64,000 nucleotides of DNA from Streptomyces sp. P9-A2 (GTDB taxonomy: Bacteria > Actinomycetota > Actinomycetes > Streptomycetales > Streptomycetaceae). A program made the translations under genes and the position numbers. How positions within the stretch are numbered: position 1 is the first letter of the stretch; the number at the start of each line of letters is the position of its first letter. Shown in pieces: positions 1 through 64,000 of the stretch. The stretch is taken from the NCBI RefSeq assembly GCF_036634175.1, contig NZ_JAZIFX010000001.1, forward strand, positions 1,798,001 to 1,862,000, read 5' to 3'. The notes under the pieces were generated by a model. That model saw nothing but the letters and a program-made list of their open reading frames with translations, did not search any database and was not told the origin of the DNA.

Positions 1-528
1 GAGGTCGAGCGGGTCGCGGACGGAGGCGGTTTCCCGCTCCCCCTCGACGGCCTGCCGCCGAGCGGCCGGTTCCCCCTGCGCCCGGGCGAGTTCCACCTCC
101 AGCCTGGTGCGCTCCTCCTCGGCCTCCTTCAGGACCCGCGCGACCCGCAGTTCGGCGTCGCGCAGCCGCTCGGCGAACTCGGCCCGCGCCTCGGCGCGTC
201 CTTCGGCCCTGGCGTGGTCCACCTGTTCCTCCAACTCCCGGCACCGTGCCGCCCACTCGCCGACGGCGCGCGTCAGTTCCCGGACCACGGCATCGCCCCG
301 CTGTCCCTCCAGCCGCCCGGCGGGATCGGTCCCGCCACCCTCACACGCGTCGAGCACGGCGGCCCGCGACGCCTCCGGTTCCCGCCCGACCTCCTCGGCT
401 GCCCCCGGACGGAAGCGGCGCCAGACGGCCACCACCCCGTCCCGCGTCCGCTGCCACCCCTCACCGACGAGCAGCCCCACCAGGGCCGTACCGGCCGTAC
501 CGGCCAGTGTGAGCAGATAGGGATCCAT
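1..528 (-). CDS. Membrane-anchored coiled-coil protein, C-terminus cut by window edge
   Basis: An open frame on the minus strand begins at ATG 528 and runs off the left edge without a stop, giving 176 codons. A G-rich stretch (GGGGG) lies about 6 nt before the start. The N-terminus (MDPYLLTLAGTAGTALVGLL) is a single hydrophobic segment followed by a basic turn (WRRFRP). From about residue 85 the protein is a charged Ala/Glu/Arg-rich region typical of a long coiled coil. It has no enzyme motif. The codon positions are normal for Streptomyces, so I take it as real, and the plus-strand frames here as shadows. The N-terminus resembles small streptomycete proteins that can accompany TPR, CHAT or NTPase conflict-type genes, but that is recall only. 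The left neighbour would decide. Confidence 0.7.
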   Translation of the reverse strand, partial: MDPYLLTLAGTAGTALVGLLVGEGWQRTRDGVVAVWRRFRPGAAEEVGREPEASRAAVLDACEGGGTDPAGRLEGQRGDAVVRELTRAVGEWAARCRELEEQVDHARAEGRAEARAEFAERLRDAELRVARVLKEAEEERTRLEVELARAQGEPAARRQAVEGERETASVRDPLDL

Positions 529-1110
529 CGAAGCCCCCGAACCTTCCGATCCACCGGGAGGCGTGCGCCCCCCGGCCGCAATGATGTTCACACAGTAACC
601 CAACCGTCGCTCTGCGCTACGTCGTTGGCTCATCAGCTGGAGACCGTCGCCCCCTGCCGAATGATCTCCGGATTCCGTGGGGCGATATGACCGGGATGCC
701 ACGCGTGGCGACTGTCGGGCAAGAGGCATCACCGGCTCAGCGTGGCGTCGAGACACACCTGCGCCGGGCCGAAGAGGCCGTCGGAGTTCCGTCGGGGGCC
801 AGAGCCAGGAGTCCGGGGCCGCGACCGGCGGATTGTGTGCGGTTCCTCTCAAGTCGACAGCGAGGTACGGGCGCGAGAGCATGGACGGGAATGCCAAGGC
901 CCCCATGGTGGGGCGGTGGCCATCATCGGATACAGAGCCCATGTGCAGGGGCCGCCCGAGAACTCTTCCAGTCTCACGGCTTCGGGCGGCGAGACCGCGC
1001 CGTAGTGGCGCGGAACCGCATCCTCTCTCCCGCGCGTCCCGCGCGTCCCGCGCGTTCGAACCCTTTCAGCCTGCATGTGCTCCCGTATGCCCCGACGGGA
1101 AGGCAGAACA
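529..1110. other. Intergenic region, no convincing gene
   Basis: This stretch separates the divergent coiled-coil gene and the secreted-protein gene, so both promoters should lie here. Open frames on both strands have poor codon-position structure and no good ribosome binding site. A 9-bp unit (CCGCGCGTC) is repeated about three times near 1029-1056. I found no well-spaced -35/-10 pair that I would defend. Confidence 0.5.
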
Positions 1111-1623
1111 ATGAACGGACGATTTCGCCTCGCCGCATTGGCACCCCTTCTGGTGTCCTCGCTGGCAGTCGGCTCGGTGCCCCTCGTGGCCGGTTCCGCC
1201 CAGGCGGTAGCACCCACAGCCACGTGCCACGTGACGCAAAGCCCCGGCTCTTCGCTCTTCAACATCATCGGGCAAGGGCTCACGCCCGGAGCGGAAGTGA
1301 CCATCAAGCAGGCCAACAGCACCATCATCATGACGGCCGGGGCTGACGGAAAGCTCAGCGGTAGCGCTGGGCTCGGCGCCACCGGCGGACCGGTGACCAT
1401 GCAGGAAAAGGGCGGACCGACACTCAGCTGTGGAACGGTCGAGCAGGCCGAACAGCAGGACGCCCAGGACCAGTTCAAGAAGGGCTTCACACAGGGCTTC
1501 GCGCTCGCCAAGGCGACCTGCAAGGAACAGGCACCGCAAGGAGCGGTCGCGGTCGACCCCAACTTCGAGAAGGGCTTCAAGGAAGGAGCGGCCGCCGCGA
1601 TAGCCCAGTTCTGCAAGGGCTAG
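1111..1623 (+). CDS. Secreted protein of unknown function
   Basis: 170-aa exported protein. ATG 1111 is chosen because GGAAGG lies about 8 nt upstream and it starts a clean signal peptide (MNGRFRLAALAPLLVSSLAV, then AGSAQA as the likely cleavage site). An in-frame codon at 1075 has no such support. The mature part has a beta-rich half (about 35-105) with two Cys, then two short related blocks near the C-terminus, FKKGFTQGFALAKATC and FEKGFKEGAAAAIAQFC. These look like a duplicated helix ending in Cys. I recognise no catalytic motif. The middle resembles streptomycete extracellular Ig-like proteins, but function is unknown. Confidence 0.8.
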   Translation: MNGRFRLAALAPLLVSSLAVGSVPLVAGSAQAVAPTATCHVTQSPGSSLFNIIGQGLTPGAEVTIKQANSTIIMTAGADGKLSGSAGLGATGGPVTMQEKGGPTLSCGTVEQAEQQDAQDQFKKGFTQGFALAKATCKEQAPQGAVAVDPNFEKGFKEGAAAAIAQFCKG

Positions 1624-1679
1624 GCAGGTCCTCAGGGCCGGTCGACTCCTCACCAGCACCGCTGAAGACCGGAACCCGT

Positions 1680-2095
1680 GTGATCCGGCGCGTCACCGCC
1701 CCCAGTCTGTTCCCGCCCCCACGTACTCCCACGTCTCCGTCGTCGAGGCGGGCACCAAGCTGGCGTTCCTCGCCGGGTCGGTTCCGCTCGACGCCGACGG
1801 GAGGCTCGTCGGGGAGGGGGACCCGGTGTGGCAGGCCGAGCAGGTGTTGGCCAACCTCGAGGAGCAGTTGCGTGCGGTGGGAAGCGACCTGACGCAGGTC
1901 GTGTCGACGGACGTGTACGTCGTCAGCGGTGAGCCCGCCGCGCTCTCCGCCGTGTGGGACGTCGTCGAAGCGTCCGGGCTGAGCACCGGGCCGCACTCGT
2001 CGACCTTGCTCGGTGTGGCCTGCCTCGGTTACCCCGGGCAGCTCGTCGAGATCACCGCGACGGCCGTCGTACCGGACGCGGCGGCGAATTCATGA
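1680..2095 (+). pseudogene. RidA (YjgF/YER057c/UK114) family gene with a one-base frameshift
   Basis: Two frames together encode one RidA-like protein. GTG 1680 starts a family-like N-terminus (IRRVTAPSLFPPP), but this frame then derails into Arg/Pro/Ser junk. The frame from about 1721 continues with YSHVSVVEAGTKLAFLAGSV and then the conserved core to TGA 2095. Joining them needs one extra base in the C run at 1716-1720. RidA proteins hydrolyse reactive enamine/imine intermediates released by PLP enzymes. The end overlaps the acetyltransferase start (ATGA), so the pair would be co-translated. Either the deletion is real and the gene is dead, or the base is a homopolymer sequencing error. The rest of the frame has no other lesion, which favours a recent event or an error. 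Confidence 0.75.
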
Positions 2096-2559
2096 TCATC
2101 GACGACCGGACGGTGAACCTGCGCCGAGCCCTGCCCGCCGACGCCGACCCCGCGGCCGACGTCTGGCTGCGGTCGTTCGCCGCGGCCCTGCCGGGCGTGG
2201 TCCGGCCTCGGTCCGACGACGAGGTGCACGGCTTCTTCCGTCATGTCCTCGTGCCGCTGCGCGAGACGTGGGTGGCGGAGAGGGAGGGCGGGGGCCTCGT
2301 CGGTGTGATGGTGCTGGAGGACGAGGAGCAGCTGGCGCAGTTGTACCTCGCCCCCGAGTGGCGCGGGCGCGGGCTGGGCGACCGGTTCGTCGCACTGGCC
2401 AAGGAGCGCGGGCCCGGGGGCCTTTCCCTGTGGACCTTCCAGGCCAACGGGCCCGCGCACCGCTTCTACGCGCGGCACGGTTTCGAGGCCGTCGAGTGGA
2501 CCGACGGGAGCCGGAACGAGGAGCGGGAGCCGGACGTGCGGTTCGTGTGGCGGCCGTAG
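2092..2559 (+). CDS. GNAT family N-acetyltransferase
   Basis: 155-aa protein with the GNAT fold. The acetyl-CoA pyrophosphate loop is seen as LYLAPEWRGRGLGDRFVALA (R-G-R-G-L-G), followed by the beta-strand/helix WTFQANGPAHRFYARHGF typical of motif B. ATG 2092 overlaps the stop of the RidA frame by four bases, so translational coupling is likely. The substrate cannot be read from sequence. The pairing with a RidA-type gene may point to amino-acid or amine handling, which is inference only. Confidence 0.85.
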   Translation: MIIDDRTVNLRRALPADADPAADVWLRSFAAALPGVVRPRSDDEVHGFFRHVLVPLRETWVAEREGGGLVGVMVLEDEEQLAQLYLAPEWRGRGLGDRFVALAKERGPGGLSLWTFQANGPAHRFYARHGFEAVEWTDGSRNEEREPDVRFVWRP

Positions 2560-2579
2560 GGCGGGCGTGGGGCGGCCGC

Positions 2580-2602
2580 CTGTGGGACACCTGTGGGACA
2601 CC
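2580..2602. repeat. Short tandem direct repeat between convergent genes
   Basis: The 11-bp unit CTGTGGGACAC occurs twice head to tail in the 61-bp gap between the acetyltransferase and the convergent iminopeptidase. It has no evident dyad, so it is not a classical terminator. Confidence 0.6.
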
Positions 2603-2620
2603 CGCCGCCGCGCGTACGCG

Positions 2621-3586
2621 TCAGGCGTCGGCGCGCGCGTACCGGTCCGTCGCCGCCACCAGTGCGGCGTCCCCGACGGCTTCGACGTCGTGGCCGGCCT
2701 CGTCGACGACCGTCAGCTCGGCGTCCGGCCAGGCGTGCTGGAGCCGCCAGACGATGCCGAGGAGGTTGCCGAGGTCGAGGCTGCCCTGGACCAGGGTGCC
2801 GGGGATGCCCTTCAGCAGATGCGCGTCGCGGAGGACCACGCCCTCGTCGTCGCCCTCCCCGAGGAAGTGGTCGTTGCCCCAGTAGTGGGTGACGGTGCGG
2901 GCGAAGCCCCTGCGGAACACCGGATCCTGGAAGCGTGCGACCGAGCCCGGCGGCGCGGGGATGATCGCCGTCTCCCAGTCGGTCCAGGCCTGTGCGGCCC
3001 GGTCCCGGACCTCCGCGTCGGGGGACTCCAGCAGCCTGTTGTAGGCGGCGGCGAGGTTGCCGTCGCGTTCACCGGCGGGAAGTTCACCGATGAAGCGTTC
3101 GAAGGCCTCCGGGAAGATCTTCCCCAACCCGCGGGTCAGGAGGGCCACTTCGGGGTGGGAGCCGGTGGTCACCCCGGTCAGCACCAGTTCGGTCACCACC
3201 CCGGGGTGCGTCTGCGCGTACCGCAGTCCCAGCGCCGATCCCCAGGAGATGCCCCACACCAGCCACCTCTCGATACCCAGGTGGGCGCGCAGCCGCTCCA
3301 GGTCGGCCAGGAGATGGGCGGTCGTGTTCACGCTCATGTCGGTGGCGTGGTCGGCCGCGCTCGGTGTCGACCGTCCGGCGCCGCGCTGGTCGAGGAGCAC
3401 GATGCGGTACGCGGCGGGGTCGAAGAAGCGGCGGAGGCCGGGGCTCGCACGGCTGCCCGGGCCGCCGTGCAGCACCAGCGCGGGCTTGCCGTGCGGGTTC
3501 CCGCAGGTTTCCCAGTACACGTGGTTGCCGTCGCCGACGTCGAGCATGCCGTGCTCGTACGGTTCTATGTGCGGATAGAGACCCAT
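2621..3586 (-). CDS. pip: Proline iminopeptidase (alpha/beta hydrolase, S33)
   Basis: 321-aa cytosolic alpha/beta hydrolase that should release N-terminal proline from peptides. The oxyanion-hole signature HGGPG is at residues 40-44, DQRGAGRST at 66-74, the nucleophile elbow GISWGS with Ser114, a likely catalytic Asp near 271 and His299 (EAGH). Length and motif order match bacterial proline iminopeptidases (usually 310-320 aa). The elbow reads G-I-S-W-G-S where many members have GGSWGS. Start ATG 3586 gives the usual N-terminus (LYPHIEPYEHGMLDV). It is convergent with the acetyltransferase and divergent in function from the next gene. Confidence 0.9.
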   Translation of the reverse strand: MGLYPHIEPYEHGMLDVGDGNHVYWETCGNPHGKPALVLHGGPGSRASPGLRRFFDPAAYRIVLLDQRGAGRSTPSAADHATDMSVNTTAHLLADLERLRAHLGIERWLVWGISWGSALGLRYAQTHPGVVTELVLTGVTTGSHPEVALLTRGLGKIFPEAFERFIGELPAGERDGNLAAAYNRLLESPDAEVRDRAAQAWTDWETAIIPAPPGSVARFQDPVFRRGFARTVTHYWGNDHFLGEGDDEGVVLRDAHLLKGIPGTLVQGSLDLGNLLGIVWRLQHAWPDAELTVVDEAGHDVEAVGDAALVAATDRYARADA

Positions 3587-3622
3587 CGGGGCACCGTAGC
3601 GCCTGGGGCAGGGGCGTTCCCC

Positions 3623-4402
3623 TCATTTCCGGGTGGGCGCTCCCGCCGCTTCGGCCGCCGTGCGCAGCACCTCCCGCAGCATGGCGGGGGTGAGCTTGCC
3701 GGTGAAGGTGTTGCGCTGGCTGACGTGGAAGCAGCCGAAGAGGTGCAGGTCGTCGCCGTCCGGGGCGGGAAGCGTGACGTGGGCGCCGTGCGCGAAGGCC
3801 GGGCGGGGGCGGGATACGGTCCAGCCCGCCTCGGCGAACGCGGGCAGGGCTGCCTGCCATCCGAAGGCGCCGAGGACGAGCGCGGCCCGCGCCGTCGGCC
3901 GCAGGAGCCGCAGCTCCTGGAGCAGCCAGGGCCGGCAGGTGTCCCGTTCCGCGGGGGTCGGTTTGTTGGCGGGCGGGGCGCAGTGCACGGGCGAGGTGAT
4001 GCGTACACCGTGCAGTTCCAGCCCGTCCCCGGAGTGTGTGGAGGTGGGCTGCGAGGCGAGCCCGACGTCGTACAGAGCCTCGTACAGCACGTCTCCGGAA
4101 CGGTCTCCGGTGAACATCCGCCCGGTGCGGTTGCCGCCGTGCGCGGCGGGCGCCAGTCCGATGATCAGCAGCCGGGCGTCCGGTGGCCCGAATCCCGGCA
4201 CCGGCCGTCCCCAGTACGTCCAGTCGGTGAACGCGGCGCGTTTGGTACGGGCGACCTCCTCCCGCCAGTCCACCAGCCGTGGGCAGGCACGACAGCCGGT
4301 GATACGCCGGTCGAGAGCGGAGAGGCTCGGTGAGTCGTGCGCGCCGGAGGGGGTGGGGGAATCGGGGAGGCCGTGGAAGTCGGGGAGGCCGCTGAGGTCC
4401 AT
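3623..4402 (-). CDS. Uracil-DNA glycosylase, type 5 (UdgB)-like iron-sulfur protein
   Basis: 259-aa DNA repair glycosylase. Motif A region GLAPAAHGGNRTGRMFTGD (82-100) is characteristic of UdgB-type enzymes, which lack the usual polar catalytic Asp of other UDGs. The C-terminal motif FHVSQRNTFTGKLT matches the conserved H-x-S-x-x-N-T-x-T-G block. Cys37, Cys40, Cys141 and Cys156 are placed to bind a [4Fe-4S] cluster. ATG 4402 is chosen over the longer frame because GGAG precedes it at about 7 nt and the upstream extension is Arg/Pro-rich shadow sequence. It would remove uracil, and in this subfamily also deaminated purines, from DNA. Confidence 0.87.
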   Translation of the reverse strand: MDLSGLPDFHGLPDSPTPSGAHDSPSLSALDRRITGCRACPRLVDWREEVARTKRAAFTDWTYWGRPVPGFGPPDARLLIIGLAPAAHGGNRTGRMFTGDRSGDVLYEALYDVGLASQPTSTHSGDGLELHGVRITSPVHCAPPANKPTPAERDTCRPWLLQELRLLRPTARAALVLGAFGWQAALPAFAEAGWTVSRPRPAFAHGAHVTLPAPDGDDLHLFGCFHVSQRNTFTGKLTPAMLREVLRTAAEAAGAPTRK

Positions 4403-4558
4403 GGCTCCACGGTAGGACGGGCCGCCCAGCCGTCCCTGGCCGACGGCGTCCGCAAGCCCGCGGGTTCCGGCCGACCGGCACCGACGGCCCCCGGGCCGCT
4501 CGGCCGGCTCCACGGCGGCGGCCGAAATCCCTTCTCACCGGGCCGCCCCGGAGGGCTG

Positions 4559-4720
4559 ACGACCTCACCCGCGATAGGGAGTGGATCAGCGAGCGGCGTC
4601 ATGCGGCTTCGCATCCGAGGCGGAGGAGGGAGTGATGGCGGAGCCATCGCGACCGACGACGACGCCGGATTCGAAGCCGCAGGGCGTCGGGAGCCCGCTC
4701 GCTGTCGCGGGTGAGGTCGT
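4559..4720. mobile_element. 162-bp near-palindromic repeat, copy 1 (MITE-like)
   Basis: This 162-bp segment recurs at 15070-15231 with about 150 identical positions by eye and no gaps. Its ends are inverted (ACGACCTCACCCGCGAT at the left, complementary bases at the right), and complementarity continues inward, so the whole element can fold into one long hairpin. It encodes no transposase. The flanks (TGA left, TAA right of the CGACCTC/GAGGTCG ends) are not a perfect target duplication. The right end abuts the S4 protein gene, and the AAGG ribosome binding site at 4721-4724 lies directly against its edge. Confidence 0.85.
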
Positions 4721-4732
4721 AAGGTCGGGACC

Positions 4733-5431
4733 ATGGCTTCTGAGGGTGCGGAGTACGGCAGGACGCGTGGCGGCGGAGACCCCGCGAAGGGGGCGGCCCC
4801 CGCACAGGAAACCGCTCCCGCGCCACCGCCCGCGCGCGCTGCCGGGGCCTCCCCCGGCTCGGGCGGGACAGCCGCCCCGGACCCGGAGACCGCCGCCGCC
4901 GTGGCGGCTGCCGAGGCCGCCGGGCCGAAGAGCGGCGAGAGTGTTCGGACCGACAGCTGGATCTGGGCCGTACGCCTGCTCAAGACCCGTTCCCTCGGCG
5001 GCGCCGCCTGCCGGGGCGGTCATGTGCGCGTGAACGGTGAGCGGGTGAAGCCCGCGCACTCGCTGCGCGTCGGCGACGAGGTGCGCCTGCGGCACGAGGG
5101 CCGGGAGCGGGTCGTCGTCGTCAAGCGCCTGATCCGCAAGCGGGTGGGCGCCCCGGTCGCGGTCCAGTGCTACATCGACAACTCCCCGCCGCCCCCGCCC
5201 CGCGACGCCGTCGCCCCGGCCGGCGTCCGGGACCGCGGCGCGGGCCGCCCGACCAAGCGCGACCGCCGCGAGCTGGAACGCCTCCGCGGCCTGGGTGGCT
5301 CGGGAGGCCTGAGCGGCCCCGACCTCCCCGGCTCCCTCGAAGGACCCGACGCACCGGCCGAGGCCGGTGGCCGTGGCCGGCAGCCGGCCTCGAAGAACCC
5401 GAAGAGCGCGAAGAAACGGCAGCGGCCCTGA
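4733..5431 (+). CDS. S4-domain RNA-binding protein (Hsp15/YbcJ-like core)
   Basis: 232-aa protein with an Ala/Pro/Gly-rich N-terminal stretch (1-65), one S4 RNA-binding domain (about 72-125: RTDSWIWAVRLLKTRSLGG, then VRVNGERVKPAHSLRVGDEV) and a basic, disordered C-terminus ending KKRQRP. The S4 block matches the Hsp15 heat-shock type, which binds rRNA or stalled 50S particles. A role in translation or ribosome recycling is likely but not shown. Start ATG 4733 uses AAGG eight bases upstream, touching the 162-bp repeat, so expression may depend on sequence brought by that element. Confidence 0.85.
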   Translation: MASEGAEYGRTRGGGDPAKGAAPAQETAPAPPPARAAGASPGSGGTAAPDPETAAAVAAAEAAGPKSGESVRTDSWIWAVRLLKTRSLGGAACRGGHVRVNGERVKPAHSLRVGDEVRLRHEGRERVVVVKRLIRKRVGAPVAVQCYIDNSPPPPPRDAVAPAGVRDRGAGRPTKRDRRELERLRGLGGSGGLSGPDLPGSLEGPDAPAEAGGRGRQPASKNPKSAKKRQRP

Positions 5432-5483
5432 ACGACCGGCGACGCCCGGTGCCGGGGACGGTCCCTGGGCCCGGGCCGAACCC

Positions 5484-5517
5484 GGTGGTGCCCCGGACAG
5501 CATTCCGAGGCACCACC
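5484..5517. terminator. Convergent terminator hairpin
   Basis: GGTGGTGCC and GGCACCACC pair around an inner CGG/CCG step and an 8-nt loop, between the S4 gene and the convergent DoxX gene. It has no U-tract, as usual in Streptomyces. Confidence 0.6.
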
Positions 5518-5581
5518 CCGGCGGGCGGTCCCGCCTTGCCGGGGCCGAGCCGTGGCACCGGGCCGAGCCGCACCGCTCTCC

Positions 5582-6037
5582 TCATCCCTGGCGGCGCACC
5601 AGCCGCAGCAGATCCGCGTTGTGCTCCCGTCGTGCCCAGGCGATGAGTACGAGCGGCACCATCAGGACGATCGGGGTCACCGCGTACTGACCGTCGAAGA
5701 CGACGATCTGCACCACGCACGCCCCCACCATCAGCGCGCTCAGCCCTACCGCGGCCGCCGACTGCAGCACCGGGACCAGCAGGCCGATCGCACCGGCGAG
5801 CTCCAGCGCGCCGATGGCGTACATCCCCGCGCTGCCCCAGCCCATGTCGTCGAAGGACTCGACGGCCGACGCGTGCGCGATGAGCTTCGGCAGGGCGCTC
5901 GCGAAAGCGAAGAAGAGCGCGAGCACCACCTGTACCACGCGCAGCGCGATCCCGGCCCACCGCCCGCGAGCCGACGTGGTGGGGGACGCGGACGTAGTGG
6001 AAGCGGCGGATACGGCAGGGGCGGTGTGCTCGGACAT
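5582..6037 (-). CDS. DoxX-family membrane protein
   Basis: 151-aa integral membrane protein with four predicted helices (VVQVVLALFFAFASALPKL, the segment from GMYAIGALELAGAIGLLVPV, then SALMVGACVVQIVVF and TPIVLMVPLVLIAW). The K in ALPKLIA and the E in GALELAGAIGL are conserved DoxX features. ATG 6037 is chosen because AGGAG lies seven bases upstream, so the longer frame to 6106 is rejected. DoxX proteins act in membrane redox or thiol-stress complexes in some actinobacteria. The precise partner is not apparent here. Confidence 0.85.
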   Translation of the reverse strand: MSEHTAPAVSAASTTSASPTTSARGRWAGIALRVVQVVLALFFAFASALPKLIAHASAVESFDDMGWGSAGMYAIGALELAGAIGLLVPVLQSAAAVGLSALMVGACVVQIVVFDGQYAVTPIVLMVPLVLIAWARREHNADLLRLVRRQG

Positions 6038-6137
6038 GGTGTCTCCTGCGGGAAGCGGTCGGTGTCGCTGTCGTAGAGGTAGACCGCCTCTCGTCCCCGA
6101 ACTCATCGCCGTCCAGACGGAATTCCGGGGTTTCCGC

Positions 6138-6839
6138 TCAGCCCGCGGTCGCCGCCACCAACGCCCTCACCCACATTCCGTCCTCCGTCAGGTACCGGTC
6201 CACGCGCAGGCCCTCCTCCCCCAGTGCCTCCTCGAACTGCTCCTTCGTCAGCGGCCGCGACCGGAACGTCTGCGTCCACACCGCGTCCGGAAACACGTAC
6301 TGCGCGTGTACCGCGTCGACCCCGTCGCCGGCCGGCTCGGCCGACACGATCCGCACGGTGAAGCCCGCCGGGTCCACCCGCTCGCGCGGCACGTTCGTGT
6401 GGTGGTCCTCGCCCTCCCGCTGGATCAGTACGCACCCTCCCTCCGCCAGGTGCCGCACGCAGGTGCGCAGCAGTCCCCGCCGCACCTGCGCGTCGCCCGC
6501 GTGCACCAGGAACGACGCGAGCAGCACCACGTCGAACGTCTCGTCCAGCCGCAGCCTCTCTATCGGGCCGCATACGGTCCGTGCTCCGCGCACGCGCTCC
6601 AGCATCTCGGCGGACTCGTCCACGGCCGTCACCCTGAATCCGCGCTCCAGCAGCGCGTGGGTCATCCTGCCCACGCCGCTGCCCAGCTCCAGGACGCTCG
6701 CGCCGACCGGCACGGCGGCGGCGACGATGTCCGGCTCGTCCCCGACGGGCAGCCGCGCGTACAGCTCCACCGCACAGCCGTCCGGGGTGATCGCCCCGGG
6801 CCCCGTCCCCTCGTATCCCTCACGCATCTCCGGCTTCAT
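6138..6839 (-). CDS. Class I SAM-dependent methyltransferase
   Basis: 233-aa protein. Motif I reads VLELGSGVGR and is followed by an acidic post-I residue (VTAVDESAEML) and FDVVLLASFLVH as motif II, all standard for Rossmann-fold methyltransferases. ATG 6839 is preferred to the longer frame reaching 7193, since upstream residues are Arg/Pro shadow sequence. ATG 6827 is a weaker alternative. The substrate is unknown. It is divergent from the small DUF6343-like gene with 144 bp between the starts. Confidence 0.85.
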   Translation of the reverse strand: MKPEMREGYEGTGPGAITPDGCAVELYARLPVGDEPDIVAAAVPVGASVLELGSGVGRMTHALLERGFRVTAVDESAEMLERVRGARTVCGPIERLRLDETFDVVLLASFLVHAGDAQVRRGLLRTCVRHLAEGGCVLIQREGEDHHTNVPRERVDPAGFTVRIVSAEPAGDGVDAVHAQYVFPDAVWTQTFRSRPLTKEQFEEALGEEGLRVDRYLTEDGMWVRALVAATAG

Positions 6840-6983
6840 GCCCGTCCAACGGACCGGATCCGCACGCCCGTTCCCCCACCTCTCCGGTTTCACCCGACCG
6901 AGTGACGGCAACCCCTCCGGAAGAGGCCGGCGGCCGTTGTCGGCGGTCCGGCGTACGGTGGAAGCAGAGTGGGTGGTGACGGA

Positions 6984-7247
6984 ATGCGTACAGGCAGTGA
7001 GCCGAGGACCGCGCGCAGTGCGCTGCGCATGCGGTTCTGGCTGAGCGTGTGGGGCGAGATCTGGACGATCGCCGGAACAGTGGCGTTCGCGATCGCCGAC
7101 CACCCGGGCTGGGCGCTCGTCTGCGGGCTGCTGTGGCTGGTCGTCACCGTCGATCTGATCGTGGTGGTCCGGCATCTGCGCCAGGGATCGCACTACCAGC
7201 CGGGCCGCGACGTGCCCCCGTACGAACCGCCCCGGGACGCGATGTGA
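6984..7247 (+). CDS. Small membrane protein, DUF6343-like
   Basis: 87-aa protein with two transmembrane helices (FWLSVWGEIWTIAGTVAFAI and the segment GWALVCGLLWLVVTVDLIVV) after a short head RTGSEPRTARSAL that I associate with the actinobacterial DUF6343 family. ATG 6984 has GGTGA about 6 nt upstream. A GTG at 6969 would add five residues. The Pro-rich tail QPGRDVPPYEPP faces the cytosol or cell wall. The function is unknown. Confidence 0.75.
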   Translation: MRTGSEPRTARSALRMRFWLSVWGEIWTIAGTVAFAIADHPGWALVCGLLWLVVTVDLIVVVRHLRQGSHYQPGRDVPPYEPPRDAM

Positions 7248-7268
7248 CCGTCGAAGAGTCGAAGGACG

Positions 7269-7292
7269 GCCTGCCGTCCCGGGGCGGCAGGC
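7269..7292. terminator. Convergent hairpin terminator
   Basis: Perfect 8-bp stem GCCTGCCG / CGGCAGGC with an 8-nt loop, 22 nt after the DUF6343-like gene and facing the convergent TPR gene. Confidence 0.6.
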
Positions 7293-7366
7293 ACCGTGAC
7301 CGGGTCCGGGCGGGGTTCTCCCGGAGGCCCGGCCGTCCTCTCCCTGCCGCCGCGGTCGTCGTCGGA

Positions 7367-7750
7367 TCAGTCGTCGTCGAACCGTGCGGCCTTCAGGTAC
7401 TCCGGGTTCGGGTCCAGGGCGGCGGCCAGCCGGAAGTGGCGCCTGGCGGGGTCGGGCCGGCTCTGCCGCTGGTAGGTGCGGGCGAGCGCGAAGTGCGCGA
7501 AGGCGTTGTCCGGCTCGCGCTCCAGGACTATGGAGAACTCGAGCTCCGCCGGACGCAGCTGGGCCGCCGCGAAGAAGGCACGCGCACGCAGCAACCGCGC
7601 GGCCGTGTTCTCCGGATACGCGTCGATGACCCCGTCGAGCAGCTTCACCGCACCCCGCGGGTCCCGCGAGGCAAGCAGGTGCTCAGCGGCACGGAAGTCG
7701 ATGACATGCGTCTCCGGCGTACGTCCGGTCGAACCACTGCTCTTGGGCAC
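7367..7750 (-). CDS. Tetratricopeptide-repeat protein
   Basis: 127-aa protein made of about three helical TPR units: FRAAEHLLASRDPRGAVKLL, then AARLLRARAFFAAAQLRPAE, then AFAHFALARTYQRQSRPDPA. It is likely an adaptor in protein complexes. GTG 7750 is used because GGAAGG sits eight bases upstream and all repeats lie downstream of it. Only 50 bp separate it from coaE on the same strand, so it is probably the last gene of a PAC2 - coaE - TPR transcription unit. Confidence 0.85.
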   Translation of the reverse strand: MPKSSGSTGRTPETHVIDFRAAEHLLASRDPRGAVKLLDGVIDAYPENTAARLLRARAFFAAAQLRPAELEFSIVLEREPDNAFAHFALARTYQRQSRPDPARRHFRLAAALDPNPEYLKAARFDDD

Positions 7751-7800
7751 AGCCGCATCCTTCCCTCGCCGAACCGGTTCAACGCCCCGGCCGGTGACCT

Positions 7801-8421
7801 CTATTCCTGCGCGGGCCGCCGGTCCGCCCCCGCCCGGCGTACGAGGTCGGCCCATACGTCCTTCACCCGCCGCGCCAGCTCGTCCAGGGGCACGTCGTTG
7901 TCGATGACGATGTCCGCGATCTCCCGGCGCTGCTCGCGTGTCGCCTGGGCGGCCATCCGCGCGCGGGCGTCCTCCTCGCTCATGCCGCGCCGGCCGACGA
8001 GCCGCTCGAGCCGGGTGCCGGTGCTCGCGTCGACCACGATCACGAGGTCGTAGAGGGACGCGAGGCCGTTCTCCGTGAGGAGGGGCACGTCGTGGACGAC
8101 GACGACGTCCTCGGCGGCGGCTTCCTCCAGCTCCCGGGAGCGGGCGCCCACCAGGGGGTGGACGATCGAGTTGAGAAGGGTGAGCTTCTCTTCGTCGGCG
8201 AAGACGATCGCGCCGAGTCCCGGCCGGTCCAGGCTGCCGTCCTCGGTGAGGATCTCCTCGCCGAAGGCCGCCACGACCGCCGCGAGACCGGGTGTCCCCG
8301 GCGCGACGACCTCGCGCGCGATGCGGTCCGCGTCGATCAGCACGGCGCCGCACTCGACGAGCAGCCGAGACACCTCGCTCTTGCCTGCGCCGATCCCGCC
8401 GGTCAGTCCCACCGTCAGCAT
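7801..8421 (-). CDS. coaE: Dephospho-CoA kinase
   Basis: 206-aa enzyme for the last step of coenzyme A synthesis, ATP-dependent 3'-phosphorylation of dephospho-CoA. The Walker A loop [11 protein letters not shown] is at residues 5-15, [12 protein letters not shown] follows as the conserved substrate segment, and [14 protein letters not shown] matches the CoaE-specific region. Some actinobacterial CoaE proteins carry a C-terminal UPF0157 domain. This one does not and ends at about the minimal kinase length. ATG 8421 has only a weak SD. Confidence 0.95.
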
Positions 8422-8513
8422 GTCCGAAAGCTTAGGGCCTGTCGTCGTCGGCGCCCCGGGCGGGACCGGCATGGGGTGCCGGGACGGCCGGGGACCCCGG
8501 TGTCCCAGCCGTC

Positions 8514-9455
8514 TCAGAGGTCGCCTTCGCGCTCCGCCAGGAACCGCTCGAACTCGAGCCCGATCTCGTCCGCCGACGGGATCTCCACCGGCTCGGCGAG
8601 CATGTTGCCCCGGGTTTCGGCACCCGCGGCGGCGTCGTACTGGTGCTCGAGGCCCTGGATGAGGGCCGTGAGTTCCTCGTCGCCCTCCCGTACCTGGCGG
8701 TCGATCTCGGTCTGGGTACGGTGGGCGTCGGTGCGCAGGGAGTGCGCCACGCCGGGCAGAACCAGGCCGGTGGCGGCCGTGATGGTCTCCAGGACGGTCA
8801 GTGCCGCGTCCGGGTACGCGGAGCGGGCGATGTAGTGCGGCACGTGCGCGGCGACTCCGAGTACGTCGTGTCCGGCCTGCATGAGCCGGTACTCGACGAG
8901 GGCCTCGACGCTGCCGGGCACCTGCGCCTCCTCGAAGGGGCTGTTGTGGGCCGCCGGGACGAGGTCGGTGCGGTTTCCGTGCGGGGTGATGCCCACGGGG
9001 CGGGTGTGCGGGACTCCCATGGGGATGCCGTGGAAGTTCACGGTCAGGCGGACGCCGAGCCGTTCCACGATCTGTCGCACCGCTGCGGCGAACCTCTCCC
9101 ACTCCACGTCCGGCTCCGGCCCGGACAACAGCAGGAACGGTGCTCCGGTGGCGTCCTGGACCAGCCGCACCTCGAGCGTGGGCACCTCGTAGTCGGTCCA
9201 GCGGTCCCGGGTGAAGGTCAGCAGGGGGCGACGGGCCCGGTAGTCGACGAGCCGGTCGTGGTCGAACCGGGCGACGACCTGGTGGGTCAGCGAGTCGAGC
9301 AGCCGCTCGGCGATCTGGTCGCCGGCCTCGCCCGCGTCGATGTATCCGTCGAAGTGGTAGAGCATGACGAGACCGGCCGATTCCTGGGCGAGCGCCATGT
9401 CGACGACTGCCAGCCCCTTCGGCTCCCATGCGTACAAACCCTGCGGATCAAGCAC
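8514..9455 (-). CDS. PAC2-family protein
   Basis: 313-aa protein of the PAC2 (proteasome assembly chaperone 2-like) family: an [17 protein letters not shown] start block, [20 protein letters not shown], a run ending [20 protein letters not shown], and an acidic helical C-terminus. Its molecular role in bacteria is unclear. GTG 9455 is chosen for the AGGAGG upstream. The frame extends further to 9605, but that part is unlike the family. It lies 92 bp upstream of coaE and may be cotranscribed with it. Confidence 0.85.
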
Positions 9456-9626
9456 AGTGACCGCCCCTCCTCCTGTTTCCCCATGGACAACGTGACGCGC
9501 GGCACCGGCATTCCCGGATGAGGGCAACTCCCCGAAGGGCGTGGGGCCGTGTCGACCCGCGGCTCCGCCGCGCGGGCGTGACAAGCCCTCACCGACCCGC
9601 AGCACCCTCCGCCCCGAAGCGCAGCA

Positions 9627-9662
9627 CTGAGGGGCCGCACCTCGAAAGGTACGGCCCCTCAG
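9627..9662 (-). terminator. rpsA terminator
   Basis: Stem CTGAGGGGCCG / CGGCCCCTCAG (11 bp, perfect), extended by ACCT/AGGT after one mismatch, loop CGAA. It begins about 46 nt after the rpsA stop and separates rpsA from the PAC2 gene. Confidence 0.85.
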
Positions 9663-9708
9663 TCACCGGCTAATCCTCAGCGGAGGGGGGTCCCCCCGCT
9701 GGGGGAGT

Positions 9709-11217
9709 TCAGCTCTGGCCGCCGGCCAGCTTCTCGCGCAGCGCGGCCAGCGCCTCGTCCGAAGCCAGGGCGCCGGAGTTGTCGCCGCCCTCGGAGGAGT
9801 ACGAGCCGCCGCCACCGCCGCCGGACGCGGCCGGAGCCGCACCCGCGGTGTCGACACCCTCGGCAGCAGCCTTCTCGTCCGCCTCGCGGGACTTGATGAC
9901 CTGCGCCTGGTGCTGCTCGAAGCGGGACTGCGCCTCGGCGTACTGGGTCTCCCACACCTCGCGCTGGGTCTCGTAGCCCTCGAGCCAGTCGTTGGTCTCG
10001 GGGTCGAAGCCCTCGGGGTAGATGTAGTTGCCCTGGTCGTCGTAGGACGCGGCCATGCCGTACAGGGTCGGGTCGAACTCGACCACCGACGGGTCGGCAC
10101 CGAAGGCCTCGTTGGCCTGCTTCAGCGAGAGGCTGATGCGGCGGCGCTCGAGGTCGATGTCGATGACCTTGACGAAGATCTCGTCGTTGACCTGGACGAC
10201 CTGCTCCGGGATCTCCACGTGGCGCTCGGCCAGCTCGGAGATGTGGACCAGACCCTCGATGCCCTCGTCCACGCGGACGAACGCACCGAACGGAACCAGC
10301 TTCGTGACCTTGCCGGGCACGACCTGGCCGATCTGGTGGGTGCGGGCGAACTGCTGCCACGGGTCTTCCTGCGTCGCCTTCAGCGACAGGGAGACACGCT
10401 CGCGGTCCATGTCGACGTCGAGGACCTCGACGGTGACTTCCTGACCGACCTCGACGACCTCGGAGGGGTGGTCGATGTGCTTCCAGGACAGCTCGGACAC
10501 GTGCACCAGGCCGTCGACGCCACCCAGGTCCACGAAGGCACCGAAGTTGACGATCGAGGAGACGACGCCGGAACGCACCTGACCCTTCTGGAGGGTGGTG
10601 AGGAACGTCTGGCGGACCTCGGACTGGGTCTGCTCCAGCCAGGCACGGCGGGACAGGACCACGTTGTTGCGGTTCTTGTCCAGCTCGATGATCTTCGCCT
10701 CGAGCTCCTTGCCCACGTAGGGCTGGAGGTCGCGGACACGGCGCATCTCGACCAGGGAGGCCGGGAGGAAGCCACGGAGGCCGATGTCGAGGATGAGACC
10801 ACCCTTGACGACCTCGATGACGGTACCCGTGACGATGCCGTCCTCTTCCTTGATCTTCTCGATGGTGCCCCAGGCGCGCTCGTACTGGGCGCGCTTCTTC
10901 GAGAGGATCAGGCGGCCTTCCTTGTCCTCCTTCTGGAGAACAAGGGCTTCGATCTCGTCACCGACGGCGACGACCTCATTGGGGTCGACGTCGTGCTTGA
11001 TCGAGAGCTCGCGGCTCGGGATGACACCTTCGGTCTTGTAACCGATGTCGAGCAGGACCTCGTCCCGGTCGACCTTCACGATGACGCCGTCGACGATGTC
11101 GCCGTCGTTGAAGTACTTGATCGTCTCGTCGATCGCGGCGAGGAAGGCTTCCTCGTTACCGATGTCGTTGACCGCAACCTGCGGGGTGGTGGCGGTGGTC
11201 TCGGTGCTGCTCGTCAT
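9709..11217 (-). CDS. rpsA: 30S ribosomal protein S1
   Basis: 502-aa mRNA-binding ribosomal protein. Four S1 (OB-fold) repeats are visible at roughly 40-105, 125-190, 210-277 and 295-362, with repeated signatures such as DGLVHVSELS and EGLVHISELAE, the usual actinobacterial set (Proteobacteria have six). The C-terminus (about 365-502) is a Glu/Gln-rich helical segment followed by a Gly/Ser run and the helix ALAALREKL. It docks mRNA on the 30S subunit. It is monocistronic: a strong promoter lies upstream and a hairpin terminator downstream. Confidence 0.97.
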   Translation of the reverse strand: MTSSTETTATTPQVAVNDIGNEEAFLAAIDETIKYFNDGDIVDGVIVKVDRDEVLLDIGYKTEGVIPSRELSIKHDVDPNEVVAVGDEIEALVLQKEDKEGRLILSKKRAQYERAWGTIEKIKEEDGIVTGTVIEVVKGGLILDIGLRGFLPASLVEMRRVRDLQPYVGKELEAKIIELDKNRNNVVLSRRAWLEQTQSEVRQTFLTTLQKGQVRSGVVSSIVNFGAFVDLGGVDGLVHVSELSWKHIDHPSEVVEVGQEVTVEVLDVDMDRERVSLSLKATQEDPWQQFARTHQIGQVVPGKVTKLVPFGAFVRVDEGIEGLVHISELAERHVEIPEQVVQVNDEIFVKVIDIDLERRRISLSLKQANEAFGADPSVVEFDPTLYGMAASYDDQGNYIYPEGFDPETNDWLEGYETQREVWETQYAEAQSRFEQHQAQVIKSREADEKAAAEGVDTAGAAPAASGGGGGGSYSSEGGDNSGALASDEALAALREKLAGGQS

Positions 11218-11294
11218 GTGGGAAAGGGCTCCGGTACGGACAGTGAGTCGTAGGTACTGCTACGCCGGAACCCGTTTCGCTCTGCAGAAGCCGG

Positions 11295-11330
11295 ACAGCT
11301 CAGGAAGAGCTGTTCCAGACACCGGGTGTC
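11295..11330 (-). promoter_or_regulatory. Tandem hairpins in the rpsA leader
   Basis: Two adjacent perfect dyads lie in the roughly 195-nt rpsA leader: ACAGCTC / GAGCTGT with a 5-nt loop (11295-11313) and GACACC / GGTGTC with a 1-nt spacer (11318-11330). They could serve autoregulation by S1, as in other ribosomal protein leaders, but that is inference. Confidence 0.45.
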
Positions 11331-11419
11331 CGGTGACGCCTCGACAACCGAGGGGACATACAACAGACGCGAGCACAGCCTGCTATGTCTGAGGTGCGCA
11401 GGCTCGCAGCGCAACTTGT

Positions 11420-11448
11420 AGCATACGGGTGCAGCCGGGCGGGGTCAA
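11420..11448 (-). promoter_or_regulatory. HrdB-type promoter of rpsA
   Basis: On the minus strand TTGACC (11448-11443) and TATGCT (11425-11420) are 17 bp apart, near consensus for the vegetative sigma factor. Transcription would start near 11413, giving a leader of about 195 nt. Confidence 0.85.
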
Positions 11449-11618
11449 TGCACGAAGCCCCCCACCCGGGGCAGATCGCCGCATAACCGGCACAATTCCC
11501 CCGTCCGGGGGTAGAGCCGCACGTCAGATGCCACCTTGAGGCCACGCGGAACCCGCCACCGCAGGACACCGCGCCCCCTGTGGCGACAGCCGGGGCGACT
11601 GGACGGAAGAGTACGACG

Positions 11619-12440
11619 ATGGAGCCGATCATCCAAGAGCCCGAAGGCCCCGAACCCGAGGCGACCCGACGGGACGCCGGCATCACCGAGAGCGCCCGCG
11701 CCAACCGGGGCTGGTGGGACCGCAACGCGGACGAGTACCAGGTCGAGCACGGCACGTTCCTCGGCGACGACCGCTTCGTGTGGTGCCCCGAGGGACTCGA
11801 CGAGGTGGAGGCCGAGCTCCTCGGCCCGCCGGAGGAACTGAAGGACCGCGCCGTCCTGGAGCTCGGCGCCGGAGCGGCCCAGTGCTCGCGCTGGCTGGCC
11901 GCGCAGGGCGCGCGCCCGGTGGCCCTGGACATCTCGCACCGGCAGCTTCAGCACGCGCTGCGCATCGGCGGCCCGTTCCCGCTGGTGTGCGCGGACGCGG
12001 GCGTGCTGCCGTTCGCGGACGGCTCCTTCGACCTGGCCTGCTCGGCGTACGGGGCACTGCCCTTCGTCGCCGACCCGCGGCTCGTGCTGCGCGAGGTGCA
12101 CCGGGTGCTGCGGCCCGGCGGTCGGTTCGTCTTCTCCGTCACCCATCCCATCCGTTGGGCGTTCCCGGACGAGCCCGGCCCGGAGGGACTGAGCGTCTCC
12201 GGGTCCTACTTCGACCGCACCCCCTACGTGGAGGAGGACGAGCAGGGCCGCGCGGTGTACGTCGAGCACCACAGGACGCTGGGCGACCGGGTCCGCGACG
12301 TCGCCGCCTCGGGCTTTCGACTGGTGGACCTGGTGGAGCCGCAGTGGCCGGAGTGGAACAGCTCCGAATGGGGCGGCTGGTCCCCGTTGCGCGGCCGTCT
12401 GATCCCGGGAACGGCGATCTTCGTGTGCGTACGGGACTGA
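11619..12440 (+). CDS. Class I SAM-dependent methyltransferase
   Basis: 273-aa protein with motif I VLELGAGAAQCSRWLAAQGA, acidic strand-2 end VALDIS, motif II CADAGVLPFADGSFDLACS and motif III REVHRVLRPGGRFVFS. The N-terminus ARANRGWWDRNADEYQVEHG and the PIRWAF and WPEWNSSEWGGWSPLRG blocks are typical of an actinobacterial branch of unknown substrate. ATG 11619 has GGAAGAG nine bases upstream. GTG 11580 is rejected for lack of an SD. It ends five bases before the hrpB start and is probably co-transcribed with it. Confidence 0.85.
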   Translation: MEPIIQEPEGPEPEATRRDAGITESARANRGWWDRNADEYQVEHGTFLGDDRFVWCPEGLDEVEAELLGPPEELKDRAVLELGAGAAQCSRWLAAQGARPVALDISHRQLQHALRIGGPFPLVCADAGVLPFADGSFDLACSAYGALPFVADPRLVLREVHRVLRPGGRFVFSVTHPIRWAFPDEPGPEGLSVSGSYFDRTPYVEEDEQGRAVYVEHHRTLGDRVRDVAASGFRLVDLVEPQWPEWNSSEWGGWSPLRGRLIPGTAIFVCVRD

Positions 12441-12444
12441 GGGC

Positions 12445-15009
12445 GTGATCCGTCACGACGCTCTGGACGCCCTTCCCGTGCGCGAGGCGCTTCCCCGGCT
12501 GACCGACGCCCTTCGGGAGCGCGGCACCGCCGTCCTCGTCGCGCCGCCCGGTACCGGAAAGACGACCCTGATGCCGCTGGTGCTGGCGGGGCTGACCGGC
12601 GACGGCCCCGCGCGGCGGGTCGTGGTCGCCGAGCCGCGGCGGATCGCGGCGCGCGCGGCGGCCCGACGGATGGCCTGGCTGCTGGGCGAGAAGCCCGGCG
12701 AGTCGGTCGGCTTCACGGTGCGCGGGGAGCGGGTGACCGGCCGGCACACGCGTGTGGAGGTCGTCACGACCGGCGTGCTCCTTCAGCGGCTGCAACGTGA
12801 CCAGGAGCTGACCGGTGTGGACGTCGTGGTGCTCGACGAGTGCCACGAGCGGCATCTGGACGCGGACACGGCCGCGGCGTTCCTGTGGGACGTGCGTGAG
12901 ACGCTGCGTCCGGAGCTGCGTCTGGTGGCCGCGTCGGCGACGACCGACGCGGCGGGCTGGGCACGACTGCTGGGCGACGCGCCCGTCGTCGAGGCGCGCG
13001 GCACGGCGCACCCGGTGGAGGTGGTGTGGGCGCCTCCCGCCCGTCCCCTGCGGCCGCCGCACGGTATGCGGGTCGACCCGGCGCTGCTGACGCATACGGC
13101 GTCGGTGGTGCGGCGGGCGCTGGCCGAGCGGGACGGGGACGTTCTGGTGTTCCTGCCGGGCGTGGGCGAGATCGCCCGGGTGGCCGCACAGTTGGGGACG
13201 CTCCCGGACGTCGAGGTGCTCCAGGTGCACGGACGGGCGCCGGCCGCGGTGCAGGACGCGGTGCTGGCGCCCGGACAGCGGCGCCGGGTGGTGCTGGCGA
13301 CCTCGGTGGCGGAGTCGTCACTGACGGTGCCGGGGGTGCGGGTGGTCGTGGACGCGGGCCTCGCGCGTGAGCCCCGCGTCGACCACGCGCGCGGCCTGAG
13401 CGCTCTGACGACGGTACGGGCCTCGCAGGCGGCGGGCCGGCAGCGGGCGGGGCGGGCCGGGCGCGAGGCGCCGGGCGCGGTGTACCGGTGCTGGGCACAG
13501 GCGGAGGACGCCCGGCTGCCGCGGTTCCCCTCCCCCGAGATCAAGGTGGCCGATCTGACGGCGTTCGCGCTCCAGACGGCCTGCTGGGGCGACCCGGACG
13601 CCTCCGGGCTCGCCCTGCTCGATCCGCCCCCGGCCGGGGCGATGGCGGCGGCCGGGGCCGTCCTGACCGCGATCGGGGCCGTCGGCGCCGACGGTCGGGC
13701 CACCGAGCGGGGCACCCGGCTCGCCCGGCTGGGCCTGCATCCTCGGCTCGGGCGTGCCCTGCTGGACGCGGCGACGGCCGTGGGCCCCGCGCTCGCCGCC
13801 GAGGTGGTCGCGCTGATCGGCGAGGATGCGCCGCGGAGCTACGGGGACGATCTCGCCGGCGCGTTGCGCACCGCGCGGCGCGGGGACGACGCCTACGCGC
13901 AGCGGTGGCGCGCCGAGGTGCGACGGCTGCGCGCGCTCGCCCGGGACGTCTCCGCGCGGGGCACCTCGCAAGGCGCCTCACGGGGTACAGCGAGGGACAC
14001 CTCACAGACGGGCGGCGGCCCGCCGCACGTGGACGAAATGGACGCGCGGGTGGGGCTGGTCGCCGCGCTCGCGTTCCCCGAGCGGATCGCCCGCGCGGAC
14101 GGCGGTTCGTATCTGATGGTGTCCGGGACACGGGCCGAGGCCGGGGCGGGCACCGGGCTGCGCGGCGCGCCCTGGATCGCGGTCGCCGCGGCCGACCGGC
14201 CCGTGGGGCGGGGGCACGCGCGCGTGCAGCTCGGCGCGGTCGTCGACGAGGCCACCGCGCGGTGGGCGGCCGACGCCCTGCTGGAGACGCGCGAGGAGGT
14301 GCACTGGGCCGACGGGGACGTCGTCGCCCGGCGGGTCGAGCGGCTGGGGGCCGTCGAACTGGCCGTACGGCCCCGTACCGACGCGGAGCCCGCACTCGTA
14401 CGGGCCGCGCTGCTGGACGGGCTGCGGCGGGAGGGGTTCGGGCTGCTGCGGTGGCCGGCCGGGGCGGCCGTGCTGCGGCAACGGCTCGCGTTCGTGCACC
14501 GGCAGGCCGGCGAACCCTGGCCCGACGTGTCCGACGAGGCGCTGCACGCGCGCGTGCGGGAGTGGCTGGAGCCGGAACTGAGCCGCGCCCGGCGCCGGGC
14601 CGACCTGGCTCGGATCGACGCCGGGCAGGCCCTTCGCCGGCTGCTGCCGTGGGCGTCCGGGGAGGCTCTCCGCCTGGACGAACTCGCCCCCGAGCGGATC
14701 ACCGTACCCAGCGGGTCCGCGGTCCGGATCGACTACTCCGACCCCGGTCGGCCGGTGCTCGCGGTGAAACTCCAGGAGATGTTCGGGCTCCAGGAGTCGC
14801 CACGGGTGGCCGGGGTGCCCCTGCTGGTGCATCTGCTGTCCCCGGCCGGGCGTCCCGCCGCCGTCACCGCCGACCTCGCCTCCTTCTGGAAGGACGGCTA
14901 CAAGGGTGTACGGGCCGAGCTGCGCGGCCGTTATCCCCGGCATCCATGGCCCGAGGACCCCGCCGCGGCCGAGCCGACCCGGCACACCAACGCGCGGCTC
15001 GGGCGGTGA
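12445..15009 (+). CDS. hrpB: ATP-dependent RNA helicase HrpB
   Basis: 854-aa DExH-box helicase. Walker A APPGTGKT is at 33-40, the DECH box at 131-134, and SAT (motif III) and QRAGRAGRE (motif VI) follow. Helicase-associated and HrpB C-terminal domains fill the second half. A low-complexity insert of about 25 residues (Ser/Gly/Thr/Arg) interrupts the region after residue 495, which looks like a linker expansion. GTG 12445 follows GAGG at short spacing. The cellular substrate of HrpB is not established. Confidence 0.93.
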   Translation: MIRHDALDALPVREALPRLTDALRERGTAVLVAPPGTGKTTLMPLVLAGLTGDGPARRVVVAEPRRIAARAAARRMAWLLGEKPGESVGFTVRGERVTGRHTRVEVVTTGVLLQRLQRDQELTGVDVVVLDECHERHLDADTAAAFLWDVRETLRPELRLVAASATTDAAGWARLLGDAPVVEARGTAHPVEVVWAPPARPLRPPHGMRVDPALLTHTASVVRRALAERDGDVLVFLPGVGEIARVAAQLGTLPDVEVLQVHGRAPAAVQDAVLAPGQRRRVVLATSVAESSLTVPGVRVVVDAGLAREPRVDHARGLSALTTVRASQAAGRQRAGRAGREAPGAVYRCWAQAEDARLPRFPSPEIKVADLTAFALQTACWGDPDASGLALLDPPPAGAMAAAGAVLTAIGAVGADGRATERGTRLARLGLHPRLGRALLDAATAVGPALAAEVVALIGEDAPRSYGDDLAGALRTARRGDDAYAQRWRAEVRRLRALARDVSARGTSQGASRGTARDTSQTGGGPPHVDEMDARVGLVAALAFPERIARADGGSYLMVSGTRAEAGAGTGLRGAPWIAVAAADRPVGRGHARVQLGAVVDEATARWAADALLETREEVHWADGDVVARRVERLGAVELAVRPRTDAEPALVRAALLDGLRREGFGLLRWPAGAAVLRQRLAFVHRQAGEPWPDVSDEALHARVREWLEPELSRARRRADLARIDAGQALRRLLPWASGEALRLDELAPERITVPSGSAVRIDYSDPGRPVLAVKLQEMFGLQESPRVAGVPLLVHLLSPAGRPAAVTADLASFWKDGYKGVRAELRGRYPRHPWPEDPAAAEPTRHTNARLGR

Positions 15010-15013
15010 CGCC

Positions 15014-15053
15014 CCGCTCCTCCTCCGCCGCCTGAGCGGGGCAGGAGGAGCGG
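15014..15053 (+). terminator. hrpB terminator hairpin
   Basis: Stem CCGCTCCTCCT / AGGAGGAGCGG (11 bp) with an 18-nt loop, starting 4 nt after the hrpB stop and immediately before the second 162-bp repeat. Confidence 0.7.
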
Positions 15054-15069
15054 AGGCGAGAGCGCGCTT

Positions 15070-15231
15070 ACGACCTCACCCGCGATGGGGAGTGGATCAG
15101 CGAGCGGCCTCATGCGGCTTCGCCTCCAAGGCGGAGGAGGAAGTGAGGGCGGAACCATCGCGACCGACGACAACGCCGGAGGCGAAGCCGCAGGGCGTCG
15201 GGAGCCCGCTCACTATCGCGGGTGAGGTCGT
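15070..15231. mobile_element. 162-bp near-palindromic repeat, copy 2 (MITE-like)
   Basis: Same length and ends as the copy at 4559-4720, about 93% identical by eye. If the element is taken as CGACCTC...GAGGTCG (15071-15230), it is flanked by TTA on both sides, compatible with a 3-bp target duplication. It lies between hrpB and the tRNA-like fragment, with no coding capacity of its own. Confidence 0.85.
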
Positions 15232-15359
15232 TAGGGCGTGCAGAGAAACAACTTGTGGGTTTCTGGACTTGATGTCGCAGGTCAGCGCGCCGCCCACCCG
15301 CATGTTGTTCTCCGGCAGACCCTTACAGACCTCCGGCGGACGGCACAGCGTCGCAGGGC
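15232..15359. other. Intergenic, no gene seen
   Basis: Between repeat copy 2 and the tRNA-like fragment. Frames on both strands are short and lack ribosome binding sites. It could be residual sequence from an excised element. Confidence 0.4.
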
Positions 15360-15428
15360 GGTGGTACAGGGCAGTGGTACAGGGCGGTGACACGGAGACT
15401 GTGGCAGGTTCGATTCCTGCCCCCACCC
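15360..15428 (+). other. tRNA-like remnant (T arm and 3' acceptor strand)
   Basis: GCAGG-TTCGATT-CCTGC (15404-15420) is a perfect T arm, followed by CCCCACC-C as a 3' acceptor strand. Only five of seven acceptor pairs can be found upstream (GGTGG at 15360), and there is no 7-nt anticodon loop. The sequence GACACGGAGACT recalls the D/anticodon region of a leucine-type tRNA. I read it as a decayed or recombined tRNA fragment, possibly an old attachment site, not a working tRNA. A 14-bp unit (GTGGTACAGGGC) is duplicated within it. Confidence 0.5.
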
Positions 15429-15529
15429 GGCCCGATGAGGTGTCAGGTCGTCCCGGAGCGGCGGACGGGCGGGTGCCCCCTCCATCGTGACGGAGGGGGC
15501 ATCCCGGGTCCGCGCGGGCGCGCGTGCTG

Positions 15530-17332
15530 CTACGTGCCGGCGGTGGGATCGGGGGACGCGGTTCCGGCCGCGGCCACGGTGAGTTCGACCGTGAGGGTGG
15601 CGCCGCCCGCGGTGGTGATGCGGAGCAGGAAGGTGCCGGTGGTGTCGTCCGCGTACAGCTGAGGCAGCTTCAGCCGGCCGTCCGCGTCCGTCCGAAGGCC
15701 GCTCAGGGTGCGTACGGCCTTGTCGTCGGCGTCCTTGAAGTAGGGGCCCTTGTCGTTGACGGCCGGATCGTCGGCCGATGTGATCAGCGTGGCGGTGGCG
15801 GCGACCTTGCCGGCGGCGGCGCCGTCGTGAGTGGCCCGTACCTCGACATGGTGGGCGAACTCGCCGCCCGGCGTGCAGGTCAACGCCTCGTCATCGGTGC
15901 GGACGACGGTGTCGGCGACGCGTTCGGTGACGGTGGCCCGGTAGCCGAGGCCGGGCACCATGCGGCCGACGACGGTGGCGCGGACGGTGATGTCGCCGGT
16001 CTTCTCACCTGCCCGGAGTGCGGGCGCGACGGCGACACCGGAGCTGTTGGTGAGGACGGTGGCCACGCTCTCGCCGCCGGTGAAGGTGGTGTCGGTGTCG
16101 CCGATCACGGTGAAGCGGATCCGCACCTTCGCGACGCTCTTGCCCTCGTCCGTCTCCGCGCGGGTACTGATCCGCTCGGTGAACGCCTCGCCCGCCGTCG
16201 CGGTGAGCTTGCCGGTGCCGGCGTTCTCCAGGTGGTCCACCCTGTCGGTGGGCGTGGGGACGGTGGGGGGCGGAGTCGTCGACGGCGGCGGGGTCGTGGC
16301 CGGGGGCGGAGTCGTCGGCGGAGTCGTGGCCGGGGGCGGAGTCGTGGCCGGTGGGGTGCTCGGTGTGCCGGGCGAGGCCGGCGGCTTGGTACTGCCGCTG
16401 CCCTGCTTGCCGGGCGTAGTTCCGGGCTTCGACGGCCGTGTGTCCGGGGTGGACGGGCTGGTGCCCGGCGTCGACGGGCCCGGGCTCGTGGAGCGGTCGT
16501 CGCTGCGGTTGCCGGGCAGGGTGCCGGTGCCGTCCGGGACCTCGTGCGTGCCCTTGCGGTAGTACTCCAGCCATGACAGGACGGTGTTCAGGTACTCCGT
16601 GGAGTTGTTGTAGCTGAGGATCGCCTTGTCGAGGTCCGTCCGGTCGGACAGGTCCCAGCCGAAGCGGCACAGGTAGTGGCCGGCCGCCAGCGCGGCGTCG
16701 TAGATGTTGTTGGGGTCCTCGCGGCCGTCGTCGTTGCCGTCGCGGGCGGCCCACGCCCAGGTGGACGGGATGAACTGCATGGGACCGACGGCGTTGTCGT
16801 AGGCACTGTTGCCGTCGTACTCGCCGTTGTCCGTGTCCTTGATGAGCGCGAAGCCGTTGCCGTCGAGCTGCGGGCCGATGATCGGGGAGGTCGTGGTGCC
16901 GTCGGCGTCGACGCGTCCGCCGCGGGCCTGACCTGACTCCACCTTGCCGATGGCGGCGAGCAGTTGCCAGGGCAGGTTGCAGGCGGGCTTGGACTCGCGC
17001 AGCGCGGCTTCGGCCTTCTTGTAGGCGTCGAGGACGGTCGCGGGTATGCCCGCCTCGGAGTCGCCCGGCGTGACCGTGTCGGAGGTCGCGGACGGCGAGG
17101 GGTTGGGGCTGCTCAGCGGCGGCAGGTCCGTGTAGTACGGCGAGTTGCCGGTCGCGCCGGGGTCGTCGGTGCTCGTCCCGGGCTCCGTGGCGGCGCCCGA
17201 GGAGGTCCGGCCGTCCTGACCGTCGATCGTCACGCCTGGAGCCTGGGACGCGGACAGGGCCGCCACCGCGGCCGCCGCCACGGCGGTGGTTGCCGCTCCC
17301 TTGCGCAGCCTCCTGCCGAAATGCGCCGCCAT
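15530..17332 (-). CDS. Secreted lytic transglycosylase (SLT/MltB-like) with Pro/Thr linker
   Basis: 600-aa cell-wall enzyme. Signal peptide at 1-33 (basic RRLRK then Ala-rich core). The transglycosylase domain spans about 95-270 and contains AAIGKVESGQ with probable catalytic Glu132, AVGPMQFIPSTW and AALAAGHYLCRFG. Residues about 275-380 are a Ser/Thr/Pro linker with PPATTPP repeats that probably spans the wall. The C-terminal 220 residues are beta-rich, Ig-like or invasin-like (TVIGDTDTTFTGGESVATVL). It would cleave peptidoglycan during growth or division. ATG 17332 has a GGGGGAGGGG ribosome binding site. Confidence 0.88.
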   Translation of the reverse strand: MAAHFGRRLRKGAATTAVAAAAVAALSASQAPGVTIDGQDGRTSSGAATEPGTSTDDPGATGNSPYYTDLPPLSSPNPSPSATSDTVTPGDSEAGIPATVLDAYKKAEAALRESKPACNLPWQLLAAIGKVESGQARGGRVDADGTTTSPIIGPQLDGNGFALIKDTDNGEYDGNSAYDNAVGPMQFIPSTWAWAARDGNDDGREDPNNIYDAALAAGHYLCRFGWDLSDRTDLDKAILSYNNSTEYLNTVLSWLEYYRKGTHEVPDGTGTLPGNRSDDRSTSPGPSTPGTSPSTPDTRPSKPGTTPGKQGSGSTKPPASPGTPSTPPATTPPPATTPPTTPPPATTPPPSTTPPPTVPTPTDRVDHLENAGTGKLTATAGEAFTERISTRAETDEGKSVAKVRIRFTVIGDTDTTFTGGESVATVLTNSSGVAVAPALRAGEKTGDITVRATVVGRMVPGLGYRATVTERVADTVVRTDDEALTCTPGGEFAHHVEVRATHDGAAAGKVAATATLITSADDPAVNDKGPYFKDADDKAVRTLSGLRTDADGRLKLPQLYADDTTGTFLLRITTAGGATLTVELTVAAAGTASPDPTAGT

Positions 17333-17412
17333 AGAGTGAACCCCTCCCCCTGGACGCCGGGGCGTCCGTCCATGTCTGTCCCACTCGCCTGCTGTGACAC
17401 TCCGCCACGGCC

Positions 17413-17427
17413 ATCAGTTGTACTGAT
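17413..17427. promoter_or_regulatory. Palindrome upstream of the transglycosylase gene
   Basis: ATCAGT-TGT-ACTGAT is a perfect 6-bp dyad about 80 nt upstream of the transglycosylase start, in an A/T-richer patch with repeated ACAAC motifs. Operator candidate. The rest of 17333-17650 shows no gene. Confidence 0.4.
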
Positions 17428-17650
17428 CCGTTGTAACGATTTGTTGTGGCGAGTTGTCGCGCCGGTCCGCCGTGTCGATCTCTGGCGACCCTACGGCACC
17501 AGCCTTTGCCCGGACACCCGTTCATGCCCGGCGTTCACCGGACGGTCACAGCCGTTCCCTCACCGAACGTGGACGGCCGCGTCGCGCATACTGGGGCCCG
17601 CCGAGCACCCGGCCGACGGGCCGGGTCAACCACCGCCCCAAGGAGCTGGG

Positions 17651-18511
17651 TTGCCTTTCACGCTGAGCCATGCGGTGGCGGTCCTGCCCGCCGTACGCAC
17701 CGACGGGACCGGTCGGGGACCGTTGGTGCCGGCCGTCCTCGTGGCGGGCAGTCTCGCTCCGGACCTGACCTACTACGCGGCCGGTTTCCTGTCCGGGGCA
17801 ATGGAGTTCGGGGACTTCACACACTCGTTCCCGGGCGTTCTCACCATCGATGTGTGCATCGCCTGGGCGCTGGTGGGGCTCTGGCTCCTGGTCCGCGAAC
17901 CGCTCGTCGCACTGCTGCCGCGGCCCCGGCAGGGCCGGACGGCCGCCCTGCTGCGCTGCGGCACGCCCCGCGCGCGTGTGCGCGTCTCCTTGGCGGCACG
18001 CTGGTACGTCTCGGCCGTGCTCGGTGCGCTGACGCACGTGGTCTGGGACGAGTTCACGCACCTCGACCGGTGGGGGATGCGGGTCTTCCCCGTCCTGGGA
18101 CAGGAGATCGCGGGCTCACCGCTGTACTGGTACCTGCAGTACGGCGGTTCGGCGGTGGCCGCGGTGGTGATCGCCGTGTTCCTGGCGCGGGCACTGCGCC
18201 GGGCGACGCCCCGCCCGGGGCCGGCGGGGGTCCCGACGCTGTCCACGGTCGACCGGTGGGCGGCCGCCGCGCTGCTCGGCGGCTGCGCGCTGGCGGGGGC
18301 CGTCCATCGGGCCTCACGCTGGTGGGACTACTGGGGTGCGACCGCGAAGCCGTGGGAGCTGATCCCCACGGTGTGTTTCGGGGCGGGCGCCGGGCTCGTC
18401 CTCGCGCTGCCGGTGTACGCCGTGGCGGTCAGGGCGTGGCGTCCGGCCCCGGCCACCACGGACCCTGATGACGTGGATACGCGGCGGCCGAGCCGTACGG
18501 CCGCACGCTGA
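17651..18511 (+). CDS. DUF4184-like integral membrane protein
   Basis: 286-aa protein with about six hydrophobic helices. Family-like features are PFTLSHAVAVLP at the N-terminus, SLAPDLTYYA, FTHSFPGVL and LTHVVWDEFTHLDRWG, whose His/Asp residues recall metal-dependent membrane hydrolases. TTG 17651 is chosen because AAGGAG lies six bases upstream and the family usually begins MPFTLSHA. No ATG or GTG in frame is equally placed. The function is unknown. Confidence 0.82.
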   Translation: MPFTLSHAVAVLPAVRTDGTGRGPLVPAVLVAGSLAPDLTYYAAGFLSGAMEFGDFTHSFPGVLTIDVCIAWALVGLWLLVREPLVALLPRPRQGRTAALLRCGTPRARVRVSLAARWYVSAVLGALTHVVWDEFTHLDRWGMRVFPVLGQEIAGSPLYWYLQYGGSAVAAVVIAVFLARALRRATPRPGPAGVPTLSTVDRWAAAALLGGCALAGAVHRASRWWDYWGATAKPWELIPTVCFGAGAGLVLALPVYAVAVRAWRPAPATTDPDDVDTRRPSRTAAR

Positions 18512-18896
18512 GGGTCTCGCCGGCCGTCACGAACACGGTGACGGTACGGACCGGGCGGGGCCGGGGCAGCAGGCTGAGGGCGAGCGTCAGACAGCCGCGG
18601 GCCCGCTCGGTCCACAGCCGCCACGCAGGCGGCTCACCGGCGCCGGGGCCCGTGAGGCCGGGCCCTTCGCACAGGTCGGGGTGCCAGGGCCCCTCGGCGA
18701 TGCGGCGGCCGAGGTCCGCGGCGGCACGGCACAGCGCGACGGCGAGAGGGAGGGCAAGGGGGACAGGGGTGCGGGCGGTACTCGCGTCGGCCGCGAAGAC
18801 CGGAACCGGCGACAGCGCCCCGGGGGTGGGTCCGTCGGCGGCGGCCCTCGGGAATGCCGCTCTGCGGTGAAGCATGCGTATACCCATGCCCCGCAT
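18429..18896 (-). CDS. Hypothetical protein, overlapping convergent gene end
   Basis: An open minus-strand frame encodes about 155 aa rich in Ala/Pro/Arg with a moderately hydrophobic stretch (PVPLALPLAVALCRAAADLG) and a DUF-like tail TVFVTAGETLSVRPYG. Several Met codons (18896, 18887, 18875) could start it and none has a strong SD. Its 3' end overlaps the DUF4184-like gene by 83 bp in antisense. Codon-position bias is fair but not decisive, so it may be spurious. Confidence 0.4.
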   Translation of the reverse strand: MRGMGIRMLHRRAAFPRAAADGPTPGALSPVPVFAADASTARTPVPLALPLAVALCRAAADLGRRIAEGPWHPDLCEGPGLTGPGAGEPPAWRLWTERARGCLTLALSLLPRPRPVRTVTVFVTAGETLSVRPYGSAAAYPRHQGPWWPGPDATP

Positions 18897-18996
18897 CCTG
18901 GCGTCCGGCCCCCTCGACGGCTTGCCCACCTGGCCCACGCGAGTGAAGCACCCTCCGGGGGCGGGCCCGCGCAGGGCGGGTGCACTCGGGCCTCGC

Positions 18997-19151
18997 GCCG
19001 TCGAGGACAGCAGTCGGCTTGTCACCGCGGTCTCGGCGGTGGTCCGGGTACCGACGCCTCGCGCCGCCAAGGACAGCCGTCGGCCCGTGTCGTACGCCTC
19101 GCTCAGGGCCCGCCCGCTGCCACGTCGCGGCCGTCGAGGACAGCAGTCGGC
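18997..19151. repeat. Three degenerate repeats spaced 66-67 bp
   Basis: A 22-bp unit (first half GCCGTCGAGGACAG, second half CAGTCGGC) starts at 18997, 19063 and 19130. The outer copies are identical and the middle one differs at three positions. The intervening sequence is only loosely repeated. It occupies the roughly 440-bp gap downstream of polA, which otherwise shows no gene. Confidence 0.75.
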
Positions 19152-19195
19152 GGGTGACCGTCAAGCGCGGCCGTCGAACCCGGTCACCCGCCGAC
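19146..19195 (-). terminator. Strong hairpin downstream of polA
   Basis: A perfect 15-bp stem (GTCGGCGGGTGACCG at 19146-19160 with its complement at 19181-19195) encloses a 20-nt loop. The left arm overlaps the third 22-bp repeat. It lies about 145 nt after the polA stop and could terminate polA transcription. Confidence 0.6.
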
Positions 19196-19338
19196 GCCAC
19201 TCGCCGGACTCGTCCGTCCTGCGCAGCCGCATCAGGGGCAACCGGGGGCGGGCGGCGACGGAGAACGCCCTCCGACCACCCTCTGCCACCGCCCGTCGGT
19301 CCTGTCCTGGCCCGGCCGCCCGGCCGTGCCCGGTGCCG

Positions 19339-22065
19339 TCAGTGTGCCGCCGACTCCCAGTCCGGGCCCGCGCCGACCGAGACACCCAGGGGGACGCGGA
19401 GCCGGACCGCGTCGGCCATCTCCCGGCGGATCAGTTCCTCCACAGCCGCACGTTCACCGGGGGCGATCTCCAGGACGATTTCGTCGTGGACCTGGAGGAG
19501 CATGCGGGACGTGAGGTCCGCCTCGCGCAGCGCGCGGTCCACGTTCAGCATGGCGATCTTGACGATGTCCGCCGCCGTGCCCTGGATCGGCGCGTTCAGC
19601 GCCATGCGCTCGGCCGCCTCCCGGCGCTGGCGGTTGTCGCTGTTGAGGTCGGGCAGGTAGCGCCGGCGGCCGAAGAGGGTCGCCGTGTAACCCGTCGCCC
19701 GCGCCTCGTCGACCACTCGGCGCAGATAGTCCCGTACCCCGCCGAACCGCTCGAAGTACGCGTCCATCAGGGCGCGGGCCTCGGCCGCCTCGATGTTCAG
19801 CTGCTGCGAGAGCCCGAAGGCGGACAGCCCGTACGCCAGCCCGTACGACATCGCCTTGATCTTGCGGCGCATCTCCGCGTCCACCGCGGACCGCTCGACC
19901 GCGAACACCTGCGCGGCGGCCGTGGTGTGCAGGTCCTCACCGGAGGTGAACGCCTCGATGAGACCGGCGTCCTCGGAGAGATGGGCCATCACCCGCAGCT
20001 CGATCTGGCTGTAGTCGGCGGTGAGGAGGGACTCGAAGCCCTCGCCGACGACGAAGCCCCGGCGGATCGCGCGTCCCTCGTCGGTGCGGACCGGGATGTT
20101 CTGCAGGTTCGGGTCGGTCGACGACAGGCGGCCGGTGGCTGCGACCGTCTGGTTGAACGTGGTGTGGATACGGCCGTCGGCGGCGATGGTCTTGATCAGG
20201 CCCTCGACGGTGACGCGCAGCTTCGCCTGCTCACGGTGGCGCAGCATGATGACCGGCAGCTCGTTGTCGGTCTGGCCGGCCAGCCAGGCCAGGGCGTCGG
20301 CGTCGGTGGTGTACCCGGTCTTGGTCTTCTTCGTTTTCGGCAGGCCGAGTTCGCCGAAGAGGACCTCCTGGAGCTGCTTGGGCGAGCCCAGGTTGAACTC
20401 GTGTCCCACCGCCGCGTGCGCCTCCTTCACCGCCTGCTGCACGGCGCCCGCGAACATCTGCTCCATGGACTCCAGGTGGGCCCGGTCCGCCGCGATGCCG
20501 TGCCGCTCCATGCGGGCCAGCAGGATGGACGTCGGCAGCTCCATGTCCCGCAGCAGCTCCGCGGCGCCCACCTCCTCCAGGCGGGTCCCGAAGGCCTCGC
20601 CCAGGTCGAGCACCGCACGGGCCTGCACCATCAGCGCCTCGGCCTCGGCGGTCTCGTCCGCGCCGAAGGCCAGCTGGCCGTCGGCCGCGGCGGCGGGCGC
20701 CAGTTCGCGGTGCAGGTACTCCAGGGACAGTGCGTCCAGAGCGAAGGAGCGGCGGCCCGGCTTGACCAGGTAGGCGGCGAGGGCCGTGTCCATGAAGACG
20801 CCCTCGACGCTCCAGCCGTGCTCGGCGAAGACCCGCATCGCACCCTTGGCGTTGTGGAACACCTTGGGCCGGTCCGCGTCGGCCAGCCAGGCGGCGAACG
20901 CCTGCTCGTCGCCCTCCTCCAGCTCGGCCGGGTCGAACCAGGCGGCCGGTCCGGCGGCCGTGGCCAGGGCGATCTCGGTGACCGAGCCGGCCCCCAGCGC
21001 CCAGGTGTCGACGGTGGCGACGCCGAGGGGCCCGGTGGCGTGCTCGGCGAGCCAGCCGGCCAGCTCGCCCGAGCCCAGGACGGTCCCGTCCAGCTCCACA
21101 CCCTCGGCGACGACCGGGGTGGTCCCGTCCTCCTGCGCTCCGGGGTCGACGGCGAAGAGCCGCTCGCGCAGTGACGGGTTCCTGATCTCCAGGGTGTCCA
21201 GGATCATCGCGACGGCCTTGCGGTCGTAGGCGGTCCGCTCCAGGTCGGTGACGCCCTTGGCCAGCTCGACCTGCCGCTCCATCTCGGTGAGGCGGCGGTT
21301 GAGCTTGACCGACTCGAGGTGGTCGCGCAGATTCTGCCCGGCCTTGCCCTTGACCTCGTCGACCCGCTCGACGAGCTGCGCGAAGGAACCGAACTGGTTG
21401 ATCCACTTCGCGGCTGTCTTCTCACCGACACCGGGAATGCCGGGCAGGTTGTCGGACGGGTCGCCGCGCAGCGCCGCGAAGTCGGGGTACTGCGCGGGCG
21501 TCAGCCCGTACTTCTCGACCACCTTCTCGGGGGTGAACCGGGTCAGCTCGGAGACGCCCTTGGTCGGATACAGCACCGTGGTGCGCTCGGAGACCAGCTG
21601 GAAGGAGTCCCGGTCGCCGGTGACGATCAGCACGTCGAAGCCCTCGGCCTCGGCGCGGGTGGCCAGCGTGGCGATGACGTCGTCCGCCTCGAACCCGTCG
21701 ACGGCGAAGCGCGGGGCGTTCATCGCGTCGAGCAGCTCACCGATCAGCTCGACCTGGCCCTTGAACTCGTCCGGGGTCTTGGAGCGGTTCGCCTTGTACT
21801 CGGGGAACTCCGCCGAGCGCCAGGTCTTGCGGGAGACGTCGAAGGCCACCGCGAAGTGCGTGGGCGTCTCGTCACGCAACGTGTTGGCGAGCATCGACGC
21901 GAAACCGTAGATCGCGTTCGTCGGCTGGCCCGTCGCGGTGGTGAAGTTCTCCACGGGCAGCGCGAAGAACGCGCGGTAGGCCAGCGAATGCCCGTCCATG
22001 AGCATCAGTCGCGGTCGGGCCTCGCCGGAGGTCTGGTCGGTCTTCTTCGCTGCTGTCTCTGCCAC
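19339..22065 (-). CDS. polA: DNA polymerase I
   Basis: 908-aa repair and Okazaki-fragment polymerase. An N-terminal 5'-nuclease domain (about 20-300: MLMDGHSLAYRAFFAL, GFEADDVIATLA) and a C-terminal polymerase domain with DYSQIELR (motif A), RRKIKAMSYGLAYGLSAFGL (motif B) and QVHDEIVLE (motif C) are intact. The central exonuclease-like domain lacks the D-x-E pair (reads VATVDTWALG), so 3'-5' proofreading should be absent, as in many actinobacterial and Thermus enzymes. GTG 22065 (AETAAKKTDQ) is chosen as family-typical. A longer frame to 22113 exists. Confidence 0.95.
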   Translation of the reverse strand: MAETAAKKTDQTSGEARPRLMLMDGHSLAYRAFFALPVENFTTATGQPTNAIYGFASMLANTLRDETPTHFAVAFDVSRKTWRSAEFPEYKANRSKTPDEFKGQVELIGELLDAMNAPRFAVDGFEADDVIATLATRAEAEGFDVLIVTGDRDSFQLVSERTTVLYPTKGVSELTRFTPEKVVEKYGLTPAQYPDFAALRGDPSDNLPGIPGVGEKTAAKWINQFGSFAQLVERVDEVKGKAGQNLRDHLESVKLNRRLTEMERQVELAKGVTDLERTAYDRKAVAMILDTLEIRNPSLRERLFAVDPGAQEDGTTPVVAEGVELDGTVLGSGELAGWLAEHATGPLGVATVDTWALGAGSVTEIALATAAGPAAWFDPAELEEGDEQAFAAWLADADRPKVFHNAKGAMRVFAEHGWSVEGVFMDTALAAYLVKPGRRSFALDALSLEYLHRELAPAAAADGQLAFGADETAEAEALMVQARAVLDLGEAFGTRLEEVGAAELLRDMELPTSILLARMERHGIAADRAHLESMEQMFAGAVQQAVKEAHAAVGHEFNLGSPKQLQEVLFGELGLPKTKKTKTGYTTDADALAWLAGQTDNELPVIMLRHREQAKLRVTVEGLIKTIAADGRIHTTFNQTVAATGRLSSTDPNLQNIPVRTDEGRAIRRGFVVGEGFESLLTADYSQIELRVMAHLSEDAGLIEAFTSGEDLHTTAAAQVFAVERSAVDAEMRRKIKAMSYGLAYGLSAFGLSQQLNIEAAEARALMDAYFERFGGVRDYLRRVVDEARATGYTATLFGRRRYLPDLNSDNRQRREAAERMALNAPIQGTAADIVKIAMLNVDRALREADLTSRMLLQVHDEIVLEIAPGERAAVEELIRREMADAVRLRVPLGVSVGAGPDWESAAH

Positions 22066-22193
22066 GTCCCCGATCCTGCCACGCGCCACCGACACTCGGC
22101 CCCGCCCCCGCATCGCCGGACGTCACGGCCGCCGCCCGGACCCGACGACTCCCCGCCGCTCCCCCTCACCCGAAGCCGCGCACAATCCCTCGA

Positions 22194-22223
22194 AACCGTT
22201 CGCAACCGTTCGCAACCGTTCAC
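22194..22223. promoter_or_regulatory. Triple 10-bp direct repeat in polA/fdh divergent region
   Basis: AACCGTTCGC occurs three times head to tail, the third copy ending CAC. The 10-bp period places them on one DNA face. It lies between the divergent polA and molybdoprotein genes, about 130 bp from each start, as a candidate regulator site. Confidence 0.5.
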
Positions 22224-22330
22224 GGGAAATGTCCCCGCCCCCCGCCCCGCCCGGGGCCCGCCATCGTTGTCACCGTCCCGTGCGAGGATCGGAGGCTTAC
22301 GTCACACGTGTACGCGAAGAGGAGTGCGCG

Positions 22331-24610
<2,280 letters not shown>

Positions 24611-24639
24611 GCGTTTGCTCAGTGATGCCGGCGGCACCG

Positions 24640-24668
24640 CCGTGGACGCCGCGCGAAAGCGTCCGCGG
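24640..24668 (+). terminator. Hairpin after the molybdoprotein gene
   Basis: CCGTGGACGC / GCGTCCGCGG (10 bp with one G-T pair) and a 9-nt loop, 30 nt past the stop. Confidence 0.55.
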
Positions 24669-24731
24669 CGGCAGTGCCGTACCGCCGCAGCGATCACGAC
24701 GGACGAAACACGACGAACGGAGCCCGCCCCC

Positions 24732-25226
24732 ATGGGAGAGCAGCAGCACGCGAAGTTCCCACAAGAGGTCATCGACGAGTACGCCGCGCTCGGTGTGGAC
24801 CTGGAGGCCCTGTTCTCCGCCGGCCACCTCGGCACCCGCATGGGCGTGCAGATCCTGGAGGCCTCGGCCGAGCGGGTCGTGGGGACGATGCCGGTGGAGG
24901 GCAACACCCAGCCCTACGGACTGCTGCACGGCGGCGCCTCCGCCGTCCTGGCCGAGACCCTCGGGTCGCTGGGGTCGATGCTGCACGGTGGCGTCACCAA
25001 GATCGCCGTGGGCGTCGACCTCAACTGCACCCACCACCGCGGCGCGCGCTCCGGCCTGGTCACCGGGATCGCCACCCCGGTGCACCGGGGGCGGTCCACG
25101 GCCACGTACGAGATCGTCATCAGCGACGAGACCGGCAAGCGGGTGTGCAGCGCGCGTCTGACCTGCCTGCTGCGGGACGTCGGCCCGAAGGACACGGAGC
25201 AGGCCGCCGGCGCCGCCACGGGCTGA
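24732..25226 (+). CDS. PaaI-type hotdog thioesterase
   Basis: 164-aa acyl-CoA thioesterase-like protein. The hotdog helix is GLLHGGASAVLAETLGSLGS, preceded by NTQPYG, followed by AVGVDLNCTHHRGARSGLV, matching PaaI/4-hydroxybenzoyl-CoA thioesterase relatives. Glu in LAETLGS is the likely catalytic or ligand residue. ATG 24732 (CGGAG about ten bases upstream) is chosen over the frame from 24615. The CoA ester hydrolysed is not evident. Confidence 0.87.
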   Translation: MGEQQHAKFPQEVIDEYAALGVDLEALFSAGHLGTRMGVQILEASAERVVGTMPVEGNTQPYGLLHGGASAVLAETLGSLGSMLHGGVTKIAVGVDLNCTHHRGARSGLVTGIATPVHRGRSTATYEIVISDETGKRVCSARLTCLLRDVGPKDTEQAAGAATG

Positions 25227-25239
25227 CCGGCACGGGAGT

Positions 25240-25265
25240 GTGCGGGGCGCGCGCCTGCCCCGCAC
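25240..25265 (+). terminator. Hairpin after the thioesterase gene
   Basis: Perfect 9-bp stem GTGCGGGGC / GCCCCGCAC, 8-nt loop, 14 nt after the stop. Confidence 0.65.
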
Positions 25266-25341
25266 CACCCGCCGCCGCCGACCGTCACCCGTCCGTTGCC
25301 CGTCCATTGCCCGGGAACAACGGGTGCCCTACCGTTCGGGC

Positions 25342-25986
25342 ATGGAACGGGGAGGCACCGCCCGGCCCGCCGCGCGGGGCCCCGGCCGCCCGCTGCTCAC
25401 CCCGGCGCCCCTCCCTCCGGCACTTCCGGCGCCTTCAGCGCCCCCGGCACTCCGCCCGGCCGCCTCCGCAACCGTCCTCCTGACGGCCGGATGCGGCCCG
25501 CCCGGACACACCGGCAGCCCGGCACCATCCCCGCCAGCGCCCTCACCGCCTCCGGCACCCTCGGAACTCCTCCCGACGGTCTTCACGACAGCGTTCCCAG
25601 CCGCCCGCCCGGCCGCCTCCGCAACCGTCCTCCTGACGGCCGGATGCGGCCCGCCCGGACACACCGGCAGCCCGGCACCATCCCCGCCACCGCCCTCACC
25701 GCCTCCGCCGCCCTCACCGTCAGCGACCGCCCCGCAGGCGGTGTGCGCGCGGATCGTCGCCCACTGGGCCTGCGAGGTGCTGGACGGCTCCGCCTACGGC
25801 GGCTACCGGTCGACGGGCCTGTCCAACGGCCGGTACGGGATTCTGCGCGACGCCGTGGACGCCGCCCGCCCCGTCCGTGAACACCAAGGCGCCTCGGCCG
25901 CCCGTGACGTGATCAGCCGTCACGTCCGTGAGGCCTGCGCCGAACGGCACCGCACCGGCGGACCGGACGAAGACGCCCGGCGATGA
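25342..25986 (+). CDS. Pro-rich lipoprotein-like protein with duplicated lipobox segment
   Basis: 214-aa protein with two halves. Residues 1-130 are Ala/Pro-rich and contain the same segment twice, ASATVLLTAGCGPPGHTGS, each with a lipobox LTAGC. The C-terminal part (about 135-210) has a compact fold with two Cys in VCARIVAHWACEVL and one in REACAERH, probably the functional domain. ATG 25342 is the first good in-frame start, though its SD is weak. Another start nearer the second lipobox is possible. It overlaps the next gene by ATGA, so both are coupled. Confidence 0.7.
   Translation: MERGGTARPAARGPGRPLLTPAPLPPALPAPSAPPALRPAASATVLLTAGCGPPGHTGSPAPSPPAPSPPPAPSELLPTVFTTAFPAARPAASATVLLTAGCGPPGHTGSPAPSPPPPSPPPPPSPSATAPQAVCARIVAHWACEVLDGSAYGGYRSTGLSNGRYGILRDAVDAARPVREHQGASAARDVISRHVREACAERHRTGGPDEDARR
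25453..25707 (+). repeat. In-frame 102-bp direct repeat, 153-bp offset
   Basis: Bases 25453-25554 recur at 25606-25707 with a single mismatch (25536 versus 25689). The 153-bp offset equals 51 codons, so the reading frame is kept and the lipobox is duplicated. Confidence 0.9.
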
Positions 25987-26594
25987 ACGCCATCGGCCCC
26001 GTGGAACCCGGCGACGAAACCCGCCCCTTGGCCGCGCCGCCGCGTCGCGGCCCCCGGGCCCCCCGACGCGGCCCCCTCACGGCGTTGTACGGACGTCATC
26101 GTCGGAGCGTACTCACCGTCCTCACCGCGGCGGCCGTCCTCGCGGCCGGTACCGTCCTCCACCTCACCCGGCCTCGGCAACCCCCACCGCCCGCACCGCC
26201 GTTCCCGTCCCAGGTGACCACCGTCACCTACCTGAAACCCCAGGCCAGAGGCCCGGAGACAGACAATCGGAATTTCATCTTCCACATCGAAGTCGCCGTG
26301 GAATCAGGCCCTCCGGTAACCGTCACACACATATCCCAGCCATACGCGGGTCTTTCCGCGACCTCCAGCCCACCCATCCCTTTTCGGACAGAGGCTGGAT
26401 CTCCTCACAAGATCGCCATCACCCTCCGCGTCACGGAATGCGGAGAATTGCCGGAGAACGTCGGACTCCCTTCCCTGAAGGTAACTCTGCGTAATACGCG
26501 CGCAATACGGGCCCACAGCTTCATCCTCGGACCGCGCTACGCACGGGATCTCTCCAGGGCCCTAAAGGTCGCCTGCAGCAACGATTTTCGGTAA
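25983..26594 (+). CDS. Single-pass membrane protein, unknown function
   Basis: 203-aa protein with a basic cytosolic head (to about residue 40), one transmembrane helix (RRSVLTVLTAAAVLAAGTVL) and an extracytoplasmic beta-rich domain (residues 75-203) with two Cys in the C-terminal half (VTECGELPEN, KVACSNDFR), possibly paired outside. ATG 25983 overlaps the preceding stop. The segment from about 26230 has lower third-position GC than its neighbours, suggesting relaxed codon selection or transfer. I do not recognise the family. Confidence 0.78.
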   Translation: MNAIGPVEPGDETRPLAAPPRRGPRAPRRGPLTALYGRHRRSVLTVLTAAAVLAAGTVLHLTRPRQPPPPAPPFPSQVTTVTYLKPQARGPETDNRNFIFHIEVAVESGPPVTVTHISQPYAGLSATSSPPIPFRTEAGSPHKIAITLRVTECGELPENVGLPSLKVTLRNTRAIRAHSFILGPRYARDLSRALKVACSNDFR

Positions 26595-26731
26595 TCACCA
26601 AAAACGCCGACGCACCTGAACGGACCCCGCCCGGTCCTGCGGTTTCTCATCATGCGGACAGGTCAAAACGGCTTGAATTCCTCCGTTCCCCCCACTCGTT
26701 ACCGCTCTGCATTACCTCGTGTCATAACAAG

Positions 26732-26788
26732 AGAGTCACAGCATTGGCCAGACCCTCCTCCCCGTTCCCTCCACCCGCTTAGAGTCAC
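26732..26788 (+). promoter_or_regulatory. Repeated AGAGTCAC motifs upstream of livJ
   Basis: AGAGTCAC occurs at 26732-26739 and 26781-26788, each followed by a GGCC-like tract. The 287-bp gap upstream of the liv operon must hold its promoter. These repeats are a candidate regulator site. No clean -35/-10 pair could be assigned. Confidence 0.3.
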
Positions 26789-26837
26789 GGCCAGTCACCG
26801 CGCCTCCCGATTCTTACTTCGGCCCAGCGCTCGACTC

Positions 26838-26861
26838 GGCCGTTTCCACCGGGAAACAGCC
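26838..26861 (+). promoter_or_regulatory. Hairpin just before the livJ ribosome binding site
   Basis: GGC-C-GTTTCC / GGAAAC-A-GCC with a short loop, ending about 12 nt before AAAGGA. It could protect the 5' end of the message or tune translation. Confidence 0.4.
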
Positions 26862-26881
26862 GTCAGGGAAAGGACTGGATC

Positions 26882-28117
26882 GTGCGCCAACGTTCACTCA
26901 TCGCCGTCACCGCTGCTTTGGCTGCGGGAGCACTCACCCTCACCGCCTGCGGTTCGCGCGACGAGGGCGGCAGCGGCGGCTCGGATGCCGGCAAGGGCGG
27001 CACCACCGTCGTCATCGGCGTCGACGCACCGCTGACCGGCGACCTGTCCGCGCTGGGCCTCGGCATCAAGAACTCCGTGGACCTCGCCGCCAAGATCGCC
27101 AACAAGAACAAGACCGTCGACGGCGTCACCTTCAAGGTCGAAGCCCTCGACGACCAGGGCCAGCCCTCCGTCGGCCAGCAGAACGCCACCAAGCTCGTCG
27201 CCAACGACGAAGTCCTCGGCGTCGTCGGCCCGCTGAACTCCTCCGTCGGCGAATCCATGCAGAAGGTCTTCGACGCCGCCCAGCTCGTCGAGGTCTCCCC
27301 CGCCAACACCAACCCCTCCCTCACCCAGGGCCTTGACTGGCAGAACAAGCAGGTCCGCACCTACAAGTCGTACTTCCGCACCTCGACCACGGACGCCATC
27401 CAGGGCCCGTTCGCCGCCGAGTACCTCTACAACGAATCCAAGAAGCGCAAGGTCTTCGTCATCGACGACAAGAAGACCTACGGCGCCGGCCTCGCCGGAA
27501 CCTTCACCGCGGCCTTCAAGAAGCTCGGCGGCGACGTCGTCGGCACCGAGCACATCAACCCGGACACCAAGGACTTCAACGCCGTCGCCGCCAAGGTCAA
27601 GAAGTCCGGCGCCGACGTCGTCTACTACGGCGGCGAATACCCCCAGGCCGGCCCGCTCAGCAAGCAGATCAAGGCCGCCGGAGCCAAGATCCCGCTCGTC
27701 GGCGGCGACGGCATCTACAGCGCCGACTTCATCAAGCTCGCCGGCGCCACCGGCACCGGCGACCTCGCCACCTCCGTCGGCGCCCCCGTCGAAGACCTCC
27801 CCTCCGCCAAGGAGTTCGTCGCCAACTACAAGGCCGAGGGCTACAAGGAGGCTTACGAGGCCTACGGCGGCTACAGCTACGACTCCGCCTGGGCCATCAT
27901 CGAAGCCGTCAAGCAGGTCGTCGACGACAACGACGGCAAGCTCCCCAAGGACGCCCGCGCCAAGGTCACCGCCGCCATGCAGAACGTCTCCTTCGACGGA
28001 GTCACCGGCAAGGTCGCCTTCGACGAGTTCGGCGACGCCACCAACAAGCAGCTCACCGTCTACGCCGTCGAGAACGGCGACTGGACCGCCGTCAACTCCG
28101 GCACCTACACCGGCTGA
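26882..28117 (+). CDS. livJ: Branched-chain amino acid ABC transporter, substrate-binding lipoprotein
   Basis: 411-aa periplasmic-binding-type protein. The lipoprotein signal is IAVTAALAAGALTLTACGS with lipobox Cys at residue 23. The body matches the Leu/Ile/Val-binding (type I fold) family: VIGVDAPLTGDLSALGLGIK at the start, VVGPLNSSVGESMQ, and YGGYSYDSAWAIIEA near the end. GTG 26882 follows AAAGGA at eight bases. It captures branched-chain amino acids for LivHMGF. It is first in a five-gene operon and separated from livH by a strong hairpin, so it is probably made in excess. Confidence 0.95.
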   Translation: MRQRSLIAVTAALAAGALTLTACGSRDEGGSGGSDAGKGGTTVVIGVDAPLTGDLSALGLGIKNSVDLAAKIANKNKTVDGVTFKVEALDDQGQPSVGQQNATKLVANDEVLGVVGPLNSSVGESMQKVFDAAQLVEVSPANTNPSLTQGLDWQNKQVRTYKSYFRTSTTDAIQGPFAAEYLYNESKKRKVFVIDDKKTYGAGLAGTFTAAFKKLGGDVVGTEHINPDTKDFNAVAAKVKKSGADVVYYGGEYPQAGPLSKQIKAAGAKIPLVGGDGIYSADFIKLAGATGTGDLATSVGAPVEDLPSAKEFVANYKAEGYKEAYEAYGGYSYDSAWAIIEAVKQVVDDNDGKLPKDARAKVTAAMQNVSFDGVTGKVAFDEFGDATNKQLTVYAVENGDWTAVNSGTYTG

Positions 28118-28134
28118 CCCAGCCCACACCACAC

Positions 28135-28202
28135 GAGCCGCGCGGGGCGCCGCACCACAGGCGCCCCGCGCGGCTCGCATCCGGCCCATCCGTCTAATTT
28201 TT
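28135..28202 (+). terminator. Strong hairpin plus T-run between livJ and livH
   Basis: A perfect 17-bp stem (28135-28151 with 28160-28176, loop GCACCACA) is followed 18 nt later by TTTTTT (28197-28202). It sits inside the operon, so it probably acts as a partial terminator or 3' stabiliser giving more LivJ than membrane components. Confidence 0.8.
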
Positions 28203-28226
28203 TCCGAACGTCTCGGAGGACATGCG

Positions 28227-29159
28227 GTGAACGAACTGCCGCAGCAGCTGGTCAACGGCCTGCTACTGGGATCCATGTACGGGCTGGTCGCCATCGGCTA
28301 CACAATGGTCTACGGCATCATCCAGCTCATCAACTTCGCCCATGGCGAGATCTTCATGACCGGCGCCTTCGGCGCACTCACGGTCTACATCTACATCCTG
28401 CCCGACGGCACATCCATGCTCATCGCCCTCCCCCTCATGCTCCTCGGGGCGATCATCATCTCCACCACCGTCGCCGTCGGAGCGGAACGATTCGCCTACC
28501 GGCCCCTCCGAGGCTCACCCCGCCTCGCCCCTCTCATCACCGCCATCGGCCTCTCCCTCGCCCTCCAGCAAGCCGTATGGGCCTGGTACCCCGAAGCCAA
28601 ATCGGCCCGCACCTTCCCCCAGATCGACGGCGGCCCCTTCCACATCGGCAGCGTCACCCTCCAGACCGGCGACATCTTCCTCTTCATCGCCGCCCCCGTC
28701 AGCATGGGCATCCTCGCCTACTTCGTCATGCGCACCCGCACCGGACGCGGCATGCAGGCCACCGCCCAGGACCCCGACACCGCCAAACTCATGGGCGTCA
28801 ACACCGACCGCATCATCGTGGTCGCCTTCGCCCTCGGCGCCGTCTTCGCCGCCGTCGGATCCGTCGCCTACGGACTCAAGTACGGCCAGATCGAATTCAA
28901 GATGGGCTTCATCCTCGGCCTCAAAGCCTTCACCGCAGCAGTCCTCGGCGGCATCGGCAACATCTACGGCGCCATGATCGGCGGCCTCGTCCTCGGCCTC
29001 GCCGAAACCCTCGCCACCGCCTACATCTCCGACATCCCCGGCCTCGGCCAGTTCGGCAGCCAGTCCTGGGCCGACGTCTGGGCCTTCATCCTCCTCATCC
29101 TCGTACTGCTGTTCAGACCCCAAGGCCTGCTCGGCGAACGCGTTGCGGACAGGGCGTGA
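28227..29159 (+). CDS. livH: Branched-chain amino acid ABC transporter permease LivH
   Basis: 310-aa inner-membrane permease with about eight helices. Conserved blocks are NGLLLGSMYGLVAIGYTMVYG, INFAHGEIFMTGAF, ERFAYRPLRGSPRLAPLI and GLKAFTAAVLGGIGNIYGA. GTG 28227 follows GGAGG at seven bases. It pairs with LivM as the heterodimeric pore energised by LivG and LivF. Its stop is five bases before livM. Codons end almost always in C, as across this operon. Confidence 0.95.
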   Translation: MNELPQQLVNGLLLGSMYGLVAIGYTMVYGIIQLINFAHGEIFMTGAFGALTVYIYILPDGTSMLIALPLMLLGAIIISTTVAVGAERFAYRPLRGSPRLAPLITAIGLSLALQQAVWAWYPEAKSARTFPQIDGGPFHIGSVTLQTGDIFLFIAAPVSMGILAYFVMRTRTGRGMQATAQDPDTAKLMGVNTDRIIVVAFALGAVFAAVGSVAYGLKYGQIEFKMGFILGLKAFTAAVLGGIGNIYGAMIGGLVLGLAETLATAYISDIPGLGQFGSQSWADVWAFILLILVLLFRPQGLLGERVADRA

Positions 29160-29164
29160 CACCG

Positions 29165-30991
29165 ATGACCACACAGACCAGCACACCCGACACCCCCGCC
29201 ACCTCCGCGGCGAACACCCCCACCGGCCTCATCGGCATCCCCCCGCACGCCGGCCGCGCCCTCGCCACCGCCGGCGGCGCCCTCACCATCATCTCCACCT
29301 TCCTCGCCTGGACCTGGACCTCAGAATTCCCCGGCGACCTCACCTACTACGGCTACCCCGGCGGACTCCAGGTCCTCGTCCTCATCGCCGGCGCCCTCAC
29401 CACCCTCCTCGCCCTCTCCTCCTACGGCGTCCGAGGCCTGCGCTGGCTCACCCCCGCCGGCGCCGACGCGGCCATCAAACTCGCCGCACTCGCCGCCTTC
29501 GCCACCACCTGGTACACCATCCTCGCCATCAGCCTCGAGCTCGGCGGCCTCGTCAACCTGGAACCCGGCGGCTACCTCGCGGCCGCCGCCACCCTCCTCG
29601 CCCTCCTCGGCGCACTCGCCCTCCCCTTCGAGCGCCCCGAACCCGACCCCATCGACCCCGACGAAACCGGCTGGGCACACTTCAAGCACAACGCCGGCCA
29701 CAACTGGCAGACCATCAAGGCAGCCTTCACCTCCGGCACCCCACGCGCCGTGCCCCCGCTGTCCTCCTACGCCGAAATCCTCATCATCGTCGGCATCCTC
29801 ACCCTCGCCCTCGTCGTCTTCACCTACGGCATCGGCACCGGATACGACGAGCTCTTCGTCGGCTTCCTCATCACCGCGGGCTTCGGCTTCGCCGCACTCA
29901 ACAAGTCCGGACTCATCGCCCAGGCCTCCTACATCACCGCCCGACACCAGAACATCACCGTCTGCGGCGCCTTCATCGCCGCGGCCTGCTTCCCCTTCAC
30001 CCAGACCGACGACCAGTACGCCACCCTCGGCGTCTACATCCTCATCTTCGCCACCGTCGCCCTCGGCCTGAACATCGTCGTCGGCCTCGCCGGCCTCCTC
30101 GACCTCGGCTACGTCGCCTTCCTCGGCGTCGGCGCCTACGCCGCCTCACTCGTCTCCGGCTCCCCCAGCTCACCCTTCGGCGTCCACTTCCCCTTCTGGG
30201 CAGCCGTCCTCGTCGGAGCCATCGCCTCCCTCATCTTCGGCGTCCTCATCGGCGCCCCCACCCTCCGCCTCCGCGGCGACTACCTCGCCATCGTCACCCT
30301 CGGCTTCGGCGAAATCTTCCGCATCGCCGTCAACAACCTCGACGGCACCTCAGGACCCGACCTCACCAACGGCTCCAACGGCGTCTCCTCCATCCCCGAC
30401 CTCAACATCCTCGGCTTCGACCTCGGAGCCCCCCACGACATCGCCGGCTTCACCATCGGCCGATTCGCCAACTACTTCTTCCTCATGCTCGCCATCACCG
30501 CGGTCGTCGTCCTCGTCTTCCGACGCAGCAGCGACTCCCGCATCGGCCGCGCCTGGGTCGCCATCCGCGAAGACGAAACCGCCGCCCTCGCCATGGGCAT
30601 CAACGGCTTCCGCGTCAAACTCATCGCCTTCGCCCTCGGCGCCACCCTCGCCGGCCTCGCCGGCACCGTCCAGGCCCACGTCACCTACACCGTCACACCC
30701 GAGCAATACCTCTTCGCCGGCACCACCCCACCCAACTCCGCCTTCCTCCTCGCCGCAGTCGTCCTCGGCGGCATGGGCACCATCGCCGGCCCCCTCATCG
30801 GCGCCGCACTCCTCTTCCTCATCCCCAACAAACTCCAGTTCCTCGGCGACTACCAACTCCTCGCCTTCGGCCTCGCGCTCGTACTCATCATGCGATTCCG
30901 CCCCGAAGGACTCATCCCCAACCGCCGCCGCAAACTGGAATTCCACACAGAGGACGACGCGCCCGCAGTCCTGAGCAAGACAGGGGCCTGA
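29165..30991 (+). CDS. livM: Branched-chain amino acid ABC transporter permease LivM, N-terminally extended
   Basis: 608-aa permease. The conserved LivM core starts around residue 265 (YATLGVYILIFATVALGLNI, DLGYVAFLGVGAYAASL, TLRLRGDYLAIVTLGFGEI, GINGFRVKLIAFALGATLAG). The 260 residues before it hold five or six additional hydrophobic segments and a soluble acidic loop (ERPEPDPIDPDETGW). Usual LivM proteins have 320-430 aa, so the extension is large, though similar forms occur in actinobacteria. It forms the transport channel with LivH. Confidence 0.93.
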   Translation: MTTQTSTPDTPATSAANTPTGLIGIPPHAGRALATAGGALTIISTFLAWTWTSEFPGDLTYYGYPGGLQVLVLIAGALTTLLALSSYGVRGLRWLTPAGADAAIKLAALAAFATTWYTILAISLELGGLVNLEPGGYLAAAATLLALLGALALPFERPEPDPIDPDETGWAHFKHNAGHNWQTIKAAFTSGTPRAVPPLSSYAEILIIVGILTLALVVFTYGIGTGYDELFVGFLITAGFGFAALNKSGLIAQASYITARHQNITVCGAFIAAACFPFTQTDDQYATLGVYILIFATVALGLNIVVGLAGLLDLGYVAFLGVGAYAASLVSGSPSSPFGVHFPFWAAVLVGAIASLIFGVLIGAPTLRLRGDYLAIVTLGFGEIFRIAVNNLDGTSGPDLTNGSNGVSSIPDLNILGFDLGAPHDIAGFTIGRFANYFFLMLAITAVVVLVFRRSSDSRIGRAWVAIREDETAALAMGINGFRVKLIAFALGATLAGLAGTVQAHVTYTVTPEQYLFAGTTPPNSAFLLAAVVLGGMGTIAGPLIGAALLFLIPNKLQFLGDYQLLAFGLALVLIMRFRPEGLIPNRRRKLEFHTEDDAPAVLSKTGA

Positions 30992-30995
30992 CCAC

Positions 30996-32018
30996 ATGAC
31001 CACCCACACCACCACCGAGGACACCACCCCAGGCACCCCCGCCCCCGGCGAAACCGTCCTCGACGCCCGCGGCGTCACCATGCGCTTCGGCGGCCTCACC
31101 GCCGTCCGCGACGTCGACCTCACCGTCAACAGCGGCGAAATCGTCGGCCTCATCGGACCCAACGGAGCCGGCAAGACCACCTTCTTCAACTGCCTCACCG
31201 GCCTCTACATCCCCACCGAAGGCGAAGTCCGCTACAAGGACCGCGTCCTCCCCCCCAAATCCTTCAAGGTCACCGCGGCCGGCATCGCCCGCACCTTCCA
31301 GAACATCCGCCTCTTCGGCAACATGACCGTCCTGGAAAACGTCCTCGTCGGCCGCCACACCCGCACCAAAGAAGGACTCTGGTCCGCCCTCCTCCGCGGC
31401 CCCGGCTTCCACAAGGCAGAAGCCAAATCCCGCGAACGCGCCATGGAACTCCTCGAGTTCATCGGCCTCGCCGACAAGGCCGAACACCTCTCCCGCAATC
31501 TCCCCTACGGCGAACAGCGCAAACTCGAAATCGCCCGCGCCCTCGCCAGCGAACCCGGCCTCCTGCTCCTCGACGAACCCACCGCCGGCATGAACCCCCA
31601 GGAAACCCGCGCCACCGAAGAACTCATCTTCGCCATCCGGGACATGGGCATCGCCATCCTCGTCATCGAGCACGACATGCGGTTCATCATGAACCTCTGC
31701 GACCGCGTAGCCGTCCTCGTCCAGGGACAAAAACTCATCGAGGGCGACGCCGCCACCGTCCAGAACGACGAACGCGTCATCGCCGCCTACCTCGGAGAAC
31801 CCCTCGACAACGACCCCGGCGCCGAAGAAGTGGCCGAAGTGGAAGCCGCCGAAGCCGCCGCAGCCGAAGCCACAGCCGCCGCTGACGCCGACGTCGAAGC
31901 CACAGCCGACGCCGAAACAGCCGCCGAAACCGCTGCCGGAACCGCAGAAACCACCGGGGCCACCACAGACACCACCCCCGGCAAGGACGCAGCACCCGGC
32001 AAGGAGAACGACCGATGA
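30996..32018 (+). CDS. livG: Branched-chain amino acid ABC transporter ATPase LivG with acidic tail
   Basis: 340-aa ABC ATPase. Walker A GPNGAGKTT, signature LPYGEQRKLEIARAL and Walker B LLLLDEPTAGMNP are intact, as is the LivG-specific C-terminal block VLVQGQKLIEGDAATVQNDE. After about residue 268 it carries a 70-residue Ala/Glu/Thr low-complexity tail absent from most LivG proteins (about 255 aa). The tail is likely disordered. The stop overlaps the livF start by four bases. Confidence 0.94.
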   Translation: MTTHTTTEDTTPGTPAPGETVLDARGVTMRFGGLTAVRDVDLTVNSGEIVGLIGPNGAGKTTFFNCLTGLYIPTEGEVRYKDRVLPPKSFKVTAAGIARTFQNIRLFGNMTVLENVLVGRHTRTKEGLWSALLRGPGFHKAEAKSRERAMELLEFIGLADKAEHLSRNLPYGEQRKLEIARALASEPGLLLLDEPTAGMNPQETRATEELIFAIRDMGIAILVIEHDMRFIMNLCDRVAVLVQGQKLIEGDAATVQNDERVIAAYLGEPLDNDPGAEEVAEVEAAEAAAAEATAAADADVEATADAETAAETAAGTAETTGATTDTTPGKDAAPGKENDR

Positions 32019-32731
32019 CCGCACTCCTCGAAGTCGAAGACCTCAAGGTCGCCTACGGCAAAATCGAAGCCGTCAAAGGCATCTCCTTCAAGGTCGAAGC
32101 CGGCGAAATCGTCACCCTCATCGGCACCAACGGCGCAGGCAAAACCACCACCCTCCGCACCCTCTCCGGCCTCCTCAAGCCCGTCGGCGGCCAAGTCAAA
32201 TTCAACGGCAAATCCCTCAAGAAAACCCCCGCCCACCAAATCGTCGCCCACGGCCTCGCCCACTCCCCCGAAGGCCGCCACATCTTCCCCCGCATGACCA
32301 TCGAGGACAACCTCCGCCTCGGCGCCTTCCTCCGCAACGACAAAACAGGCATCGAAAAGGACATCCAGCGCGCCTACGACCGCTTCCCCATCCTCGGAGA
32401 ACGCCGCAAGCAAGCAGCCGGAACCCTCTCCGGCGGAGAACAGCAAATGCTCGCCATGGGCAGAGCCCTCATGTCCCAGCCCAAACTCCTCATGCTCGAC
32501 GAACCCTCCATGGGCCTCTCACCGATCATGATGCAGAAAATCATGGCCACGATCTCCGAACTCAAGGCCCAGGGCACCACCATCCTCCTCGTCGAACAGA
32601 ACGCCCAAGCCGCCCTCTCCCTCGCCGACCAGGCCCACGTCATGGAAATCGGCAAAATCGTCCTCTCCGGAACCGGACAGGACCTCCTCCACGACGAATC
32701 CGTCCGCAACGCCTACCTCGGCGTCGACTGA
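32015..32731 (+). CDS. livF: Branched-chain amino acid ABC transporter ATPase LivF
   Basis: 238-aa ABC ATPase of the usual length. Walker A GTNGAGKTT, signature LSGGEQQMLAMGRAL, Walker B LLMLDEPSMGLSP and the LivF block EQNAQAALSLADQAHVME are all present. With LivG it powers LivHM. ATG 32015 overlaps livG (ATGA), fixing equal translation. Last gene of the operon. Confidence 0.96.
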   Translation: MTALLEVEDLKVAYGKIEAVKGISFKVEAGEIVTLIGTNGAGKTTTLRTLSGLLKPVGGQVKFNGKSLKKTPAHQIVAHGLAHSPEGRHIFPRMTIEDNLRLGAFLRNDKTGIEKDIQRAYDRFPILGERRKQAAGTLSGGEQQMLAMGRALMSQPKLLMLDEPSMGLSPIMMQKIMATISELKAQGTTILLVEQNAQAALSLADQAHVMEIGKIVLSGTGQDLLHDESVRNAYLGVD

Positions 32732-32759
32732 CCCACCCCAACACAGCACAACACAGCAC

Positions 32760-32793
32760 TGAGGCCCGGATCCCCCAGGGGAACCGGGCCTCA
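32760..32793. terminator. Bidirectional terminator, livF / ANTAR regulator
   Basis: TGAGGCCCGG / CCGGGCCTCA encloses CCCC/GGGG, giving a stem of about 14 bp with a small internal bulge, between convergent genes. Confidence 0.8.
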
Positions 32794-32813
32794 ACAGCAC
32801 AACCGACGGACGA

Positions 32814-33470
32814 CTACCCCTTCGCCGCCTTCTTCTCCTCCGCGTCATCGATAACCGCCTGCGCCACCTGCTGCATCGACATCCGCCGATCCATCGACGT
32901 CTTCTGAATCCACCGGAACGCCGCCGGCTCCGACAACCCGTACACCGTCTGCAACACCGACTTCGCCCGGTCCACCAGCTTCCGCGTCTCCAACCGCAGA
33001 CTCAGATCCGCGACCTCACGCTCCAGCTCCCGCAACTCCGTGAACCGCGACACCGCCATCTCGATCGCCGGCACCACATCGCTCTTCGAGAACGGCTTCA
33101 CCAGATACGCCATCGCACCCGCGTCCCGCGCCCGCTCCACCAGATCACGCTGCGAGAACGCCGTCAGCATCAACACCGGCGCGATACTCTCCTCAGCGAT
33201 CTTCTCCGCCGCCGAGATACCGTCCAGCTTCGGCATCTTCACATCGAGAATCACCAGGTCCGGCCGGTGCTCCCGGGCCAGCTCCACCGCCCGCTCACCA
33301 TCACCGGCCTCCCCGACGACGCTGTACCCCTCCTCCTCCAGCATCTCCTTGAGATCGAGCCGGATCAGCGCCTCGTCCTCGGCGATCACGACACGCGTCG
33401 TCATCGGAGGCACGTGCGACTTGTCGTCATCGGACACGTCTACTGGCTGGGGCGACTCGGGGACGCTCAC
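32814..33470 (-). CDS. Response regulator with ANTAR RNA-binding output domain (PdtaR-like)
   Basis: 218-aa two-component regulator. The receiver (about 24-140) has EDEALIR acidic pocket, phospho-acceptor Asp76 (LVILDVKMPKLDG), Thr in MLTAFS and Lys in YLVKPFS. A helical linker leads to an ANTAR domain (about 150-208, ending MQQVAQAVID), which binds paired hairpins in mRNAs to prevent termination. GTG 33470 has AAGGAG six bases upstream. Similar proteins are phosphorylated by PdtaS-type kinases encoded elsewhere. Its targets are unknown. Confidence 0.92.
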   Translation of the reverse strand: MSVPESPQPVDVSDDDKSHVPPMTTRVVIAEDEALIRLDLKEMLEEEGYSVVGEAGDGERAVELAREHRPDLVILDVKMPKLDGISAAEKIAEESIAPVLMLTAFSQRDLVERARDAGAMAYLVKPFSKSDVVPAIEMAVSRFTELRELEREVADLSLRLETRKLVDRAKSVLQTVYGLSEPAAFRWIQKTSMDRRMSMQQVAQAVIDDAEEKKAAKG

Positions 33471-33572
33471 GGGGGCTCCTTGGTGCGGGGCAGGCTGGTA
33501 CTGCTGACAAGAGCGTACCCAGCTGCGGTAAGGTGGGGGCGCACGGGGTTACCATTCCCCTTGCTTTCCAAG

Positions 33573-33647
33573 GCCCCAGTACTCCAACTGGTTAGAGAGG
33601 CCGCTCTCAAACAGCGGACAGTGTGGGTTCGAATCCCACCTGGGGCA
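33573..33647 (+). tRNA. tRNA, anticodon CAA (Leu by codon), short variable arm
   Basis: 75-nt cloverleaf. Acceptor GCCCCAG / CTGGGGC is fully paired, discriminator A73, CCA not encoded. D arm has CTC/GAG and a GG-containing loop. The anticodon stem is CCGCT/AGCGG with loop CTCAAAC, so anticodon CAA reads UUG. The variable region is only five bases (ACAGT). The T arm GTGGG-TTCGAAT-CCCAC is perfect. Bacterial tRNA-Leu is normally class II with a long variable arm, so the class I shape is unexpected, although A73 fits leucine identity. UUG is rare in high-GC genes. Confidence 0.85.
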
Positions 33648-33753
33648 CTTTTCCTTGGATTCCGAGGCAGAAGCCAGCGCACTGTCGTCCACGTTCTCGT
33701 GAACCTCCGCCGATTGCCGCGTGTCGCAACGATCATTCACGCACCGTTTGCGT

Positions 33754-34497
33754 ATGCACAACCTCAGCACGCGCAAGCGGGCACTCGCCATGGTGAGCCA
33801 GGGCCGCAGTCTCAACTCGGTGAGTCACGAGACAGGCATCTCACGCGCCGCGATCAGGTCCTGGCAACACCGCCTGGAACCCTTGCCTCGAATGGCCTCT
33901 CCAGCCCCGGGACCACATGCCGATGACCACGCGTACACCTACCTTCTCGGCCTCTGTCTCGGCGACGGCTGCATCAGCCCGCACCGACGCTCCGGCTACT
34001 ACCTGCGGATCGCATGCGCCGACGCCTGGCCGGGGTTGATCGAGCTGTGCCGCGAAGCCATCGCGCGAGCGCGCCCCGGCATCGGCATCTACACCCAGCA
34101 GAAGCAGGGCTGTGTGATGATCACCAGCTATTCCCCGCACTGGCCCCAGCTCTTCCCTCGGCATGGGCCCGGCAAGAAGCATGATCGTTCCATCGCGCTG
34201 CAGTCCTGGCAACAGGCCCTGGTCGACGAACACCCCTGGGAGTTCGTCCGTGGACTCATCCACTCCGACGGATGCCGGATCATCAACTGGACGACTCGTA
34301 TGGTCCGCGGTGAACGGAAGCGCTATGAGTACCCGCGGTACTTCTTCACCAATCTCTCGGCCGACATCATCCGCCTCTTCACCACATCCCTGGACCAAGT
34401 GGGCGTCGAGTGGCGGCAGCCCAACCCTCGTGACATCTCCGTCGCCAAGAAGGCGTCCGTGGCCCTGATGGACCTTCATCTGGGCCCCAAGTACTGA
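33754..34497 (+). CDS. HTH-LAGLIDADG protein (homing-endonuclease-like)
   Basis: 247-aa protein. An N-terminal helix-turn-helix (about 8-40: RALAMVSQGRSLNSVSHETG then ISRAAIRSWQHR) precedes two LAGLIDADG-type helices, YLLGLCLGDG (62-71) and FVRGLIHSDG (164-173), each with the acidic residue used in metal-dependent DNA cleavage. Ending KKASVALMDLHLGPKY. Relatives I recall have a CxxC zinc pair after the HTH, which is missing here. ATG 33754 is chosen. GTG 33721 would add 11 residues, and neither has a good SD. It sits 106 bp after the unusual tRNA and is not inside an intron or intein. It could be a domesticated nuclease acting as a regulator. Confidence 0.8.
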   Translation: MHNLSTRKRALAMVSQGRSLNSVSHETGISRAAIRSWQHRLEPLPRMASPAPGPHADDHAYTYLLGLCLGDGCISPHRRSGYYLRIACADAWPGLIELCREAIARARPGIGIYTQQKQGCVMITSYSPHWPQLFPRHGPGKKHDRSIALQSWQQALVDEHPWEFVRGLIHSDGCRIINWTTRMVRGERKRYEYPRYFFTNLSADIIRLFTTSLDQVGVEWRQPNPRDISVAKKASVALMDLHLGPKY

Positions 34498-34515
34498 ACC
34501 GGGGCCCTTGCCAGG

Positions 34516-35952
34516 CTACTTGGGACTGTCGTCCTCGCCGACGTGGTGGACGCGGACGAGGTTGGTCGAGCCGGAGACGCCGGGCGGGGAGCCGGCGGTG
34601 ATGACGACGATGTCGCCCTTCTTGCAGCGGCCGTAGGCGAGGAGGAGTTCGTCGACCTGGTCGACCATGGCGTCGGTGGAGCCGACGTGGGGACCGAGGA
34701 AGGTTTCGACGCCCCAGGTGAGGCTGAGCTGGGAGCGGGTGGCGGGGTCGGGGGTGAAGGCGAGGAGGGGGATGGGTGAGCGGTAGCGGGAGAGGCGGCG
34801 GGCGGTGTCGCCGGACTGGGTGAAGGCGATGAGGTGGGTGGCGTTGAGGAAGTCGCCGATTTCTGCGGCGGCTCGGGCGACGGCGCCGCCCTGGGTGCGG
34901 GGTTTGTTGGTGTCGGTGAGGGGTGGGAGGCCTTTGGCGAGGATGTCTTCTTCGGCTGCTTCGACGATGCGGGCCATGGTGCGGACGGTGTGGATGGCGT
35001 GTTTGCCGACGCTGGTTTCGCCGGAGAGCATGACGGCGTCGGTGCCGTCGATGATGGCGTTGGCGACGTCGGAGGCTTCGGCGCGGGTGGGGCGGGCGTT
35101 GTCGATCATCGAGTCGAGCATTTGAGTGGCGACGATGACCGGTTTGGCATTGCGTTTGGCGAGTTTGATGGCGCGTTTTTGAACGATGGGGACTTGTTCG
35201 AGTGGCATTTCGACGCCGAGGTCTCCGCGGGCGACCATGATGCCGTCGAAGGCGGCGACGATGTCGTCGATGTTCTGGACGGCTTGGGGTTTTTCGATTT
35301 TGGCGATGACGGGGAGGTGGCGGCCTTCTTCCTCCATGATGCGGTGGACGTCTTTGATGTCGTGTCCGCTGCGTACGAAGGAGAGGGCGATGGTGTCGAA
35401 GCCGGTGCGCAGGGCCCAGCGGAGGTCGTCCTCGTCCTTTTTGGAGAGGGCGGGGACGGAGACGGCGACGCCGGGGATGTTGAGGCCTTTGTGGTCGGAG
35501 ACCATGCCGCCTTCGATGACGGTGGTGTGGACGCGGGGGCCGTCGACGGCGGTGACGTGGAGGGTGACTTTGCCGTCGTCGATGAGGATGCGTTCGCCGG
35601 GGGTGACGTCGTCGGCGAGGCCCGCGTGGGTGGTGCCGCAGGTGTGGCGGTCGCCTTGGGTGCCGTCTTCCACGGTGATGGTGAAGGTGTCGCCGCGTTC
35701 GAGGAGTACGGGGCCTTCGGTGAAGTGGCCGAGTCTGATTTTCGGGCCTTGAAGGTCGGCGAGGAGGCCGACGCTGCGGCCGGTTTCGTCGGCTGCTTTT
35801 CGGACCCGGCGGTATCGCTCCTCGTGTTCGGCGTGGCTGCCGTGGCTGAGGTTGAATCGGGCGATGTCCATTCCGGCGTCGACCAGGTCTTTGATCTGGT
35901 CGTATGTGTCGGTGGCGGGCCCCAGCGTGCAGACGATTTTTGCTCGGCGCAT
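34516..35952 (-). CDS. pyk: Pyruvate kinase
   Basis: 478-aa glycolytic enzyme converting phosphoenolpyruvate and ADP to pyruvate and ATP. RRAKIVCTLGPAT, DIARFNLSHG, LLADLQGPKIRLG, the active-site IAKIEKPQAVQNIDDIV and MVARGDLGVEMP are all present. The C-terminal regulatory domain includes LIAFTQSGDTARRLSRYR. ATG 35952 lacks a strong SD. A perfect palindrome lies 36 nt upstream. Streptomyces often has two pyruvate kinases, and this would be one of them. Confidence 0.97.
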   Translation of the reverse strand: MRRAKIVCTLGPATDTYDQIKDLVDAGMDIARFNLSHGSHAEHEERYRRVRKAADETGRSVGLLADLQGPKIRLGHFTEGPVLLERGDTFTITVEDGTQGDRHTCGTTHAGLADDVTPGERILIDDGKVTLHVTAVDGPRVHTTVIEGGMVSDHKGLNIPGVAVSVPALSKKDEDDLRWALRTGFDTIALSFVRSGHDIKDVHRIMEEEGRHLPVIAKIEKPQAVQNIDDIVAAFDGIMVARGDLGVEMPLEQVPIVQKRAIKLAKRNAKPVIVATQMLDSMIDNARPTRAEASDVANAIIDGTDAVMLSGETSVGKHAIHTVRTMARIVEAAEEDILAKGLPPLTDTNKPRTQGGAVARAAAEIGDFLNATHLIAFTQSGDTARRLSRYRSPIPLLAFTPDPATRSQLSLTWGVETFLGPHVGSTDAMVDQVDELLLAYGRCKKGDIVVITAGSPPGVSGSTNLVRVHHVGEDDSPK

Positions 35953-35988
35953 GGTGTGAGCCTAGGGCTTACCGACGGGTAGGGATTA

Positions 35989-36002
35989 GGTCACATGTGA
36001 CC
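35989..36002. promoter_or_regulatory. Perfect 14-bp palindrome upstream of pyk
   Basis: GGTCACATGTGACC is fully self-complementary, 36 nt before the pyk start, in an A/T-richer patch. It is a good dimeric-repressor operator candidate. The regulator is unknown. Confidence 0.6.
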
Positions 36003-36167
36003 ATTCGGCGGACTGGGTATGAATGCTTATTAACGAGTGTTGAATTGCGCGGTGAGGCGCTCCGATGAGCACACCGGATCGCCGGCTACGGCTTCTGTGC
36101 CGGGGCGCCGCGTGGTGGTGCGGCGCCCCCGGTTGTGTGGTGTGTCCGCCGGTTCGTTCCTGCCGGT

Positions 36168-38711
36168 TTACGCCTGCTGCTGTATGCGCAGTGCTCGGGC
36201 CAGGTCGTCGAGCTGGTCGACGAGTTTGCGGCGCAGGGCGGGGGTGGGGCCGGCCTTGCGGAGGCATTTCTGGCCGAGGCGGAGGGTTTCGGGGTCGACG
36301 GCGTGGGCGGGGAAGGCCCAGTGGCCGGCGGCTTCGGCGATGGCGGGGCCGCGGCGGGCGGCGAGGGTGACGGCGTCCTTGTAGTAGCGGGCGACGTAGG
36401 GGTGTACGAGGTCGGCTTGTTCGGGTTGCCAGAAGCCTTGGGCTGTGGCGGTGAACAGGTAGTTCGACAGGTCGTCGGTGTGGAACATGGTGTCCCAGGC
36501 GCGGGCCTTGGCGTCTTTGTGGGGCAGGGCGGCGCGGCAGCGGGCGGCGCCTTCCCGGCCGGTGGCGCTGGGGTCGTCGGCGAGTTCGGCGGCGATGGTG
36601 GTTTCGTCGATGGCGTCGAGGACGGCGAGGCGGGTGAGGATGCGCCAGCGCAGTTCGGGGTCGAGTTCGGGGCCGCCGGGGACGGTGCCTTCGGTGAGCC
36701 AGGCGGCGATGGTGTCGGGGTGGGCTGCGGTGTCGATGCGGTGGCGTACGGCGATGAGGCGCAGGCCGGGGTTGTCGCCGTCCTCGGTGCGGCGGATGAG
36801 GTCGCGGCACAGGTCGGTGAGGGTGGCGAGGGCGGCGGGCCGCTCGTCGGGGGTGATGTAGCGGTTGGTGATGTGGGTGCTGGCGAAGGCGAGGACGCCC
36901 CCGGCGAGGGCGAGGTCGGTTTCGTGGGGGAGGTGGGTGCGGGCGGTGTCGAGGTAGGTGGTGGGGGGGAGTTCGCCGTCGCGGACGGCGTCGCGCAGGG
37001 CGTTCCAGACGACGGCGCGGGTGAGGGGGTCGGGGAGTCCGGAGAGGCGGGTGCGGAGGGTGTGGGCGGACTCGTCGTCGAAGCGGATTTTGGCGTAGGT
37101 GAGGTCGCCGTCGTTGAGGACGAGGAGGGCGGGGCGGGGGCCGGGGGCGCTGAGGGTGGTGGTGCCGTGGGTGGTGGTGCCGTGGGTGGGGAGGTCGGCT
37201 TCCAAGCGGGTGCGGAGGGTCAGGCCGCGTGTGTCGTCGAGGTCGTGGTCGTAGAGGCCGAGGGTGATGCGGTGGGGGCGGCCGGTGGTGTCGCCGGTGG
37301 GGGGTGGGTTGTGGATGGTGAGGTGCCAGTGGCCGTTGTCGGTGTGGAGTTCGGGGGTGAGGGTGTCGACGCCGGTGGTGCGCAGCCAGGCGTTGGCCCA
37401 GGCGTGGACGTCGCGGTCGGTGGCGGAGGCGAGGGAGTCGATGAAGTCGGCGAGGGTGGCGTTGGCGAATTTGTGCCGGTCGATGTGGGTGTTGATGCCG
37501 GTGAGGAAGTCGTCCTCGCCGAGCCAGGTGACGAGCTGGCGCAGGGCGGAGGCGCCCTTGGCGTAGGAGATGCCGTCGAAGTTGAGGAGGGCGGAGGCGG
37601 TGTCCTGGACGTCTTCGGGGGCGACGGGGTGGGTGGAGGGGCGTTGGTCGGCGTCGTAGCCCCAGGGTTTGCGGGTGATGCCGAAGTCGGTCCAGGTGTC
37701 GGTGAAGCGGGTGGCTTCGGCGGTGGTCTGGTAGCCCATGTATTCGGCGAAGGACTCGTTGAGCCAGATGTCGTCCCACCAGGTGAGGGTGACGAGGTCG
37801 CCGAACCACATGTGGGCCATTTCGTGGGCGATGACCATGGCGCGGGTCTGCCGTTGGGTGTCGGTGACGGCGGACCGGAAGACGAATTCGTCGCGGAAGG
37901 TGACGAGGCCGGGGTTTTCCATGGCGCCGGCGTTGAATTCGGGGACGAATGCCTGGTCGTAGGAGTCGAAGGGGTAGGGCTGGGTGAATTTTTCGTGGTA
38001 GCGGTCGAAGCAGGCGCGGGTGATGTCGAGGAGTTCGTCGGCGTCGGTGTCGAGGTGGGGGGCGAGGGAGCGGCGGCAGTGGATGCCGAAGGGGAGGCCA
38101 CGGTGTTCGGTGCGTACGGAGTGCCAGGGTCCGGCGGCGACGGCGACGAGGTAGGTGGGGATGAGGGGGGTGGTGGCTGCTTTCCAGTGGCCGTCGCCGA
38201 GGTGTTCGGTGATGCCGTTGGCGAGGACGGTCCAGGTGCGGGGGGCGGTGACGGTGAGGTCGAAGGCGGCCTTGAGGTCGGGTTGGTCGAAGGCCGCGAA
38301 GACGCGTTGGACGTCGTCGAGGAAGAGCTGGGTGTAGATGTAGGTTTCGCCGTCGGCGGGGTCGGTGAAGCGGTGCATGCCTTCGCCGGTGCGGGAGTAG
38401 TGCATGGCGGCGTCGATGTGGAGTTCGTGTTCGCCGGGGGTGAGGCCCTTGAGCGGCAGTCGGTTGCCGTTGAGGGTCTCGGGGTCCAGTGGGTGTCCGT
38501 CGAGGGTGACGGAGCGCAGCTCGGCGGGCTTGATCTCGACGAAGGTGTCCGTGTCATCCTGGTCCGCGAGGACGGTGAAGCGGATCAGGGTGCGGGAGTC
38601 GAAGGTGTCGTCACCGGTGGTGAGGTCGAGTTCGATCGCGTAGCGGTGGACGTCGAGGAGCTGTGCTCGGTTCTGCGCTTCGTCGCGCGTGAGTACGGAC
38701 ATGCGGGCCAT
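36168..38711 (-). CDS. pepN: Aminopeptidase N (M1 metallopeptidase)
   Basis: 847-aa zinc aminopeptidase. GAMEN precedes the zinc site HEMAHMWFGD (His296, Glu297, His300) with third ligand Glu319 in WLNESFAEY. The ERAP1-like C-terminal domain follows to the end. Length is typical for actinobacterial PepN. ATG 38711 is chosen (MARMSVLTRDEAQNRAQLL). ATG 38702 is equally in frame. The much longer upstream frame to 39149 is shadow sequence over the chorismate mutase gene. Codon use is extreme NNC. Confidence 0.95.
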   Translation of the reverse strand: MARMSVLTRDEAQNRAQLLDVHRYAIELDLTTGDDTFDSRTLIRFTVLADQDDTDTFVEIKPAELRSVTLDGHPLDPETLNGNRLPLKGLTPGEHELHIDAAMHYSRTGEGMHRFTDPADGETYIYTQLFLDDVQRVFAAFDQPDLKAAFDLTVTAPRTWTVLANGITEHLGDGHWKAATTPLIPTYLVAVAAGPWHSVRTEHRGLPFGIHCRRSLAPHLDTDADELLDITRACFDRYHEKFTQPYPFDSYDQAFVPEFNAGAMENPGLVTFRDEFVFRSAVTDTQRQTRAMVIAHEMAHMWFGDLVTLTWWDDIWLNESFAEYMGYQTTAEATRFTDTWTDFGITRKPWGYDADQRPSTHPVAPEDVQDTASALLNFDGISYAKGASALRQLVTWLGEDDFLTGINTHIDRHKFANATLADFIDSLASATDRDVHAWANAWLRTTGVDTLTPELHTDNGHWHLTIHNPPPTGDTTGRPHRITLGLYDHDLDDTRGLTLRTRLEADLPTHGTTTHGTTTLSAPGPRPALLVLNDGDLTYAKIRFDDESAHTLRTRLSGLPDPLTRAVVWNALRDAVRDGELPPTTYLDTARTHLPHETDLALAGGVLAFASTHITNRYITPDERPAALATLTDLCRDLIRRTEDGDNPGLRLIAVRHRIDTAAHPDTIAAWLTEGTVPGGPELDPELRWRILTRLAVLDAIDETTIAAELADDPSATGREGAARCRAALPHKDAKARAWDTMFHTDDLSNYLFTATAQGFWQPEQADLVHPYVARYYKDAVTLAARRGPAIAEAAGHWAFPAHAVDPETLRLGQKCLRKAGPTPALRRKLVDQLDDLARALRIQQQA

Positions 38712-38899
38712 GCTGCCTGATGCCGTTGGTGGGGCACAGAGGCGGATCGGTACATGGCTTATGTCCGGTCCGGTGCGGGCTCCCGGGTGTGCGCCCCTGT
38801 GTGTGGGGTGCGGGGTGTGCGTGCCGTCGCGTGGGGGCGGTGCCGGTGGGGTGTGGTGCCGGTCGTGGGTGTCCGTGCCCCCCGGAGGGGGCGGGGGGA

Positions 38900-39274
38900 T
38901 CAGTCCGTGGTGGGTGTGGGGGTGCCGGTGGGAGCGCCGGTGGGGCTCTCGGTGGTGCCGTCGGCGATGTGTTCGTGGTGGCGGATGACCTCGGCGATGA
39001 TGAAGTTCAGGAACTTCTCGGCGAAGGCCGGGTCGAGTCTGGCGTTCTCGGCGAGGGTGCGCAGCCGGGTGATCTGGCGGGCTTCGCGGGCCGGGTCGGC
39101 GGGGGGCAGCCGGTGTTCGGCTTTGAGGCGGCCGACCTGCTGGGTGCATTTGAAGCGTTCGGCGAGCATGTGGACGACGGCCGCGTCGATGTTGTCGATG
39201 CTGTCGCGCAGCCTGGCGAGTTCCTCACGGACCGCGGGGTCGACGTCACCGGTACCGGTGCTGCTGGTGGTCAT
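38900..39274 (-). CDS. Chorismate mutase, AroQ type
   Basis: 124-aa all-helical enzyme rearranging chorismate to prephenate for Phe/Tyr synthesis. LARLRDSIDNIDAAVVHMLA (helix 1 with the catalytic-region Arg), RLKAEHRLPPADPAREARQI and FAEKFLNFIIAEVIRHH match the small actinobacterial AroQ family. The Pro/Thr/Gly tail is disordered. It is divergent from the metallopeptidase gene. It competes with the trp genes near 61-64 kb for chorismate. Confidence 0.92.
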   Translation of the reverse strand: MTTSSTGTGDVDPAVREELARLRDSIDNIDAAVVHMLAERFKCTQQVGRLKAEHRLPPADPAREARQITRLRTLAENARLDPAFAEKFLNFIIAEVIRHHEHIADGTTESPTGAPTGTPTPTTD

Positions 39275-39388
39275 GGGAAGTCAGCCTACGGGGCGGTGGC
39301 GGGGTGCCGGGTGTCCGCGGTCGGGAACAGGTGGTGGGGTGGGCTCGTACAGTGGAACCGGTTGTGGGGCGTCTTGGGGGGGTGAGGC

Positions 39389-40303
39389 GTGACGAGTGAT
39401 GGGGCGGTGGAGCGGGGCTTTCCGCATCTGGAGACGGTGCGGTCGGCTGTGACCGCGCTGTACCGGCGTTTGTCGTACGACACGGTGCAGGCGTTCTCGG
39501 TGAGTGTGGCGCCTGTCGATGTGGCGTTCCGCGATACGGATGATCTTCATATGGGGGCGCAGCGGGTGGCGCGGGAGATGGTGCGGCACTATCGGTTGCC
39601 GGATGCGCGGTTGATCGTCAGTTTTCGCGATATGAAGTATGCGGCGCATGTCGAGCTGGCGGCGGGTCCTGAGTACTTCGTGGAGCTGAACGACCGGTTC
39701 CGGACGCATCGGCGGGATATAGGGGCGGCGCTGGCTCACGAGGTGATGCATGTCTATCTGCATCGTCTGGGGTTGTCGTTTCCCGGTACGCGCGACAACG
39801 AGCTGCTGACCGATACGGCGGCGACGTATCTGGGGGCGGGGTGGCTGCTGCTGGACGCGTTCCGTCAGGACGAGGTGTCGTCGCAGAAGCTGGGGTATCT
39901 CACGCCGGAGGAGTTCGGCTATGTGCTGGCGAAGCGGTCGCTGGTGTTCGGTGAGGACCCGTCGGTGTGGTTCACCAGCGAGCAGGCTCACAGCGCGTAT
40001 GTGAGCGGGATGGAGTTGGCCCGGCTCGACGAACGGCAGCCGCCGCTGGCGGCCGCCGGCTGGACGGGGCGCCGGCGGTACGCACGGGAGCGTCGGCATG
40101 CCCAGGGGCAGCGCGGGCTTCTCTCCTTCCCGTCGGCCCGGACGGATGTGCCGTACAGCTTCACTCGGGGTGGTGGCCGTGAGGAGCCGCTGCGGGTGTC
40201 GTTCCCGTGTCCTACGTGTCATCAGCGGATCAGGGTCCCGGTGCGGGGGCGGGTGCGGGCGCGGTGCGCGTTGTGCCGGACGGTGCTGGAGTGCGACACG
40301 TAG
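39389..40303 (+). CDS. Zincin-like metallopeptidase with C-terminal zinc ribbon
   Basis: 304-aa protein. HEVMHVYLH (His117, Glu118, His121) is a short HExxH zinc-protease motif in a helix, with a following DNELLTDTAATYLGAG that supplies the likely third ligand, like SprT/M48-type or toxin-associated proteases. A C-terminal ribbon, CPTC (274-277) and CALC (293-296), likely binds a second zinc. GTG 39389 follows GGTGAG. No signal peptide, so it acts in the cytosol. Substrate unknown. Confidence 0.8.
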   Translation: MTSDGAVERGFPHLETVRSAVTALYRRLSYDTVQAFSVSVAPVDVAFRDTDDLHMGAQRVAREMVRHYRLPDARLIVSFRDMKYAAHVELAAGPEYFVELNDRFRTHRRDIGAALAHEVMHVYLHRLGLSFPGTRDNELLTDTAATYLGAGWLLLDAFRQDEVSSQKLGYLTPEEFGYVLAKRSLVFGEDPSVWFTSEQAHSAYVSGMELARLDERQPPLAAAGWTGRRRYARERRHAQGQRGLLSFPSARTDVPYSFTRGGGREEPLRVSFPCPTCHQRIRVPVRGRVRARCALCRTVLECDT

Positions 40304-40502
40304 GGGGTTCGGGGTGGGGGCAGGGAATCGGTGGTGGGCGTTCGGCGGCCCCTGCCGGGCTCCGTTCCCGGGCCCCCGGGCCCTCAGGGCCGTCGTTCAG
40401 GGCCGTCGTTTCGAAGTCGGAGGCGAGGTGCGGCGTCTCCCGTTCGGATCGGGCCGGGCTTGCGGGTTCTGTCCTGTCCGTGCGAAGGGTCCTGGAAGCG
40501 TT

Positions 40503-40601
40503 CTGAAGATCTTGACATCACGCTCGTCCTGCGCCGGTTCACGCCGATTGGCGTTTACTGGCAATCCGGCGTGAACCGGGCGGCCCGAGCAGGATCTTCA
40601 G
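40503..40601. repeat. Large imperfect palindrome at the end of the VWA gene
   Basis: Outer arms CTGAAGATC (40503-40511) and GATCTTCAG (40593-40601) enclose a 12-bp perfect stem CGGTTCACGCCG / CGGCGTGAACCG (40535-40546, 40567-40578) and GATTG/CAATC near the loop. It could be a strong terminator or an inserted palindromic element. The VWA stop codon lies within it. Confidence 0.75.
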
Positions 40602-41331
40602 CGGTCTTCCAGGGCCGCACGATGCCCCGCGCCCGCGCGTCCACGAGCCACTTGGGGAACTCGTCCAGCAGCCGGTCGTACAGCTCGGTGTCCGGCACCT
40701 TGCGGGGGTCTGCGCCCGCGTGGAAGAACCCCGCGTTGTCGACGATCCTCTTGTCCGGTACGGCCAGGTCGTCCAGCTTGCGCAGGTAGTCGAACTGCCG
40801 GCTGCCGGGGTCGCCGAAGCCGATGAACTGCCAGAACAGTGGCAGCCTCGCCGCCTTGCACAGGTATCGTTCCGCGGCGAGCCGGTTGATGGGGCCGCCG
40901 TCGGTCTGGAAGACGACGAGGGCCGGTTCGGTCGATCCGCTGTCGAGGTAGTGGTCGATGACGGCGTCCATGGCCAGGTGGTAGCTGGTTTTCCCCATGT
41001 GCCCGAGTCCGGCCGCGATCCGCTCGACGCGCCCTTCGTGGTCGGCGAGGGCGATGTCGGTGACGGCGTCGATGTCCGTGGAGAAGAACACCATCGGCAC
41101 GATGCCGTCGTCGTCGAGGTGGGCGGACAGGCCCAGTACCCGGTCGGCGAGCGCCTGCACGCTGCCGTCCCTGTAGTACGGCTTCATGGAGCCGGAGTAG
41201 TCGATCACCAGGTAGACCGCGGCGCGCAGGCCGTCCAGTCCGTGTCCGGACAGCGCGTGTCCTGCGGTCTTGTACAGGCTGACCAGCTTGGGTGCGGTCT
41301 CCTCGATCTTGGTCAGGCTGATCGCGGCCAC
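40555..41331 (-). CDS. VWA-domain protein, TerF-like
   Basis: 258-aa von Willebrand A domain protein. The MIDAS motif is DYSGS at 44-48, with the conserved flank LVIDYSGSMKPYY, VPMVFFSTDID, a TSYHLAMDAVIDHY helix and VVFQTDGG, as in TerF-type proteins of tellurium-stress loci. GTG 41331 is chosen because AGGAG lies five bases upstream. The frame stays open to 41544 across a 21-bp repeat. The last ten residues are encoded inside a palindrome, so the C-terminus may be altered. No terB/C/D gene is adjacent. Confidence 0.83.
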   Translation of the reverse strand: MAAISLTKIEETAPKLVSLYKTAGHALSGHGLDGLRAAVYLVIDYSGSMKPYYRDGSVQALADRVLGLSAHLDDDGIVPMVFFSTDIDAVTDIALADHEGRVERIAAGLGHMGKTSYHLAMDAVIDHYLDSGSTEPALVVFQTDGGPINRLAAERYLCKAARLPLFWQFIGFGDPGSRQFDYLRKLDDLAVPDKRIVDNAGFFHAGADPRKVPDTELYDRLLDEFPKWLVDARARGIVRPWKTAEDPARAARFTPDCQ

Positions 41332-41345
41332 GCGCACTCCTCCCT

Positions 41346-41405
41346 CGGTAACCAGGACCGGCTGCCCGGTCACCGAAACCGGTCGTTCGGTCACCGAAAC
41401 CGGTC
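41346..41405. promoter_or_regulatory. Three 18-bp iterons with 21-bp spacing
   Basis: CGGTCACCGAAACCGGTC occurs at 41367 and 41388, with a degenerate copy at 41346 (12 of 18 matches). The 21-bp period is two helical turns. They lie between divergent VWA and rhomboid genes, so they may bind a regulator of both. In both frames they could encode heptads (PVSVTER-like). Confidence 0.6.
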
Positions 41406-41518
41406 CTGAGCGTACGGCACGCGCACCCCGCCTCCTCAACCCTCCACCGCCGTTCGCTATTTTGTTCGCCGCGGCCCTCAGCGGCTCGTCCGTCCTGTCC
41501 CTCGCAAGGAGCCGGCTC

Positions 41519-42448
41519 GTGGATTCCGAGGCCACCGTCACCACCTGTTACCGTCACCCCAAGGTGGAGTGCCATGTCCGCTGCGTGCGCTGCGACCGGT
41601 ACATCTGCCCGGACTGCATGCGGGAGGCGGCCGTGGGCCACCAGTGCCCCGACTGCGTGAAGGAGGGCATGCGGTCGATACGGCAGGCCCGCACCGTGGT
41701 CGGCGGTCACGTCCGGGCGGTGCCGGTGGTGACATACGTACTGATCGCCGTCAGCGTGCTGGTGTATCTGGCGGAGCTGGCGCTGCCGGAGATCGTGGAC
41801 CGGTTCGCGATGCTGGGCGCGGGGCTGGTCGGGCCGGACGGTGGTCACTACGTGTGGGTCGAGGGCGCGCACTTCGGGGAGTTCCGCCAGGAGGGTCTGG
41901 TGAACGGGGAGTGGTACCGGCTGCTGACCGGTGCCTTCCTGCATCTTCCGCCGACCGAGGGCACGTTCGGACTTCTGCACATCGTGATGAACATGATGGT
42001 GCTGTGGAACCTGGGCCGGGCCGTCGAGCCGATGCTGGGCCGTGTCCACTATCTCGCCCTGTACCTGTTGTCGGCGCTGGGCGGCTCGGTGCTGGTGCTG
42101 CTGCTGGCGCCGCAGGAAGCCGTGGTCGGCGCGTCCGGGGCGATCTTCGGGCTGGGTGCCGCGTACTACGTGGTGGCCCGTCGGATCGGTGCCGACATGC
42201 AAGCGGTCAACCGGTTCATGGCCGGGCTGCTGCTGTGGCTGGTGATCTCCGCGGTGGTGACGTCCTGGGAGGGGCATCTGGGCGGGCTGCTGGCGGGCGG
42301 TGCGGTGGCGGTGGCGTTCGCGTACGTGCCCAGGGGCAGGCGCCGGACGTTGCTGCAGGCGGGGGCTTGTCTGGCGCTGCTCGCACTGCTCGTCGTCCTG
42401 GCGGTGGCCAAGGTGTCGGAACTGACCGGTGGAGGAGTTTCCCAGTGA
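41519..42448 (+). CDS. Rhomboid-family intramembrane serine protease with N-terminal zinc finger
   Basis: 309-aa protein. Residues 10-47 carry a B-box-like finger (CYRHPKVECHVRCVRC, then CPDC twice). Six transmembrane helices follow with the rhomboid signature HIVMN (154-158), catalytic Ser206 in GASGAIFG and His253 in WEGHLGG. It would cleave transmembrane substrates. GTG 41519 has AAGGAG seven bases upstream. The stop overlaps the chitosanase start (GTGA). Confidence 0.93.
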   Translation: MDSEATVTTCYRHPKVECHVRCVRCDRYICPDCMREAAVGHQCPDCVKEGMRSIRQARTVVGGHVRAVPVVTYVLIAVSVLVYLAELALPEIVDRFAMLGAGLVGPDGGHYVWVEGAHFGEFRQEGLVNGEWYRLLTGAFLHLPPTEGTFGLLHIVMNMMVLWNLGRAVEPMLGRVHYLALYLLSALGGSVLVLLLAPQEAVVGASGAIFGLGAAYYVVARRIGADMQAVNRFMAGLLLWLVISAVVTSWEGHLGGLLAGGAVAVAFAYVPRGRRRTLLQAGACLALLALLVVLAVAKVSELTGGGVSQ

Positions 42449-43350
42449 AACGTTCAGCCCTGCTGCTCGCGGCCGTGCCCGTGGTGGCGACGGCCGTGTA
42501 CATGCTGATGCCCGCGGGGCCCGAGGGCGCGGCCGCCGGCGACGGACCGTCCGTGTCCGCCTCACCTAACGCGCGTGAGCAGACCAAGGAGCGCGCCGAG
42601 TCGCAGTCGGCCGAGGACGACGCGCTGGTGGCGAGCCGGCCTGCGGGCCTGGCCGACCCGGCGAAGAAGGAGCTCGCCCAGCAGATCCTGGCGAGCGCCG
42701 AGAACGCGACGCCGCGCTGGCGCGAGACCTACGGCTCCATCGAGGACGCCGGGGACGGCGACGGTTACACGGCCGGCATCGTCGGCTTCACCACCGGCAC
42801 CCACGACCTGCTCACCCTCGTCGAACGCTATACGCGCAAGCACCCGGACAACGGCCTGGCGGGGTATCTGCCGGCGCTGCGCGAGGTCGACGGTACGGAC
42901 TCGCACGAGGGCCTGGACCCGGGCTTCCCGGCCGCCTGGCAGGCCGAGGCGAGGACACCGGAGTTCCGTGCGGCGCAGGAGGCCGAGCGCGACCGGGTCT
43001 ACTTCGATCCGGCGGTGCGCGTGGCCAAGCTCGACGGCCTCGGCACGTTCGGCCAGTTCGTGTACTACGACGCGATGGTCCGGCGTGGTCCCGACACCGG
43101 CCCCGACGGCTTCTACGGCCTGCGGGAGCAGGCCATGCGCAAGGCGAGGACGCCGGGTCAGGGCGGTGGCGAGAAGGAGTTCCTGGAGGCGTTCCTCGAC
43201 GTGCGCCGCGCGGCCGTGCTGGCGAAGAAGCCGGATGCCGACACGTCCCGGATCGACACCGTCCAGCGCCGGTTCCTGCGGGAGGGGAACCTGGAGCTGT
43301 CCACGCCGCTGACGTGGCAGGTGCACGGGGAGACCTTCCGCGTTCCCTGA
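42445..43350 (+). CDS. Secreted GH46 chitosanase
   Basis: 301-aa glycoside hydrolase. KELAQQILASAENATPRW and YGSIEDAGDGDGYTAGIVGF match GH46, with catalytic Glu86 (equivalent to Glu22 of the Streptomyces N174 enzyme) and Asp104 (Asp40). YFDPAVRVAKLDGLGTFGQF and KARTPGQGGGEKEF are family blocks. An N-terminal signal-like helix (RSALLLAAVPVVATAVYMLM) leads to a 40-residue linker. GTG 42445 overlaps the rhomboid stop and has GGAGGAG upstream. It endo-hydrolyses chitosan outside the cell. Confidence 0.95.
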   Translation: MKRSALLLAAVPVVATAVYMLMPAGPEGAAAGDGPSVSASPNAREQTKERAESQSAEDDALVASRPAGLADPAKKELAQQILASAENATPRWRETYGSIEDAGDGDGYTAGIVGFTTGTHDLLTLVERYTRKHPDNGLAGYLPALREVDGTDSHEGLDPGFPAAWQAEARTPEFRAAQEAERDRVYFDPAVRVAKLDGLGTFGQFVYYDAMVRRGPDTGPDGFYGLREQAMRKARTPGQGGGEKEFLEAFLDVRRAAVLAKKPDADTSRIDTVQRRFLREGNLELSTPLTWQVHGETFRVP

Positions 43351-43370
43351 GGGTGTGAGCGTATGTGGCA

Positions 43371-43413
43371 GCGCCTGCCCGATTCGTCCGGTCGGGGACT
43401 GGCGGGCAGGCGC
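43371..43413. terminator. Convergent terminator, chitosanase / gltD
   Basis: GCGCCTGCCC / GGGCAGGCGC (10 bp) with a 23-nt loop, 20 nt past the chitosanase stop. A second dyad (GGGACCT...AGGTCCC) lies at about 43440-43468. Confidence 0.6.
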
Positions 43414-43528
43414 CACCTCTTGTTCCGTACGCCGTTGTACGGGACCTCTGTGGGGGACCTTCAGGTCCCGTTGTGTCCGGTCCTGACCGGCGGGGTCCGG
43501 ACCGCGTGATGCTTTCCGGGGCGTCCGC

Positions 43529-44992
43529 TCACACCATCAGTGAGCGGTCGGTCGGGCGGACCGGTGCGGGCAGGTCGCTCGCGCCGGTGAGCCGGCGGTC
43601 GCAGCCGCGTGCCGCGGAGCGGCCCTCGGCGATCGCCCACACGATGAGCGACTGGCCGCGCCCGGCGTCTCCGGCGACGAAGACGCCGGGCACGCTGGTG
43701 TGGAAGTCGGCGTCGCGGGCGATGTTACCGCGTGCGTCGAGTTCCAGGCCGAACTGCTCGACCAGTCCGTTGTCGCGGTCGGTACCGGTGAAGCCCATGG
43801 CGAGGGTGACCAGCTGGGCCGGGATCCTGCGCTCGGTGCCGGGCTTCTGGGTGAGCCTGCCGTCGGTGAACTCGACCTCGGTCAGGTGCAGCCACTGCAC
43901 GGTGCCGTCCTCGTCGCCCTCGAAGTGGGTGGTGGAGACGGAGTAGACCCGCTCGCCGCCCTCCTCGTGCGCGGAGGTGACCTTGTAGAGCATGGGGAAG
44001 GTCGGCCACGGCTGGGAGAGGGTGTCCCGGTCCTCGTTCGGGCGGGGCATGATCTCGAGCTGGGTGACGGAGGCGGCGCCCTGCCGGTGGGCGGTGCCCA
44101 CGCAGTCGGCACCGGTGTCGCCGCCGCCGATCACGACGACGTGCTTGCCCTCGGCCGAGATGGGCGGGGCGACGTAGTCGCCCTCCTGCACCTTGTTGGC
44201 CAGTGGCAGGTACTCCATGGCCTGGTGGATGCCCTTGAGGTCGCGGCCGGGCACGGGCAGGTCGCGCGCGGTCGTCGCGCCGACGGCGAGGACGACGGCG
44301 TCGTAGCGCTTGCGCAGTGCGGTGGCCGGCATGTCCCGGCCGATCTCGATGCCGGTGCGGAACTTGGTGCCCTCCGCGCGCATCTGCTCGATACGGCGGT
44401 TGATGTGCCGCTTCTCCATCTTGAACTCGGGGATGCCGTAGCGCAGGAGGCCGCCGATGCGGTCGGCCCGTTCGTAGACGGCGACCGTGTGGCCGGCGCG
44501 GGTCAGCTGCTGGGCGGCGGCGAGGCCGGCCGGGCCGGAGCCGACGACGGCGACGGTCTTGCCGGACAGGCGTTCGGGGATCTGCGGGGCGACGTCGCCG
44601 GTCGCCCACGCCTTGTCGATGATGGAGACCTCGACGTTCTTGATGGTGACCGGCGGCTGGTTGATGCCGAGCACGCATGCCGACTCGCACGGTGCGGGGC
44701 ACAGGCGGCCGGTGAACTCCGGGAAGTTGTTGGTGGCGTGCAGGCGCTCGCTCGCCGCCGACCAGTCCTCGCGGTAGGCGTAGTCGTTCCACTCGGGGAT
44801 GAGGTTGCCCAGCGGGCAGCCGTTGTGGCAGAACGGGATGCCGCAGTCCATGCACCGGCCGGCCTGCTTGCTGATGATCGGCAGCAGCGAGCCGGGGACG
44901 TGGACCTCGTTCCAGTCCTTGACGCGTTCGGTGACCGGGCGGGAGGTGGCGACCTCGCGGCCGTGGTTCAGAAAGCCCTTCGGATCAGCCAT
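43529..44992 (-). CDS. gltD: Glutamate synthase small subunit
   Basis: 487-aa FAD/NADPH subunit. N-terminal cysteine motifs [14 protein letters not shown] and CPAPCESAC bind two [4Fe-4S] clusters. [17 protein letters not shown] binds FAD and [11 protein letters not shown] binds NADPH, and CDRRLTG ends the family core. It passes electrons to GltB. ATG 44992 overlaps the gltB stop by eight bases, so the pair is translationally coupled. Confidence 0.96.
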
Positions 44993-47900
44993 GGGTCGCC
45001 GCCTCCATCATCTTCCGGTGGGTGTCGGGCTCGGAGAGCCCGGCTCGCTCGGCGGCGTCCTTGGCGGCGAGCACTGCCTGGTACGTGCTGGGGGTGATCT
45101 TGCTGAAGCGGGCGGCGCCTCCGTCGGGGCTGTCCCACTCGGCCAGCAGCTTGGCGGCGACGGTGGAGCCCGTCTCCTCCTGGTGCCGGCGCACCACGTC
45201 GTGCAGCCAGGCGCGGTCGGTGTCGTCGAGTTCGTGGACGGCGTCCAGGTGGCCGGGGTTGACGTTGTCCCGGTCGAGGTCGATGACGTAGGCGGTGCCG
45301 CCGGACATGCCGGCCGCGAAGTTGCGGCCGGTCTCGCCGAGGACGACCGCGTGACCGCCGGTCATGTACTCGCAGCCGTGGTCGCCGACGCCCTCGGAGA
45401 CGACCAGCGCGCCGGAGTTGCGGACGCAGAACCGTTCGCCGACCTTGCCGCGCAGGAACATCTCGCCGCCGGTGGCGCCGTAGGCGAGGGTGTTGCCCGC
45501 GATGACGCTGTACTCGGCGAGGTGGTCGGCGCCCCGGTCGGGGCGGACGACGATCCGGCCGCCGGAGAGGCCCTTGCCGACGTAGTCGTTGGCGTCGCCC
45601 TCCAGGCGCAGCGTGATGCCGCGCGGGACGAAGGCGCCGAAGGACTGGCCGGCGGAGCCGGTGAAGGTGATGTCGACGGTGTCGTCGGGCAGGCCCGCGC
45701 CGCCGAACTTCTTGGTCACCTCGTGGCCGAGCATGGTGCCGACCGTGCGGTTGATGTTGCGGATGGCGACCTGGGCGCGTACGGGCTGGGCCTCGGTCGC
45801 GCCGTCGGCGGCGAGTGCGTCGGCGGCGAGCTTGATCAGCTCGTTGTCGAGGGCCTTCGCCAGGCCGTGGTCCTGGGGGACGGTGTGGTGGCGGGCGGCG
45901 CCCTCGGGCAGTTCGGGCACGTGGAAGAGGGGGGCCAGGTCGAGGCCCTGTGCCTTCCAGTGGGTGACCGCGCGGGTGACGTCGAGGGCCTCGGCGTGGC
46001 CGACGGCCTCCTCGATGGAGCGGAAGCCGAGTTCGGCGAGGAGTTCGCGGACCTCTTCGGCGATGAACCGGAAGAAGTTCACGACGTGCTCGGCCTTGCC
46101 GGCGAACCGGTCGCGCAGGACCGGGTTCTGCGTGGCGATGCCGACCGGGCAGGTGTCCAGGTGGCAGACGCGCATCATGACGCAGCCGGAGACGACCAGC
46201 GGGGCGGTGGCGAAGCCGAACTCCTCGGCTCCGAGGAGGGCGGCGATCACCACGTCGCGGCCGGTCTTGAGCTGGCCGTCGGTCTGGACGACGATGCGGT
46301 CGCGCAGGCCGTTGAGCAGCAGGGTCTGCTGGGTCTCGGCGAGGCCGAGCTCCCAGGGTCCGCCGGCGTGCTTGAGCGAGGTCAGCGGGGAGGCGCCGGT
46401 GCCGCCGTCGTGGCCGGAGATGAGTACGACGTCGGCGTGGGCCTTGGAGACGCCCGCGGCGACGGTGCCGACGCCGACCTCGGAGACCAGCTTGACGTGG
46501 ATGCGCGCCTCGGGGTTGGCGTTCTTCAGGTCGTGGATGAGCTGGGCGAGGTCCTCGATGGAGTAGATGTCGTGGTGCGGCGGCGGGGAGATGAGGCCCA
46601 CACCGGGTGTCGAGTGACGCGTCCTGGCGATCCACGGGTAGACCTTGGGGCCGGGCAGCTGGCCGCCCTCGCCGGGCTTGGCGCCCTGGGCCATCTTGAT
46701 CTGGATGTCGTCCGCGTTGACCAGGTATTCGGAGGTCACGCCGAAGCGGCCGGAGGCGACCTGCTTGATGGCGGAGCGGCGGGCCGGGTCGTACAGGCGC
46801 TCCGGGTCCTCACCGCCCTCGCCGGTGTTCGACTTGCCGCCGAGCTGGTTCATGGCGATGGCGAGGGTCTCGTGCGCCTCCTGGGAGATGGAGCCGTACG
46901 ACATGGCGCCGGTGGAGAAGCGCTTGACGATCTCGGAGACCGGCTCGACCTCGTCGAGGGGGACGGGGGCCCGGCCGGAGGTGAGGCCGAAGAGCCCGCG
47001 GAGCGTCATCAGGCGCTCGGACTGCTCGTTGACGCGGCCGGTGTACTGCTTGAAGACGTCGTAGCGGCCGGAGCGCGTGGAGTGCTGGAGGCGGAAGACC
47101 GTCTCGGGGTCGAACAGGTGCGGTTCGCCCTCGCGGCGCCACTGGTACTCGCCGCCGATGTCGAGCGCGCGGTGCGCGGGGGCGATGCCGGTGGCGGGGT
47201 ACGCCTTGGCGTGGCGGGCGGCGACCTCCTTGGCGACGACGTCGAGGCCGACGCCGCCGATCTTGGTGGCGGTGCCGTGGAAGTACTTCTCGACGAAGGC
47301 CGCGTCGAGGCCGACGGCCTCGAAGACCTGGGCGCCTCGGTAGGAGGCGACGGTGGAGATGCCCATCTTGGACATGACCTTCAGGACGCCCTTGCCGAGG
47401 GCGTGGATCAGGTTGCGGATGGCCTTCTCGGACTCGATGCCGGGCAGGAAGGTGCCCGCGCGGACGAGGTCCTCGACGGACTCCATCGCCAGGTAGGGGT
47501 TGACCGCGGCGGCACCGAACCCGATGAGGAGGGCCACGTGGTGGACCTCGCGGACGTCTCCGGCCTCGACGAGGAGGCCCACCTGGGTGCGCTGCTTGGT
47601 GCGGATGAGGTGGTGGTGGACGGCCGAGGTGAGCAGCAGCGACGGGATCGGCGCGTGCTCGGCGTCGGAGTGCCGGTCGGACAGGACGATCAGGCGGGCG
47701 CCGTTGCCGATGGCGGCGTCGGCCTCGGCGCAGATCTCCTCGATGCGGGCGGCGAGGCTGTCGCCGCCGCCGGAGACCCGGTAGAGGCCGGAGAGGGTGG
47801 CGGCCTTGAACCCGGGCAGGTCACCGTCGGCGTTGACGTGGATGAGCTTGGCCAGCTCGTCGTTGTCGATGACGGGGAAGGGCAGGACGACGGTGCGGCA

Positions 47901-49706
47901 GGACGCGGCGTTCGGTTCGAGCAGGTTGCCCTGGGGGCCGAGCGCGCTGCGCAGGGAGGTGACGAGCTCTTCGCGGATCGCGTCCAGCGGCGGGTTGGTG
48001 ACCTGCGCGAACAGCTGGGTGAAGTAGTCGAAGAGGAGCCGGGGGCGTTCCGACAGGGCGGCGATCGGCGAGTCGGTGCCCATGGAGCCGATCGGCTCGG
48101 TGCCGGACTTGGCCATCGGGGCGAGCAGGACGCGCAGTTCCTCCTCGGTGTAGCCGAAGGTCTGCTGGCGGCGGGTGACCGAGGCGTGGGTGTGGACGAT
48201 GTGCTCGCGCTCGGGCAGGTCGGACAGCTCGATCTCGCCGGTTTCCAGCCACTGGGCGTAGGGGTGCTCGGCGGCGAGCTGGGCCTTGATCTCGTCGTCC
48301 TCGATGATGCGGTGTTCGGCGGTGTCGACGAGGAACATGCGGCCGGGCTGCAGGCGTCCCTTGCGGACGACCTTGGCGGGGTCGATGTCGAGGACGCCGA
48401 CCTCGGAGCCGAGGACGACGAGGCCGTCGTCGGTGACCCAGTAGCGGCCGGGGCGCAGGCCGTTGCGGTCGAGTACGGCGCCGACCTGGGTGCCGTCGGT
48501 GAAGGTGACGCAGGCGGGGCCGTCCCAGGGCTCCATCATCGTGGAGTGGTACTGGTAGAAGGCGCGGCGCGCGGGGTCCATCGAGCCGTGGTTCTCCCAC
48601 GCCTCGGGGATCATCATGAGCACCGAGTGCGGCAGGGAGCGCCCGCCGAGGTGCAGCAGTTCGAGGACCTCGTCGAAGGACGCCGAGTCGGAGGCGTCGG
48701 GGGTGCAGACGGGGAAGATCCGCTCGAGGCCGGCGGAGCCGCTGTGCCCACGGTCGGCGGAGCCGCTGTGCCCACGGTCGGCGGAGCCGCTGTGCCCACG
48801 GTCGGCGGAGCCGCTGTGCCCACGGTCGGCGGAGCCGCTGTGCCCACGGTCGGCGGAGCCGAACAGGTCGGAGGCCAGCTGGGACTCGCGGGCGCGCATC
48901 CAGTTGCGGTTGCCCTTGACGGTGTTGATCTCACCGTTGTGGGCGACGAAGCGGTAGGGGTGCGCGAGGGGCCACGACGGGAAGGTGTTCGTGGAGAACC
49001 GGGAGTGCACCAGCGCGAGCGCGGAGCCGAAGCGGCGGTCGGACAGGTCCGGGAAGAAGGGCTCGAGCTGACCGGTGGTGAGCATGCCCTTGTAGACGAT
49101 GGTCCGCGCGGACAGCGACGGGAAGTAGACGCCCGCCTCGCGCTCGGCGCGCTTGCGCAGCACGAAGACCGTGCGGTCGAGGTCGATGCCCTGGGACGTG
49201 TGGTCCGTGACGAAGATCTGGCGGAAGACCGGCATCGTGGAGCGGGCGGTGGCGCCGAGCAGGTCGGGCGCGACGGGCACCGTGCGCCAGCCGAGGACGG
49301 TCAGGCCCTCGGCGGCGGCGATCTCCTCGATGCGGGCGACGGCCTCGTCGGTGGCGTCCACGGGGAGGAAGGCGGTGCCGACGGCGTAGGCGCCGGCCTC
49401 GGGCAGTTCGAATCCGGCCACCTCGCGGAAGAAGGCGTCCGGGACCTGGGAGAGGATGCCCGCGCCGTCACCGGAGTCCGGCTCGGAGCCGGTGGCACCG
49501 CGGTGTTCCAGGTTGCGCAGGACGGTGAGTGCCTGCTCGACCAGGGTGTGAGACGCCTCGCCGGTGAGGGTGGCGACGAAGCCGACGCCGCAGGCGTCGT
49601 GCTCGTCGCGGGGGTCGTACATGCCCTGCGGAGCAGGGCGAGCATCCATGAAGGACCAGTTCTGGCCATGCGCGGGATGCTGGGACGGCTGGCGCGTCAT
49701 ACGCAT
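44985..49706 (-). CDS. gltB: Glutamate synthase large subunit with internal tandem repeat
   Basis: 1573-aa enzyme forming two glutamates from glutamine and 2-oxoglutarate. The glutamine amidotransferase Cys39 (DACGVGFVA) becomes the mature N-terminus after propeptide removal. The FMN/synthase domain includes [18 protein letters not shown] and the 3Fe-4S Cys block [19 protein letters not shown]. The C-terminal beta-helix ([11 protein letters not shown]) is present. An eight-residue unit (GSADRGHS) is repeated five times at about residues 286-325 in a loop that is short in relatives. ATG 49706 has GGAAGAG upstream. Confidence 0.96.
48731..48860. repeat. 24-bp tandem repeat (5.4 copies) inside gltB
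   Basis: Five perfect 24-bp units start at 48731, 48755, 48779, 48803 and 48827, then ten bases of a sixth. 24 bp equals eight codons, so copy-number change keeps the frame. Confidence 0.97.
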
Positions 49707-49774
49707 CGGCTCTTCCCGTCGTCGTCATGTGGCATGTGCAAAGTGCCGAGGGACGACGCTGGCCCTCTGCGTGA

Positions 49775-49792
49775 CTGCAAAATTTCGTGCAG
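49775..49792. promoter_or_regulatory. Operator-like palindrome at the gltB start site
   Basis: CTGCA-N8-TGCAG with inner AAATTT, at or just after the predicted gltB -10 box. It would place a repressor on the transcription start. Confidence 0.5.
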
Positions 49793-49819
49793 ATTACACG
49801 ATGGCCCGGTTCCCGGTAA
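49791..49819 (-). promoter_or_regulatory. Probable gltBD promoter
   Basis: On the minus strand TTACCG (49819-49814) and TAATCT (49796-49791) are 17 bp apart. A leader of about 75 nt would follow. Confidence 0.5.
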
Positions 49820-50178
49820 GCGGGATTTTCCGTTCCGTCATGTGGACACCATGCAGGTCGCTTCGGGGATTCCGCGCCTGACGGGGAGAAGCTGGGGGAC
49901 CGTGGCGGGCAGATCGATGTCCGTCGGTCCGGTGGCGGGGCCGGGCTTCTTCACCCACTCCCGCGGCTGCGTCGTGAGCCTCGTCGCTCATGGCGCTTTC
50001 GGCTCATGCCCCGTCGTCACGCGCTCGAAACCAACGAGTAACGGCTACTTGCGCGGTCCCTCGTACGGAAGCGGAGCCGAAGCGTCGGTGCCGCTCGTCC
50101 GCGCCGGGGCGCCGGGCCGGTGCCCCGGTCCGGGGCAGCCGTGTGGGGCCGTTCCGGGCCGGACCGTTCCGAGCCGGG
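49820..50178. other. Intergenic, no secure gene
   Basis: Between gltB and the VIT-like gene. A 65-codon frame (49991-49794, minus) has only a weak SD and no recognisable family. I see nothing else but GC-rich short repeats. Confidence 0.4.
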
Positions 50179-50910
50179 TCATCCTATGGCCGTTCCGAAC
50201 CATGTGCCCAGAGCGTATGTCACGCCGGCTGCCGCGCCACCGAGGGCGAGCTGTCGCAGACCGCTGTACCACCAGGTCCGCGCGGTCACCTTGGCGACCA
50301 GCGCGCCACACAGGAAGAGCCCCAGCAGCGCCAGCAGCACGGCGGGCCACAGCGTGCTCGCGCCGAGCAGGTACGGCAGTACGGGGAGCAGCGCGCCGAG
50401 CGCGAAGGCTCCGAAGCTCGAGACCGCGGCCACGGTGGGGGAGGGGAGGTCGCCGGGGTCGATCCCCAGTTCCTCGCGGGCGTGGATCTCCAGCGCCTGC
50501 TCGGGGTCCCGCGACAGCTGCCGGGCCACCTCGGCGGCGAGCTCCGGCTCGACGCCCCGGGCCTCGTAGAGGGCGGCGAGTTCGGCCTCCTCGTCCTTGG
50601 GGTGCTTGTGCAGCTCGCGTCGCTCGACATCCAGTTCGGCCTCGACGAGCTCGCGCTGGGAGGCGACGGAGGTGTACTCGCCGGCGGCCATGGAGAAGGC
50701 GCCGGCCGCGAGGCCCGCGAGGCCCGTGATGACGATGGTCTGCTGTCCGACCGAGCCGCCGGCCACGCCGGTCATCAGCGCGAGGTTGGAGACCAGGCCG
50801 TCCATCGCACCGAACACGGCCGGTCGCAGCCAGCCGCCGTTGACATCGCGGTGCGTGTGGTTGTCGCGGTGCGCCTCGTGCAGCGTCGCCTCGGTGTCGA
50901 TGATCGCCAT
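50179..50910 (-). CDS. VIT1/CCC1-type metal transporter
   Basis: 243-aa membrane protein. An N-terminal helix WLRPAVFGAMDGLVSNLALM, then GLAGLAAGAFSMAAGEYTSV, a cytosolic metal-binding helical domain rich in Glu (about 85-150, ELVEAELDVERRELHKHPKD), and two or three C-terminal helices match the vacuolar iron/manganese transporter family. It likely exports or sequesters iron or manganese. ATG 50910 follows GGGGGAC. A dyad GTTC-N7-GAAC at 50989-51003, within a repeated GTTC tract (from 50978), is a possible metal-responsive operator upstream. Confidence 0.9.
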   Translation of the reverse strand: MAIIDTEATLHEAHRDNHTHRDVNGGWLRPAVFGAMDGLVSNLALMTGVAGGSVGQQTIVITGLAGLAAGAFSMAAGEYTSVASQRELVEAELDVERRELHKHPKDEEAELAALYEARGVEPELAAEVARQLSRDPEQALEIHAREELGIDPGDLPSPTVAAVSSFGAFALGALLPVLPYLLGASTLWPAVLLALLGLFLCGALVAKVTARTWWYSGLRQLALGGAAAGVTYALGTWFGTAIG

Positions 50911-50977
50911 GCCGTCCCCCAGGGAGTTCGCGAAAGCGCCTGCAGAGCCGACGTCCCCGATGGCGGCCGCAGACCTC

Positions 50978-51003
50978 GTTCTAGACAAGTTCTACTTTTG
51001 AAC
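50978..51003. promoter_or_regulatory. GTTC/GAAC repeat upstream of the VIT-like gene
   Basis: GTTC occurs at 50978 and 50989, and GAAC at 51000-51003, giving the inverted pair GTTC-N7-GAAC inside an A/T-rich patch about 70-95 bp from the VIT start. It might be a Fur-family or other metal-regulator site. Inference only. Confidence 0.35.
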
Positions 51004-51133
51004 AACACCCAATCTATGCTTCCTCATTCCCTTCCGCCAGCAAGGAAAGGCTGGGCTAACCTGCGGTTTTGTCGATTCCGCCGCTCGCCTGCGGGAGGGC
51101 CCGCGCAGATGTCGACCGGGTGACACCGGGGCC

Positions 51134-51157
51134 TGTGAGGCTGCACCGGACCTCACA
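51134..51157. promoter_or_regulatory. Inverted repeat upstream of the ADP-ribosylglycohydrolase operon
   Basis: TGTGAGG-N10-CCTCACA, 63 nt before the first operon gene. It could be an operator or leader hairpin. Flanked by two ACACCGGGG direct repeats. Confidence 0.5.
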
Positions 51158-51219
51158 CCGGGGACAGTTCCGCAAAGGGCTTCGCGCCTCTCGGGGCGCC
51201 CCTGAGAGGAGAGCCGCGT

Positions 51220-52245
51220 ATGGCATCGACCGCCTGCATCCCCTCTGCCCCGGCGCCCGGGGGCTCCCTCGGGCTCCGCGAACGGGCACGCGGCGCGCTG
51301 CTCGGCCTGGCCGTCGGCGACGCTCTGGGCGCCCCGGCCGAGAATTTGAAACCCTCCGAGATCCGCGCCCGGTGGGGCCGCATCACGGGATACGTGGCGG
51401 AGCACCCCGCGGGCACGGACGACACCGAGTACGCGATCCTGTCCGGCCTGCTGCTGGCCCGGCACGGATCGGCGCTCACCCCGGCGCAGGTCGGAGCGGC
51501 CTGGCACGAATGGATCGCGGACCGCGCCGAGGGGCGGTTCCGGGGCGCCGGATTCAGTGAGCGCGGCACCCTGGAGAACCTCCGCCGGGGGCTGGCCGCC
51601 CCCGTCTCCGCCCAGCACCGTCACGCCTGGAGCGACGGGCTGGCGATGCGGGCGGCGCCGCACGGCGTCTTCGCGGCCGGCCGCCCCGCCGAGGCCGCCC
51701 GGCTGGCCGCGATCGACGGCTCGGTCAGTCACGACGGCGAGGGCATCTACGGAGGCCAGGCGGTCGCGGCAGGCGTGGCGGCGGCGATGGCCGGGGCGCC
51801 GGTGGTCACCGTCGTGGCCACCGCGCTGGCCCTGGTGCCGGAGGACTCCTGGACCGCCCGTTCCCTGCGCCGCGCCGTCACCGTGGCCCACCGGGGCGAA
51901 CGCGCGATCCGTTCCGCGGTAGTGATCGGCGGCTACCCCTGGACCGACCTGGCCCCCGAGGCCGTCGCCCTCGCCTTCGGCGCGTACGCGGCGGCGGACG
52001 GGGACTTCGAACAGACGGTGCTGACGGCCGTCAACATGGGCCGCGACGCGGACACCACCGCGGCGGTGGCGGGCGCCCTCGCGGGCGCGACCCTGGGCGC
52101 CGCCGCGATCCCGCAGGCCTGGGCGGCCGCGATCGGACCGGCCCGCGGCAGCTGCCTCCCCGCGATGGCGGGCCATCACGTCCTGGACATCGCGGACCTG
52201 CTCACTCCGGCACCGGCCGACAACCCCGCGGAGGCCCCGTCATGA
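51220..52245 (+). CDS. ADP-ribosylglycohydrolase family protein (ARH copy 1)
   Basis: 341-aa DraG/ARH-fold protein. GLAVGDALGAPAEN starts the fold, GTDDTE (66-70) gives metal ligands Asp67-Asp68-Thr69, and NMGRDADTTAAVAGALAG has Asp276, Asp278 and Thr279. All metal ligands for a binuclear Mg site are present, so it is probably active in cleaving an N- or O-linked ADP-ribose or a related glycoside. ATG 51220 follows GAGAGGAGAG. First of six tightly packed genes. It overlaps the next by ATGA. Confidence 0.9.
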   Translation: MASTACIPSAPAPGGSLGLRERARGALLGLAVGDALGAPAENLKPSEIRARWGRITGYVAEHPAGTDDTEYAILSGLLLARHGSALTPAQVGAAWHEWIADRAEGRFRGAGFSERGTLENLRRGLAAPVSAQHRHAWSDGLAMRAAPHGVFAAGRPAEAARLAAIDGSVSHDGEGIYGGQAVAAGVAAAMAGAPVVTVVATALALVPEDSWTARSLRRAVTVAHRGERAIRSAVVIGGYPWTDLAPEAVALAFGAYAAADGDFEQTVLTAVNMGRDADTTAAVAGALAGATLGAAAIPQAWAAAIGPARGSCLPAMAGHHVLDIADLLTPAPADNPAEAPS

Positions 52246-53717
52246 CCCTCTCCCCACCGGCGACGGCACCCCCATCCACACCACGGGACCGACCGCCGGA
52301 ACATCCCCCGGCGTCCCCCGCCGAAAACCCCCCGCCGAGACCGCCCCCGCCCGGCCACGGGCCCCGTCCGCCCGACACGACCGCGCCCCGCCCTCCTGAA
52401 GCCGCTCCCGGGGCCGCCGACGGTGCGACAGCCCCACCGGGGCCACCCGCACCCGCACCCGCACCCGCACCCGCCCATGGAACCCGCCCGGGTGGTGCGG
52501 AGCGGAAACGCCGGGCCGAAGGCGAAGCCGAGGCTTCCGGCGACCGCCGGTCCGGGTCCGGCGACCACCGGCCCGCGACAGTACCCCTCACCCCGCCGCC
52601 GCAGGCACCCCGTATCGAGGGCCTCCTCCTCGGCCTCGCCGCCGGAGACGCCGCCGGCTGGCCCGCGGCACGCCACCGCGCCGCCCGGATGCCCGAGTGG
52701 ACCCGGCGCCTCACCCGGGAGCTGGACACCTTCGCCGAGCAGAACGCGACCACCACCCTCCCCGTGCCCATCGCCCTCAACCAGCCCCCGGGCCCCCTGC
52801 GCCTGGGTCCCTCCGACGACGCCGAGTGGGCGGTGTTCGCCGCCGAGGCGGTCCTGCGGGCCGGCGACGACGGCGCGCTCGGCGACCTGAGCCGCGAACG
52901 CCGCACCCGGGCCGCCATCGACCTCACCTGGAACGCCATGGCCGGTGAGGTCGCCGCGGCCGCGGAACGCGCGCCCGAGATCGAGTCGGCCGTCCTGCCC
53001 CTGCGCGCCCGCATCTCCGTACGGGCCGGACTCGGCAACCTCGCCACCGGCCTGCGTCCGCCCGCCACCGGCCACGACAACCCGCACTACTTCGACGACG
53101 CGGCCTGCGTACGGGCCTGTGTCCTGGCCGTGGCCCACCCCGGCGACCCCGAGGGCGCCGCCGCGCTCGCCGAGTTCGACGCCCGCTACACCCAGGACGG
53201 CGACGGGGTGCACGGCGCCCGCGCGATGGCCGCCGCCATCGCCCTCGCGCTGGCCGGCGCGGACGTCGGGGCATGCGTGGCGGCCGCGGTGGCCGAGTTG
53301 CCCGAGGAGACGGAGATCGGCCGCAACGCCCGGCACGCGCTGCGGCTCGCCGCGGACATCGACGGCGCCTTCGCCCTCGTACCGCTCCTGGAGCACCAGA
53401 TCGTCGACCACGTCTACAGCTACGGCATCGCCGCTGCCGAGACCGTCCCCGTGGCTCTCGCGCTGGCCACCGCCTCGCACGGCCGGATGGTGGAGGCGGT
53501 GCCCGCGGCGGCCTGTCTCTCCCGGGTCGCGGACTCCGCCCCCGCCCTCGTCGGCGCGCTGACCGGCGCGCTCGGCGGCGGCGCGGCGATCCCCGAGTCC
53601 TGGCGGGAGAGCTGCCGCATCCTCTCCGGCTGCACGCTTCCCCGGCTCACCGGCACCGACCTGGTGGAACTCGCCGGGCTCCTGGAAGCCGCACAACCGC
53701 CTCCCCCCGGAGGATGA
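52242..53717 (+). CDS. ADP-ribosylglycohydrolase family protein with degenerate metal site (ARH copy 2)
   Basis: 491-aa protein. The first 125 residues are a Pro-rich disordered leader. The ARH fold follows (GLLLGLAAGDAAGWPAAR). The DDT motif reads DDAE (192-195) and the C-terminal D-x-D-T motif is lost, reading RVADSAPALVG at about 429-439. Catalysis by the standard mechanism is therefore doubtful. It may be a binding or regulatory partner of its neighbours. ATG 52242 overlaps copy 1. Confidence 0.85.
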   Translation: MTLSPPATAPPSTPRDRPPEHPPASPAENPPPRPPPPGHGPRPPDTTAPRPPEAAPGAADGATAPPGPPAPAPAPAPAHGTRPGGAERKRRAEGEAEASGDRRSGSGDHRPATVPLTPPPQAPRIEGLLLGLAAGDAAGWPAARHRAARMPEWTRRLTRELDTFAEQNATTTLPVPIALNQPPGPLRLGPSDDAEWAVFAAEAVLRAGDDGALGDLSRERRTRAAIDLTWNAMAGEVAAAAERAPEIESAVLPLRARISVRAGLGNLATGLRPPATGHDNPHYFDDAACVRACVLAVAHPGDPEGAAALAEFDARYTQDGDGVHGARAMAAAIALALAGADVGACVAAAVAELPEETEIGRNARHALRLAADIDGAFALVPLLEHQIVDHVYSYGIAAAETVPVALALATASHGRMVEAVPAAACLSRVADSAPALVGALTGALGGGAAIPESWRESCRILSGCTLPRLTGTDLVELAGLLEAAQPPPPGG

Positions 53718-53724
53718 TTCGGGC

Positions 53725-54906
53725 ATGACGCTCAAAGAGCACGAAAAGCGGGTTCGGGGTGCCTCCCTGGACGAACGGTTCACCGGCGCGCTGGTGGGAG
53801 CCGCCGTCGGCGACGCGCTCGGCGGCCCCGTCGAGGGGTACTCCCCCGAGCAGATCGTCGAGCGCCACGGCGGCCGTGTCCACGGCGTCGTCGGCCCCTG
53901 GAACGGTGACGCCTGGCGCACCGCCCGTCCGATCGCCCCGTACCACAAGGGCGACGGCCACGTCACCGACGACACCCTCATGACGCACGCCCTGGTCCGG
54001 GTGTACGCGCGGGTCCGGGGCCATCTGGACGCCCACGCCGTCGCCGACCACCTGGTCCCGGACCTGATGACGCACCCGCGCTGGATCCCGGAGCTGGAGG
54101 CGGAGGCGCTCCTGCTGCAGCGGGTCTTCCTCGCGGAGAAGTGGCTGGTGGCCCGGATCCACTACGGCCACGTCGATCCGCGCGAGGCGGGCGTCGGCAA
54201 CATCGTCAACTGTGGTGCCGCGATGTACATGGCCCCGGTCGGCCTGGTCAACGCGGCCCACCCGGCGGGCGCCTACGCCGAGGCGCTGGACGTCGCGGGA
54301 GCCCACCAGTCGTCGTACGGCCGGGAGGCGGCCGGTGTTCTCGCCGCGGCGGTGGCGGCGGCGTGCGCGCCGGGAGCGACACCGGACTCGGTCGTCACCG
54401 CCTGTCTGTCCCTGGCGAAGGACGGCACGCGGACGGCGATCGAGCGGGTCTGCGAAGTGGCGTCCCGCCATACGGAGTTCGAGTCCGCGTTGCGCCCGCT
54501 GCGGGAGGCGGTGGCCCCGTACGACAGCGTGGGTCCCGACTACCGCGCTCCGTCGCTGGGTGCCCGCCGTCCCTCAAGGCTGCACGCGATCGAGGAACTC
54601 CCGGTCGCGCTGGGCATGGTGGTGGTGGCCGGCGGCGACTTCCGGCACGCGGTGCTGGGCGCGGTGAACTACGGCAGGGACTGCGACTCCATCGCCACGA
54701 TGGCCGGTGCCGTGGCGGGTGCCCTCGGTTCGCCGGTTCCCGAGGACTGGGCGAAGACCGTGGCGGAGGCCAGCCGTCTCGACCTCCTGGAACCCGCGGC
54801 CACGCTGACGGAGGTGGCCCGCGAGGTCTTCGCACGCGATGTGTCCCGACGCCGCTCGCACGAAAGGGCGTTCGCCGAGCTGGGGGGCCCGGAATGCTCC
54901 GACTGA
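53725..54906 (+). CDS. ADP-ribosylglycohydrolase family protein (ARH copy 3)
   Basis: 393-aa protein with intact motifs: GALVGAAVGDALGGPVEGYS, TDDTLMTH (81-88) and NYGRDCDSIATMAGAVAG (Asp319, Asp321). An insert between these (about 90-200) includes HYGHVDPREAGVGNIVNCGA, also seen in ARH proteins acting on small-molecule ADP-ribosides. ATG 53725 has CCGGAGG upstream. The 3' end overlaps copy 4 by 13 bp. Probably an active hydrolase. Confidence 0.9.
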   Translation: MTLKEHEKRVRGASLDERFTGALVGAAVGDALGGPVEGYSPEQIVERHGGRVHGVVGPWNGDAWRTARPIAPYHKGDGHVTDDTLMTHALVRVYARVRGHLDAHAVADHLVPDLMTHPRWIPELEAEALLLQRVFLAEKWLVARIHYGHVDPREAGVGNIVNCGAAMYMAPVGLVNAAHPAGAYAEALDVAGAHQSSYGREAAGVLAAAVAAACAPGATPDSVVTACLSLAKDGTRTAIERVCEVASRHTEFESALRPLREAVAPYDSVGPDYRAPSLGARRPSRLHAIEELPVALGMVVVAGGDFRHAVLGAVNYGRDCDSIATMAGAVAGALGSPVPEDWAKTVAEASRLDLLEPAATLTEVAREVFARDVSRRRSHERAFAELGGPECSD

Positions 54907-56417
54907 CCTGGGTCCAGCCGGAGGACCTGATCGGGCACGAGCTGCGCCAGGCCGCCCAGGACGGCCGGTCGGCCACGGCCGTCGCCGCCGTCGCCGCCCG
55001 GTGGCGCGCGGCGGGCGGCCCCGAGGCCCCGCCCCGCGCGGGTGCCTCCCCGCGACCGGCGTCCCGCTACCTCCGGCTGCTGGCCGGGGACCTCCTGGAC
55101 GAACTCGCCGACCTGCCCAGCGGCCTCGCGGACGATGAACCGACGGACCTCGGCGCCATCAAGTCCCTCTGCCCCGAATGGCCTTCACCTGTCGACACAG
55201 CTCCCCCGGCCTCCGACCACCCTGCCGCGGACCACCCTGACGCGGACCACCGCCGGGCCGGCCGTCTTGACGCGGACCGCAGCTGGACCGACCGTCCTGA
55301 CACCGACCACCGCCGGAGCAGCCGTCCCGACACCGACCGCCTCGGAACCGAGCCTCTGGAAGCCGCCTGGCTCGGTCGTGCCGTCGGCTGCCTGCTCGGC
55401 AAGCCGGTGGAGAAGCTCCCCCTCGACGGCATCCGCCGACTCGCCCGGGCCACCGGGAACTGGCCTCTGAACTACTACTTCACCGCCCTCGGAGTCCCCG
55501 GGGAACTGGCCGCGCGGTACCCCTGGAACCGTCGCTCGGCGGCCACCTCGCTCGCCGAGAACATCGACGGGATGCCCGAGGACGACGACCTCGACTACCC
55601 GCTTCTCAACCTGCTGCTGCTCCAGCGGTACGGCAAGGGCTTCACCACCACGGACGTGGCCCGGCTCTGGCTGGACGAACTCCCGGCGGGCCGTTCCTTC
55701 ACCGCCGAACGCGTCGCCTACCGCAACCTCCTCGACGGCGTGGAGCCTCCGCGCACCGCCCGCCACCGCAACCCGTTCCGCGAGTGGATCGGCGCCCTGA
55801 TCCGTGCCGACGTGCACGGCTGGACCAACCCCGGCGATCCGGCGGGCGCCGCCGAGCAGGCCCACCGCGACGCCACCCTCACGCACACCGCGGGCGGTGT
55901 CCACGCCGCGATGTTCGGCGCGGCCGTCATCGCCACCGCCGCAGGCACAGGCGCAGGCGCAGGCGGCGACCGCCCGGACGTGCACGCCTGCCTGCGCGCC
56001 GGCCTCGCCGTCGTACCGCCCCGCTCCCGGCTCGCCCGCGCCGTGCGCGAGGCCGTCCGACTGGCACACGAGCACCATGACTTCACCACCGTCGTCGACC
56101 GGCTCCACGCCCTGCACGCCGGTGCCCACTGGGTGCACGCCGTCCCCAACACCGCCCTGATCGCCGCCGCCATCACCCACGCGGACGGCGACTTCACCGG
56201 CGCCGTCTGCCGTGCCGTGTCCGGCGGCTGGGACACGGACTCGAACGGCGCGACGGTGGGCGGTGTCACCGCCCTGCTCGCCGGTTCTCCCGCCGCCCTC
56301 CCCGAGCGTTGGACGGCCCCGCTGAAGAACCGGCTGGCCACCTCCGTCGGCGACTTCAACGGCGTCGGCTTCGACACCCTGGCCCGTCTGACCCGTCTGG
56401 AGGCCTCCCGCCCATGA
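54894..56417 (+). CDS. ADP-ribosylglycohydrolase family protein, longer type (ARH copy 4)
   Basis: 507-aa protein. Residues 1-95 are helical, 95-150 a His/Asp/Arg repeat region (ADHRRAGRLDADRSWTDR), then the ARH domain: WLGRAVGCLLGKPVEKLP, EDDDLDYPLLNLLLLQRYG (Asp230-232) and GGWDTDSNGATVGG (Asp447, Asp449). Motifs are complete. ATG 54894 lies inside copy 3. The linker repeats are probably flexible. It overlaps the CoA transferase gene by ATGA. Confidence 0.88.
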   Translation: MLRLTWVQPEDLIGHELRQAAQDGRSATAVAAVAARWRAAGGPEAPPRAGASPRPASRYLRLLAGDLLDELADLPSGLADDEPTDLGAIKSLCPEWPSPVDTAPPASDHPAADHPDADHRRAGRLDADRSWTDRPDTDHRRSSRPDTDRLGTEPLEAAWLGRAVGCLLGKPVEKLPLDGIRRLARATGNWPLNYYFTALGVPGELAARYPWNRRSAATSLAENIDGMPEDDDLDYPLLNLLLLQRYGKGFTTTDVARLWLDELPAGRSFTAERVAYRNLLDGVEPPRTARHRNPFREWIGALIRADVHGWTNPGDPAGAAEQAHRDATLTHTAGGVHAAMFGAAVIATAAGTGAGAGGDRPDVHACLRAGLAVVPPRSRLARAVREAVRLAHEHHDFTTVVDRLHALHAGAHWVHAVPNTALIAAAITHADGDFTGAVCRAVSGGWDTDSNGATVGGVTALLAGSPAALPERWTAPLKNRLATSVGDFNGVGFDTLARLTRLEASRP

Positions 56418-57655
56418 CCCGGCCCGTCACACCCACCGCCCCCTCCCCCGGCCCCTCCGCTCCCCCGCCCCCACCCCCTCTGACCGGCCTGCGGGTCCTG
56501 GACCTCGCCACCCTCTTCGCCGGGCCCCTCGCCGCGACGCTGCTCGGCGACTTCGGCGCGGAGGTCGTCAAGATCGAGCATCCGAGGAAGCCCGACCCCT
56601 CCCGCGGCCACGGCCCGTCGAAGAACGGCGTGGGGCTGTGGTGGAAGATGCTCGGCCGCAACAAACGGACCATCACCCTCGACCTGTCCACCCGCGGCGG
56701 CCGGGCGACCCTGCTGCGCCTCGCCAGGACCGCCGACGTGATCATCGAGAACTTCCGGCCCGGCACCCTGGAGAAGTGGGATCTGGGCTGGTCCGAACTG
56801 TCCGCCGCCAACCCCCGTCTCGTCCTGGCCCGGGTCACCGGCTTCGGCCAGTTCGGCCCGTACGCGCACCGGCCCGGCTTCGGCACACTCGCCGAGGCCA
56901 TGAGCGGTTTCGCCGCCATCACCGGTGAGCCCGGCTCGCCCCCGACGCTGCCGCCGTTCGGCCTGGCCGACTCCATCGCGGGCCTGACCACGGCCTACGC
57001 GGTGCTGACCGCGCTCGCCGGGCGGGAGAGCACCGGCGAGGGCCAGGTCGTCGACATGGCCCTCATCGAACCGATCCTCACCGCGCTCGGACCCCAGCCG
57101 ACCTGGTACGACCAGCTCGGCCACGTCCAGCCGCGCACCGGCAACCGCTCCCAGAACAACGCCCCGCGCGGCACCTACCTCACCGCCGACGGCACCTGGG
57201 TCGCCGTCTCCACCTCGGCCCAGTCGGTCGCCGAGCGGGTGATGCGGCTGGTGGGGAGGCCTGAGCTGATCGACGAACCATGGTTCGCCACCGGCGCCGG
57301 CCGCGCGGGGCACGCGGACGTCCTGGACGAGGCGGTGGGCGGCTGGATCGCCTGCCGCACCCGCGGAGACGTGCTCGCCGCCTTCGAGAAGGCCGAGGCC
57401 GCGGTGGCGCCCGTCCAGGACGTACGGGACGTGATGACCGACCCGCAGTACCGGGCCCTGAACACGATCACCACGGTCGACGACCCCGAGCTGGGCCCGC
57501 TGCGCATGCAGAACGTTCTCTTCCGCCTCTCGCACACCCCCGGCGCGATCCGCTGGGCGGGCCGCCCGCACGGCGCCGACACCCAGGAGGTGCTGACCGA
57601 ACTGGGCCTCACCCCGGCCGAGCTGACGGCCCTGCGCGCGGAAGGCGCGCTGTGA
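56414..57655 (+). CDS. Class III CoA transferase (CaiB/BaiF family)
   Basis: 413-aa enzyme with GLRVLDLATLFAGPLAATLLGDFGAEVVKIE at the N-terminus, ADVIIENFRPGTLEKWDLGW with the conserved block, GFGQFGPYAHRPGFGTLAEA (dimer threading region) and family-typical C-terminus. The catalytic Asp is in FGLADSIAGLTTAYAVL. It moves CoA between carboxylic acids. A Pro-rich head (about 25 aa) precedes the fold. It overlaps both neighbours (ATGA and GTGA). Confidence 0.93.
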   Translation: MTRPVTPTAPSPGPSAPPPPPPLTGLRVLDLATLFAGPLAATLLGDFGAEVVKIEHPRKPDPSRGHGPSKNGVGLWWKMLGRNKRTITLDLSTRGGRATLLRLARTADVIIENFRPGTLEKWDLGWSELSAANPRLVLARVTGFGQFGPYAHRPGFGTLAEAMSGFAAITGEPGSPPTLPPFGLADSIAGLTTAYAVLTALAGRESTGEGQVVDMALIEPILTALGPQPTWYDQLGHVQPRTGNRSQNNAPRGTYLTADGTWVAVSTSAQSVAERVMRLVGRPELIDEPWFATGAGRAGHADVLDEAVGGWIACRTRGDVLAAFEKAEAAVAPVQDVRDVMTDPQYRALNTITTVDDPELGPLRMQNVLFRLSHTPGAIRWAGRPHGADTQEVLTELGLTPAELTALRAEGAL

Positions 57656-58494
57656 CGGTGGCCTCCCCGCTGACCTGGCTGTACGCACCGGGCGACCGGC
57701 CGTGGGTGGTGGCGAAGGCGCTCGTCTCCGGGGCCGACGTGGTGGTGATCGACCTGGAGGACTCCGTCGCCCCCGACCGCAAGGCGTACGCCCGGGCCGC
57801 CTGCGCCGAGCTGTTGTGCGACCCGCAGCCGGTCCCGGTCCACGTCCGCGTCAATGCCCTGACCGGTCCCTGGGGCGAGGCCGACCTCTTTGCCGTCGCC
57901 CCGGCCGGGGGCCTGGTGGGTCTGGCCGGTCTGCGGCTGCCCAAGGTGTCCTCGCCCGCCGACGTCGTCCGGGTCGCGCGGCGGGCCGTGTCCGCAGCCG
58001 GCGGCGCGCTCGGTCTGTACGCGCTGCTGGAGACGGCCCTCGGTATCGAGCGGGCGCACGACGTGGCCACCGCCCACCCGGCCCTGCGCGGTATCTCGAT
58101 CGGTGAGGAGGACCTGCGGACCGACCTGGGCGTACGCGAGGACGCGGGCCTCGACTGGTCCCGCTCCCGCGTGGTCGTCGCCGCGCGGGCGGCGGGTCTG
58201 GCCCCGCCCGCCCAGTCCGTCCACCCGGACATCCGTGACCTGGACGGTCTCCGCGCCTCCTGCGCCCGTGGCCGTGCCCTGGGGTTCCTGGGCCGCGCCG
58301 CCATCCATCCGCGTCAGCTGCCGGTCATCGAGCGCGCCTATCTGCCCACCCAGGAGGAGATCGAGCGGGCGGAGACGGTCGTCAAGGCGGCGGCCGGCGA
58401 GCAGGGCGCCCAGGCACTTCCCGACGGCCGCTTCGTCGACGCGGCGGTGGTGACGGCCGCCCGGCGGGTCCTGTCCCTGGCCCACCGCATCTGA
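57652..58494 (+). CDS. CitE/HpcH-type acyl-CoA lyase
   Basis: 280-aa TIM-barrel lyase. WLYAPGDRPWVVAKAL, VVIDLEDSVAPDRK (metal Asp/Glu), HVRVNAL, LPKVSSPADV, LYALLETALGIERA and ISIGEEDLRTDLG form the substrate/Mg site of malyl-CoA, citramalyl-CoA or citryl lyases. GTG 57652 overlaps the CoA transferase stop. With that enzyme it could activate and cleave a hydroxy-dicarboxylic acid. The identity of the acid is unknown. Confidence 0.92.
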   Translation: MTVASPLTWLYAPGDRPWVVAKALVSGADVVVIDLEDSVAPDRKAYARAACAELLCDPQPVPVHVRVNALTGPWGEADLFAVAPAGGLVGLAGLRLPKVSSPADVVRVARRAVSAAGGALGLYALLETALGIERAHDVATAHPALRGISIGEEDLRTDLGVREDAGLDWSRSRVVVAARAAGLAPPAQSVHPDIRDLDGLRASCARGRALGFLGRAAIHPRQLPVIERAYLPTQEEIERAETVVKAAAGEQGAQALPDGRFVDAAVVTAARRVLSLAHRI

Positions 58495-58510
58495 GGCCCC
58501 GCACACACGT

Positions 58511-58545
58511 CCGTGGGGCGCCCGGAGTTCCCGGGCGCCCCACGG
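58511..58545. terminator. Strong convergent terminator, lyase / lgt
   Basis: A perfect 15-bp stem (CCGTGGGGCGCCCGG and its complement) closes a 5-nt loop, between convergent genes. Confidence 0.85.
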
Positions 58546-58587
58546 CGTCGTTCAGGTACGACGGGCCGGCGGCGGGCCGGCAGACCG

Positions 58588-59808
58588 TCAGCTCTTCTTC
58601 GCCGACCCGGCCTCGTCCTTGGACCGTACGTCCCCGGACTCCGCAGCCCCGGAGTCCACGTCTGCGGAGTCCACGTCTGCGGAGTCCGCAGTCGCGGAAT
58701 CCTCCTGGGCCTTCTCCGCCTCGGTGTCCTCGGCCTTCGCGTCACCCGGCTCGGCTGCGTCCTTGTCCGACGCTCCGCCGTTCCCCTTCGGGCTCGCGTC
58801 GGCCTTCGACCCGGTGTCCGGCTTCTTCGGCCCGGCTGCTTTCTTCGTCTCCGGGGAGTCCGCCTTGCCGCCCTTACCCGCGGTCTCCGGCTCGGCCGGC
58901 TCGGCCCCGGAACCGCTCCCGGCGTCGTCCGGGGCGTCGTCGCCTCCGGCGGAACCGCCTGTCGCGCCACCGGCCGTGCCACCGGCGGCAGCCGCGCCCG
59001 GTTCCACCACGGTCTCGCGTCCCGGGCGCAGCTTCGCCGACACCACGAAGTACACGACCGCGAGCACGAACACGATCATCGCGGTCCAGTTGTTCAGCCG
59101 CAGGCCCAGGATCTCGCGGGCCTCGTCGACGCGCATGTACTCGATCCAGAACCGGCCCGCGCAGTACGCGGCGACGTACAGCGCGAACGCCCGTCCGTGC
59201 CCGAGCTTGAAGCGGCGGTCCGCCCAGATGACCAGCAGGGCGACGCCCACGCACCACAAAAACTCGTACAGGAATGTCGGGTGGTAGTACCCCGGTACCC
59301 GGCCGCCCGCCGTGGACGTGATGTGCAGGGCCCACGGGAGGTCCGTCTCCCGCCCGTACAGTTCCTGGTTGAACCAGTTGCCCCAGCGTCCGATCGCCTG
59401 CGCCAGCACCAGACCGGGGGCCAGGGCATCGGCGTACGGCGGAAGGGCGATGCCCCGGCGCCGGCAGCCGATCCAGGCCCCCACAGCGCCCAGGGCGACG
59501 GCGCCCCAGATGCCGAGGCCGCCCTCCCAGATCTTGAAGGCGTCGACCCAGTTCCGGCCCTCACCGAAGTAGAGCTGGTAATCGGTGATCACGTGGTAGA
59601 GGCGACCGCCGACCAGACCGAACGGAACGGCCCAGAACGCGATGTCCCAGGCGGTTCCCTTCTGGCCGCCGCGCGCCACCCACCGGCGGTCGACGATCCA
59701 GAGGGCGACGAAGAGGCCGGCGAGGATACTGAAGGCATAGCCGCGGAGCGGAACGGGGCCGAGGTACAGCACCCCGCTCGACGGGCTGGGAATGTAGGCA
59801 AGTTCCAT
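58588..59808 (-). CDS. lgt: Prolipoprotein diacylglyceryl transferase with long C-terminal tail
   Basis: 406-aa membrane enzyme that adds diacylglycerol to the lipobox Cys. Seven helices with GLVGGRLYHVITD, EGGLGIWGAV, the signature GRWGNWFNQELYG and GRFWIEYMRVD. After about residue 275 a 130-residue Gly/Ala, Lys, Glu/Asp/Ser low-complexity tail (repeats of SADVD) extends into the cytosol, longer than minimal Lgt (280-300 aa). ATG 59808 has a weak SD. It would process LivJ and other lipoproteins. Confidence 0.93.
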   Translation of the reverse strand: MELAYIPSPSSGVLYLGPVPLRGYAFSILAGLFVALWIVDRRWVARGGQKGTAWDIAFWAVPFGLVGGRLYHVITDYQLYFGEGRNWVDAFKIWEGGLGIWGAVALGAVGAWIGCRRRGIALPPYADALAPGLVLAQAIGRWGNWFNQELYGRETDLPWALHITSTAGGRVPGYYHPTFLYEFLWCVGVALLVIWADRRFKLGHGRAFALYVAAYCAGRFWIEYMRVDEAREILGLRLNNWTAMIVFVLAVVYFVVSAKLRPGRETVVEPGAAAAGGTAGGATGGSAGGDDAPDDAGSGSGAEPAEPETAGKGGKADSPETKKAAGPKKPDTGSKADASPKGNGGASDKDAAEPGDAKAEDTEAEKAQEDSATADSADVDSADVDSGAAESGDVRSKDEAGSAKKS

Positions 59809-59889
59809 GGCAGGGTCGACGCTACCGCGCCGGACCGGTCCCACGGTGGGCGGCCCGGCTACGGGTCCATAACGGGAAGGCTCGCCCCC

Positions 59890-60669
59890 CTACTGCCGGT
59901 TGGCCTCCTCCACCATTTTCCTGAGCTTCGCCGGGGTCATCGTCCGGTCCTGGTAGATGTTCTTGTCGCCGAGCAGGACGGTCGGTGTGCCGGAGAAGCG
60001 GCCCTTCTGGAATGCCTCGTCGGACTTCGCGACCCAGCTGTTGTGCGTGCCGTCCTCCACGCAACTGCGGAAGGCAGGGGTGTCGAGGCCCTTGACCTTG
60101 CCGGCCAGCTCGATGAGCTCGGCGTTGTCGGCGAAGGCGTCGTCCGTCTCCGGGGGCTGGTTGTCGAACAGCACGTCGTGGTATTCGGCGAACTTGCCGG
60201 TGTCCTGGGCACAGGCGGCCGCGTTGGCGGAGTTGCGGGAGCCGGTGCCGCCCATGTTCCCGTCGATCAGCGTGACGAGGTGGTACTCGATCTTCAACTG
60301 GCCGGACTCGGTCAGCTCATGGAGGGTCGGCCGGTACGCCAGCTCGAAGGACTTGCAGGCGGGGCAGCGGAAGTCCTCCCACACGGTGAGGGTGGACTTG
60401 GCGCTCTCCTTGCCGACCGGGACGGCGAGACCGTCCTTGCCGAGCGCCCCCGAGGGCGCCACCACCGGGCCTGCCTCCTCACTACTGCCGTCGTCCTTGC
60501 CCGCGTTGGCGGCGACGACGCCGATCACCGCCGCGAGCGCCAGGACACAGACCACGCTCGCACCCACGATCAGGGTGCGGCGCCGTCTGTCCGCCGCCTT
60601 CTGCTTCTCACGCTCGACCACCAGCCGCTCACGGGCGGTGCGCTTTCCCTCACGGTTCTTCTCGCTCAC
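59890..60669 (-). CDS. Membrane-anchored DsbA/thioredoxin-fold oxidoreductase
   Basis: 259-aa protein: basic cytosolic head, one helix (TLIVGASVVCVLALAAVIGV), then a DsbA-like domain outside. Active site CPAC at 102-105 (WEDFRCPACKSFE), cis-Pro in SGTPTVLLG. It likely oxidises or isomerises disulfides of exported proteins. GTG 60669 has GGGGT upstream. It follows trpA on the same strand but after two hairpins, so it is probably transcribed separately. Confidence 0.9.
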   Translation of the reverse strand: MSEKNREGKRTARERLVVEREKQKAADRRRRTLIVGASVVCVLALAAVIGVVAANAGKDDGSSEEAGPVVAPSGALGKDGLAVPVGKESAKSTLTVWEDFRCPACKSFELAYRPTLHELTESGQLKIEYHLVTLIDGNMGGTGSRNSANAAACAQDTGKFAEYHDVLFDNQPPETDDAFADNAELIELAGKVKGLDTPAFRSCVEDGTHNSWVAKSDEAFQKGRFSGTPTVLLGDKNIYQDRTMTPAKLRKMVEEANRQ

Positions 60670-60684
60670 ACCCCGCAGAACGAA

Positions 60685-60711
60685 CCGGGGAGGCGCAGCG
60701 CGCCTCCCCGG
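60685..60711 (-). terminator. Hairpin upstream of the DsbA-like gene
   Basis: Perfect 12-bp stem CCGGGGAGGCGC / GCGCCTCCCCGG, loop AGC. Second terminator of the trp transcript. Confidence 0.75.
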
Positions 60712-60805
60712 CCCCAGATCCACCCGTACGAGGGACTCGTATGACCAGCTGCGGAGCGTTTGCCGATGACGGGACCCGGCTCTGCCGTCCCGGGTCCGGC
60801 ACGGC

Positions 60806-60838
60806 CGGGGCCGGTCACACCCGCTGTCACCGGCCCCG
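60806..60838 (-). terminator. trp operon terminator
   Basis: CGGGGCCGGT / ACCGGCCCCG, loop 13 nt, starting 7 nt after the trpA stop. Confidence 0.75.
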
Positions 60839-60845
60839 CACGCCG

Positions 60846-61660
60846 TCAGGACCGGCCGCGTACGCCCTCGGCCAGCTCGCCCGCGAGCGCCCGCACGGCC
60901 TGGAGGCCCGCGGCCGGGTCGGGGGCGTCCAGCAGCCGCTTGACGAAGGCCGATCCGACGATCACACCGTCGGCGAAGCGGGCGACCTCGGCGGCCTGGA
61001 CGGCGTCGGAGACACCGATCCCGACGCACACCGGCAGCTCGGCGCGGCTCGCCCGGGCCCGTGCCACCAGGTTCTCGGCCTGCGCGCCGACCGACTCGCG
61101 GGTACCGGTGACGCCCATGAGCGAGGCGGCGTAGACGAAACCGCTGCCCGCCGCGGTGATCTCGGCGAGCCGCTCGTCCTTACTGCTGGGCGCGACGACG
61201 AAGACGGTGGCCAGACCGTGCTTGTCGGCGTGCTCCCGCCACAGCGCCGACTCCTGGACGGGCAGGTCGGGCAGGATGCAGCCGGCGCCGCCCGCCTCGG
61301 CGAGTTCGGCGGCGAACCGCTCGACGCCGTAGCGGTCGACGGGGTTCCAGTACGTCATGACGAGGATCGGCTTCCCGGTGGCCCGGTGGGCCTCCCGGAC
61401 CGTGCGCAGCACGTCGGCGATCCGTACGCCACCGCGCAGGGCGATGTCGTCGGCGGTCTGGATGACGGGACCGTCGAGGACGGGGTCGCTGTGCGGCAGG
61501 CCCACCTCCACGACGTCGGCACCGCCGTCGATGACGGCCTTCACGGCGTCGATGCCTCCGTCGACGGTCGGGAACCCGGCCGGGAGGTAGGCGATCAGCG
61601 CGGCGCGGCCCTCGGACTTCGCCGCGGCGAGGGTGTCGTTCAGCAGCTTCACGTTCCCGC

Positions 61661-61664
<4 letters not shown>
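60846..61664 (-). CDS. trpA: Tryptophan synthase alpha chain
   Basis: 272-aa TIM barrel cleaving indole-3-glycerol phosphate. Catalytic Glu53 ([11 protein letters not shown]) and Asp64 (LDGPVIQ) are present, with ILPDLPVQE and [18 protein letters not shown] 61664 overlaps trpB by four bases, ensuring equimolar subunits. It passes indole to TrpB. Confidence 0.97.
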
Positions 61665-62947
<1,283 letters not shown>

Positions 62948-63072
62948 GCGGAAACCTCACGATGAGTGTGTGGACACGTTTCGCCGTGGGGGGGCAGGGC
63001 TCACCGGCCGGCTTCAGACCGTGTGCGGCTGGTTTCGCCGACGCGGCCGAGTGGCGCGCCGGTACTGCCCCG

Positions 63073-63090
63073 CGCCCCTTGTCAGGGGCG
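63073..63090 (-). terminator. Hairpin at the trpM stop codon
   Basis: CGCCCCT / AGGGGCG with a 4-nt loop overlaps the trpM stop, upstream of trpB. It could attenuate transcription into trpBA. Confidence 0.45.
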
Positions 63091-63252
63091 GTGCCATCGC
63101 AGTCCGTTGACCTGGCCGGGCTCGTTACCGATGTGGTAGCGCACCCTGCGGCCGAGCACGCGGCGCGCGGGGGCCCGGCAGCCGCGCGGGCGGCAGCCGC
63201 GGGCGAGGCGCGCGTACGGGTCCCTGGCCATCAGGGTGATCGGGAGGGTCAT
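63082..63252 (-). CDS. trpM: TrpM-like small protein
   Basis: 56-aa basic protein between trpC and trpB, translated here directly: MTLPITLMARDPYARLARGC at the start, with a C-terminus ending QVNGLRWHRP. Its C-terminal YHIGNEPGQVNGLRWHRP and position match TrpM of Streptomyces, a small protein reported to modulate tryptophan biosynthesis and development. ATG 63252 has a weak SD. A start at Met8 is possible. Two Cys in GCRPRGCRAP. It is short enough to be missed by gene finders. Confidence 0.85.
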   Translation of the reverse strand: MTLPITLMARDPYARLARGCRPRGCRAPARRVLGRRVRYHIGNEPGQVNGLRWHRP

Positions 63253-63272
63253 CAGTGCCAGCCTATCGGGCG

Positions 63273-64000
63273 TCAGCCGCGTCCGTGGCGCAGCGCCGGG
63301 TGCTCGCCGGCCGCCACCAGGTCGGCCACCGCGGTCTTCGGGTCGCGGCCGGTGACCAGGGACTCGCCGACCAGGACGGCGTCGGCGCCGGCGTTGGCGT
63401 AGGCGATGAGGTCGTGCGGGCCGCGGACGCCGGACTCGGCGATCTTGACCAGGTGGTCCGGGATCTCGGGGGCGACGCGCTCGAAGGTGCCCCGGTCGAC
63501 CTTGAGGGTCTTGAGGTCGCGCGCGTTGACCCCGATGACCTTGGCGCCGGCGTCGACCGCGCGCTCGACCTCGTCCTCGTCGTGCACCTCGACGAGCGGG
63601 GTGAGCCCGATGGAGACGGCACGCTCGATCAGCGACTCCAGGGCCGGCTGTTCGAGGGCGGCGACGATGAGCAGCGCGAGGTCGGCACCGTGCGCCCGCG
63701 CCTCCCAGAGCTGGTACGAGGTGACGATGAAGTCCTTGCGCAGGACGGGGATGTCCACCCGCGCGCGGACCGCCTCCAGGTCGGCGAGGGAGCCGCCGAA
63801 GCGGCGCTGTTCGGTGAGGACGGAGATGACGGCCGCGCCGCCCGCCTCGTAGTCGGCGGCGAGTCCGGCCGGATCGGCGATCGCGGCGAGCGCGCCCTTG
63901 GACGGGCTGGAGCGCTTGACCTCGCAGATCACCTTGACGCCTTCGCCGCGCAGGGCGGCCGCGCCGTCCTTGGCCGCGGGAGCCTTCGCCACGCGCTCCT
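63273..64000 (-). CDS. trpC: Indole-3-glycerol phosphate synthase, N-terminus beyond window
   Basis: The final 242 codons of a TIM-barrel enzyme. [14 protein letters not shown] (catalytic Lys region), [51 protein letters not shown] and [14 protein letters not shown] are all family blocks. The frame remains open at base 64000 (Glu-Arg-Val-Ala-Lys), so the true start lies outside. It makes the TrpA substrate. Confidence 0.96.

Follow-up and report, generated by a model that had tools for sequence, protein, structure and literature searches.

A Streptomyces operon of four ADP-ribosylglycohydrolase-fold proteins and two CoA enzymes as a candidate pathway for a ribose-containing organic-acid conjugate

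An operon of six genes was analyzed within a window of 64,000 nucleotides from Streptomyces sp. P9-A2, the window being the whole stretch of DNA under study. Based on sequence comparisons, we interpret this operon as the probable intracellular part of the catabolism of a small ribose-containing organic-acid conjugate, a reading to which we assign a probability of roughly 0.55. The ribokinase, the LacI protein, and the CUT1-type transporter encoded at related loci suggest that a ribosyl group is taken off a small molecule. No published description of this gene system was found; several of the papers retrieved treat other ARH (ADP-ribosylglycohydrolase) genes.

Organization and conservation of the operon

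All six genes lie on the forward strand. ARH1 (51220..52245), ARH2 (52242..53717, with a Pro-rich N-terminal extension), ARH3 (53725..54906), and ARH4 (54894..56417) share the ADP-ribosylglycohydrolase fold and match PF03747 with 202.1 bits (E 1.9e-59), 121.2 bits (E 8.6e-35), 166 bits (E 1.9e-48), and 154.2 bits (E 8e-45), respectively, i.e., with scores of 121 to 202 bits, all above the curated cut-off of 26.2 bits. They are followed by CaiB, a class III CoA-transferase (56414..57655; PF02515, 404.6 bits, E 5.5e-121), and by a CitE-like CoA-ester C-C lyase with a GTG start (57652..58494; PF03328, 117.7 bits, E 6e-34), for which Pfam also gives a weaker match to PF15617. The five junctions, in order from ARH1 to CitE, measure -4, +7, -13, -4, and -4 nt. 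The initial annotation had described six same-strand genes with ATGA/GTGA-type or at most 13-nt overlaps and a single 7-nt gap, which the coordinates confirm, and had named four ARH/DraG-family genes, a class III CoA transferase, and a CitE-like lyase, which is borne out by Pfam. PF03747 genes number eight in the entire genome, so half of them are located in this operon. All six genes are under purifying selection, with dN/dS values of 0.13 to 0.40 against four relatives (0.17 to 0.24 for ARH2). Transporter, LacI, and ribokinase genes of this system are absent from the window, and a search of positions 50900-58700 against Rfam returned nothing at gathering score.

Conservation of the gene order, proposed earlier as a check, was found: in a scan of Streptomyces loci comprising 80 of 445 relatives, ARH3-ARH4-CaiB-CitE occurred in 80/80 loci among the matches listed, ARH2 in 78, and ARH1 in 70. 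The 10 loci lacking ARH1 start no more than 188 bases from ARH2 or ARH3, so the stored sequence ends there. The six-gene set is more than a chance arrangement. The ATGA overlap of ARH4 and CaiB (56414..56417, forward strand), uninterrupted here, is the site at which relatives carry a ribokinase gene, found in 29 of the 80 Streptomyces loci among the matches listed; a ribokinase was likewise recorded in 22/32 tabulated loci. The best model for one relative's ribokinase was TIGR02152, with 298.4 bits just below the cut-off of 299.65. No orthologous ribokinase was found elsewhere in the genome of the window, the best candidate being 45% identical.

Upstream of ARH1, the element CAGATGTCGACCGGGTGA (51106..51123, forward strand) is exactly conserved in 40 of 76 upstream regions and its core ATGTCGACC in 59; a genome scan with this 18-mer at up to two mismatches gave a single match and therefore no regulon. 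Four inverted-repeat pairs were found, two of them wholly upstream of ARH1. The inverted repeat noted before the operon in the initial annotation is thus present, but conservation is lacking: TGTGAGG-N10-CCTCACA (51134..51157) occurs in only one of the 76 upstream regions, the window's own, and CCTCTCGGGG/CCCTGAGAGG (51187..51209), directly before the ARH1 start, occurs in a loose form in six, the window included. Neither repeat is therefore a conserved feature, and an operator at these positions was rejected.

Properties of the hydrolases and the CoA enzymes

In alignments of 18 sequences, the two Asp-rich motifs, presumably metal motifs as in the ADP-ribosylhydrolases DraG and ARH3, are intact in the operon's ARH1 (TDDT and GRDADT) and ARH3 (TDDT and GRDCDS), altered in ARH4 (EDDD/WDTDS type), and degenerate in ARH2, whose second motif has lost its leading Asp in the aligned orthologs; the stepwise action of four ARHs suggested initially is consequently doubtful. 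ARH4 additionally features an N-terminal domain of some 100 residues, which is conserved, and a variable linker. ARH1 and ARH3 resemble the DraG/ARH1-3 ADP-ribosylhydrolases in fold and metal motifs, and the alignment of ARH1 with the DraG structure 2woe spans both motifs. They differ from them in the context of their relatives, which is one of sugar uptake and CoA chemistry, and in their scores: against the DraG equivalog, with its cut-off of 337, ARH1 reaches 79.4 bits and ARH3 47.3, and against the Tri1 equivalog, with its cut-off of 490, the values are 45.4 and 48.9 bits, in either case far below the threshold.

ARH1 and ARH2 were jointly present in 29 of 32 tabulated loci and jointly absent from the other three. 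Among the hydrolases, ARH3 has the widest distribution, with a match in 62 of 394 genomes of the class, and clusters with rhizobial ARH3 proteins at a support of 100/100. A recent quadruplication was ruled out, since ARH1, ARH2, and ARH4 each form a separate supported clade and ARH3 with its rhizobial kin a further one, the only near sisters being ARH1 and ARH2 (92/81). The ARH4 clade (100/100) comprises rhizobial, Deinococcus, and Mycolicibacterium ARHs as well as glycerate-kinase-linked ARHs of Streptomyces.

In CaiB, the PF02515 match is accompanied by the Asp of the "GLAD" motif, which we take to be catalytic and which is kept in 17 aligned sequences, as is typical of a class III CoA-transferase. 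The CitE-like lyase retains the Arg, Glu, and Asp of the CitE/HpcH superfamily, presumably its active-site residues; family residues are conserved in the ribokinase, too. Modules of a class III CoA-transferase and a CitE-family lyase operate in the itaconate pathway (Ict and Ccl, i.e., RipC) and in the formation and cleavage of malyl- and citramalyl-CoA in Chloroflexus. The operon shares this two-enzyme logic, and the best NCBIfam match of its lyase is RipC_Ccl; however, an ARH rather than a hydratase precedes the pair, and the match stays below every equivalog cut-off, with 157.9 bits against the required 375 for RipC/Ccl (188.2 and 129.8 bits for the lyases of two relatives) and likewise far under that for CitE.

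All 62 class genomes with ARH3 also possess CaiB, at a distance of at most 6.4 kb in 58 of them and elsewhere in the genome in four. Conversely, 37 of the 99 class genomes with a CaiB of this type have no ARH3 match (in one, G653, the contig breaks inside ARH4), so CaiB and CitE are not dedicated to ribosides. Frequent occurrence of the CoA pair without ARH genes had been named as an observation that would refute the initial proposal; the dependence found cuts one way only. As the genomes sampled share ancestry, these counts are not independent trials. Neighbors of CaiB relatives outside ARH contexts, labeled partly by motif patterns and in some cases by Pfam, include amidohydrolase, PF04199 cyclase, and MmgE/PrpD genes, and 2 of 20 actinomycete CaiB loci carry a DctM-type transporter gene. 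In a comparison of 12 ARH-context and 20 other CaiBs picked from fetched loci, the ARH-context proteins did not form one clade within the actinomycetes (AU p 0.0047), and a branch of length 1.97 separated the rhizobial ones from the rest. The same chemistries have thus been joined repeatedly and, judging from the tree, CaiB was recruited into ARH operons more than once; the conflict could instead reflect transfer of CaiB genes with no functional meaning.

Related loci outside the genus

Each of the 23 ARH3 loci retrieved from other genera encodes LacI, two sugar permeases, and a solute-binding protein (SBP); the set represents 17 of 33 ARH3-bearing genomes beyond Streptomyces, five loci from another scan, and one plasmid record. 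The weakest case, L150, shows 25 to 39% identity. This importer belongs to the CUT1 sugar-transporter type (SBP_bac_1). Relatives of the operon also feature a 640-aa protein with an FGE domain. These genes were found in none of nine Streptomyces trp-locus operons examined. The genome of the window has no close SBP ortholog, the best-scoring of 14 SBP-like matches being 27% identical and the maximum 34%, a point against the proposed uptake in Streptomyces.

On rhizobial plasmids, the order LacI-permeases-SBP-ARH3-ARH-UgpC is followed either by a CoA transferase and a CoA ester lyase, a pair different from the actinomycete one, or by a ribokinase. Among 13 fetched rhizobial loci, drawn from 20 alphaproteobacterial records, seven contained CaiB, six CitE, and one a ribokinase, with neither CaiB nor ribokinase nearby in five. 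Three of five viewed relatives of the rhizobial CoA pair adjoin hydroxyacid dehydrogenase and RraA genes, and one comes after a tripartite tricarboxylate transporter.

Proposed pathway and alternative readings

In the proposed pathway, the compound would be taken up in the ancestral system by the LacI-controlled CUT1-type ABC importer, which is seen in the gene content of relatives and is absent here. ARH-fold hydrolases would then cleave the ribofuranosyl bond, with ARH3 and ARH4 as the core and ARH1 and ARH2 as accessory proteins, probably a heteromeric pair with a catalytically degenerate ARH2. The ribose would be phosphorylated by the operon ribokinase or, in the clade of the window, perhaps by another ribokinase of the genome. 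Going by the chemistry of their families, CaiB would load the freed acid with CoA, and the CitE-like lyase would split the resulting 3-hydroxyacyl-CoA into an acyl-CoA and a keto acid. In view of the hydroxyacid dehydrogenase, RraA, and transporter genes noted above, the best, though still doubtful, candidate for the acid is a dicarboxylic or tricarboxylic hydroxy acid of the malate, citramalate, or citrate type; by chemical reasoning, deribosylation would unmask its hydroxyl group. We also tentatively suggest that soil, rhizosphere, and freshwater may offer a widely available, so far unrecognized ribofuranoside (probably alpha) of such a hydroxy acid, with an import and degradation pathway of its own; this pathway would have originated repeatedly, probably on three occasions, through the joining of ARH-fold ribosidases with CoA-transferase/lyase pairs. 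The repeated joining across phyla points to an unrecognized natural compound. If this holds, the ADP-ribosylhydrolase fold would represent a glycosidase family of small-molecule catabolism in these lineages, and four of the eight ARH/DraG homologues listed for S. coelicolor in the literature as possible ADP-ribosyl hydrolases may instead be metabolic ribosidases, which would alter the reading of the ADP-ribosylation repertoire of Streptomyces. The compound could be found directly via the binding protein of a relative, such as the SBP of Jiangella (L151, 12052-13356) or of Ensifer sp. PDNC004 (L180, 8389-9810), which makes the question testable with simple tools.

The initial annotation had proposed removal of ADP-ribose or a ribosyl group, followed by CoA activation and cleavage. 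The ribosyl variant gains from the related loci described above; ADP-ribose as the leaving group is disfavored, as Pfam detected no ADP-ribosyltransferase, Nudix, or macrodomain among the six operon proteins, and purified SCO2028 and SCO2030, which we equate by numbering with ARH1 and ARH3, are reported in the available text to be inactive on U-alpha-ADPr, the one substrate concerned (PMC13036486). The latter result, together with the low DraG and Tri1 scores, the ribokinase, LacI, and sugar importer of relatives, the presence of CaiB in every ARH3 genome, and the coupling to distinct CoA enzymes in a second phylum, speaks against an alternative that we consider unlikely, namely that proteins, nucleic acids, or antibiotics are freed of ADP-ribose by the ARHs within the cell and that CaiB and CitE are cotranscribed for an unrelated reason. 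This view would agree with the membership of all four proteins in PF03747, with the cataloguing of S. coelicolor SCO2028-2031 (or 2028-2030) as DraG/ARH homologues in the accessible parts of PMC9411070 and PMC5087735, and with the missing importer at the trp locus. (A hit to a SCO locus number in PMC5036795 was a primer name.) Moreover, some Streptomyces strains encode a paralog from the ARH4 clade outside the operon, beside glycerate kinase, SIR2, and NUDIX genes and, in one case, 6 kb from a macrodomain gene, and this neighborhood is a context of ADP-ribose metabolism. Our confidence in the catabolic reading was lowered to its present value for this reason.

Rather improbable, too, is the scavenging of a true nucleoside, an NAD-derived riboside, or a damaged nucleoside, in which case the acid would derive from the base, e.g., after ring opening, and not from a ribose-linked hydroxy acid. 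Nucleosides are the better fit for an ARH4-like gene of Halostella, which sits among nucleoside-hydrolase genes, and the ring could be opened by enzymes such as those encoded beside non-ARH CaiB relatives. The operon's relatives share the combination of an ARH-family gene, a sugar kinase, and a transporter with E. coli yegTUV, as far as described in the available text of PMC10819704, and that of ARH, ribokinase, and importer with the staphylococcal SERP2216-2218 triad, according to the part of PMC3637587 at hand; relatives carry the ribokinase (22/32 loci) and the importer (23/23 loci outside the genus), and the window carries neither. The transporters in these sources are a putative nucleoside symporter in E. 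coli and a cytosine/purine/uracil-family permease in Staphylococcus, in contrast to the sugar-type importer of the operon's relatives, and each system has one ARH, with neither CoA-transferase nor lyase genes mentioned. For yegTUV, PMC10819704 names YegW/GgaR as the repressor, reports a tie to glycogen accumulation, and gives the gene functions as unknown. Apart from the importer type, it speaks against nucleosides that nucleosidase, deaminase, and amidohydrolase labels are absent among the labeled genes of the tabulated LacI-to-CitE stretches and of the annotated rhizobial operons.

Least probable of the metabolic alternatives is an endogenous metabolite or repair product of Streptomyces, such as a stray ribosylated acid, its imported version being the relatives' use. 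A substrate made inside the cell would not require an importer, consistent with the loss of LacI, permeases, and SBP from the trp-locus operons while the enzymes remain under purifying selection; however, many Streptomyces strains still have the ribokinase, and no match to ARH3 exists in 11 of 40 genomes from the genus (one being G653 with its contig break), which would be odd for housekeeping repair. A defense function was rejected, as PADLOC returned zero matches among the six proteins and no phage record contained ARH3 at E 1e-5; the ARG-centered predicted anti-phage systems in the available text of PMC9503650 carry Nudix/WYL regulators, phosphatases, chaperones, and REases, none of them among the six genes, and resemble the operon in having ARH-domain genes, also actinobacterial ones, without a partner transferase.

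Organization and conservation of the operon in Streptomyces

The operon (positions 51220 to 58494, + strand) comprises six overlapping genes encoding four PF03747 proteins (ARH1 to ARH4 in gene order), one PF02515 class III CoA-transferase (CaiB), and one PF03328 CitE-like lyase (CitE), with junctions of -4, +7, -13, -4, and -4 nt from 5′ to 3′. Pfam domains, junctions, and gene order in relatives confirmed the six-gene unit proposed in the initial annotation. On one flank lie a VIT1-family gene and gltB and on the opposite flank lgt, trpA, and trpB, all encoded on the - strand; the names gltB, lgt, and trp were assigned by eye from the sequence, the same neighbors being conserved in relatives. 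The genome (8.39 Mb, 2 contigs) contains eight PF03747 genes; among named organisms, the closest relatives of ARH4 include those of Streptomyces hirsutus, S. chlorus, S. prasinopilosus, and S. prasinus (85 to 87%).

Among the matches listed, 80 loci of 445 relatives were kept, all titled Streptomyces. ARH3, ARH4, CaiB, and CitE are consecutive in all 80; 78 loci show ARH2 and 70 show ARH1, the others starting where the stored sequence ends. A ribokinase gene is situated between ARH4 and CaiB in 29 of these loci and was additionally present in five genomes (G023, G107, G128, G182, and G193). Of 23 models, bacterial ribokinase gave the best score for one relative's copy (298.4 bits, slightly short of the 299.65 cut-off). 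The window operon lacks this gene, and other ribokinase-like genes of the genome reach 45% identity at best. Purifying selection acts on each of the six genes in comparison with four relatives (dN/dS, 0.13 to 0.40), including the degenerate ARH2 (0.17 to 0.24).

For S. coelicolor, SCO2028-2031 are listed among eight uncharacterized DraG/ARH homologues in one article (PMC9411070) and SCO2028-2030 among seven in another (PMC5087735), and SCO2028 and SCO2030 are described as inactive on U-alpha-ADPr in a third (PMC13036486). Judging by the numbering and the nearby trp locus (SCO2038; PMC5036795), SCO2028-2031 are presumably ARH1 to ARH4. The ARG-centred defence systems described in section 3.8 of PMC9503650 differ in having other partners. 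A word search for ribokinase, CoA transferase, and citrate lyase gave no mention in the text available from PMC9503650, PMC5087735, and PMC9411070, and the literature searched, with most subscription journals outside its scope, yielded no listed article on this operon.

Three further features were observed. The gltB-like gene (44985 to 49706, - strand) carries a perfect 24-bp × 5.5 tandem repeat at 48731 to 48861, encoding (GSADRGHS)n within the large subunit of glutamate synthase. The sequence GCCAGCAAGGAAAGGCTGGGCTAACCTGC, conserved at 51036 to 51064 upstream of the divergent VIT1-family gene, presumably resembles an IdeR/DmdR-type iron box; for this element, GGCTKSGCTAACCTGC was found in 39 of 76 upstream regions. 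In one Streptomyces trp-locus operon (L152, genome G590), the region of ARH3 and ARH4 seems to be shorter than usual: in one search the ARH3 match covered residues 14 to 150 only, and the map shows a 91-residue ARH4 fragment.

Related operons outside Streptomyces

In a class sample of 394 genomes (thresholds, E up to 1e-40 for ARH3 and 1e-110 for CaiB), ARH3 was found in 62 genomes and 15 of 137 genera, including 29 of the 40 genomes of the window's genus. We tabulated 32 ARH3 loci, 23 from outside the genus and nine Streptomyces trp-locus copies. A LacI regulator, two permeases, and the binding protein (SBP) of a CUT1-type sugar importer were matched in all 23 non-genus loci (weakest in L150, with 25 to 39% identity) and in none of the nine Streptomyces copies. 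ARH3 was present in 32/32, ARH4 in 31/32, ribokinase in 22/32, CaiB in 28/32, and CitE in 27/32; ARH1 and ARH2 occurred together in 29 and were both missing in three. The usual order is LacI-permease-permease-SBP-ARH1-ARH2-ARH3-ARH4-ribokinase-CaiB-CitE, with L148, L149, and L150 as exceptions. Named examples are Nonomuraea gerenzanensis (L131, with its CaiB-CitE pair elsewhere, in L132), Jiangella alkaliphila (L151, identical protein), Phytoactinopolyspora halotolerans (L154), and Candidatus Nanopelagicaceae bacterium (L150). Because of these additional genes in relatives, the Streptomyces operon is most readily interpreted as reduced, its import and regulatory genes having been lost and, in the window's clade, the kinase gene as well.

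In six of the 32 loci (L144, L145, L146, L149, L151, and L154), CaiB is preceded by a protein of approximately 640 residues with a C-terminal FGE-sulfatase domain and an N-terminal half that appears TIM-barrel-like by eye; many of those listed among its 1974 homologs are in Micromonospora.

ARH3 orthologs (43 to 50%) also occur on plasmids of Ensifer, Sinorhizobium, Rhizobium, Agrobacterium, Phyllobacterium, Nitratireductor, and Pseudochrobactrum, forming one group with actinomycete ARH3 (support, 100/100). Their order is LacI-permease-permease-SBP-ARH3-ARH(700 residues)-UgpC, followed by an annotated "CoA transferase" and "CoA ester lyase" in Ensifer sp. PDNC004 and Sinorhizobium sp. B11 and by an annotated "ribokinase" in Agrobacterium. 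The 13 rhizobial loci fetched contained CaiB in seven cases (one broken), CitE in six, ribokinase in one, and neither CaiB nor ribokinase in five. Intact rhizobial CaiBs are 43 to 44% identical to that of the window, compared with 59 to 72% for actinomycete CaiBs outside ARH operons, and sit on a branch of length 1.97; rhizobial CitEs are 30 to 32% identical. Given this low identity and long branch, the coupling of ARHs to CoA chemistry looks independent in rhizobia, a pattern that losses or gene transfer could mimic. In Rhizobium sp. RCAM05350 (L190), the operon appears fragmented, with LacI and CaiB split or partial and ARH3 annotated only in part, so it may be dispensable there.

ARH paralogs

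Motif alignments of 18, 18, 21, and 20 sequences showed intact metal motifs in ARH1 (TDDT/GRDADT) and ARH3 (TDDT/GRDxDS). ARH4 has EDDD/WDTDS, with GC instead of GD in the first block, and ARH2 has SDD/xxxADS, lacking the first Asp. The alignment of ARH1 with DraG (2woe) spans both motifs. ARH1 and ARH2 are near sisters (92/81), which, with their co-occurrence in the tabulated loci, would fit a heteromer pairing an active with an inactive copy.

The ARH4 clade (100/100) includes ARHs that in Deinococcus, Mycolicibacterium, and rhizobia adjoin a ribokinase or sugar transporter gene, as well as Streptomyces paralogs (L042, L043, and L044) divergent from a glycerate-kinase-family gene. Neighbors of the latter include SIR2 (L042 and L043) and NUDIX (L043 and L044) genes, and a macrodomain gene lies 6 kb away in L043. 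In view of the SIR2, NUDIX, and glycerate kinase contexts, an association with ribokinase does not extend to the entire clade. The second ARH4-like gene in these three genomes possibly belongs to an ADP-ribose-linked set. On a plasmid of the halophilic archaeon Halostella pelagica (L134), an ARH4-like gene, two PF01156 nucleoside-hydrolase genes, and an ABC importer lie within 10 kb.

CoA chemistry and the presumed substrate

CaiB was detected in 99 of the 394 class genomes, among them all 62 with ARH3, where it lies within 6.4 kb of ARH3 in 58. The question raised initially, whether the CoA pair is common without ARH genes, thus received a divided answer, as 37 of the 99 lacked an ARH3 match (one, G653, owing to a contig break inside ARH4), so CaiB also serves other contexts. 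Beyond the tabulated loci, we fetched 20 that contain CaiB, of which 18 are from genomes lacking an ARH3 match. Nine (L161, L162, L163, L167, L169, L173, L174, L176, and L177) contain a PF04199 cyclase, MmgE/PrpD, or amidohydrolase gene near CaiB, Pfam-confirmed in L162, L167, L169, and L176 and by eye in the remainder, and CitE accompanies CaiB in some loci of this type. Nearby transporter genes are Liv-type in L162 and DctM in L172 and L178. The nine loci look like a separate pathway with the same CoA chemistry, perhaps acting on a cyclic amide or imide. A single clade of ARH-context CaiBs was rejected (p-AU, 0.0047), but no longer after removal of two Nanopelagicaceae-family rows (p, 0.50), whose CaiBs are sisters of a same-family CaiB adjoining a cyclase and MmgE/PrpD (90/77).

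Family residues are conserved in CaiB and CitE. CaiB scored best on succinate-glutarate CoA-transferase, below the cut-off (230.2 versus 750), and CitE on RipC_Ccl, far short of it (157.9 versus 375). Relatives of the rhizobial CaiB comprised 38 plasmid records, of which five were viewed: three (69 to 74%) lie in operons with an ABC importer, a CoA ester lyase, a hydroxyacid dehydrogenase, and RraA, and a fourth (57%) follows a tripartite tricarboxylate transporter. The fifth (56%) has no such genes directly adjacent, and a tricarballylate dehydrogenase gene lies 4.5 kb further. From these gene contexts, our best guess for the acid would be a hydroxy di- or tricarboxylate. In MmgE/PrpD contexts, a hydratase could create the 3-hydroxy group required by the lyase; in the ARH context, ribosyl removal could unmask it.

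The proposal of ribosyl removal followed by CoA activation and cleavage was supported in outline as riboside catabolism, but not with ADP-ribose as the leaving group. It is refined by taking a riboside as the probable substrate and importer, regulator, and kinase as probable ancestral parts of the pathway. Catabolism of a ribose-containing organic-acid conjugate is our preferred reading, with a probability of roughly 0.55, lowered from 0.6 by the Pfam check that placed an ARH4-like paralog in an ADP-ribose context; the same check raised the two nearest rivals. That a ribofuranoside of a hydroxy acid would be an unrecognized natural metabolite with its own import and degradation pathway was likewise marked down slightly, to a tentative suggestion. 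ARH-ribokinase-importer sets are already known. Significance rests on the substrate's identity and on the coupling of ARHs to CoA chemistry, which the sequence comparisons indicate was made repeatedly, and is reduced by the ADP-ribose context of the ARH4-like paralog.
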